In this document: one piece after another, positions 1 to 32,419 of the stretch
How the letters are laid out: the number at the start of each line of letters is the position of its first letter
Numbering within the stretch: position 1 is the first letter of the stretch
NCBI GenBank assembly: GCA_030055515.1
Contig: JASFYI010000005.1
Coordinates: 99,698 to 132,116 of the forward strand
DNA: 32,419 nt
Source: Methanolinea sp.
GTDB lineage: Archaea; Halobacteriota; Methanomicrobia; Methanomicrobiales; Methanospirillaceae
Direction of reading: 5' to 3'
The notes under the pieces: generated by a model
What the model was told of the DNA's origin: nothing
Database searches by the model: none
Seen by the model: only the letters and a program-made list of their open reading frames with translations
Position numbers and translations under genes: made by a program

Positions 1-345
1 CGCCGGGAGTTCATGCAGGAGAACCCGGGCGCCCTTGCGCCCGCCGAACCCCGGGAGAACCGCATGGACAGGGTCCTTGACATGCTCGAAGAGAAGGGAT
101 ACGACGTCTCTGCCATCCGGTCCGCGCTCGCCTCCGGCGACGTAGAGACCGCGCGGACACTCCTCCGGGAGTTCTTGCAGGAGAACCCGGGCGCACTCGG
201 GAACAAGCCCGGTGCAGCGATCGGGCAGGCCCGGAACGGTAGCGTGACGGGGAAACCCGATTACGCGGGGAAAGGGACGGGTAAAGTACCCGGGAAGGTG
301 ACCCCAAAGCAGGAACGCAACGGTTCTCGTTCGAACGGGAAGTGA
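1..345 (+). CDS. C-terminal part of a repeat protein of unknown function (5' truncated by the window)
   Basis: The frame is open from the first base (R-R-E-F precedes the first ATG at 13), so the true start probably lies outside the window. The visible part carries two copies of an REF(M/L)QENPGAL motif 54 codons apart. Between them is a predicted helical stretch with MDRVLDMLEEKGYDVSAIR followed by ALASGDVETARTLLREFL, which reads as paired helices. The last 45 residues are rich in G, K, N and P and look disordered. No signal peptide or catalytic motif is visible. I do not recognise the family; helix-pair repeats like these often serve in binding, but that is inference. It converges on the thioesterase gene at 571-966. 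Confidence 0.6.
   Translation, partial: RREFMQENPGALAPAEPRENRMDRVLDMLEEKGYDVSAIRSALASGDVETARTLLREFLQENPGALGNKPGAAIGQARNGSVTGKPDYAGKGTGKVPGKVTPKQERNGSRSNGK
3..199 (+). repeat. Two copies of a 35-bp direct repeat, 162 bp apart
   Basis: Bases 3-37 and 165-199 are near-identical (three mismatches by eye), both beginning ccgggagttc. The 162-bp spacing is exactly 54 codons, so the repeat is a coding repeat inside the protein at 1-345. Confidence 0.8.
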
Positions 346-419
346 GGGGAGAGGGGATGGTGAGGGGGCGGCGGTGACGCCCTGTCCCCTTCCTTGTCCT
401 TCCGGCCTTCCCATTCCTG

Positions 420-429
420 TTTTTCTTTT
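420..429 (+). terminator. T-rich tract, probable terminator of the gene ending at 345
   Basis: TTTTTCTTTT stands out in a region of about 70% GC and lies 75 bases after the stop codon. Archaeal termination commonly uses such T tracts. No strong hairpin precedes it. Confidence 0.4.
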
Positions 430-570
430 GCCGATTCGTTTCCGGACTGGCCCGGTCCATTCCCGCCGGAAACCGGCACCCCGTGTCGCACGCACGCCGG
501 AAGTACCTTTGCTGCAACCGTGCGCGATACGAACCGCGAACGCTTCCCGCGTGCCGGCAGGGCTTCCCGT

Positions 571-966
571 TCACCCGCGGGGCGGTGCCTTCCTGTAGGC
601 CATCCCCTGGAAGATCGCGATCTTCTCCCCGGCGTCGTCCGTCACCTCGACGGTGTACGTCGCGAGCCGGGGGTTGAGCGCGAACTCCCGCGCCTCGGCG
701 TGGAGCGTTCCCTCCCGCGCGGCCTTCATATACGAGATGTGGGCGTTGATCGCGGCGGCGGGCACGCCCCGGGAGTTCGAGGCGAGAGCGAACGCGCAGT
801 CCGCGAGCGTGAAGATCGCGCCGCCGTGGACGGTCCCGTGGCTGTTCCTGTGCTCCGGGCGGACCTGCATCCTCACCCTCGCCGTCCCCTCCCCGACGTG
901 CACGAGCTCGATCCCGTTTGCCCTCGCGTAGAGGTCCTTCTCGAAGAACTCGCCGGTGTGGTCCAT
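571..966 (-). CDS. PaaI-family acyl-CoA thioesterase (hotdog fold)
   Basis: A 131-residue protein of the usual single hotdog-domain length. It carries the PaaI signature HGGAIFTLADCAFALAS at about residues 47-63. Asp56 sits at the position of the catalytic acid, and the preceding residues 40-46 (RNSHGTV) match the substrate-pocket loop. Members hydrolyse acyl-CoA thioesters, classically hydroxyphenylacetyl-CoA, in the cytoplasm; the substrate here cannot be told from the sequence. The ATG at 966 was chosen because the frame upstream codes for a Phe/Pro/Arg-rich stretch unlike the family and spans a poly-A run. There is no Shine-Dalgarno sequence, so the transcript may be leaderless. The gene stands alone, converging on the repeat protein. 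Confidence 0.85.
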   Translation of the reverse strand: MDHTGEFFEKDLYARANGIELVHVGEGTARVRMQVRPEHRNSHGTVHGGAIFTLADCAFALASNSRGVPAAAINAHISYMKAAREGTLHAEAREFALNPRLATYTVEVTDDAGEKIAIFQGMAYRKAPPRG

Positions 967-1492
967 GGGGGAGAGATCAACGCGTGGAGGGAAAAAGGTG
1001 GAGGGGACGGCCCGCCGGGTCCCGGTCCGAAAAAAAAAAGCGGTCGCCGACGGGCGTGACACCTTTTGGGAAATGCGGGTGGTTCTCCCGTCCGTGTAGA
1101 GAGCAGGTATCCGGTTCCATGGCGGTTTGCCCGGACATCAGCGGGAGACCATCGATCCCCTCGGCACTCCACCATTTGGAACGGGCAGAGTGATCCGGGC
1201 AGGAACGCTGCCCGGGAGAGAGGGACGAATCGCGGAGGAAAAGGGAAAAACCGGAGTACTCCTGCGCGGCCTGTGCGGCAGGAGGAGGGAATCAATCGCG
1301 GAAAAACACACGGCCCGAGAACAATCCCGAAAGCGGAATATGCGCGGCAGTTTTCCCAATCGCGTGGAGGGCCAGAATCAGGAGCCGCACGATCGCGGAG
1401 TATCACGCTATTCTGCTCGCAGATTCGATTCCCGGCGGCTCTGTTCGTCCCGCAAGGAGTCTTCCCTCTCCCCTGCTCCCCTCCGCCCCCCC
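967..1492. other. 526-bp gene-free stretch with three hairpin-forming inverted repeats
   Basis: The reading frames here are Arg/Pro-rich shadows without a recognisable domain. Three inverted repeats lie in a row: 1124-1150 (GGTTT.CCCG pairing with CGGG.AGACC), 1195-1215 (CCGGGCAG/CTGCCCGG, 5-base loop) and 1259-1284 (CTCCTGC/GCAGGAG, 12-base loop). Base use is less strongly coding-like than in the neighbours. It may hold a structured RNA, or be untranslated and decayed sequence; hairpins are common by chance at this GC content. I see no tRNA, RNase P or SRP RNA signature. Confidence 0.3.
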
Positions 1493-1963
1493 TCACTCCC
1501 ACGCGTACCCCCTGCGCCGGAGGATCCCCGCGATCTCCTCCTCGGAAAGGTAAGGGTCACGGCTCAATGCCCGCTCCACCTCCCCCCACGCCTCCCGGAG
1601 GGCAGGGTCGCTTGAATGGAGGTTGAGCGTGCCCGTCACGTACCCCGCCTCCCTCCCGTCCGGCGACCGGATCCTCGCGACCACGCACCTGTACGCCCTG
1701 CACTGGGCAGGCCGCGTCCCGTGGACCGTGCAGGAAAACTTCTCCCCCGCGGGCCGGAGGAACGGGCACGCCCGGGGGTGCGCCGCGATCCACGACCGGT
1801 CTGCGAAGAGTTCCCGCTTGTCGTCGTCGACCCGCGCGACGAACTCCGTCCCGGTCGAGACGCAGCACGCGAGGAACTCGAATGGCCCGGTCTCTTTCTC
1901 GATCACGATGTAGTCGCCGAGGTACATGCAGCAGGTCCCGCACTGCCTGCAGGAGAACGCCAT
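1493..1963 (-). CDS. YkgJ-family cysteine-cluster protein (putative zinc- or iron-binding)
   Basis: A 156-residue protein with the family's Cys pattern: an N-terminal C-x2-C-x2-CC (Cys5, 8, 11, 12), a CC pair at 33-34, then Cys66 in ACPFLR, Cys78, Cys88 and Cys93 in QCRAYRC. The YkgJ/CxxCxxCC family (UPF0153) is thought to bind metal, zinc or an Fe-S cluster; its role is not established. The ATG at 1963 puts the first Cys motif at residue 5 as in relatives; upstream the frame has no family similarity. A TATA-like CTTATCGT 27-32 bases upstream would give a nearly leaderless message. It is divergent from a second member of the same broad family at 2102-2542. Confidence 0.8.
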   Translation of the reverse strand: MAFSCRQCGTCCMYLGDYIVIEKETGPFEFLACCVSTGTEFVARVDDDKRELFADRSWIAAHPRACPFLRPAGEKFSCTVHGTRPAQCRAYRCVVARIRSPDGREAGYVTGTLNLHSSDPALREAWGEVERALSRDPYLSEEEIAGILRRRGYAWE

Positions 1964-1989
1964 CTCGCGATCACGTGGGACCGCCGGGA

Positions 1990-2013
1990 CGATAAGCGTG
2001 GCCACGGCCACGC
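1990..2013 (-). promoter_or_regulatory. Probable promoter element plus perfect inverted repeat for the leftward YkgJ gene
   Basis: On the minus strand CTTATCGT (1990-1995 core) is 27-32 bases from the ATG at 1963, the right spacing for a TATA box of a leaderless transcript. Directly upstream of it lies GCGTGGCCACGGCCACGC (1996-2013), two perfect 8-base arms around 2 bases, where a BRE or operator would sit. Inferred from position and symmetry only. Confidence 0.35.
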
Positions 2014-2044
2014 GTCCCCCGGCCGGCTGCCCGCCGTTCCCCCG

Positions 2045-2064
2045 CCGTTCCGGAACGGATAAGA
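2045..2064 (+). promoter_or_regulatory. 14-bp perfect palindrome beside a TATA-like element, for the rightward YkgJ gene
   Basis: CCGTTCCGGAACGG (2045-2058) is a perfect palindrome. It overlaps GGATAAGA (2057-2064), which lies about 40 bases upstream of the GTG at 2102 and could be its TATA box. The same GATAAG hexamer follows the other arm of this divergent region at 1991. Confidence 0.35.
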
Positions 2065-2101
2065 CGTCCCGCGGGGATACCGCGTACCCGGGTGGATCGC
2101 G

Positions 2102-2542
2102 GTGGCAGGCGATACTGGTCCCGGTGGCGGGGACGGGGAAGGGTGCGCCCGGTGCGGGCTGTGCTGCAGGGTCTTTGGGCCGAAGATCGCGCCGTCGCCC
2201 GAGGACCTCCACGCGTGGATCGCCGCGGGGAGGAGGGAGATCCTCCGGCACTTCTCGGCCTGCAGGCCGGACGGGAGCTGGGTCCCCTGCACGGAGCTTG
2301 ACCCCATCGAGATCGGGGACCTCGCCGCGGTGGAACTCCGGGACCCCGATTCCGGCGGCTACCCCGCCGCGTGCCCGTTCCTCCGCCGCGAGAAAAGATC
2401 GCTCTACGCCTGCGCGATCCACGCGGAGAGACCGGAGATGTGCAGGTCGTACATGCCGTGGGTCTTCGGGGAGACATTCTTCCCCCGCTGCAGGGCGCTC
2501 GAGAGGGAGGAGGGGAGGTCGTTCTGGGGGGAGATACGATGA
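2102..2542 (+). CDS. Second YkgJ-type cysteine-cluster protein
   Basis: A 146-residue protein starting with GTG. The Cys pattern is C-x2-C-x2-CC at residues 15-22 (CARCGLCC), followed by single cysteines in FSACRPD, VPCTE, AACPFLRR, YACAIH, EMCRSY and FPRCRAL. This matches a metal- or Fe-S-binding YkgJ/UPF0153-like protein, but it differs clearly from the neighbour at 1493-1963. The C-terminal part, CRSYMPWVFGE, resembles the QCRAYRC end of that protein. It is probably cytoplasmic. Its stop overlaps the start of the acylphosphatase (ATGA), so the two are co-translated. Function unknown. Confidence 0.75.
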   Translation: MAGDTGPGGGDGEGCARCGLCCRVFGPKIAPSPEDLHAWIAAGRREILRHFSACRPDGSWVPCTELDPIEIGDLAAVELRDPDSGGYPAACPFLRREKRSLYACAIHAERPEMCRSYMPWVFGETFFPRCRALEREEGRSFWGEIR

Positions 2543-2841
2543 CGGGAACGCGGGGCAGTCCCCTGAGAGAGGTGAGGGCCCGCGTCCGCGGGCGCGTGCA
2601 GGGCGTCGGGTACAGGTACTTCGTCCGGGACACCGCGCTCCGGTTCGGTGTTGCGGGCTGGGTCCGCAACGAGCCCGACGGGACGGTGAGCCTCGTCGCG
2701 GTGGGAGACGAGGGTACTCTGCGGGAGTTCCTCTCCGCGATCCGGGCCGAGGGTGACCCGTTCATCAGGGTGCAGGATATCTCGGCCGAGTGGGCGGACC
2801 CCGCGCAGATCCCGGCGGGGTTCGTGATCCGCCGGGACTAG
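2539..2841 (+). CDS. acyP: Acylphosphatase
   Basis: A 100-residue protein, the normal length for the family. The signature GRVQGVGYRYFVRD contains the substrate-binding Arg in GVGYR, and GWVRNEPDGTV carries the catalytic Asn; both motifs are complete. The enzyme hydrolyses acyl phosphates such as carbamoyl phosphate and 1,3-bisphosphoglycerate in the cytoplasm. The ATG at 2539 overlaps the preceding stop (ATGA), which fixes the start and gives the family a short N-terminal extension of about ten residues. The pairing with a YkgJ-type protein does not reveal the physiological substrate. Confidence 0.9.
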   Translation: MTGTRGSPLREVRARVRGRVQGVGYRYFVRDTALRFGVAGWVRNEPDGTVSLVAVGDEGTLREFLSAIRAEGDPFIRVQDISAEWADPAQIPAGFVIRRD

Positions 2842-2863
2842 GTCCCTGCCGGGGCCCGCGAAA

Positions 2864-4138
2864 ATGGCATCCCCCTTCCCCCTCCTCCCGCTCTTCCTCG
2901 CCGTCCTGCTCGGCGTCGCCCTCGCGACCGCGCGGGGGCGCGTCCCGCCGTTCCTCCCGCTCTTCTCCGGCGCGCTCCTCCTCGGCGTCGCCGCGGGGAT
3001 GGACATCTCGGTCGCCGTCTCGGCCGCGACGGCCGGGATCGGGAGGGTCTTTTCCGTCCTCGCCGTCGTCGTCTTCTCCGGGTCCGTCATCGCAAAGACC
3101 CTCGGGGCGCAGGGCCTCATCGACAGGATGGTCGCGGGCCTGAGTGCACGCGTCCCCGACCCGCGCAGCCTCTCCGCGGTATCCGGGTTCCTCCTCGCGC
3201 TCCCCGCGACCTGCTGCATCACCGCGTTCGTCGTCCTCTCCCCGGCCGTCCGGGCCCTCGGGGGGGACGGTGCGGAGAGGGCGGGGCTCCTTTCCCTCTG
3301 CGCCGCGGGGAGCGTCCTCTCGTACGTTCTCGTCTTCCCGACGCCGGTCACAGTCCCCCTCCTCTCGGGCCCCGCACAGGGCCTCTCCCCCCTCCTCTAC
3401 GACCTCGTGGCCGTCCCCCTCGGGCTCGCCCTCCTCGGCGGGGTGATCGCCACCTCCCGGCGACACCGGGGAGGATCAGGGGAGGGAGCTCTGCCCGGGC
3501 CCCCCGGAGGGGATTCTGCCGGTGTGTCTTCCCTCCAGGCGTGGGCGCCGTTTGCCGCCATCTTCGCCGCGCTCTTGGTCACCCTCGTCCCCCTCTCCCT
3601 CCCGCCCGCGCAGGCGGTCACGCTCTCCATGCTCGCGGGCCTCGCGGCCGCGCTCCTCCCCGCGCCCCCCGCGGCCCGGCGCGAGGGACTCCTCGCGGGG
3701 ACGCGCCACGCGGGCGTGATAATGTTCGACATCTGCGGGGCGGGCGCGCTCGGGGCCGTTGCCGCGGCGGCCGGGGTCCCGGGGGAGGTCGTCCCCCTCG
3801 CGGGCGCGGTCCTCCCCGCGGTCCTCGTCCCGTTCGCGGTCGCCGCGGTCCTGCAGGCCGCCCTCGGCTCGCGGGTCTCCGCGGCGGTGGCCGCGTCCGG
3901 GATCCTCGCGGGGAGCGCGGCGGCCGGCGCGCTCTCCCCCCTCCCCCTCGCCCTCTCCATCGCCGCCGGGCTCCTCCTCGTCTCGTGGGTCACCGATCCC
4001 CTCTTCTGGCTCCTCCACAGGGAGACGGGCGCGACGGTGGGGGAGATCTCGCGCGCGTACACGCTCCCCCTCGCCCTCTGCGGGGCCGCGGTCCTCGCTG
4101 CAGCGCTCGCCATCCACGCCGCGGGGATCCCGCCGTGA
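2864..4138 (+). CDS. GntP-like permease (gluconate/carboxylate transporter family)
   Basis: A 424-residue, strongly hydrophobic protein with about 10-12 predicted membrane segments rich in Ala, Leu, Val and Gly. The layout follows the GntP branch of the ion transporter superfamily: a paired architecture with a central hydrophilic loop around residues 195-220 (SRRHRGGSGEG), an N-terminal half containing a GFLLALPATCCITAFVVLSP segment, and a C-terminal half with GSAAAGALSPLPLALSIAAG. GntP proteins import gluconate or related hydroxy acids with protons; the substrate here is unknown. It is 22 bases after the acylphosphatase gene, so it may share that operon, and it converges on the nitroreductase gene with an 8-base gap. 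Confidence 0.65.
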   Translation: MASPFPLLPLFLAVLLGVALATARGRVPPFLPLFSGALLLGVAAGMDISVAVSAATAGIGRVFSVLAVVVFSGSVIAKTLGAQGLIDRMVAGLSARVPDPRSLSAVSGFLLALPATCCITAFVVLSPAVRALGGDGAERAGLLSLCAAGSVLSYVLVFPTPVTVPLLSGPAQGLSPLLYDLVAVPLGLALLGGVIATSRRHRGGSGEGALPGPPGGDSAGVSSLQAWAPFAAIFAALLVTLVPLSLPPAQAVTLSMLAGLAAALLPAPPAARREGLLAGTRHAGVIMFDICGAGALGAVAAAAGVPGEVVPLAGAVLPAVLVPFAVAAVLQAALGSRVSAAVAASGILAGSAAAGALSPLPLALSIAAGLLLVSWVTDPLFWLLHRETGATVGEISRAYTLPLALCGAAVLAAALAIHAAGIPP

Positions 4139-4146
4139 CGCCCCGG

Positions 4147-5181
4147 TCACGCGGAGAGGAGGTCGGAGACGTCCCTCCGGGGTGACGGGGGGACGGGTCT
4201 TGCGTACCCGCACCGGAAGAGCATCTGGAGGGTGTGGGTCGGCGGGAGGCCGAGGAGGTCTTCGAGCCGGGCCCGGAGCTCCCCGGCCCCTGGGAAGTCC
4301 GCGAGCGCGGAGGTGAGCGGCTGGATGGCGAGCGAGTGGAGCGCCGCGGCGAGCGCGATCCTCTGGAACGCCCTCCCCGCCCTCACCCTGTCGATGGGAT
4401 AGTCTCCCTTCGTCGAGAGCCACCCGATTCCCCCGGAACCGGACACGCGCCGCGCGAGCGCATCGCCCTCCCCCCTCGCGAACTCCTCCTTCCGGGCGAG
4501 GATCCTCTCCGCGGAGGGGGGGAAGAGGGCGACCGCGACGCGCCACGCGATCCCCCTCCCCTGCTGGGAAGGCCCGTACCCCTCGCGCGCCCGCGCGACC
4601 TCGCGGTCCGAGAACCGGAGGAACCGGAGTGTCTCCCGCAGCCTCTGGTCGTCCGAGAGCTCGATCGCGAGGGCTTCCCCCGCGATCGCGGCGACCTCCC
4701 GCAGGAGGCCAGGGTCGTTTGCGAACCCGAACGGGACGAGCGCGGGGTCCCCCGCCTCGGAGAGCTCCCCCGCGAGGGAGAGGCTGACGGCCTCCCCCCT
4801 GTACTCCCGCCGGTTCGTCTGCCGGGCCGGGATCGCGGGGAAGAGGGGGTCGGGGACCACCCGCGGGTCCCCGGCGACGTCGACGTGCGCGACCGGGTCG
4901 CGGAGGATCGACCCGGGACGAGGCCATCCCGCCGGGAAGAGGTCGATTTCTGCCCTGTACCCCGCGGATCGCGCCGCGATCGCGAGGTTCTCGAGGAACG
5001 CCCCGCAGGAGAGGAGGGCGCGCCGCCCCGCCGGGTCGAGGGCCGGCGGAACCCTCGAGGGATCGACCCAGAGGACGATCCTCTCCTCCCCCCGGAGCGA
5101 AACCCTCCACGGCTGGGAGTTGAGGTGGCTCGGGGCACGGACGGCGTACCCGAGGAGGGCGAGCCGGACGTCCCCACTCAC
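4147..5181 (-). CDS. Acg-like nitroreductase-fold flavoprotein
   Basis: A 344-residue protein starting with GTG at 5181, whose GTGA overlaps the stop of the SemiSWEET gene; this overlap decides the start. Near the N-terminus RAPSHLNSQPW (residues 15-25) is the flavin-contact motif of nitroreductases. The following RRALLSCGAFLENLAIAARSAGY is typical of the Acg branch (mycobacterial Acg/Rv2032-like), as is the two-domain length of about 330 residues. ARQTNRREY in the middle is another hallmark. Acg proteins bind FMN but several lack reductase activity and may store flavin, so enzymatic function should not be assumed. The protein is predicted cytoplasmic. It is the last gene of a leftward group. 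Confidence 0.75.
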   Translation of the reverse strand: MSGDVRLALLGYAVRAPSHLNSQPWRVSLRGEERIVLWVDPSRVPPALDPAGRRALLSCGAFLENLAIAARSAGYRAEIDLFPAGWPRPGSILRDPVAHVDVAGDPRVVPDPLFPAIPARQTNRREYRGEAVSLSLAGELSEAGDPALVPFGFANDPGLLREVAAIAGEALAIELSDDQRLRETLRFLRFSDREVARAREGYGPSQQGRGIAWRVAVALFPPSAERILARKEEFARGEGDALARRVSGSGGIGWLSTKGDYPIDRVRAGRAFQRIALAAALHSLAIQPLTSALADFPGAGELRARLEDLLGLPPTHTLQMLFRCGYARPVPPSPRRDVSDLLSA

Positions 5182-5471
5182 GGGCACGGGCCCTTCCCCC
5201 CCTCCCCGCCGCCCCGCTGCGCGATCGAGACGTACAGCCCGATCGCGACCGCGAGCGTCGCGAGCGTGACGACGTTCGCCGCGACGATGATGGGATCGCC
5301 GAGGTGGTACCCGTAGAGGGTCCAGAGGCTCACGCCGACCGCGAACTGGACGAAAGTCCCGGGACTCACGTCGTGGACCGACCGCGTCCTGTACATCTTC
5401 GCGACCTGCGGGACGAACCCGAACGTGGTGAGGAGGGCGGCAGTCACCCCCACGAGGAACCATGCGTCCAT
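5178..5471 (-). CDS. SemiSWEET sugar transporter (PQ-loop protein)
   Basis: A 97-residue protein with three predicted membrane helices, the size and topology of a SemiSWEET, which works as a dimer to carry sugars down their gradient. The PQ motif GFVPQVAKMYRTRS lies at residues 18-31. The second conserved region FVQFAVGVSLWTLYGYHLGD and a third helix, NVVTLATLAVAIGLYVSI, follow. The C-terminal tail is Gly-rich and short. A purine-rich GGGAGCGGAG precedes the ATG at 5471. Translation is coupled to the nitroreductase gene through a 4-base overlap. The substrate cannot be predicted. Confidence 0.88.
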   Translation of the reverse strand: MDAWFLVGVTAALLTTFGFVPQVAKMYRTRSVHDVSPGTFVQFAVGVSLWTLYGYHLGDPIIVAANVVTLATLAVAIGLYVSIAQRGGGEGGKGPCP

Positions 5472-5561
5472 GTCTCCGCTCCCATGTCGCCTGAGGTTTG
5501 CCCTTCGTCCCAGAAGAAACGTGATCGTCCCCCGTGGCGCTCCCCCGCGGGGCCGCGCCGC

Positions 5562-6344
5562 CTAGACCACGAGCCGCTTCCGCATGAGGGAGATCGCGAA
5601 AAAGAAGAGTACTCCCGTGACGGCAGATATCCACGCGAGGCTCGCGAGGAGGGGGACGGGGGAGAATGCCGCGAGCGTGGTCATCCTCGTCACGAGGACG
5701 ACGTGGGCGAGCGGGAGGGCCGCGAGCGCGAACGCCTGCACCGGCCCGGGGAGGACGGAGAGGGGGAAGAACGTCCCGGAGAAGAGGAACATCGGCGTCA
5801 CGAAGAGGAACGCGGGGTAGTTGAGGGTGTCGATCGTCGGGGAGACCGCCGTGAAGCACATCGCGATGGAGGAGAACATCAGCCCCGCGAGGAAGGAGAA
5901 CGGGACGACGAGGAGCGAGGAGGGGAGGGCGACGACGCCGAACGCGACGAGCACGGCGAGCATCGCCGACGTGTACACGAGGCTCCGCGTCGCCCCCCAG
6001 AGGAGCTCGCCCGCGATCACGTCCTCTATCGAGAGCGGGGTCGCGACCATCGCGTCGTACGTCTTCTGGTAGTACATCCGGACGAACGACGAGTACGTGC
6101 ACTCGAAGAACGAGGAGTTCATCATCGAGATGGAGAGGAGCGCCGGCGCGACGAACGCGGCGTAGGGGACGCCTTCTATCTCCCCGACGAACATCCCGAG
6201 GCCGTAGCCGAGCGCGAGGAGGTACAGGACCGGCTCGACGAACGGCGGGAGGAAGTTGACGAGGTATGTCTTCACGAACGCGTCCCTGTTCCGCTGCCAG
6301 ACCCGGAACATCCGGCGGGTCGGGAAGCGCACGGGCAGCCTCAT
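5562..6344 (-). CDS. ABC-2 type transporter permease
   Basis: A 260-residue membrane protein with six predicted helices and the NodJ/DrrB pattern. The N-terminus is cytoplasmic and basic (PTRRMFRVWQRNRDAF), then comes VEPVLYLLALGYGLG. The characteristic ABC-2 segment is PAFLFVTPMFLFSGTFFPLS, near residue 180. It ends in a basic MRKRLVV tail. It forms the membrane channel for the ATPase encoded just upstream; the ATG at 6344 overlaps that gene's stop (ATGA), so the partners are translationally coupled. Such exporters move lipids, polysaccharides or drugs out of the cell; nothing here fixes the substrate. The divergent flippase gene hints at surface-polymer export, which is only inference. Confidence 0.88.
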   Translation of the reverse strand: MRLPVRFPTRRMFRVWQRNRDAFVKTYLVNFLPPFVEPVLYLLALGYGLGMFVGEIEGVPYAAFVAPALLSISMMNSSFFECTYSSFVRMYYQKTYDAMVATPLSIEDVIAGELLWGATRSLVYTSAMLAVLVAFGVVALPSSLLVVPFSFLAGLMFSSIAMCFTAVSPTIDTLNYPAFLFVTPMFLFSGTFFPLSVLPGPVQAFALAALPLAHVVLVTRMTTLAAFSPVPLLASLAWISAVTGVLFFFAISLMRKRLVV

Positions 6345-7294
6345 TCCCGCAGTTCCCTCCCCGTGAGCGAGAGGAAGACGTCCTCGAGCGTCCCGCGCCG
6401 GACGAGCACCCTGCCCGGGTTGCACTCCGAGAGGATCCGCTGCGCGAGTTCCCTCGGCCTCTCCGGGAACGCCTGTACCATGTCGCCGTGCACCTCGAAC
6501 CTGCACCCCTCCTCCCGGAGGCACGAAAGGACTCCCGGCGCGTTCTCGGCCTCGACGATCTCCTCGCCGGCGTATGCCCTCACGAGGTCGGCGGGCCTGC
6601 CCTCAACGAGGATCCGCCCGCGGTCCATGATGACGAGCCGGTCGCAGAGCCTCTCGGCCTCCTCCATGTAGTGCGTCGAGAGGAGGACGGTCTTTCCCTC
6701 CGCGCGGAGCGCCCGGATCTTCTCCCAGATCAGGTGGCGGGCCTGCGGGTCGAGCCCGACCGTCGGCTCGTCGAGGACGAGGAGGAGGGGGTCGTTCACG
6801 AGCGCTCTTGCGAGGACGAGCCGCCTCTTCATCCCGCCCGAGAGCCCCTCCACGGGCTGGTCCGCCTTCTCCGCGAGCTGGACGAAGTCGAGGAGACGCT
6901 CTGCCCTCTCCCGCGCCTCCCGGGCGGGGATGCCGAAGTACCGGGCGTAGACGAGGAGGTTCTCGCGGCACGAGAAGTCGGTGTCGAGGTTCGTCTCCTG
7001 CGGGACGACGCCGAGCCGAGCCTTTATGGAGGCGGGGTCTTCCCGCACGTCCACCCCGAAGACCGAGAGTTCCCCTGCCGTCGGGGGCGAGACGCACTGG
7101 ATCATCCGCATCGTCGAGGTCTTCCCCGCGCCGTTCGGCCCGAGGAACCCGAAGACCTCCCCCTCCCCGACGGTGAAACTCACGCGGTCCACGGCCCTCG
7201 CGTCCCCGTAGTCCTTGACGAGGTCGCGCGCGACGATGAGGGGAGGATGACCTCCCCCCCTCTCCCCGGCGGCAACCGCACCTCCCGCGCCCAT
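6341..7294 (-). CDS. ABC transporter ATP-binding protein (NodI/DrrA-like)
   Basis: A 317-residue ATPase with all ABC motifs: Walker A GPNGAGKT (52-59), Q-loop Gln99, signature LSGGM (151-155), Walker B LLVLDEP (171-177) and H-loop His208. The C-terminal 80 residues after the nucleotide-binding domain (with RRGTLEDVFLSLTGRELRE) are typical of DrrA/CcmA-like subunits of ABC-2 exporters. It powers the permease encoded next. The start at 7294 was preferred over an in-frame ATG 78 bases upstream because a strong Shine-Dalgarno sequence (GGAGGAG) lies just before it and the longer version adds only Arg/Gly-rich residues. It probably acts as a homodimer at the inner face of the membrane. Confidence 0.92.
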   Translation of the reverse strand: MGAGGAVAAGERGGGHPPLIVARDLVKDYGDARAVDRVSFTVGEGEVFGFLGPNGAGKTSTMRMIQCVSPPTAGELSVFGVDVREDPASIKARLGVVPQETNLDTDFSCRENLLVYARYFGIPAREARERAERLLDFVQLAEKADQPVEGLSGGMKRRLVLARALVNDPLLLVLDEPTVGLDPQARHLIWEKIRALRAEGKTVLLSTHYMEEAERLCDRLVIMDRGRILVEGRPADLVRAYAGEEIVEAENAPGVLSCLREEGCRFEVHGDMVQAFPERPRELAQRILSECNPGRVLVRRGTLEDVFLSLTGRELRE

Positions 7295-7340
7295 CGCTCC
7301 TCCTCTCTTTCGCCGGCGGCACGAATTCCCTTTCGGTCCG

Positions 7341-7366
7341 GGGAGAGGGGGTATTTCTCCTCTCCC
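7341..7366. promoter_or_regulatory. Inverted repeat bracketing a TATA-like element between the ABC exporter and flippase genes
   Basis: GGGAGAGG (7341-7348) and CCTCTCCC (7359-7366) are perfect 8-base arms around GGGTATTTCT. The TATTTCT core lies about 30 bases before the GTG at 7385, fitting a TATA box for a leaderless flippase transcript. A protein bound to both arms would cover the promoter of this divergent region. The role is inferred from position. Confidence 0.35.
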
Positions 7367-7384
7367 GCCCAACGTGAGAGCGTC

Positions 7385-8884
7385 GTGATCACTCCCTCGA
7401 GAATCGCCCAGAGGCTCCTCTCCGTCGACCCCGTCCGCCGGCAGGCGCTCCTCTCGTTCCTCTCGAACGCCGGGGTGACGGTGCTAGGGTTCCTCGCGAC
7501 GATCTACATCGCCCACGCCGCGGGGGCAGGCGTGCTCGGCGCCTTCTTCCTCCTCCTCTCCTACTACAGCATCGCGGCCATCTTCTGCGACGGGGGTTTC
7601 GGCGCCGCGATGGTCCGGAAGGTTGCTACCGGGGAGGAGATGGACGCGTACTTCTCGGCCCACGCCGCCGCGAGGATCGCCCTCACCGCGCTCGCCGTCG
7701 CCGCAGTCCTCTTCTCCGCGCCCCTGCTCCGGGACGCGAGCGACGCGGGGCTGATCCCGTGGCTCGCCCTCGCGCTCGCCGTCGGGTCCGCCTCGGGCAT
7801 CCTCGGCGCGGAGCTCTACGCCCGCGGGAGCCTCGGCATCGTCCAGGCGGGCGAGTTCCTCGGGACCGTCGTCCGGATCCTCGCGCAGGTCGCCGCCGTG
7901 GCCCTCGGGTGGGCGGTCGCCGGGATGGCCGGGGGGTTCGTCGCGGGGCTCGCCGCGACCCTCGCGGTGAACGCCCGGTTCGCCCGGCCGCGGTGGGCAA
8001 CTTTTTCCCGCCGCCACCTCGCGGGCATCCTCCCCGACGCGCTCTCGAGCCTTGGCGCGGCGCTCGCCGCGGTCGCCGCCGGGTGGGCAGACACGATCGT
8101 CCTCGGGTACTACCTTGACCCGGCAGCGGTCGGGTACTACAGGACACCCCTCCAGCTCGCGTCCCTCTCCCTCTTCGTCGCGACCGCACTCTCGGCCTCC
8201 CTCTACCCGCGGGCGAGCCGGTGGCACGCGGAGGGCGACGTGGACCGGTTCCGCCGCGCCCTCGCGCGCGCCCTCTCCTACTCGCTCCTCCTCGCCGTCC
8301 CCCTCGCCTGCGGCGGGATCGCGCTCTCCGAGCGCCTCCTCTACTTCCTCTACGGCGCGGACTTTGTCGTCGCGGCGCCCGCGTTCTCCCTCCTCCTCCT
8401 CGCGCAGGTCGGCTCGGCCGTCTCCCTCCTCGACGGGATGGCGCTCTACGCGGCGGGGAGGACGCGGGCGTACTTCCTCCTCCACGCCCTCTCCTGCGCC
8501 GCGCTCGTCTTGCTCCTCGTCTCGCTCGTCCCGCCCCTCGGGATCACGGGTGCCGCCGCTGCCGTCCTCCTCGCGAGCACGGGGAAGGCCGTCGCATCCC
8601 GGATCGCGCTCCGCCGGGCGACCGGGGCCGGCGCGGAGGCCGGGACGCTCGCGCGGATCCTCGCCGCAGGTCTCGCGACGGGCGCGCTCGCCGCGCTCCT
8701 CCAGTGGCTCTTTCCCCCCGCGCACGTCGCGGTCCTCGCGGGGATCGTCCTATCGGGCGCAGCCTTCTACTTCGCCCTCATCTTCCGGCTGGAGCCCGGC
8801 CTGAGAGGGGAGATCCTCGCCCTCGCGGCCGACCTCGGGATCCCACGGTCCCTCCTGCCCTGGCGGGGACCCCCGATGACTTAA
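7385..8884 (+). CDS. Wzx-like polysaccharide flippase (MOP superfamily)
   Basis: A 499-residue protein with about 12-14 predicted membrane helices. The start of the fold, RRQALLSFLSNAGVTVLGFLA, followed by AGAGVLGAFFLLLSYYSIAA, is typical of oligosaccharide flippases of the Wzx/MurJ type. Further signs are DTIVLGYYLDPAAVGYYR in the middle and the C-terminal polysaccharide-biosynthesis region. These proteins flip lipid-linked glycans across the membrane for surface polysaccharide or S-layer glycosylation. The GTG at 7385 was chosen; the long open frame before it runs antisense through the ABC genes and has no flippase character. No glycosyltransferases are nearby, so the glycan is unknown. Confidence 0.82.
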   Translation: MITPSRIAQRLLSVDPVRRQALLSFLSNAGVTVLGFLATIYIAHAAGAGVLGAFFLLLSYYSIAAIFCDGGFGAAMVRKVATGEEMDAYFSAHAAARIALTALAVAAVLFSAPLLRDASDAGLIPWLALALAVGSASGILGAELYARGSLGIVQAGEFLGTVVRILAQVAAVALGWAVAGMAGGFVAGLAATLAVNARFARPRWATFSRRHLAGILPDALSSLGAALAAVAAGWADTIVLGYYLDPAAVGYYRTPLQLASLSLFVATALSASLYPRASRWHAEGDVDRFRRALARALSYSLLLAVPLACGGIALSERLLYFLYGADFVVAAPAFSLLLLAQVGSAVSLLDGMALYAAGRTRAYFLLHALSCAALVLLLVSLVPPLGITGAAAAVLLASTGKAVASRIALRRATGAGAEAGTLARILAAGLATGALAALLQWLFPPAHVAVLAGIVLSGAAFYFALIFRLEPGLRGEILALAADLGIPRSLLPWRGPPMT

Positions 8885-8888
8885 TACG
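8881..8888 (+). promoter_or_regulatory. TATA-like element of the AAA ATPase gene, overlapping the flippase stop codon
   Basis: TTAATACG is centred about 25 bases before the ATG at 8910 and includes the TAA stop of the flippase gene. The spacing would give a leaderless message; no Shine-Dalgarno sequence precedes the ATG, which agrees. Confidence 0.4.
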
Positions 8889-8909
8889 TCCGCGGGCCAC
8901 CCTCCACAC

Positions 8910-10154
8910 ATGCCGATCCGCAGGCTCTCCGTCCGCAACTTCAAGAGCTTCAGGGAGCTCGAGATCGCGCCCGGGCCCTTCACGGTGGTGATCGGGTCGA
9001 ACGCCTCGGGCAAGTCAAACCTCATCCAGGTGATCAAGTTCCTGCGGGACATCGCGAAGTACGGGCTCGAGAACGCGGTCTCGCTCCAGGGGGGGATAGA
9101 GTACCTCAGGAATACCCAGATCGGCGCCTCCGAGCCGTTCTCCCTCCGCATCGAGTACGCCCTCGAGGAGCAGCCGCAGCGGGTGGTCCCCCTCCCCTCC
9201 GGGACACCCCTCCTCTTCTCCCCGCGAGAGGTTGCTTACTCCTTCTCGCTCGCGTTCCCCCGCGGCGGGGAGGCATACGAGGTCGCGTCCGACACACTCG
9301 CCGTGACCGGGGACTTCGCCCTCCCCGGCGGGGGGACCGCGGGCGAGGGGAGGATCTGCATCTTCCGGGAGGGGGGGACCGTCAGGTACCGGATCGTGCC
9401 CCCCGCGCACCACTCCCTCCGCGCCGAGGACCTCGCCCCCCTCTCCCTCCACGTCGCGGATGGCGACGCGGGGAGGCTGGTCGCGACCATCCCGCCCCTC
9501 CTCCCGGGCGTCCCCTCGCTCGAGTGGATCTTCCGCGGGATGAAGGTGTACGACTTTGACCCCCGGCTCCTCAAGAGGGCGGTGCCGATCATGGGCAAGA
9601 CCGATCTCGAGAAGGACGGGAGCAACCTCGCCATCGTGATCAAGAAGATCCTCGACGACCCCGCCCGCAGGGCCCTCTTCTCCCGGCTCCTCTCCGACCT
9701 CCTCCCGTTCGTCGACGATATCTCCGTCGAGAAGTTCATGGACATGTCGATGTTCCTCAAGGTCCGGGAGGTGTACAACAGGGAGAAGTACATCCCCGCC
9801 TCGCTCGTCTCCGACGGGACGATCAACATCTGCGCCATCCTGATCGCGCTCTACTTCGAGGGGCGGCCCGTCACCATCATCGAGGAGCCCGAGCGGAACA
9901 TCCACCCCTCCCTCATCGGGAGACTCGTGGAGATGTGCAGGGATGCTTCCGCGGGAAAGCAGGTCATCGTGACGACCCACAACCCCGAGATGCTCCGGCA
10001 CGTGGGGGTGGAGGAGATCCTCCTCGTCGCCCGGGGCGCGGACGGGTTCTCCCGCGTCGGCAGGCCGGCGGACAGGGAGGAGGTCCGCGAGTTCCTCGCC
10101 CACGAGATAGGGATCGACGACCTCTTCGTCCAGAACCTCCTCGACCTTGGATGA
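8910..10154 (+). CDS. ABC-type AAA family ATPase (AAA_21/RloA-like), partner of a TOPRIM-like protein
   Basis: A 414-residue SMC/RecF-like ATPase. It has the N-terminal strand RLSVRNFKSF, Walker A GSNASGKS (29-36), a central insertion of about 250 residues, a signature-like VSDGTINICAIL, Walker B VTIIEEPERNIHPSL (about 320-332) and the H-loop VTTHNPEML (His near 357). This is the arrangement of AAA_21/RloA/OLD-type ATPases, which often sense phage or damaged DNA and control an attached nuclease. No nuclease domain is present here; it is encoded in the next gene, whose ATG overlaps this stop (ATGA). A general DNA-metabolism role is possible, but the pairing favours a defence-like module. Confidence 0.85.
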   Translation: MPIRRLSVRNFKSFRELEIAPGPFTVVIGSNASGKSNLIQVIKFLRDIAKYGLENAVSLQGGIEYLRNTQIGASEPFSLRIEYALEEQPQRVVPLPSGTPLLFSPREVAYSFSLAFPRGGEAYEVASDTLAVTGDFALPGGGTAGEGRICIFREGGTVRYRIVPPAHHSLRAEDLAPLSLHVADGDAGRLVATIPPLLPGVPSLEWIFRGMKVYDFDPRLLKRAVPIMGKTDLEKDGSNLAIVIKKILDDPARRALFSRLLSDLLPFVDDISVEKFMDMSMFLKVREVYNREKYIPASLVSDGTINICAILIALYFEGRPVTIIEEPERNIHPSLIGRLVEMCRDASAGKQVIVTTHNPEMLRHVGVEEILLVARGADGFSRVGRPADREEVREFLAHEIGIDDLFVQNLLDLG

Positions 10155-10711
10155 GCGCGCGGAGGCTCTACCTGCTCGTCGAGGGCAACGACGACGAGAG
10201 GTTCTTTTCACGGGTCGTCGTTCCCCTCGTCTCGCCACGCTACCGGTCCGTTCACGTCGTCCGGTACGCCGGGATGAAGAGGGGGACCGTCTGCAGGCTC
10301 GTCCGGGCCCTCCGGCACAGGGGGGACGACTACATTGTCTTTTCGGACATCGACGAGGAGCAGAGCGTGCAGGCAAAGAAGGAAGTGATCCGCGGGAGGT
10401 TCTGCGTCCTTTCCGACCGCGACATCGTCGTGATCGTCCGGGAGATCGAGAGCTGGTACCTCGCGGGCCTCGATGCCGGGGCGGAGGACGCGCTCTCCCT
10501 CCCCCATGCCCGGTCGACGGACGACATCACGAAGGAGGACTTCAACGCCCGGATCCCGCGCCGGTATTCCTCGCGGATCGCGTTCATGCACGAGATCCTC
10601 GACCGGTACTCGGTCACCGTCGCGTGCGGGAAGAACCGGTCCTTCCGGTACTACGCGACGCGTTTCCGGATCGCGCCCTGCGACGGCGCCCCGGGAGCCG
10701 GGGCCGGCTGA
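10151..10711 (+). CDS. TOPRIM-like protein (DUF4276/DUF4435 type), candidate effector of the AAA ATPase
   Basis: A 186-residue protein with the residues expected of a TOPRIM fold: Glu11-Gly12 in YLLVEGNDDERFF, the D-x-D pair Asp67/Asp69 in IVFSDIDEE, and Glu98/Glu100 in REIESWYLAG. That last motif parallels the H-E-x-E-A/W-L segment of DUF4276 proteins. The C-terminus has KNRSFRYYATRF and a flexible Ala/Gly-rich tail. TOPRIM domains cut or join nucleic acids using metal ions. In PARIS, Gabija and OLD systems an ABC-type ATPase controls a TOPRIM nuclease, and the overlap of these two genes suggests the same division of labour. The family assignment comes from motif recall, not a search. Confidence 0.6.
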   Translation: MSARRLYLLVEGNDDERFFSRVVVPLVSPRYRSVHVVRYAGMKRGTVCRLVRALRHRGDDYIVFSDIDEEQSVQAKKEVIRGRFCVLSDRDIVVIVREIESWYLAGLDAGAEDALSLPHARSTDDITKEDFNARIPRRYSSRIAFMHEILDRYSVTVACGKNRSFRYYATRFRIAPCDGAPGAGAG

Positions 10712-10731
10712 CCCCCCTCCCCGTGCCACCA

Positions 10732-10778
10732 TTTATATCCCATGGATTCCCTTCATTCTTTACGCGCCGGGAGGTGAG
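10732..10778 (+). promoter_or_regulatory. TATA box and Shine-Dalgarno sequence of the PAS sensor gene
   Basis: TTTATAT at 10732-10738 is a clear archaeal TATA box. Transcription would begin near 10760. GGAGGTGA at 10770-10777 ends seven bases before the GTG at 10785 and is a strong ribosome-binding site, which decides the start. Confidence 0.65.
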
Positions 10779-10784
10779 AGACTG

Positions 10785-12140
10785 GTGGAGAAGTGGTCGA
10801 GGGTGGTTCCCTCCGTGTTCGACAGGAAAGATTTCTGGACCGTGGTCCTCGCACTCACCACGGTCTTTGCGTTCCTCATGAATTTTTACGGCATGGAACG
10901 GGACCTCCTGCCCCTCACCTCCCACCTCTTCTACATCCCCATCGTAATCGCGGCCTACTGGTTCCCGAGGAACGGCGTCACGGCGACCGTCGCGATCGCG
11001 ATGGCGTACCTCGGCACCGTCTACCTCTCGCAGTACCCGGACCTTGGGAGCATCACGCAGGCGACCACGTACTTCTACGTCTTCGTCGCGATCGGCGTGA
11101 TCGTCGCGTCGCTCTCGAGCACCCAGAAGGAGCAGGAGCGGCGGTACCGCGCGATCTTCGAGTCCTCGGAGGCCGGGGTCTTCCTCGTCGTCAACCTGAA
11201 ATCGGGGCCCGTGATCGAGGAGGTGAACCAGAAGGGAGCCTCCCTCCTCGGCTACCGGCCGGGGGAGCTCGCGGGCAGGCCGTTCCTCGACCTCTTCCCC
11301 ATCGGGAAGGAGAGGAAGGAGATCACCGATAGTGTCTCCCGCGGGGGATCGCTCTCGGACCACGAGTGCCACCTCCGCCGGAAGGACGGGCACGTCCTCC
11401 ACTGCCTCCTCGCCGCGGGTCCCCTCCCCGGGAGGCGGACGGTCTACACGGTCGTGGACATCACGGAACGGAAGAGGGCCGAGGAGGAGGTCATGGCATC
11501 GCGGCGGCAGTACGTGGATGCCCTCAACGCGATGCTCGACGGGATCGTCCTCGTCGGCAGGAAGGGGGAGATCGTCCTCCTCAACTCGACCCTCGCCCAC
11601 TGGCTCTCCCTCTCGGGGAGGGAGAACGAGATCGTGGGCAGGGACGCGGGGGTCGCGATCCCCTGCCTCCGGGGGCAGGCCCGCGAGGCGATCCGGGCCG
11701 TCTTCGAGACCGGGGAGAGCGGCCGGCTCACGCTGTCCCACGTCGTCCGCGGGAAGGAGCACTTCTTCGACACGCACATAATCCCGGTCCTCGACGGAGG
11801 GGAGGTGACGAGGGTGATGGTGATCATGCGGGACATCACCCGCCGCCGCGAGCTCGAGCGCGAGAAGAAACGGGCGTACGAGCAGATCGAGAAGAACATC
11901 GAGCAGTTCGCGGTCCTCGGGGACCACATCCGCAACCCCGTCCAGGTGATCCTCGGCATCGCGGAGCTCGAGGGGGGGCCGTTCGCCGAGAGGATCCGCG
12001 ACCAGGTCCGCGAGATCGAGAGGACAGTCGTCCAGCTCGACAGGGGCTGGGTCGAGTCCGAGAAGATCCGGAAGTTCATCAGGAAGTACTACGGGATCGG
12101 CGAGGAAATCGGGGACCCGGGGGAAAAAAATTCGAAATGA
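10785..12140 (+). CDS. Membrane-bound PAS sensor protein without an ATPase domain
   Basis: A 451-residue protein. Residues about 17-110 form four hydrophobic helices with HLFYIPIVIAAYWFPRNG, a MASE-like sensor region also seen in the kinase at 20573-21970. Two PAS domains follow (about 119-230 and 242-354), each ending in the usual DITERKR or DITRRRE linker. A helical segment then carries LGDHIRNPVQVILGIAEL with His381, which looks like a histidine-kinase phospho-acceptor box. The protein stops about 70 residues later with no N, G1 or G2 box, so it cannot phosphorylate itself by the usual route. It may be a phospho-acceptor for another kinase or a signalling dimerisation module. The start is fixed by a strong ribosome-binding site. 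Confidence 0.78.
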   Translation: MEKWSRVVPSVFDRKDFWTVVLALTTVFAFLMNFYGMERDLLPLTSHLFYIPIVIAAYWFPRNGVTATVAIAMAYLGTVYLSQYPDLGSITQATTYFYVFVAIGVIVASLSSTQKEQERRYRAIFESSEAGVFLVVNLKSGPVIEEVNQKGASLLGYRPGELAGRPFLDLFPIGKERKEITDSVSRGGSLSDHECHLRRKDGHVLHCLLAAGPLPGRRTVYTVVDITERKRAEEEVMASRRQYVDALNAMLDGIVLVGRKGEIVLLNSTLAHWLSLSGRENEIVGRDAGVAIPCLRGQAREAIRAVFETGESGRLTLSHVVRGKEHFFDTHIIPVLDGGEVTRVMVIMRDITRRRELEREKKRAYEQIEKNIEQFAVLGDHIRNPVQVILGIAELEGGPFAERIRDQVREIERTVVQLDRGWVESEKIRKFIRKYYGIGEEIGDPGEKNSK

Positions 12141-12173
12141 GTCCCGCTGTCTCGCCGGGGGATGGGAGAATGG

Positions 12174-12216
12174 TTAATTTTGCCGCGGCGCGCACACATT
12201 ACGTGGGAAGGGTGAG
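12174..12216 (+). promoter_or_regulatory. Probable promoter and ribosome-binding site of the ACT-hom operon
   Basis: TTAATTTT at 12174-12181 is a TATA-like element about 40 bases before the GTG at 12220. GGGTGAG (12210-12216) lies just before that codon as Shine-Dalgarno sequence. Confidence 0.45.
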
Positions 12217-12219
12217 CAC

Positions 12220-12726
12220 GTGCAGGTCTCCATGAGGCTCGAGATGAGGGACGCGCCCGGGCAGCTGGTCGCGGCCCTCCGCCCCATCTCGGAGGTGGGC
12301 GGGAACATCATCGCCGTCATCCACCAGCGCGACAAAAAGACGGCGAGGGGGGAGATGCTGAGCGTCCAGATCGTGCTCGAGCTGCCCGACCAGAAGCTCT
12401 CCGAGCTCATCCGGGTCATCAGGGAGCAGGGCGTCCACATCCTCGCCATCGGGCACGAGCGCCTCCTGTACGAGCGGACGGTCATCGTGATCGGCCACCT
12501 CATCCACACCGACCTCGGCGACACGGTCGACCGCATCGACAGGACGGGGTTTGCCGAGGTGACGGCGCTCCAGATCGCGATGCCCGCCATCACGCAGGTC
12601 TCCTCGGCCCGGCTCGTGATCAAGGCAATCAACAGGCAGGACATGGAGCAGGCGATGGAGATCCTCCGCGCCGTCGCGAAGGAGAAGGAGTTCCTCCTCG
12701 TCGAACCTCTGGAGGAGATCGCGTGA
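12220..12726 (+). CDS. ACT-domain protein, putative regulator of homoserine dehydrogenase
   Basis: A 168-residue protein beginning with GTG. Residues 3-75 form a canonical ACT domain (DAPGQLVAALRPISEVGGNI), the small fold that binds amino acids and controls biosynthetic enzymes. Residues about 87-165 form a second, less typical ACT-like half (VIVIGHLIHTDLGDTV). It has no catalytic domain. The stop overlaps the start of the homoserine dehydrogenase gene (GTGA), and that enzyme lacks the C-terminal ACT domain present in many bacterial versions, so this protein probably supplies feedback control in trans, by threonine or methionine for instance. The ligand is inferred only from the pathway. Confidence 0.82.
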   Translation: MQVSMRLEMRDAPGQLVAALRPISEVGGNIIAVIHQRDKKTARGEMLSVQIVLELPDQKLSELIRVIREQGVHILAIGHERLLYERTVIVIGHLIHTDLGDTVDRIDRTGFAEVTALQIAMPAITQVSSARLVIKAINRQDMEQAMEILRAVAKEKEFLLVEPLEEIA

Positions 12727-13721
12727 GGCTCGCGATCCTCGGGATGGGATCCGTGGGCAAGGGCCTCCTCTCGGCCCTCGGGGAGCGCGACCTCGGCTTC
12801 GTCGTCACGGCGGTCGCGGACTCGCGCAGCGCCCTCATCGACAGGGACGGGATAGACCCTGCCGAGGTCCTCGAGGCAAAGAGGCTCCACGGGGTCTGCG
12901 GGGACACGTCCCTCTCGGCGATGGACGTCGTTTCGAAGGCCCCGTACGACGTCCTCGTCGAGGTGACGCCCACGAACGCGGCGACGGGGGAGCCGGGCCT
13001 CACCCACATCCTCGCCGCCCTCTCGCGCGGCCGCCACGTCGTCACCTCGAACAAGGGGCCGATCGCGCGGGAGTACGCCCGGCTGAAGCGCTGCGCCGCG
13101 GAGCACGGCGTCATGCTCCGATACGAGGCGACCGTCGGCGGGGCGATCCCCGTCATCCACACGCTCGAGCACGGCCTCGCGGGGAACAGGATCCTCGCGG
13201 TCTTCGGGGTCCTGAACGGGACGTGCAACTACATCCTCACGCGGATGGCCGCCGAGGGGCTCTCCTACGAGCAGGCGCTCCTCCAGGCCCGCGAGGCAGG
13301 GTACGCGGAGGCGGACCCGACGTACGACGTGAAGGGGATCGACTCCGCGATCAAGCTCGTTATCCTCGCGAACACCTTCTGGAAGAGGCCGGTCGCGCTC
13401 GAGGACGTCTCCGTGACGGGGATCGACATGCTCACGGTCGACGCCCTCCGCCTCGCCGGCGAGCAGGACTGCACCATCCGGCTGATCGCCGAGGCGATCC
13501 CCGAGAGGGGGATCCTCCGGGTCGCTCCCCGCCTCCTCCCGCTCTCCCACCCGCTCGTCGTCGAGGGGACGCTGAACGCGATCACGATCGAGACGGACCT
13601 CGCGGGCGAGATCACCCTGATAGGGAAGGGCGCGGGCTCGAGGGAGACCGCGAGCGCGATCATCGGCGACCTCCTCGCCATCCGTGGTGCGCATGAGGGG
13701 CGTCATCAGAAAGCGCCGTGA
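12723..13721 (+). CDS. hom: Homoserine dehydrogenase
   Basis: A 332-residue enzyme that reduces aspartate semialdehyde to homoserine with NAD(P)H, the branch point to threonine and methionine. The N-terminal Rossmann motif is GMGSVG (residues 7-12). VTSNKGPIA near residue 110 and the catalytic-domain motifs GVLNGTCNYILTRM, YAEADPTYDVKGIDSAIKL and GKGAGSRETASAIIGDL are all intact. The short length and the lack of a C-terminal ACT domain match the archaeal form. GTG at 12723 overlaps the ACT-protein stop. Its 3' end overlaps the next gene by about 30 bases, so the three genes form one operon. Confidence 0.95.
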   Translation: MRLAILGMGSVGKGLLSALGERDLGFVVTAVADSRSALIDRDGIDPAEVLEAKRLHGVCGDTSLSAMDVVSKAPYDVLVEVTPTNAATGEPGLTHILAALSRGRHVVTSNKGPIAREYARLKRCAAEHGVMLRYEATVGGAIPVIHTLEHGLAGNRILAVFGVLNGTCNYILTRMAAEGLSYEQALLQAREAGYAEADPTYDVKGIDSAIKLVILANTFWKRPVALEDVSVTGIDMLTVDALRLAGEQDCTIRLIAEAIPERGILRVAPRLLPLSHPLVVEGTLNAITIETDLAGEITLIGKGAGSRETASAIIGDLLAIRGAHEGRHQKAP

Positions 13722-14811
13722 GTTCCTCTCCCTGATGCGGGCCTGCACGGTCGAGCGCGGGTACTTCACGGTGGCCGACATCCAGAGGCTCGCCGGCGTC
13801 CCGCGGAGCACGGCGCAGGACTGGATCCGCCGCCTCCTCGAGGAGGGGTGCGTGGTCGTCCGGGAGCAGAAGATGGGGCGCAACCCCGCGAAGTACGCGG
13901 CGATCAGCGCGCTCCCCTCGAGCGCCTGCCGGCGGATCTTCACGACGGTGGACGGCGACAGGGTCGAGATCTACCACGAGTGCCTGAGCAGCGCCTGCGC
14001 GGCGTTCTGCGCGTACCACCACGCGCGGGCATCCGGCGTGCTCGAGGAGGTCGAGAGGGACGGGACACTGCTGCGCGAGCGGGCGCGCCTCGGCGAGACC
14101 CACGTCGAGATCGGGCTCTACCCCGCCTGCGCCGTCGGCGTGGCCGGGGTCTACCGGGAGGGCGACGAGATCGTCCAGAAGATCCGGTGCATCGGGGGCC
14201 CCGCCTACTCCCTCACCGACATGATGGCGAAGGCCGAGGGTGTCTGCGAGGTCAGGGTGGGGAAGAGGGGGGAGATCGTGGAAGGGTGCGTCCGGACGCG
14301 TGCGCTCTCCCACCTCGTCATCGGTATCGACGACACGGACTCGCGGGACGGCGGGGCGACATTTGCGCTCGCGCTCGCGCTCCTCCAGCACCTCGGGAGG
14401 GTGAAGGGGGTCCTCCCGATCGGCCACCGGATCGCGATGCTCTCCCCGGACGTGCCCGAGAAGACGACCGGCAACTCCTGCAGCTACATCGAGGTCGCGG
14501 TCCCGCCGGGGGAGTACGAGAGCATTCGCGAGAAGTCCCTCCTCTTCGTGCAGGACGAGTCGCTCTCGCCCGAGTGGGGGATGGCGTTCCGGCGCGGCTT
14601 CTCGGTTCCCGAGGGGCTGCGCGCGTTCGGCGCGAGGGCGCGGAGGGAGAGGATCCCGCCCGGCGAGGCCCCGCGGGTCGCCGCGGCGCACGGCGTCGAC
14701 CTCTACGGGGGGAGGGGGAGGACGGGCGCGCTCGCGGCAGTCGCCCTCTCCGGGCTCCCCCACGACGTCCTCCTCCGGCCCTACGCCCCGATCCCGGGGT
14801 CCGCGGGGTGA
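13693..14811 (+). CDS. Winged-helix protein fused to a GIDDTD (TiaS / methanogenesis-marker-11-like) domain
   Basis: About 372 residues (an in-frame GTG nine bases upstream is an alternative start). Numbering here counts from that GTG. Residues about 10-75 form a helix-turn-helix (FTVADIQRLAGVPRSTAQDW). Next comes a Cys-containing segment with C-x4-C-x3-C (Cys100, 105, 109) and Cys149. The C-terminal half has GIDDTDSRDGGATFAL (214 onward), TTGNSCSYIEVAV and GGRGRTGALAAVALSGLPHD. GIDDTD is the ATP/metal motif of TiaS, the enzyme that puts agmatine on tRNA-Ile C34. The layout is closer, from memory, to methanogenesis marker protein 11, which has a similar G-(I/V)-DDTD domain. The fused DNA-binding domain and the hom operon position suggest a regulator or RNA-modifying enzyme of unknown target. 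Confidence 0.7.
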   Translation: MRGVIRKRREFLSLMRACTVERGYFTVADIQRLAGVPRSTAQDWIRRLLEEGCVVVREQKMGRNPAKYAAISALPSSACRRIFTTVDGDRVEIYHECLSSACAAFCAYHHARASGVLEEVERDGTLLRERARLGETHVEIGLYPACAVGVAGVYREGDEIVQKIRCIGGPAYSLTDMMAKAEGVCEVRVGKRGEIVEGCVRTRALSHLVIGIDDTDSRDGGATFALALALLQHLGRVKGVLPIGHRIAMLSPDVPEKTTGNSCSYIEVAVPPGEYESIREKSLLFVQDESLSPEWGMAFRRGFSVPEGLRAFGARARRERIPPGEAPRVAAAHGVDLYGGRGRTGALAAVALSGLPHDVLLRPYAPIPGSAG

Positions 14812-14836
14812 ACCCCGCGGGGCCGCGACCGACCGC

Positions 14837-14841
14837 TTTTT
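14837..14841 (+). terminator. T tract after the ACT-hom operon
   Basis: TTTTT lies 26 bases after the stop at 14811 in an otherwise GC-rich gap. It may terminate the operon. No hairpin is evident. Confidence 0.3.
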
Positions 14842-14866
14842 CCCGGCTGCGTGCGATAATTCTCCC

Positions 14867-15757
14867 GTGCACGCGGACGGACGCGGGACAGGGGACGCGG
14901 GGCACCGGGATGCCTTCCGCGCGTTCCAGAGGTCCGAGGCAACCGAGCACCTCGTCTACGAACGGCTCGCGGGGATGGTCCGGGACGCGGGGAACGCCGC
15001 GGTCCTGCGGGAGATGGCCGCCGAGGAACTCGCGCACGCCCGGTTCTGGCAGGGATACACGGGCGAGGAGGCCGCGCCGGACAGGCTCCGCGCCGCGTGG
15101 TACCTCCTCCTCGCGTGGGTGCTCGGGGTCACCTTCGCGGCGAAGCTCATGGAGAGGGGGGAGCACAGGTCCATCAGCGCGTACAGGGCCCTCTCGGGGG
15201 TCGTTGCCGGCATCGACGAGGTCGTCCGGGACGAGGAAGACCACGAGAGGGCGCTCCTCTCCATGCTCTCCGAGGAGAGGCTCGCCTACATGGGCTCGAT
15301 CGTGCTCGGGCTGAACGACGCCCTCATCGAGTTTTCCGGGAGCCTCGCCGGGTTCACGTTCGCCCTGCGGGAGACGAGGCTCGTCGCGGCGGCGGGGATC
15401 GTCATGGGGATCGCGGCCGCGCTGTCGATGGCATCATCCGAGTACCTCTCCCAGAAGTCTGACCGGAAGGGGCAGGACCCCTCGAGGGCCGCCCTCTACA
15501 CGGGTGCCGCGTACATCGCCACGGTCCTCGTCCTCGTCCTCCCGTTCGTCCTCGCCGGGGACCCGCTCGTCGCCCTCGGGTTGACCATCGCCGCCGCGAT
15601 CCTCGTCATCGCGGCCTTCTCTGCCTATGTCTCCGTCACCCTCGACACCCCGCTCTGGAGTCGGTTCGCGGAGATGGCGGTCCTCTCACTCGGGATCGCG
15701 GGGATCTCGTTCCTCGCGGGGATCGCGGTCCGCGCCCTCCTCCACGTGGATGTCTAG
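14867..15757 (+). CDS. Ferritin-like domain fused to a VIT1-type iron/manganese transporter
   Basis: A 296-residue protein. Residues about 15-130 form a rubrerythrin/ferritin-like four-helix domain with metal ligands in SEATEHLVYERL (Glu24, Glu27), EELAH (Glu54, His57) and RDEEDHE (Glu123-Glu127). Residues 140-296 form the VIT1/CCC1 membrane domain, with GSIVLGLNDALIEFSGSLAG and about five helices. The same fusion occurs in MbfA-type iron exporters, where the ferritin-like part senses or binds iron and the membrane part exports it. Direction of transport here is inferred from that family. The GTG at 14867 is taken as start. It lies two genes from the MsvR-like redox regulator, which fits iron and oxidative-stress control. 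Confidence 0.85.
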   Translation: MHADGRGTGDAGHRDAFRAFQRSEATEHLVYERLAGMVRDAGNAAVLREMAAEELAHARFWQGYTGEEAAPDRLRAAWYLLLAWVLGVTFAAKLMERGEHRSISAYRALSGVVAGIDEVVRDEEDHERALLSMLSEERLAYMGSIVLGLNDALIEFSGSLAGFTFALRETRLVAAAGIVMGIAAALSMASSEYLSQKSDRKGQDPSRAALYTGAAYIATVLVLVLPFVLAGDPLVALGLTIAAAILVIAAFSAYVSVTLDTPLWSRFAEMAVLSLGIAGISFLAGIAVRALLHVDV

Positions 15758-15804
15758 GGAGTATAGAGAGGAGGCCTTGAGGATTCGCACGCTGCGCGGG
15801 GCGT

Positions 15805-15824
15805 GAAAAACAGGGCGTTTTTTC
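15805..15824. terminator. Bidirectional terminator between convergent genes
   Basis: GAAAAACAGGGCGTTTTTTC has an AAAAAC/GTTTTT stem around AGGGC, giving a T run on both strands. It lies between the stops at 15757 (plus) and 15868 (minus), so it can end both transcripts. Confidence 0.6.
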
Positions 15825-15867
15825 TATCACCGCAGGTCGCCCCGGGACACCCCCGCGGTTTTTCCAT

Positions 15868-16140
15868 TCACGCGGTCTTTACCCTGTAGAGAGGTTTCCG
15901 CGCGTCCCTGATGTTGAACTTCGCGATGATGAGCCCGCTTGCGCGCAGCCGTGCGAGCGCGTTCCTGATCGTCCGCGGGGAGAACGGGACCACGCCGATG
16001 ATCTCGTGCAGCGTCCTCTCCCTGCCGTCCGAGAGGAGCGCGTAGACTGCCTTCGCAGACGACGGCAGGCGGTCGACGAGCGGGACCTGCCTGCCCACCT
16101 CAGCCCCTTCGGCCGGGGCCGGGGCCGATGCCACTGTCAT
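15868..16140 (-). CDS. Small winged-helix DNA-binding protein
   Basis: A 90-residue protein. After a disordered Ala/Pro-rich N-terminus of about 20 residues, residues 25-88 form a winged helix. SSAKAVYALLSDGRERTLHEI is the first helix pair, FSPRTIRNALARLRASGLI the recognition helix, and AKFNIRDARKPLYRVK the beta wing. It resembles MarR/ArsR-like domains without any sensor region. AGGTG precedes the ATG at 16140. It is divergent from the MsvR-like regulator and shares its 180-bp control region, so the MsvR-type operator there may control it too. The target genes are unknown. Confidence 0.78.
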   Translation of the reverse strand: MTVASAPAPAEGAEVGRQVPLVDRLPSSAKAVYALLSDGRERTLHEIIGVVPFSPRTIRNALARLRASGLIIAKFNIRDARKPLYRVKTA

Positions 16141-16232
16141 TGCACCTTACTCCTTCTTTTTTTCCGTGTATTCGCGCGTCTCTCCTGCGCCGGGTTGCCC
16201 CGGCGCGTCACCCCGCGCCGCGGGGATCATTT

Positions 16233-16250
16233 GTTCGATATTTTACGAAC
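16233..16250. promoter_or_regulatory. MsvR-type operator box in the divergent promoter region
   Basis: GTTCGATATTTTACGAAC contains TTCGAT-N4-TACGAA, which matches the published MsvR box TTCGTA-N4-TACGAA (from memory) in all but two bases and is bounded by perfect GTTCG/CGAAC arms. A second half-site, TACGAA at 16262-16267, lies ten bases before the TATA box. The gene it precedes encodes an MsvR-like protein, so autoregulation is likely. Confidence 0.7.
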
Positions 16251-16276
16251 ATTTGAGTATGTACGAACCATATGTA

Positions 16277-16314
16277 TTTATACTTTTCGTGCGCATTCTC
16301 GGTACAACGGAGGG
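16277..16314 (+). promoter_or_regulatory. TATA box and Shine-Dalgarno sequence of the MsvR-like gene
   Basis: TTTATAC (16277-16283) is a good TATA box, directly downstream of the TACGAA half-site. GGAGGG (16309-16314) ends six bases before the GTG at 16321 and decides that start. The message would have a leader of only about 15 bases. Confidence 0.65.
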
Positions 16315-16320
16315 CCACGC

Positions 16321-17115
16321 GTGACGACCGGCGAATCCCCGCGGGAGGGGGCACAGAGGTTCATCCGGATCTGCGCGTCCGACCGCGGCCTCGTGGCGAT
16401 CGACAGCCCGCTCAAGGGCAAGATCCTCGAGATCCTCGAGGCAGGCGAGACCGACTTCGAGGAGATCGTGAGCCGGTCGGGCAGGGCGAAGTCGACCGTC
16501 TCTGCGCACTTAAAAGCCCTCACGGAAGCGGGAATCGCGGTCTCGAGGCCCGATCCCTCGGACGGCCGCAGGCGGCTCTTCTCCCTCAACGGCAAGATCA
16601 TCATGCGGACCCTCGCGCTCGACCGCGACATGGAGTGGATCGACCGGTTCTTCCCCGGGAGCCTCCCCCCCGATGCGACGACCCGCGATGTCTACAGCGT
16701 CATCCTCACGAGCCTGCGCGTGAGCCTGATCTCGGAGGGGATCGAGATGCACCCCCTCTTCTCGCGCGCGGGGCGGAGGGCGGGGGAGGCGATCTACCCC
16801 CTCGTGAGGGACGACGACACCCGGTCCTTCATCTCCCGCGTCTCGCGGTTCTGGGAGAGTCACGGCCTTGGGACGCTCGCGCTCGAGCGGGCGGATCCCC
16901 CGACGCTCGTCATCAGGGATTGCTTTGAGTGCGCAAGACTCCCCATGACGGGAAAACCGGAGTGCTCATTCGGCGCCGGGATCCTCTCTGCCCTCTTTTC
17001 CGCGCACTGCGGCGACGCGAGGGAGGCCGTCGAGAAGAACTGCTACGCGACGGGGAGCAACCTCTGCAGGTTCGAGATCTGGGAGGCGGGGGGGGACATC
17101 CCCCGGGCCCGGTAG
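16321..17115 (+). CDS. msvR: MsvR-like redox-sensing transcriptional regulator (winged helix plus V4R domain)
   Basis: A 264-residue protein. Residues about 25-95 form an ArsR-like winged helix (IVSRSGRAKSTVSAHLKALTEAG). Residues about 125-255 form a V4R domain, including FGAGILSALFSAHCGDAREAVEKN and CYATGSNLCRFEIW. Cysteines are at 18, 201, 204, 215, 230, 241 and 249, and the cluster in the V4R part fits the redox-active cysteines of MsvR. That methanogen-specific regulator changes its DNA binding on oxidation. The promoter holds an MsvR-type box, which strongly supports the assignment. It probably controls itself and oxidative-stress genes; the divergent winged-helix gene is another candidate target. 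Other methanogen V4R regulators exist, so some doubt remains. Confidence 0.78.
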   Translation: MTTGESPREGAQRFIRICASDRGLVAIDSPLKGKILEILEAGETDFEEIVSRSGRAKSTVSAHLKALTEAGIAVSRPDPSDGRRRLFSLNGKIIMRTLALDRDMEWIDRFFPGSLPPDATTRDVYSVILTSLRVSLISEGIEMHPLFSRAGRRAGEAIYPLVRDDDTRSFISRVSRFWESHGLGTLALERADPPTLVIRDCFECARLPMTGKPECSFGAGILSALFSAHCGDAREAVEKNCYATGSNLCRFEIWEAGGDIPRAR

Positions 17116-17207
17116 ACCGCCACGAAGGGAAATGTTTTTGCTCTCGGTGGGAATGTGACACGTGAGGGGAGGAAACCCCGCACATCCAGCCTCCCCGCCA
17201 CGCGCCC

Positions 17208-20200
17208 ATGATCACCGTCCTCTACGTCGACGACGAGCCGGCCCTGCTCGACCTCACGAAGATGTACCTCCAGAGGACCGGTCGCTTCTCCGTGGACGTC
17301 GCCGACTCCGCGTTCCGGGCCCTCGAGATGCGGAAAACGCGGAAGTACGACGCGATCGTCTCCGACTACCAGATGCCGGGGATGGACGGTCTTTCCCTCC
17401 TCCGGGCGATCCGCAAGTCCGGGGACGCAACGCCGTTCATCATCTTCACCGGGAAGGGGAGGGAGGAGGTCGCAATACAGGCCTTCGAGAGCGGCGCGGA
17501 TTTCTACATCCAGAAGGGCGGGGACGTGAAGGCCCAGTTCGCCGAGCTCGGGCGCAAGATAGAGAGGGCCGTCGAGCTCCGGAGGGCCGAGGACGACCGC
17601 CGCGAGGTGGACGAGCGGCTCCGCCAGATCATCGACTTCCTCCCGGACGCGACGTTCGCAATCGACAGGGACGGGACTGTGATCGCGTGGAACAGGGCGA
17701 TGGAGAGGATGACCGGCATCCCGGCGGGGGAGATCCTCGGGAAGGGGAACTACGAGTACGCGCTCCCCTTCTACCGCGAGCGCCGCCCCGTCCTCGTCGA
17801 CCTCGTCCTCCGGCACGATCCCGCGACAGAAGCGAAGTACCCGTACGTGCGGAGGGTGGGCAGGAAACTCTACTCCGAGATCTCCATCCCCCACCTCAAC
17901 GGCGGGAAGGGTGCCCACCTCTGGTTCACCGCGTCCCCGCTCTACGACCGCAGCGGCCGGATCACGGGCGCGATAGAGTCCATCCGGGACATCACCGAGC
18001 GCAAGAGGGCTGAATCCGCCCTCGCGGAGAGCGAGAAGCGATTCCGCGACCTCTCCGACCTCCTCCCCCTCACCGTCTTCGAGATGGACCGGCACTGCGT
18101 CCTTTCCTACGCGAACAGGGCCGCTTTCGAGATGTTCGGCTACACCCGCGGGGATTTCGAGGGGGGGCTCTCCGCCCTCCAGATGATCGCCCCGGAAGAC
18201 AGGGAGAGGGCCCGGGTGGCGATAGATGCGATCCTCTCCGGGAAGCGCAAGCCGCCGCTCCCCCCGGGCGACTACACGGGCCTCCGGAAGGACGGGTCGA
18301 GATTCCCCCTCACGGTCTATTCCTCCCCCATCGTCTCGGGGGACACGATCGTGGGCATCCGCGGGATCATCACCGACAACACGTCGCGGAAGGCATACGA
18401 GGACGCCCTCCGCGAGCGGGAGAGTCTCTACCGGACGATCTTCGAGACGGCGGGGACGGCGATGGTCCTCATCGAGGCCGACGGGACGATCAGCCTCGCG
18501 AATTCCGGCTTTGCACGTTTAAGCGGGTATTCCAGAGAAGAGATCGAGAACAGGAAGAAATGGATGGAATTCGTGGTCCCCGAAGACCTCGACCGGATGG
18601 TCGCGCAGCACCGCCTCCGCAGGACCGACCCGGAGAAGGCCCTCAAATCCTACGAGTTCCGGTTCGTCACGAGGACCGGGGAGATCCGCGACATCCACCT
18701 GACCGTGGACATCATCCCGGGCACGGACAGGAGCGTTGCCTCCCTGCTCGACTTCACGGAGCGCAAGAGGGCTGAATCCGCCCTCCGCGAGGCGACGGCA
18801 GAGTACACGCACCTCCTCGAGAGTGTCCAGGACGTGTACGTGAGGGTCGACCTCGGGGGGAGGCTTGTCAAGGCGAGCCGCTCGTTCGCAACGCTCCTTG
18901 GGTACGACGACCTCGCCGAGTGCATCGGGAAACCGGTCGCGGAGACGTTCTATTTCCACCCCCCGGACTGGGAGAGGTTCCTTGAGGAGGTCCTGCGGGA
19001 AGGGAGAGTGACGGACTACGAGATCGTCCTGAAGAGGAAGGACGGGTCCCCGGTCATCGTCTCGACGAACAGCCACCTCTGGTACGGGCCGGACGGGACC
19101 CTCCGCGGCGTCGAGGGGATCTTCCGCGACGTCACCGAGCGCAAGGCCTTCGAGAAGGCGCTCGCGGAGAGCGAGGCTTGCTACAGGGACGTCGTCGAGA
19201 CGCGGACGGAGCTCATCTCGCGGTTCACTCCGGACGGGACGCACGTCTTTGCAAACGACGCGTACTGCAGGTACTTCGGTCTCCCGCGGGAGGGGATCAT
19301 CGGGAGGCGTTTCAGGCCAAATATCCCCCCCGAGGACAGGAAACGGCTCGCGGAGTTCTTTTCCTCCCTCACCCCGGAGAACCCGGCCGGGACGATCGTC
19401 CACAGGGTCGTCCTGCCGGACGGGAGGGTCCGGTGGCACAGGTGGACAGACCGGGCGTTCTTCGACGGGGAGGGGCGCGCCGTCGAGTACCAGTCGGTGG
19501 GACAGGACATCACGGACCTCGTCGAGGCCGAGGAACGGCTCCGGCTCTCGTTCGAGGCGACGAGGGACGGGTACTGGGACTGGGACATCCCAACCGGGAA
19601 CGCGTTCTTCAGCCCCCAGTACCACAGGATGCTCGGGTACGAGCCGGGGTCGTTGCCCGGACACTACGCGACGTGGAGGAGCCTCGTCCACCCCGACGAC
19701 ATCGCCCGGACGGAAGGCGAGATATGGAGGGCGCTTATGGCGGGCGAGGAGGGATTCTCGGTCGAGTTCCGGATGCGGCGGAAGGACGGCGACTGGGCGT
19801 GGATCCTCGCGCGCGGGATGGTCGTCGGGAGGGACGAAGAGGGAAGGCCTCTCCGGATGGTGGGCACCCACGTGGACATCACCGACCGGAAGGTGATAGA
19901 GGAGGCACTCCGCGAGGCGAACCGGAAGATCACCCTCCTCTCGGGCATCACGCGCCACGACATCGCAAACCAGCTCACGGCGATCCGGGGGTACGCGGCG
20001 ATCGGCGCGGGGAGCACGGCGGATCCCGACGCGGGGGCACTCTTCCGGAAGATCGACGAGGCCAGCGAGAAGATCGCGCGGTTCCTCGAGTTCACGAAGG
20101 TGTACCAGGAGATCGGGGTGCACGCCCCGACGTGGCAGTCGATCCGCGAGGTCGTCCGCGGCCTCGACCCGGGCCCCCTCACGGTGACCTGCGACTGCGA

Positions 20201-20567
20201 CGCCGAGGTCCTCGCCGACCCGATGCTCGGGCGGGTCTTTGGAAACATCGTCGAGAACGCGTCCCGCCACGGGGGGAAGGCGACCCGCGTCTCGGTCTCG
20301 TGCGAGGAGCGCGAGGACGGGCTCCTCGTGGTAGTAGCCGACGACGGGGTCGGGATCCCCGCGGGGGAGAAGGAGAGGATCTTCGAGAAGGGTTACGGGA
20401 ATCACACGGGGTTTGGCCTCTTCCTCGCGCGGGAGATCCTCGCCCTCACGGGGATCGCGATCCGCGAGACAGGCACGCCCGGAGAGGGGGCGCGCTTTGA
20501 GCTCCTCGTCCCCCACGGGAAGTACAGGCGCGTATTTATGTCACGTGGGAACAGAAAAATGGAGTGA
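17208..20567 (+). CDS. Hybrid sensor histidine kinase with N-terminal receiver and six PAS domains
   Basis: A 1119-residue cytoplasmic protein with no membrane helix. Residues 1-125 are a receiver domain with the acidic pair Asp8/Asp9, the phospho-acceptor Asp53 (IVSDYQMPGMDG) and Lys in FYIQKGG. Six PAS domains follow, at about 137-267, 277-395, 406-522, 533-647, 657-774 and 777-897; the last has the DGYWDWDIPTG opening and a PAC ending. The kinase core has His917 in GITRHDIANQLTAIRGY, an N box at about 1010 (FGNIVENASRHGG) and DDGVGIP at about 1045. The H box is the methanogen variant with RHDI. The signals sensed are unknown. The next gene is another kinase of the same subtype five bases on. 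Confidence 0.9.
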   Translation: MITVLYVDDEPALLDLTKMYLQRTGRFSVDVADSAFRALEMRKTRKYDAIVSDYQMPGMDGLSLLRAIRKSGDATPFIIFTGKGREEVAIQAFESGADFYIQKGGDVKAQFAELGRKIERAVELRRAEDDRREVDERLRQIIDFLPDATFAIDRDGTVIAWNRAMERMTGIPAGEILGKGNYEYALPFYRERRPVLVDLVLRHDPATEAKYPYVRRVGRKLYSEISIPHLNGGKGAHLWFTASPLYDRSGRITGAIESIRDITERKRAESALAESEKRFRDLSDLLPLTVFEMDRHCVLSYANRAAFEMFGYTRGDFEGGLSALQMIAPEDRERARVAIDAILSGKRKPPLPPGDYTGLRKDGSRFPLTVYSSPIVSGDTIVGIRGIITDNTSRKAYEDALRERESLYRTIFETAGTAMVLIEADGTISLANSGFARLSGYSREEIENRKKWMEFVVPEDLDRMVAQHRLRRTDPEKALKSYEFRFVTRTGEIRDIHLTVDIIPGTDRSVASLLDFTERKRAESALREATAEYTHLLESVQDVYVRVDLGGRLVKASRSFATLLGYDDLAECIGKPVAETFYFHPPDWERFLEEVLREGRVTDYEIVLKRKDGSPVIVSTNSHLWYGPDGTLRGVEGIFRDVTERKAFEKALAESEACYRDVVETRTELISRFTPDGTHVFANDAYCRYFGLPREGIIGRRFRPNIPPEDRKRLAEFFSSLTPENPAGTIVHRVVLPDGRVRWHRWTDRAFFDGEGRAVEYQSVGQDITDLVEAEERLRLSFEATRDGYWDWDIPTGNAFFSPQYHRMLGYEPGSLPGHYATWRSLVHPDDIARTEGEIWRALMAGEEGFSVEFRMRRKDGDWAWILARGMVVGRDEEGRPLRMVGTHVDITDRKVIEEALREANRKITLLSGITRHDIANQLTAIRGYAAIGAGSTADPDAGALFRKIDEASEKIARFLEFTKVYQEIGVHAPTWQSIREVVRGLDPGPLTVTCDCDAEVLADPMLGRVFGNIVENASRHGGKATRVSVSCEEREDGLLVVVADDGVGIPAGEKERIFEKGYGNHTGFGLFLAREILALTGIAIRETGTPGEGARFELLVPHGKYRRVFMSRGNRKME

Positions 20568-20572
20568 ACAGG

Positions 20573-21970
20573 ATGAATCCCGCCGCGTCCCCGGGGGAGG
20601 ATGCACGCCACACGGCCAAGAGGCTGCTCCCCGTGGTCCTGCTCGTCGCGACGACCGCGGCCGGGTTTGCCATCTGCGTGCTCGCCCTCATGGCGGGCTG
20701 GCTCACGATCTTCCAGAACGTCCTCTACATCCCGATCATCATCGCGTGCGTCTACTTCCTGCGGCGGGGGTTCGCCGTCTCTGTCGGGATCGCGCTCGGC
20801 TACTTTGCGCTGATGGCCCGGTTCTCGCAGGATCCCGCCGTCCTTCAGGGGGCCCTCATCCGGGTCGCGATCTTCGTCCTCGTCGCGGCGGTCGTCACGT
20901 ACCTCGCCGAGGTCCGGGCCCGCGCAGAGCGGGACCTGCGGGAGGCAAACGAGTACCTCACGAACCTCATCGCGTATGCGAACGCCCCCATCGTCGTCTG
21001 GGACAGGGACTACCGGATCACGCGGTTCAACAGGGCGTTTTCCCAGCTCACCGGGATCCCACCCGGGGAGGCGATCGGGTCGCGCATCGGGATCCTCTTC
21101 CCCGAGGCGACCCGCGAGTCCTCAATGGAGGTCATCCGCCGGGCGACCGCGGGAGAGGCAATGGAAGTCGCCGATATCCCGGTCCTCCAGCGGACCGGGG
21201 AGGTGAGGACGGTCCTCTGGAACTCGGCGAACATCCACGGGCCCGACGGGGTCTCGGTCATCGCGACGATCGCGCAGGGGCAGGACATCACCGAGCGCAA
21301 GAGGGTGGAAGAGGCCCTCCAGATGGCGAACAGGAAGCTCAACCTCCTCTCCTCCATCACCCGGCACGACATCAACAACCAGCTCACCGTCATCCAGGGC
21401 TACGCGGCGCTCCTCTCCGAGGAGCGGCTCGACCCGGCGATACAGGAGAGGGTGGGGGTGATCGCGAGGGCCGCGGAACGGATCGCGGCGATCATCCGGT
21501 TCACGAAGGAGTACGAGAGCATCGGCGTCCACGCGCCGGCGTGGCACGACTGCCGGCAACTCGTGGATACCTCGGCCCGGGAGGTCTCGCTCGGCGACGT
21601 GCGGGTCGTAAACGACATCCCCGCGGGGCTCGAGGTCTTCGCCGACCCCCTCATCCACAGGGTCATCTTCAACCTCGTGGACAACGCCGTCCGGTACGGG
21701 GGGAAGGTCACGAGGGTCCGGTTCGCCGCCGAGGAGGCTGGTGACGGATGCACGATCACCTGCGAGGACGACGGGCACGGCATCCCCGCGGAGGAGAAGG
21801 AGAAGATCTTCGGGAGGGGCTACGGGAAGAACACCGGGATGGGCCTCTTCCTCTCCCGCGAGATCCTCGCGATCACGGGGATCTCCATCCGGGAGACCGG
21901 CAGGCCGGGAGAGGGTGCACGGTTCAAGCTCCTCGTCCCCCGCGGGAAGTACAGGGTTGCTTCCACGTGA
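20573..21970 (+). CDS. Membrane sensor histidine kinase with one PAS domain
   Basis: A 465-residue protein. Residues about 20-115 form four membrane helices of the same MASE-like type as the protein at 10785-12140, with FQNVLYIPIIIACVYFLRRG. A PAS domain spans about 127-246. The kinase core has His265 in SITRHDINNQLTVIQGYAALL, an N box at about 364 (FNLVDNAVRYGG) and DDGHGIP at about 399. ATG at 20573 is chosen because GGAGTGA lies five bases before it; a GTG at 20564 overlaps the previous stop. Its C-terminus (ETGRPGEGARFKLLVP) nearly repeats that of the preceding kinase, so the cores are close paralogues. No response regulator follows. Confidence 0.88.
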   Translation: MNPAASPGEDARHTAKRLLPVVLLVATTAAGFAICVLALMAGWLTIFQNVLYIPIIIACVYFLRRGFAVSVGIALGYFALMARFSQDPAVLQGALIRVAIFVLVAAVVTYLAEVRARAERDLREANEYLTNLIAYANAPIVVWDRDYRITRFNRAFSQLTGIPPGEAIGSRIGILFPEATRESSMEVIRRATAGEAMEVADIPVLQRTGEVRTVLWNSANIHGPDGVSVIATIAQGQDITERKRVEEALQMANRKLNLLSSITRHDINNQLTVIQGYAALLSEERLDPAIQERVGVIARAAERIAAIIRFTKEYESIGVHAPAWHDCRQLVDTSAREVSLGDVRVVNDIPAGLEVFADPLIHRVIFNLVDNAVRYGGKVTRVRFAAEEAGDGCTITCEDDGHGIPAEEKEKIFGRGYGKNTGMGLFLSREILAITGISIRETGRPGEGARFKLLVPRGKYRVAST

Positions 21971-22025
21971 CCGCGCTCCCCCTCCCGCAAAGTGCGATCG
22001 TTTCACCGGGGGGAGGGAATGTTTA

Positions 22026-22066
22026 TTTATATAGGGATCTCTCATCTCATCCAGAGCAAAGGTGAG
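22026..22066 (+). promoter_or_regulatory. Strong TATA box and Shine-Dalgarno sequence of the first PKD protein gene
   Basis: TTTATATA at 22026-22033 is a near-ideal archaeal TATA box in an A+T-rich island. AAAGGTGAG (22058-22066) is a strong ribosome-binding site ending three bases before the ATG at 22070. Together they suggest high expression of the surface protein. Confidence 0.7.
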
Positions 22067-22069
22067 ACC

Positions 22070-23680
22070 ATGAGAATCCCCCTATTCATGCTCCTCGCGT
22101 GCGGGATCCTCGCGTCCTGCATGGTGACACTCTCCTGCGTGGCGGATGAACCCCAGGAGTTCCCGGGCGATTCACCGTCATGCGACACGTGCGGCACAGT
22201 CCCGCTCGGGGACGGTGACGACGGCGTTCCCCCCGGCAACGGGCAGGGTGGGGATGAGCAGGGTGACGGTGATGCCGGCGACGCGGGCGAGATCGTCGTC
22301 CTCCCGGAGGACGAAGGGGTTCCCGGCCCCGTGTGGGCGTTCCCCGATCCATCCTGCGTGGTGCAGGGCGAGCCGATCTGGATCCACGGCACCGCGGAGG
22401 GCAACCCGCCGGTCGTCGCGGTCTGGATCTTCGGGGAGGGGTACTTCTCCTACACGACCCTCGAGGTGACCGGGAAGGGGACGTTCGACCTCGAGATCCC
22501 GGGCGAGGAGACTGCAACGCTTTCCCCCGGCGACTACTTCGTGATCGCCCAGCACCCGATGGAGAACGGTGCCCTCGACGTCTCCCCGGACGAGACGATG
22601 GAGAGGGTGTGCAGCACCTCGCCCGAGCCCGGGACGGTCCTCTTCCCGCTGAAGGGCGATGGCGCGCTCGCGGGGCAGGAGGCGTTCGAGGCGGTCCTCG
22701 GGGCGATCGAGGATCCCGCGGTCGACGACGTCGCGTTCGCGTTCAAGTTCCCGGTCGATACCGTGGAGGCCACGGGGGACGAAGGGGGAGACAGCGAAGC
22801 GGAGCCGATCTCCGAGCCGATCCCCCTCAAGCAGGTGAACGCGACACCGGCAGCGAACTTCACGGCGTCCCCGACCACGGGCCCCGCCCCGCTCGAGGTG
22901 ACCTTCACCGACACGTCGGCGGGCGTCGTCCACTCGAGGTTCTGGACATTCGGCGACGGGACGACCGCGTGGAGCAACGGGAGCGCGACCGTGACCCACG
23001 TGTACGCGTTGCCCGGGAACTACTCCGTCTCACTCACCGTGGCAAACGACGGGGGCGAGGACACCCTCGCGCGGGACGACCTCGTCCGCGTGGCGCCGTC
23101 CGGACCGCGGCCGATCCCGTTCTTCACGGCGAACAGGACGTTCGGGGTCGCCCCGCTCACCGTCCAGTTCACGGACAGGTCGAAGCGCGGGCCGCTCGCG
23201 TGGCACTGGGACTTCGGCGACGGGAACACCTCGTCCGAGAAGGACCCGGTCCACACCTACGCGTCCCCCGGGACCTACACGGTCACCCTCACGGTCTGGA
23301 ACAGCGGCGGGAGCGCGACCGCGTCGCTCCCCGTCATGGTGCGGGCAGCGCCGGTCTTCCCGGTCCCCACGCCGACCGTGACGATCCCGCTATTGCCCAC
23401 CATCTCCCCGCGCCCGACCCTCCCGCCGCTCCCCGGCCAGCCGCCGGTCGCGTTCTTCAAGGCGAACGTGACCATGGGCAGGGCCCCGCTCGCGGTCCAG
23501 TTCACCGACATGTCCTTCAATGCCCCCACCGCGTGGGCGTGGGACTTCGGTGACGGGGCGAACTCCACCGAGAGGAACCCGGTCCACGTGTACGTGCTCC
23601 CCGGGACCTACACGGTCACCCTCACGGTCCGCAACGCTGCGGGCGAGGGATCGACGCAGAGGCCGGTCTTCGCGCGGTGA
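22070..23680 (+). CDS. Secreted surface protein with three PKD domains
   Basis: A 536-residue protein. Residues 1-26 (MRIPLFMLLACGILASCMV onward) look like a signal peptide; the ATG at 22070 is fixed by the ribosome-binding site. Then comes a Gly/Asp-rich acidic linker of about 60 residues and a domain of about 150 residues (VQGEPIWIHGTAEGNPPVVA, LAGQEAFEAVLGAIEDPAVD) that recalls a region of methanogen surface proteins. PKD domains with FGDGTTAWS, WDFGDGNTSS and WDFGDGANST follow; a Pro/Thr-rich linker separates the second and third. PKD folds stiffen or link cell-surface proteins. There is no C-terminal membrane anchor or sorting tail; it ends in RPVFAR. Confidence 0.85.
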   Translation: MRIPLFMLLACGILASCMVTLSCVADEPQEFPGDSPSCDTCGTVPLGDGDDGVPPGNGQGGDEQGDGDAGDAGEIVVLPEDEGVPGPVWAFPDPSCVVQGEPIWIHGTAEGNPPVVAVWIFGEGYFSYTTLEVTGKGTFDLEIPGEETATLSPGDYFVIAQHPMENGALDVSPDETMERVCSTSPEPGTVLFPLKGDGALAGQEAFEAVLGAIEDPAVDDVAFAFKFPVDTVEATGDEGGDSEAEPISEPIPLKQVNATPAANFTASPTTGPAPLEVTFTDTSAGVVHSRFWTFGDGTTAWSNGSATVTHVYALPGNYSVSLTVANDGGEDTLARDDLVRVAPSGPRPIPFFTANRTFGVAPLTVQFTDRSKRGPLAWHWDFGDGNTSSEKDPVHTYASPGTYTVTLTVWNSGGSATASLPVMVRAAPVFPVPTPTVTIPLLPTISPRPTLPPLPGQPPVAFFKANVTMGRAPLAVQFTDMSFNAPTAWAWDFGDGANSTERNPVHVYVLPGTYTVTLTVRNAAGEGSTQRPVFAR

Positions 23681-23698
23681 CCGGCACTCCCCCTCCCC

Positions 23699-23712
23699 TT
23701 TTTCCCCCTTTT
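23699..23712 (+). terminator. T-rich tract after the first PKD gene
   Basis: TTTTTCCCCCTTTT lies 19 bases after the stop at 23680, in the 130-base gap before the second PKD gene. It fits an archaeal T-tract terminator. Confidence 0.45.
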
Positions 23713-23810
23713 CCCGCTCCCCGGGCCCTCCCCGTACCCCGCACCCGGTTTTCCCGCCCGGGAAACACTTTTTACTTCCCGTACCTCCATTCCTTATCGT
23801 GGTGGCGAGA

Positions 23811-25034
23811 ATGCGTCTCTGTCTCCCCGTGCTCTTCCTCCTGATCGGAATCCTCCTCTCCCCGTGCACCGCCTCGGACGAACCCGCGGACGGGACCGTC
23901 GTTCCGGCCGACGCCGGCGGCGGGGTCGCGGGCATCGCCGAGGCCGCGAGGGGCGGGCCCCCGCTTCCCCCCCGCGCGGACTTCGCGGTCTACGGGCCGA
24001 CGACCGGCCCCGCGCCGTTCCGCGTCCAGTTCTTCGACAACACGTCCGGGACACCCCCGTTCCGCCACCGGTGGGACTTCGGGGACGGGGGTGCCTCGAC
24101 CGAGATGAACCCCGTCCACGTCTACACCCAAAATGGCGTCTACACGGTGACGCTCGCCGTCGAGGGCCCGTACGGCTCTGACAGCGTGGCAAAGGAGGGC
24201 TACATCCGGGTGATGAACGCGACCCCGGCCGCAAACTTCACGGCGTCCCCGGCCTTCGGTCCCGCCCCGCTCGAGGTGACCTTCACCGACACGTCGGCCG
24301 GCGTCGTCCACGAGAGGTTCTGGGAGTTCGGCGACGGGACGACCGCGTGGAGCAACGAGAGCGCGACCGTGACCCACGTCTACACCCTGCCCGGGAACTA
24401 CACGGTCTCGCTCACCGTCCGGAACGAGGGGGGCGAGGATCGGCTGGCGCGCCCCGGCTGCGTCACCGTGCTCCCCTCGGGCCCGCCCCCGATCCCCTAC
24501 TTCGTCGCAAATCCCCCCTTCGGCTTTGCGCCGCTCACCGTCCGGTTCCGGGACATGTCGGTGCGGTCGCCCACCGCGTGGTTCTGGGACTTCGGCGACG
24601 GGGTGACGTCCACGGAGAGGAACCCGGTCCACACCTACGCGCTCCCCGGGATCTACACGGTCGCGCTCACGGTGGGGAACGCCGGCGGGACCGCGACCTC
24701 CACGGGAACGGTCGTCGTGCGGTCACCGACCACGGTCCCCACGCCGGCAACGACGGTCACCACCCCGCCGACGACCCCCGTTCCGCCCGCAAAGCCGCCC
24801 GTCGCGTTCTTCAGGATGAACGTGACCATCGGGAAGGCACCGCTTTCCGTCCGGTTCACCGACATGTCGTTCTTTGCACCGGCATCGTGGCACTGGGACT
24901 TCGGCGACGGGAACACCTCGTCCGAGAGGAACCCGGTCCACACCTACGTCTCCCCCGGGACATACACGGTGACGCTCACGGTGCGCAACGCCGCGGGCGA
25001 GAGCACGACGTCGCGGCCGGTCTTCGCGCGGTGA
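23811..25034 (+). CDS. Secreted surface protein with four PKD domains
   Basis: A 407-residue protein. Residues 1-22 (MRLCLPVLFLLIGILLSPCT) are a probable signal peptide. In-frame GTGs at 23799 and 23802 are possible starts. An Ala/Gly linker leads to PKD 1 (WDFGDGGASTEMNPVHVY), PKD 2 (WEFGDGTTAWS), PKD 3 (WDFGDGVTST), a Thr/Pro-rich linker and PKD 4 (WDFGDGNTSSERNPVHTY). PKD 2-4 correspond to the three PKD domains of the preceding gene in order, and both proteins end in RPVFAR, which points to tandem duplication; the acidic domain of the neighbour was lost here or gained there. It is probably an extracellular structural or adhesion protein. Confidence 0.83.
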   Translation: MRLCLPVLFLLIGILLSPCTASDEPADGTVVPADAGGGVAGIAEAARGGPPLPPRADFAVYGPTTGPAPFRVQFFDNTSGTPPFRHRWDFGDGGASTEMNPVHVYTQNGVYTVTLAVEGPYGSDSVAKEGYIRVMNATPAANFTASPAFGPAPLEVTFTDTSAGVVHERFWEFGDGTTAWSNESATVTHVYTLPGNYTVSLTVRNEGGEDRLARPGCVTVLPSGPPPIPYFVANPPFGFAPLTVRFRDMSVRSPTAWFWDFGDGVTSTERNPVHTYALPGIYTVALTVGNAGGTATSTGTVVVRSPTTVPTPATTVTTPPTTPVPPAKPPVAFFRMNVTIGKAPLSVRFTDMSFFAPASWHWDFGDGNTSSERNPVHTYVSPGTYTVTLTVRNAAGESTTSRPVFAR

Positions 25035-25047
25035 CCGCGCCGCACCA

Positions 25048-25064
25048 TTTTTCGCACCTATTTC
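25048..25064 (+). terminator. T-rich tract after the second PKD gene
   Basis: TTTTT at 25048-25052, followed by TTT at 25061-25063, lies 14-30 bases past the stop at 25034 and before the convergent Cdc6 gene. Confidence 0.35.
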
Positions 25065-25088
25065 CCCGCGGGAGTCCGGGAGAACGCT

Positions 25089-26273
25089 TCACGCCGCCTC
25101 CTCCCCCTCCCGCTGGCCGGGGCACGCCCCCGCATTCCCCCCGCAGGCGGAAACGACCCTCGCGGGGTCGAACCTGACGTGGATCTCCCTCGTCCTGCCC
25201 CTCCCCGCCGTCCTCCGGGCGCGGACCGCGATCGCCCCCGCCTCCTCGAGCCTCCGGACCCTCTGGTGGAACGCGGCGTAGCTCATCCGCACCCGCATCG
25301 TGACCGCGTCGAAGAGGAGGCCCGCCGTGAGGGGGACGCCGGGCTCGGCGAGGACAAGCCTCGCGGCCTGGAGGAGGATCTCCCGCTCCTCGCCGGAGAG
25401 CGCCTCCACGCAGTCCTCGAGCCGGGCATCCCGCGATGCCTCGAACGCCGCCTCCACGTGCCCCGCGGTGATCTCCCGGTCCCCCGCCCTCTCCGCGGCG
25501 AGCGCCGCCCTCCGGAGGAGGTCGATTCCCACCCGGAGGTCCCCGCAGGAGACGGTCTTCTCCACGACGAGGTCGAGCACGTCGCCGGGGAGCACGCCGG
25601 GGAGGAGTGCGCGGCGGGCCCTGTCGCGCAGGATGCCGGCGACCTCCTCCCTCGCGTAGGGCGAAAACGGGATCTCGGCCGCGTAGAGGACCGAGACGAC
25701 CGCGGGGTCGAGCGCGCGGGAGAGGTCGGTCCCGGGGTTCCCGACAACGAGGAGGACGCCGGCCCTCGCCCCGGGGTACGCCTCGTGGAGCCGGAGGAGC
25801 GCGGAGAGGACCTGGTCGAGGACCCTCCCGGCGAGCAGCAGGTTCGCGTCGTCGAGGCAGACGGAGAGGACGCGCTTCTCCGCGGCAAGGCCCTTCCCGA
25901 TCCGGTCGAGGACCTCGCGGACGGGGCTGCCGAGGGCGGGCGGGGCGTGCCCGTAGATCGCGGTGTGGATGCGGGAGAGGACCGCGTGGAGCGTCCGCTC
26001 GCCCTGGCAGTGGACGTGGACCGGGACGATCTTCCGCGTCGCCTCCTCGACCTCGGCAAATATCCTCCGGACGCAGGTCGTCTTCCCGGTCCCCGGCGGT
26101 CCCCGCAGGAGCGCGTTCACGGGCCTGCCGCCGTGCAGCCCGGGCTGGAGGCAGTACGCGATCTCCCGGAGCTGGGAGTCGCGGAAGAGGATCTCCTCGG
26201 GGAGGAAGTCTGCCTCGAGGACCTCGCGGTCGCGGAACACGGAGTTCCCGAGCGGGCCGATCACCGGGGCCAT
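25089..26273 (-). CDS. Orc1/Cdc6-type replication initiator
   Basis: A 394-residue AAA+ protein that would bind origins and load the MCM helicase. Walker A is GPPGTGKT (58-65). Walker B is SVCLDDANLL, with Asp where many relatives have Glu; this D-D form occurs in a second Cdc6 branch of methanogens, as far as I recall. A sensor-like LLVVGNPGTDLS follows, then the lid domain and a C-terminal winged helix (FHQRVRRLEEAGAIAVRARR). The ATG at 26273 begins just before the conserved SVFRDREVLEADFLP region. I see no convincing origin recognition boxes beside it, so it may be an accessory paralogue. It lies downstream of the restriction genes in the same direction. Confidence 0.88.
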   Translation of the reverse strand: MAPVIGPLGNSVFRDREVLEADFLPEEILFRDSQLREIAYCLQPGLHGGRPVNALLRGPPGTGKTTCVRRIFAEVEEATRKIVPVHVHCQGERTLHAVLSRIHTAIYGHAPPALGSPVREVLDRIGKGLAAEKRVLSVCLDDANLLLAGRVLDQVLSALLRLHEAYPGARAGVLLVVGNPGTDLSRALDPAVVSVLYAAEIPFSPYAREEVAGILRDRARRALLPGVLPGDVLDLVVEKTVSCGDLRVGIDLLRRAALAAERAGDREITAGHVEAAFEASRDARLEDCVEALSGEEREILLQAARLVLAEPGVPLTAGLLFDAVTMRVRMSYAAFHQRVRRLEEAGAIAVRARRTAGRGRTREIHVRFDPARVVSACGGNAGACPGQREGEEAA

Positions 26274-26371
26274 GCACGATCGGATCGGCCACCGGCTACT
26301 TGAAGGAGAGCGGGGCGCGGGGTGAAAGTGGACGCGGGGGATCCCGCAAGCGGGCCTCGTGCGCACATGCG

Positions 26372-27745
26372 TCAGGCAAATTCATCCAGTACCTTTCCGA
26401 GTTTCTCGAACTCGCCGTACCGGACCGTCCAGAACGAGGGGCCGTCGCGCACCGGAAAGACGGGGACCGCGTCGGAGAAGAGGATGCCAAAGACGGCTCC
26501 GCGGCCCGAGAAGAGATATTCGAGCGGTTCGAGGTACCCCCTCGCCCCCTTGAGGAGAGCCATGTACTCGAGGAGCTGGACGAGCCCCTCCCCCGCGTAC
26601 GCGGGGTCGTCGGTGTACTTCACCTCGCCGACGAGGACCCTTTGCTCTCCCGTCTCCCCGTCGCGGACCTCGAGGAGGATGTCCGGCCTCCCGGACCAAA
26701 TGGCCGCCGGGGATCCCCCCGTCGCCTCGCAGAAGGCCTCGAGGGCGCGGATCTTCCTCCCGGGGAACGAGTCAGGGTTTCGCAGGGCTGCTCTTGCCTC
26801 CTCGATTCCCTCCCACAGGGCATAGTTTCCCGCCGCGTTGTGGAAGATCCGGAACGTCTTTTCCCCCGCCGTCCAGCGCGCGACGCAGCTTTCGCCCTCC
26901 TCGAGCGGGTAAAAGACGATGCGTGCACCCCGCTCCCTGTAGTGGCGGATGATCCGCACGACCCAGAAGAGCTCAAAGAGCGCTTCGTCCCTCCCCGGCC
27001 TGATGAACGTCTCGTAGAGGAGCCACCGCGCCGTCCCGGGATCCCACTCGTGGGCCATCAGCCGGCGGTAGAAGAGCAGGAGCCGGGCCGCATCCCGGTA
27101 GAGGGGGAGCCGGGCCTTGAGCGCGCGGGAGACCATCCTCTCCGTGACCCTTGCCTCCCCGGCGGGGATCCTCCTCATGTACACATTCCCCGAGAGGAGA
27201 GAGGGCACAACCCTCCCGAGGTTTGCCTCCCCCACCCATGCCGAGACCCACCCGTACTCCTTCTCCAGCGCTTCCCGCATGTCGTTCTCGAGGATGTCGG
27301 AGATGATCGAGACGATCTCCCGGAGGACGAGGTTTTCCGGCGTACCGTACTCGCGCTCAATCCTCTCACAGACATAGCAGGGATTCCTCGAGCCTGGCCT
27401 GCACCGCGCCCGGAACGTCTTGTGCCAGTCGATCCTCCCCCGCACCTCCCCCTCGTACTCCTCGTCCCGAGCCTCGACCGTCGTTTTAACCCGGTGCAGC
27501 CGTTCCGCGAGGATGCGGGCGAAAGGGATCACGCCGGGGTACTCCTCTCCATCGCTCCCCTCCTGGATACGCTCCGAGAGGACGAAGTGGATGCGCAGGA
27601 TCTTCTCGAGGGCAGATATCGAAGGAAGGTAGCCCCCCTCCCGGAAGAACGTGGAAAGACCCCTTCTCTCTATTCTCCCCTCCTTCAGGAAGGCGAGGAG
27701 GTCGGGCGCGATCTCCTCGACGAGGATCTCTGGGTCGGTGACCAT
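26372..27745 (-). CDS. McrC-like nuclease subunit (PD-(D/E)xK)
   Basis: A 457-residue protein. Near the C-terminus GRPDILLEV (about 350) and VGEVKYTD (about 373) supply the D...E-x-K catalytic residues of the PD-(D/E)xK nuclease fold. The rest is a helical region with a C-x7-C-x2-C cluster (CRPGSRNPCYVCERIEREYG), which could bind zinc. The layout matches McrC, which cuts modified DNA when driven by the McrB motor. The ATG at 27745 begins directly after the stop of the McrB-like gene, with no gap. No symbol is given because mcrC and mcrB mean methyl-coenzyme M reductase genes in methanogens. Confidence 0.75.
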   Translation of the reverse strand: MVTDPEILVEEIAPDLLAFLKEGRIERRGLSTFFREGGYLPSISALEKILRIHFVLSERIQEGSDGEEYPGVIPFARILAERLHRVKTTVEARDEEYEGEVRGRIDWHKTFRARCRPGSRNPCYVCERIEREYGTPENLVLREIVSIISDILENDMREALEKEYGWVSAWVGEANLGRVVPSLLSGNVYMRRIPAGEARVTERMVSRALKARLPLYRDAARLLLFYRRLMAHEWDPGTARWLLYETFIRPGRDEALFELFWVVRIIRHYRERGARIVFYPLEEGESCVARWTAGEKTFRIFHNAAGNYALWEGIEEARAALRNPDSFPGRKIRALEAFCEATGGSPAAIWSGRPDILLEVRDGETGEQRVLVGEVKYTDDPAYAGEGLVQLLEYMALLKGARGYLEPLEYLFSGRGAVFGILFSDAVPVFPVRDGPSFWTVRYGEFEKLGKVLDEFA

Positions 27746-30331
27746 TCACTTCGAGGTTTCCCTTGGGATCCCAAGGAATTCCCGGGCGTATTCCACCATG
27801 TACTCCTTGTCCCTCACGCACTGCAAGCCTTCGAGGATTTTGATGAACTCTCTTTGATCCTCCTCGCGGAGACCCTCAAACTGGGGGACGACATACATCA
27901 CGAGCGCGGACTCCCACCCGTCACGTCCCGAGTGCAGGATGCACCTGATGACGTCGTGGATGATGGCAGGGCCGATCTTCCTCTTCTCGTTGATCCTCTC
28001 CCACGCCCCGGCGACCTCCGCTGCCATCCCCTCCGGGAGGTCGATGCCCCACCGCCGCGCATACTCCTCGACGAGCGCCCTGTCGATCCGCGGCGGCACG
28101 TTCACGGGGACGAATGCGAAGCGCCGCATGAAGGCGTAGCTCATCTCGTAAAGGCTGCTCTTGTCAAACGTGTTCATCGTCGCGATGATGCGCCAGTCGG
28201 GGTGGATGGCGAAAGTCTCCTCCCCGAGCGGGAGGGAGGGGTCAGGCTTCCCGACGATTCTCACGGGCTTCCCGCCGTACTCATAGGGGAGGGTGACGGT
28301 GTCCCCCGTGAGCACGGAGAAGAATGCCCCGAATGCCTTGTCGATGTCCGCCCTGTTGATTTCGTCGATGACCAGCCACCGGTTGGCCGGCTCGCCCCCC
28401 TCGCCGCGGAGGCACTGGAGGAAGAGCCCCGGGTGGAAGACGAGCCTCCCCTCGCGGTCGGGCCGGTAGCCGCCGATCGTCTCGTACGTCGACCACTCCG
28501 AGGACGCCGTCGCGAGGACGAAGTTCCCCCTGCCGGCATACGCCTCGCAGATATCCTGTGCGAGCTTCGACTTGCCCGTCCCCGGCGGCCCGATGAGGAT
28601 GACGTGCTTTCCGCTCGTGAGCGCGGCGTTCACCTGTGACGCGATCCGCTCCCATTCATCCGGCAAGAAATACAGGCTGGAAGAGGAGAGCCTGCGCCCG
28701 CGGAAGTTGACGGCGAGTTTCCCTGCGACCTCGCCCCACACCCGCACCGGCCAAGCAGGGAGCACCTCTCCTCCCGCCGCGATACCCGCGGGGTTTGCGG
28801 GCTCTCCCGGGAACGAGAGGGCCTCGAAGACGGGGAAGAGCGCGGAGAGGACGGTGCGGATCCGATCACCCACGTCGTTGGGGATCGCATCGGCACCGTG
28901 CCGTTCCGCGAGGATCGTCTCTTTGGACCACGCCCCGAAGTCCCCCGCGAGGATCCTGTCGCGGATGTTCTCCTGGCCTGCGGGATCCTCGTCACCTCTC
29001 GGCTTGTTGAACGCGTCGATTTCCGGATTCTCCAAAAGGACGTCCTGCACGAGCCGCTGGACCCGCGGGTCAGACCGTGCCGCCTCCACGTGGGCGCTCC
29101 CGACACGGTCCCCGTACGCGAGCCCGTACCTGAGTTGCGAGGGCGTGACCGCGATGAAGAGCTGGGGGACACGCGAGAAGCCCATCTCCTCCCCGTCCCC
29201 AGCCTCCCGCGTGATCACGCCCCACGTGTAGGCGTGGACTGCCTGTCCCACGAAGGGGAAGCCCCGCGTCGCGTACCTCCCCGTCGCCCCCCGCGATTGG
29301 AGGAAATCGTCGAGGAGCGCCCTGATGACCACGTTGGGAGTCGCCCCGTGCTTTCCCTTGAATGCCCCGATCGCGGGCTTCACGGACTCGCGGTACGCCT
29401 CCCTGTACTTCCCCGCTTCCGGCCCCCTGGCGAGGCTTTTGCCGTGGAGACCTTTCTTTTGGACGATGCCCGCGATCGCGATCGCGTCGCGGAATGCCTC
29501 CGGCAGGGATCGGGGCTCCTGTGCCCACGCACCTTCCCCGAGAGCGTGGAGGATCGCGCAGAGGGTCCAAGGATCCATCCCCGTTGCACCCGCGAGGGCG
29601 AGGAGGACCTCGTTTACCGCGGCGTACGTCGCGCCGGGTGTCGCACCCTCCCTGACGGCTGGGAATATCCCCGCTTTCCGCAGGGCATCCTCGACCGGGC
29701 GCGAGAGGACGCCGTATTTGTCGGGGTGGGCGACGTGGAGGATTGCCGACGCGAGATCCACTGCGCCGAATGCGTCGACGCGGTCCGCGACATGCCGCGA
29801 CTCGTCGAGGAGGAGAGCGAGTCGTTCCCTATAGACCCCTGCATCCCCTCCCTGCCAGCCACCGGGCCCTCTGGGACCAATCCACCCCCTCTGCCGGGCG
29901 TACTCGAGGAACGCGGAGAACTCCTCTCCCGTCGTGACAGGAAGGTGCCCGGGCGAGAATACCCGGCCAAACTTCCCCGTGACCTCCGCTTTCGACCCGA
30001 CGATCTCCCTATGGCCCGGTTCCCCGGGGACCGCCCGGTGGCGTTCCCCGAGTCGTGCGACCGCCCCCTCCCACGCGGTCATCCTGACGATGGGAAAGCC
30101 CCTCGCGGTCAGGAAGCGTACTGTCTCCCGCTCCCCGCTGAACGAGTGAGGACCAAGCTCTTTCCCGAGAGCAAATCTCGACGCGAGGGAGACGACGTAC
30201 TTCTCCGGGTAGAGCTTCCCGCCGTGCACGACCATGTACTCGGCAGCCTGCCTCTCCTTGGGGATGCCCGTTCTGTCTATCTCGCGGAGCGCCGCGAGGA
30301 CGTGCTCTCGCGTGATTTCCTGAGGAATCAT
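27746..30331 (-). CDS. McrB-like AAA+ motor with N-terminal DNA-reader domains (modification-dependent restriction)
   Basis: An 861-residue protein. The AAA+ core has Walker A GPPGTGKS at about residue 580, Walker B WLVIDEINRADIDKAFG at about 648 and the McrB-type sensor MNTFDKS at about 715. McrB uses GTP; the usual MNxxDRS is MNTFDKS here, so nucleotide preference is uncertain. Residues 1-75, with GGKLYPEKYVVSLASRFALG, resemble the N-terminal domain of ScoMcrA-type modification-dependent enzymes. The middle has an HPDKYGVLSRPVEDALRKAG block and a DUF3578-like block (FVGQAVHAYTWGVITREAG). Such domains read modified bases or flipped cytosines. With the McrC-like protein it should cut foreign modified DNA. 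No methyltransferase is nearby. Confidence 0.8.
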   Translation of the reverse strand: MIPQEITREHVLAALREIDRTGIPKERQAAEYMVVHGGKLYPEKYVVSLASRFALGKELGPHSFSGERETVRFLTARGFPIVRMTAWEGAVARLGERHRAVPGEPGHREIVGSKAEVTGKFGRVFSPGHLPVTTGEEFSAFLEYARQRGWIGPRGPGGWQGGDAGVYRERLALLLDESRHVADRVDAFGAVDLASAILHVAHPDKYGVLSRPVEDALRKAGIFPAVREGATPGATYAAVNEVLLALAGATGMDPWTLCAILHALGEGAWAQEPRSLPEAFRDAIAIAGIVQKKGLHGKSLARGPEAGKYREAYRESVKPAIGAFKGKHGATPNVVIRALLDDFLQSRGATGRYATRGFPFVGQAVHAYTWGVITREAGDGEEMGFSRVPQLFIAVTPSQLRYGLAYGDRVGSAHVEAARSDPRVQRLVQDVLLENPEIDAFNKPRGDEDPAGQENIRDRILAGDFGAWSKETILAERHGADAIPNDVGDRIRTVLSALFPVFEALSFPGEPANPAGIAAGGEVLPAWPVRVWGEVAGKLAVNFRGRRLSSSSLYFLPDEWERIASQVNAALTSGKHVILIGPPGTGKSKLAQDICEAYAGRGNFVLATASSEWSTYETIGGYRPDREGRLVFHPGLFLQCLRGEGGEPANRWLVIDEINRADIDKAFGAFFSVLTGDTVTLPYEYGGKPVRIVGKPDPSLPLGEETFAIHPDWRIIATMNTFDKSSLYEMSYAFMRRFAFVPVNVPPRIDRALVEEYARRWGIDLPEGMAAEVAGAWERINEKRKIGPAIIHDVIRCILHSGRDGWESALVMYVVPQFEGLREEDQREFIKILEGLQCVRDKEYMVEYAREFLGIPRETSK

Positions 30332-30542
30332 GGATTACTGAATTGTCATGCCTGATTCTATATATAGTCCCCTTACTGGGTCGAACTCAAAATACCGCAA
30401 AATTAGCTCTCAATTGACATTTGGGCACACATTCTACAACCCCGAATAAAAGTACAATTGTAAAAACCTCATAATACAAAAAAAATTAAGGAAAAACCGT
30501 AAAATTGACAGTACTCGAAGGGAAATACATATTTGAACAACA
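30332..30542. other. A+T-rich spacer between the McrBC-like operon and the transposon remains
   Basis: The composition drops abruptly from about 65-70% GC to well under 45%. It contains the McrB promoter, a 10-base palindrome TACAATTGTA (30453-30462), A-rich runs and a TATA-like TACATATTT at about 30527-30535 that would serve the transposase fragment. I see no gene in it; it may be the edge of an old insertion. Confidence 0.5.
30359..30366 (-). promoter_or_regulatory. TATA box of the McrBC-like operon
   Basis: TATATATA on the minus strand is centred about 31 bases upstream of the ATG at 30331. With no Shine-Dalgarno sequence before the ATG, this predicts an almost leaderless transcript for the two-gene operon. 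Confidence 0.6.
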
Positions 30543-30776
30543 ATGAACTCCCCCATGACAGTAGAACGGAAGGACCCAAAATGGTTCCTCTTGGAACAGG
30601 TCCTGGCGATTGTCTCAACACGCCGCGCATAGCAGGAATTTTCAAAATACGAGGTTACTCCGATAAAGACTGCAACCGAAGCGGTAAAAATTGCCATCGT
30701 CGCGAGGTTCTTTTTGGTTGACGATTTCGAAAAACCTGTGACATCGAAAGAAAGAGAAGGCTCTCTCGAAATTTGA
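30543..30776 (+). pseudogene. Degraded N-terminal fragment of an IS4-like transposase
   Basis: Reading from ATG at 30543 (or 30555) gives MTVERKDPKWFLLEQVLAIV, TAG at 30630-30632, then QEFSKYEVTPIKTATEAVK and IAIVARFF up to TGA at 30774-30776. The segments either side of the TAG join into one plausible N-terminal region of the transposase family whose C-terminus lies at 31855-32419 on the other strand. That is: a kinase-free helical start with DPKW...LEQVL, then K-Y-x-V-x-x-x-K-T-A. Traces continue to about 30840. The family match is from memory. The TAG is most simply a nonsense mutation. Confidence 0.5.
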
Positions 30777-30815
30777 GAACTCAAAATGGGAGATTTCCCA
30801 AAAGATTTCACCAAA

Positions 30816-30837
30816 TTACCTGGTTTTTACCTGGTTT
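30816..30837 (+). repeat. 11-bp tandem direct repeat at the left edge of the IS5-like element
   Basis: TTACCTGGTTT occurs twice head to tail (30816-30826 and 30827-30837), directly before the 3' end of the IS5-like gene. It may mark the junction or a slipped duplication. Confidence 0.5.
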
Positions 30838-30863
30838 TTTTTAGAAGTCATCGATAGCTCCCG

Positions 30864-31806
30864 CTACCAAACTCCTTTCCGTTTGCGAGAACCCCACGGG
30901 ATCAGATTGAACAAAAACGAGGCAAACACGTTTTTGACATGCACCCTCTCTACAGTCGTCACGAGAACGTGATCATGGGGGAATGTCCGTTTGATCACGG
31001 CGAAAACCCGTTCAATCACCCTCCGTGTCTTGCTGATCGCACGGTTCCTGCGCTTCTCCCTGATAGTCAGCGGGCAACCCCGGACAGCCCTTTTCACGGT
31101 TTTATCGATCGAGGCACGGGGTTTCACTCCGAAATATCCCTTGTCGCGGGACACTGTCTCCCCTAGCATCGGGAGGTCTACCTGGCTATCAGGGACAGAT
31201 GCAATCGTTGTCTCGATGCGGCAGACCAGGTGATCCTCCCTGTCGATGAGCACGTGGAGCTTGTATCCAAAACAGGGTATCTCTCCTCTTTTCGTCCAGG
31301 TCCCGTCTTTATTCTCCGGGTTTTTCCTTCATCCCGCGGTGATGTCCCGGAAGACAGTTTTCCCGGGTCCGCGGTGATGCTCGTTGCATCCTGGATGACT
31401 CCACGGGTGATTACAGGACCCTTGGCCGCGATCTGTGCCTGGAAATTATCCCATATCTCCTGGGATTTGCCTGATTCCTTGAGATGTTCGCGGGAGAACC
31501 AAGCTATGGAAAAATCGGGAACCCCGTGGAAAAACTTGATGGACTTCCGAAACGGGATGCGATCCGTCACCTGGCGTTCCAGTTCCGGGCCGGAGAAGTT
31601 GGAGAGTTCCTGGAGCACGAGGGATTTGACCATCACGACAGGGTCGATATTTGGTCTTCTGCCTTTCCTTTCTTGTTCTTGTAGAGGTCTTCAAGAATCG
31701 GGCGAAACTGGTCCCAGTCAATTATCGATTCAAATTCTGAAAGGCGGTCCCCAACCTTTTGTACCCTCTTGCATGCCTCGTGCAAGCCGAATGTTTCGAA
31801 GGTCAT
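30864..31806 (-). pseudogene. IS5-like DDE transposase gene broken by two frameshifts
   Basis: On the minus strand three frames together give one transposase. From ATG at 31806 the first frame encodes MTFETFGLHEACKRVQKVGD and later WDQFRPILEDLYKNKKGK, ending in a stop at about 31632. The second carries GRRPNIDPVVMVKSLVLQEL, then IPFRKSIKFFHGVPDFSIAW and DATSITADPGK. The third starts at about 31307 with NKDGTWTKRGEIPCFGYKLH and runs to the stop at 30864, with RDKGYFGVKP and RRVIERVFAVIKR. The DDE residues (D in QDATS, D in RDKGY, E in VIERVF) all survive. The second shift fits loss of one A from a run of six. A TATA-like element lies at about 31830-31840. Confidence 0.75.
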
Positions 31807-31854
31807 TGGGGAGTTTTCGATCGGCTGAGATATAGCTTTAACCCCCTCCCCAAA

Positions 31855-32419
31855 TCACCACTCAGCCAACCGCTGTAATTGAATCTTATCGCCAAATCCC
31901 AGAGAAATAACGAGCCCGAGTAAAAGTACATTCAGGCAGACCGTCTTTTTCACAGATCGCGTTGTATATTTGTGGATCCTCTTCAAACCGAATGCATTTT
32001 TCGCCATTTTGAAGACATCCTCGATGAGGGATCTCTTCTCCACGAGTTGGATCTCGTCGCGGAGGTACATCACCAACCGACGCGCCAGGGAAGTGTATCT
32101 CTGGACGAGCTGTTTCGCATCAGACCTCCCGAAAATCCAGAGGGGAAAATTGAGTTTCCTGAGCAGTTTGGGTAATGAGAAGTTCCTCTTGGCGAAGATC
32201 GCCGGGACGATGCTGAACTCGAAGATTCCCTCCACGTAGTTATCATACGCGTCGTATCCCTTGTCAAAGACGATTGTATCACCGATCCGGGCGATTCTGC
32301 GCCTTTTCAATTCACTCACGATTTCACGGAAAATGGTGGAGTCGTGGGGAGATCCCGGATGGAGCAGGAAACAGACCGGCCGCAGGGAATGCGCATCGAG
32401 TGCGAGAGTGAGTTTGTAG
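31855..32419 (-). CDS. IS4-like DDE transposase, C-terminal part (5' end outside the window)
   Basis: The minus-strand frame is open from the window edge (YKLTLALDAHSLRPVCFLLH) to TGA at 31855-31857, at least 187 codons. Motifs are GDTIVFDKGYDAYDNYVEG, with the second catalytic Asp in FDKGY, and RSLIEDVFKMAKNAFGLKRI, with the catalytic Glu in SLIEDVFK. The end KTVCLNVLLLGLVISLG is typical of the DDE_Tnp_1 fold. This is the transposase of an insertion sequence related to IS4 elements common in methanogens. It appears intact as far as seen, unlike its two neighbours. The gene ends 49 bases from the start of the IS5-like pseudogene. Confidence 0.8.
   Translation of the reverse strand, partial: YKLTLALDAHSLRPVCFLLHPGSPHDSTIFREIVSELKRRRIARIGDTIVFDKGYDAYDNYVEGIFEFSIVPAIFAKRNFSLPKLLRKLNFPLWIFGRSDAKQLVQRYTSLARRLVMYLRDEIQLVEKRSLIEDVFKMAKNAFGLKRIHKYTTRSVKKTVCLNVLLLGLVISLGFGDKIQLQRLAEW

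What the first reader, a model, noticed from the sequence alone, without database searches (positions are those of the whole stretch)
27746..30331. McrB-like motor with a long, uncommon N-terminal reader region
Before the AAA+ core (about residue 580) there are roughly 550 residues with at least three blocks: a ScoMcrA-like N-terminal domain, a KYGVLSRPVEDAL block and a DUF3578-like block. The sensor motif is MNTFDKS instead of MNxxDRS. The combination suggests a modification-dependent enzyme with different DNA-modification specificity, perhaps for phosphorothioate or glucosylated bases.
Basis: partly seen in the sequence, partly recalled or inferred. Interest (0 to 1): 0.5.

Follow-up and report, generated by a model that had tools for sequence, protein, structure and literature searches.

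The report
McrBC-like restriction with dead-glycosylase-like reader
An archaeal DNA-cutting defence system seems to find its target with an unannotated module that has the shape of a DNA-repair enzyme but lacks that enzyme's catalytic residues; relatives of the module are attached to other nucleases and defence effectors in bacteria, archaea and virus-derived contigs.

Summary
The gene is real: 861 aa, McrB-type AAA+ motor (549-861), abutting a McrC-like PD-(D/E)xK partner. A relative of the partner lies in 22 of 22 fetched loci with a strong motor match. The motor's N-terminal slot elsewhere holds MrcB_N/ADAM, EVE or DpnI_C readers. Here it holds block 1 (2-84), a ScoMcrA 'head' domain (Z 9.9, 33% identity; function unknown in print); block 2 (85-272), which no Pfam, NCBIfam or PADLOC model names, with an HhH-GPD DNA-glycosylase fold nearest archaeal 8-oxoguanine glycosylases; block 3 (276-548), unidentified. 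The DUF3578 label for block 3 failed; MNTFDKS keeps NxxD, and the K is a clade trait. Block 2 belongs to a mobile family (56 genome and 13 viral loci) fused to NucS-like, HNH, TIR, NOV_C and, separately, McrB domains. The catalytic Asp column holds Asp in 0 of 54 (Asn 53); the Lys column holds Lys in 0 of 54, though the neighbouring column has it in 32. Best reading: a catalytically dead base-flipping glycosylase used as a reader. The window's copy is divergent (24 of 36 conserved positions kept), so specificity may have shifted or moved. No ligand is shown.

The parts
27746..30331 (-). McrB-like protein B, 861 aa, whole gene
30080..30331 (-). Block 1 (residues 1-84): ScoMcrA head-like domain
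   Evidence: AF2 model against PDB: 5zmm_B Z 9.9, rmsd 1.8, 67 aligned, 33% identity; PADLOC mREase_IV E 2.1e-4 over 1-82; 12 relatives near the N-termini of other fetched proteins
29516..30079 (-). Block 2 (residues 85-272): HhH-GPD glycosylase-fold domain, predicted non-catalytic reader
   Evidence: window model: Tm1821 Z 8.9, MjOgg Z 8.8; canonical member L099 pLDDT 96.7, MjOgg Z 9.2; profile A3 matches B at 85-272 (the window is itself a row of A3)
29702..29704 (-). Ser210, at the column aligned with the glycosylase catalytic Asp (Asn in 53 of 54 rows)
28688..29506 (-). Block 3 (residues 276-548): unidentified, no convincing relative found
   Evidence: low AF2 confidence here
27749..28687 (-). 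AAA+ McrB-type motor (residues 549-861)
28568..28591 (-). Walker A GPPGTGKS (581-588)
28352..28378 (-). Walker B WLVIDEINR (652-660)
28163..28174 (-). NxxD signature NTFD (720-723), followed by Lys
26372..27745 (-). Partner C, 457 aa, McrC-like PD-(D/E)xK nuclease; its ATG follows B's TGA directly
27416..27439 (-). GRIDWxxT segment of C (103-110), aligned with the like segment of McrC
26618..26689 (-). RPD...ExK nuclease motif of C (D355, E374, K376)
   Evidence: the three residues are invariant in 23 of 23 rows
30358..30367 (-). CTATATATAG, TATA-box-like, 27 bases before the ATG (read by eye)
   Evidence: promoter role is inference

Best explanation
B and C form a two-gene McrBC-type (Type IV-like) restriction system. 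The N-terminal part of B reads DNA; one module of it (block 2) is a DNA-glycosylase-fold domain that lacks the catalytic Asp (and, by the alignments, the Lys), so it would flip out and hold an unusual base without excising it. Recognition would let the AAA+ ring, with C bound through its N-terminal part, use NTP to translocate, and C's PD-(D/E)xK domain then cuts. Shown by computation: the gene pair, motor motifs, nuclease residues, predicted folds, changed catalytic columns, and movement of block 2 among effectors. Inferred: DNA target, base flipping, hydrolysis, cleavage, defence role. The recognised base is unknown; as the window's copy is divergent its ligand may differ from the family's, and blocks 1 and 3 may share the task.
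For: Motor and partner: profile of the motor against E. coli McrB hhalign E 4.1e-21; relatives of C in 22 of 22 fetched loci with a strong motor match, one split, one partial; D355/E374/K376 in 23 of 23; C profile against a McrC set hhalign E 8.3e-5 over 77 columns. Reader slot: of 22 motor N-termini, MrcB_N in 5, EVE in 3, DpnI_C in 2. Block 2 fold: canonical domain pLDDT 96.7; all 50 rows listed by VIA-align are HhH-GPD glycosylases, the archaeal/Thermotoga 8-oxoG enzymes first at Z 9.2-8.0, the next at 6.4; the window's own domain gives Z 8.9, 8.8, 8.3 and 7.7 to the same four entries; profile against 13 archaeal Ogg proteins E 3.7e-4, score 32.9 against at most 21.8 in 30 column shuffles; one genome place is hit by both Pfam Ogg-HhH (E 3.3e-4, under its cut-off) and the block-2 profile (E 5.7e-6). 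Catalytic columns: Asp 0 of 54, Asn 53, Ser 1; Lys 0 of 54. Modularity: after block 2 in 56 genome loci come NucS-like 33, HNH 14, McrB AAA 2, TIR 1, NOV_C 1, cut or short 5 (partly by reading); 7 effector changes is the fewest on the tree.
Against: No ligand or activity evidence. Z of 8-9 lies below the tool's caution level (about 13) for helical models; Foldseek's best E is 0.006 for the canonical domain and 0.47 for a glycosylase with the window model; hhalign probability is 37% and the best single Ogg hit E 0.39, below three unrelated chains. The column next to the Lys column is Lys in 32 of 54 rows, so a slip of one residue would restore a Lys there in those; and the Ogg set was picked by a motif that contains the Lys. 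The window's block 2 keeps 24 of 36 conserved positions and has an end branch of 2.31. C is not recognised by Pfam McrBC or DUF2357 (1 of 21 relatives each, E 0.022 and 0.053). By single sequence the motor is as close to midasin (E 1.1e-11) as to McrB (9.9e-12) and far below NCBIfam's McrB cut-off (42 of 637 bits). Three weaker motor loci (L051, L068, L069) showed no relative of C. Type I R-M neighbours are a minority (N6_Mtase in 8 of 93 neighbour ORFs).
Confidence: 0.58

Rival explanations
1. Block 2 of this protein is a decayed or purely structural remnant; specificity lies in block 3 and/or block 1.
For: 12 of 36 family-conserved positions lost, end branch 2.31 against a median of 0.3; block 3 is long and unassigned.
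Against: The fold is confidently modelled (ten-residue means 84-97 over 81-260 but for 73 at 151-160, with the family alignment as input), 24 conserved positions including W150, R184, YGV and W255 are kept, and the ORF is intact.
Confidence: 0.24
2. Block 2 is a working DNA glycosylase that excises a base, and the nuclease then acts at the abasic site.
For: The fold is that of active 8-oxoG glycosylases; Lys is present in 32 of 54 one column away from the catalytic one; active glycosylases of other folds do defend against phages (Brig1, PMC11078745, passages).
Against: No Asp in the Asp column in 54 of 54 rows; the window has neither Asp nor Lys there.
Confidence: 0.05
3. The system targets RNA or acts by abortive infection, as proposed for CoCoNuT relatives of McrBC.
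For: A branch of McrB relatives with unusual domains has been predicted to target RNA (PMC11090510, abstract and passages).
Against: NxxD here, NxD in CoCoNuTs; intact PD-(D/E)xK; the readers named in this motor clade are MrcB_N, EVE and DpnI_C.
Confidence: 0.07
4. One reading: a phosphorothioate- or glucose-specific enzyme with ScoMcrA-like and DUF3578-like readers.
For: The ScoMcrA head is present.
Against: The head is not the sulfur-binding domain; the DUF3578 test failed.
Confidence: 0.06

Closest known systems
McrBC (E. coli K-12 type)
   Same: AAA+ motor with Walker A/B and NxxD, upstream of a PD-(D/E)xK partner with a GRI..T segment; reader at the N-terminus of McrB
   Different: No ADAM/DUF3578 detected; three-block N-terminus; partner only remotely similar to McrC; MNTxDK where E. 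coli has MNTADR
ScoMcrA
   Same: N-terminal head domain (Z 9.9, 33% identity)
   Different: AAA+ motor instead of HNH; SBD and SRA not detected (block 3 could not be modelled)
Archaeal/Thermotoga 8-oxoguanine DNA glycosylases (MjOgg, Tm1821, SsOgg; Pfam Ogg-HhH; called Ogg2 from memory)
   Same: Fold of block 2; order of the hairpin, the Asp-bearing segment and the C-terminal helix
   Different: Catalytic Asp replaced (Asn 53, Ser 1 of 54), Lys absent from its column; a module beside an effector in the complete ORFs read
PADLOC candidate PDC-S02
   Same: Shares the NucS-like nuclease half (E 6.4e-46 over 216-346 of L099)
   Different: The PADLOC match does not cover block 2 of L099
Brig1/Brig3 defence glycosylases
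   Same: Glycosylases used against modified phage bases
   Different: Described as uracil-DNA-glycosylase superfamily (Brig3 core likened to AAG) and catalytically active (passages); not HhH readers

Membership tests
McrB | Walker A and B of the AAA+ domain | tested here: met
   GPPGTGKS 581-588, VIDEIN 654-659
McrB | NxxD signature | tested here: met
   NTFD 720-723
McrB | Similarity to E. coli McrB | tested here: met
   profile hhalign E 4.1e-21; single sequence E 9.9e-12, but midasin is equal at 1.1e-11
McrB | GTP rather than ATP use, hexamer | not testable with these tools
   needs biochemistry
McrC | PD-(D/E)xK nuclease | tested here: met
   D355, E374, K376 in 23 of 23
McrC | DUF2357 N-terminal domain | tested here: inconclusive
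   Pfam DUF2357 and McrBC in 1 of 21 each, E 0.053 and 0.022; hhalign with a McrC set E 8.3e-5 over 77 columns; with E. coli McrC alone E 0.35
HhH-GPD DNA glycosylase superfamily | Fold | tested here: met
   Z 9.2 canonical, 8.9 window; 50 of 50 listed rows for the canonical domain; predicted models only
HhH-GPD DNA glycosylase superfamily | Catalytic Asp | tested here: not met
   0 of 54 rows: same fold, not filed as an active glycosylase
HhH-GPD DNA glycosylase superfamily | Catalytic Lys of bifunctional members | tested here: inconclusive
   0 of 54 in the aligned column, 32 of 54 in the column before it; the window has none there
ScoMcrA | Head domain | tested here: met
ScoMcrA | Sulfur-binding domain and SRA | tested here: inconclusive
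   not seen, but the block 3 model is of low confidence
ScoMcrA | HNH nuclease domain | tested here: not met
   no HNH among the 25 of 27 Pfam families shown; the C-terminus is AAA+
ADAM/DUF3578 (MrcB_N) | Profile match of block 3 | tested here: not met

The most novel reading that the evidence does not exclude
A whole family of catalytically dead HhH-GPD glycosylases (Asp to Asn, Lys lost or displaced) serves as exchangeable base-flipping sensors of non-canonical or damaged DNA bases for NucS-like, HNH, TIR and NOV_C effectors and, repeatedly, for McrB motors: a reader class beside SRA, EVE/YTH, ADAM, SBD and winged-helix readers that the Pfam, NCBIfam and PADLOC models searched do not name (PHROGs was not searched).
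Probability: 0.48. Interest if true: 0.82.

Novelty: new variant of a known kind. Interest (0 to 1): 0.6.

Why it matters
Type IV restriction is defined by its readers. A reader class drawn from repair glycosylases would explain proteins now annotated as hypothetical, suggest that modified or oxidised purines (the substrate type of the nearest folds) may be sensed as foreign, and give a directly testable set of small proteins. From general knowledge, Asp-to-Asn is a usual laboratory change for trapping such glycosylases on substrate; here it is the natural state in 53 of 54 aligned members.

Tried and rejected
Block 3: in 392 phylum genomes 48 match at E<=1, the best apart from the window's own at 0.011; the two other hits of the block 2+3 query lie in block 2; none on plasmids at E<=1 or in viral contigs; among all fetched ORFs the best are E 7e-4 to 0.05, mostly in loci that itself brought in; MrcB_N test negative. 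Whole B and block 1 in viral contigs: none. Residues 1-548 in the phage collection: none; two canonical block-2 domains there: none. Profile of C against PDB sequences: none at E<=10. DndC in the genome: only hits under the cut-off, as in 8 of 14 control genomes. Cdc6 beside C as a system part: among fetched ORFs a relative only in L032, so dropped. Single-linkage BLAST of motor N-termini was too coarse to use except that B joins none of the 25. Co-occurrence with viruses or modification genes was not surveyed.

Limits on counts. The genome scan used the pattern A[YFH]P[DE][KQR]YGV[WL], which forces YGV and W/L; the Asn column is outside it. The later HMM search matched 12 of 392 phylum genomes, the window's included; of the seven loci read, four have Asn in the Asp position (L225, L226, L228, L230), L227 has Ser, and the distant L231 and L235 keep Asp. 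A3 has 54 rows: the window and 53 of 69 loci, those under 140 aligned residues and near-duplicates dropped. The Ogg set is 13 of 19 loci, picked by a motif that contains the catalytic Lys. Effector classes: most by a regular expression, ten by reading after it left them open, five by Pfam; Pfam itself sees HNH or HNH_2 in only one C-terminal part each and NucS_C in 32 of 54 at E<=0.01, so the HNH class rests on motif and reading. Neighbour scan: 93 same-strand ORFs of 185 listed. Motor N-termini scanned: 22 of 25. Some viral contigs may be the same DNA as genome loci (L132 and L163 have equal contig lengths).
Full report
What is there. The window's minus strand carries a gene of 861 codons at 27746-30331 and, with its ATG directly after the first gene's TGA, a second of 457 codons at 26372-27745. 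I call the products B and C. B residues 549-861 are an AAA+ motor: AAA_5 at E 6.7e-17; solved McrB chains at E about 1e-11, with midasin equal; and a 23-row profile of the motor against E. coli McrB at hhalign E 4.1e-21. Walker A (581-588), Walker B (652-660) and the NxxD signature NTFD (720-723) are intact.

The motor-nuclease pair. Of 392 genomes of the phylum, the window's included, 122 have some match to B at E<=0.001; many are short AAA matches, and a set of strong motor matches (35-51% identity) stands out. In the 22 fetched loci with a strong motor match a relative of C lies in the same locus in 22 (one split, one partial); three loci with weaker motors showed none. In C's family D355, E374 and K376 of a PD-(D/E)xK site are invariant in 23 of 23 rows. 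Pfam's McrBC and DUF2357 models reach only 1 of 21 members each, at E 0.022 and 0.053, and E. coli McrC alone gives E 0.35, but a profile of 13 archaeal McrC plus E. coli McrC matches the N-terminal part at E 8.3e-5 around GRIDWxxT...EN..L. C is thus McrC-like, remotely.

Of 22 scanned N-termini of the motor's relatives, Pfam finds MrcB_N (ADAM) in 5, EVE in 3 and DpnI_C in 2; that these read modified bases is from the literature and general knowledge. B's N-terminus joins none of 25 by BLAST. So B's blocks sit where this clade keeps its readers.

Block 1. The AlphaFold2 model of residues 1-550 places residues 2-84 on the ScoMcrA head domain: 5zmm_B, Z 9.9, rmsd 1.8, 67 aligned, 33% identity. 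The paper that solved ScoMcrA calls the head small and of unknown function, distinct from the sulfur-binding domain (PMC6224610, passages), so it does not argue for phosphorothioate. Block 1 is itself mobile: 12 relatives lie at or near the N-termini of other fetched proteins, one on a Thermococcus plasmid.

Block 2. For residues 85-272 no Pfam, NCBIfam or PADLOC match covers the domain in B, and in relatives only hits under the curated cut-offs touch it. Plasmid relatives: a NucS-like nuclease gene between the methylase and specificity genes of a Type I R-M operon of Paracoccus, two haloarchaeal proteins with weakly NucS/YhcG-like C-termini, a Loktanella protein whose C-terminus looks HNH-like by eye, and a Salinibacter protein with MrcB_N and AAA_5, followed by a PDDEXK_7 gene. 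A genome scan gave 56 loci, a viral scan 13. Effectors in the 56: NucS/YhcG-like PD-(D/E)xK 33, HNH 14, McrB AAA 2, TIR 1, NOV_C 1, cut or short 5; in the 13 viral loci HNH 12, cut 1 (with ten set by reading). Pfam finds NucS_C and YhcG_C in 32 of 54 C-terminal parts at E<=0.01. In a Candidatus Acetothermia MAG (L129) the McrB fusion is followed by a clear McrC (hhalign E 4.3e-35). On a 59-row tree the effector changes at least 7 times; McrB fusions lie in three places: the window (long branch, place unresolved), L114+L129 (100/99), and Salinibacter, which groups with haloarchaeal NucS-like members (95/94). An HMM search added divergent copies, two of them (L228, L230) N-terminal to McrB-type motors by reading, and matches of about 50 residues in three motors of B's own clade.

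Fold and lost catalysis. The canonical domain (L099) models at pLDDT 96.7. All 50 structures listed by VIA-align are HhH-GPD DNA glycosylases; the first four entries are 8-oxoguanine glycosylases of MjOgg type at Z 9.2-8.0, the next kind at 6.4. Foldseek's best E is 0.006. The window's own block 2 gives the same four entries at Z 8.9-7.7; Foldseek gives them only E 0.47 or worse. The tool warns that helical models can reach such Z by chance, so I looked for sequence support: profile against 13 archaeal Ogg proteins E 3.7e-4, score 32.9 against at most 21.8 in 30 column shuffles; a weak hit to SsOgg in the same register (E 0.39, ranked below three unrelated chains); and one small archaeal protein (L235) hit by both Pfam Ogg-HhH (E 3.3e-4, below cut-off) and the block-2 profile (E 5.7e-6). 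Both alignments put the catalytic Asp in a column that is Asn in 53 rows and Ser in the window, and the Lys in a column with no Lys in 54 rows; which residues are catalytic is from general knowledge of the family. Against this, the column before the Lys column is Lys in 32 of 54, so for the Lys a slip of one residue cannot be ruled out; the Asp loss does not depend on it. L231 and L235, distant relatives, keep Asp. So the fused family seems to have the scaffold of a base-flipping enzyme without its chemistry.

The window's copy. Of 36 positions conserved in at least 48 of 53 other members, the window keeps 24. Lost are P40, N64, H66, L70 and R72 (of ENNxHWxGLxR), both hairpin glycines by this alignment (a gap; the window has FGA nearby), W134, N135, S138, L179 and D183, in L099 numbering. 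Its end branch is 2.31 against a median of 0.3. This can mean a changed ligand or decay; I cannot tell.

Block 3. Residues 276-548 found no convincing relative and were modelled at low confidence. The DUF3578 label failed a direct test.

Mechanism. Most likely B docks on DNA through blocks 1-3, block 2 probing flipped bases, then the ring with C translocates and C cuts. Only the parts are shown; every step of action is inferred from McrBC and glycosylases.

Literature. The McrBC census (PMC11090510; outline, abstract and passages) has no occurrence of 'glycosylase', 'HhH' or 'helix-hairpin-helix' in its main text; nor have PMC10853773 and PMC12839542 for 'glycosylase' and 'HhH'. The paper searches listed no paper that I could recognise, from titles, starts of abstracts and the passages opened, as describing a glycosylase-fold reader in restriction. 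The library holds open-licence papers only, and supplements were not open to me, so this is no proof of absence.

Verdict. A new variant of McrBC, and a lead to an unnamed, widely spread reader-like domain family that is more interesting than the single gene.

Noticed in passing
window 30864-31636 and 31855-32418 (-): Transposase stretches (DDE_Tnp_1, DUF772) beside the system at the end of contig C5; between them and B an AT-rich stretch (GC 0.40 at 30332-30863 against 0.66 in B).
   Followed up: partly
window 25089-26366 (-): Orc1/Cdc6-like gene whose longest ORF begins 5 bases after C on the same strand; one of three Cdc6_lid matches in the genome; among fetched ORFs a relative only in L032.
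   Followed up: partly
L039, N-terminal part of ORF 4879-8232 (about residues 300-345): By eye, a second HhH-like stretch with Asn where a catalytic Asp would be (LPGFGMSAAS...PLNKPAV), suggesting tandem glycosylase-like modules in one McrB.
   Followed up: no
L130 6950-7879: Block-2 domain followed by a TIR domain (TIR_2 E 8e-16): a possible base sensor on a TIR effector.
   Followed up: no
L155-L167: Block-2 + HNH-like proteins on 12 of 13 IMG/VR contigs, so virus or prophage carriage is possible.
   Followed up: no
L118 3014-4849: Block 2 reads in frame after a PdxA domain with no stop between; a true fusion or a missed start.
   Followed up: no
   Followed up: partly
window 8910-10151 (+): AAA_21/AAA_15 ATPase, possibly another defence gene.
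   Followed up: no
window 16006-25034 (+): V4R/HTH_5 regulator, PAS-rich histidine kinases and a protein with four PKD domains.
   Followed up: no
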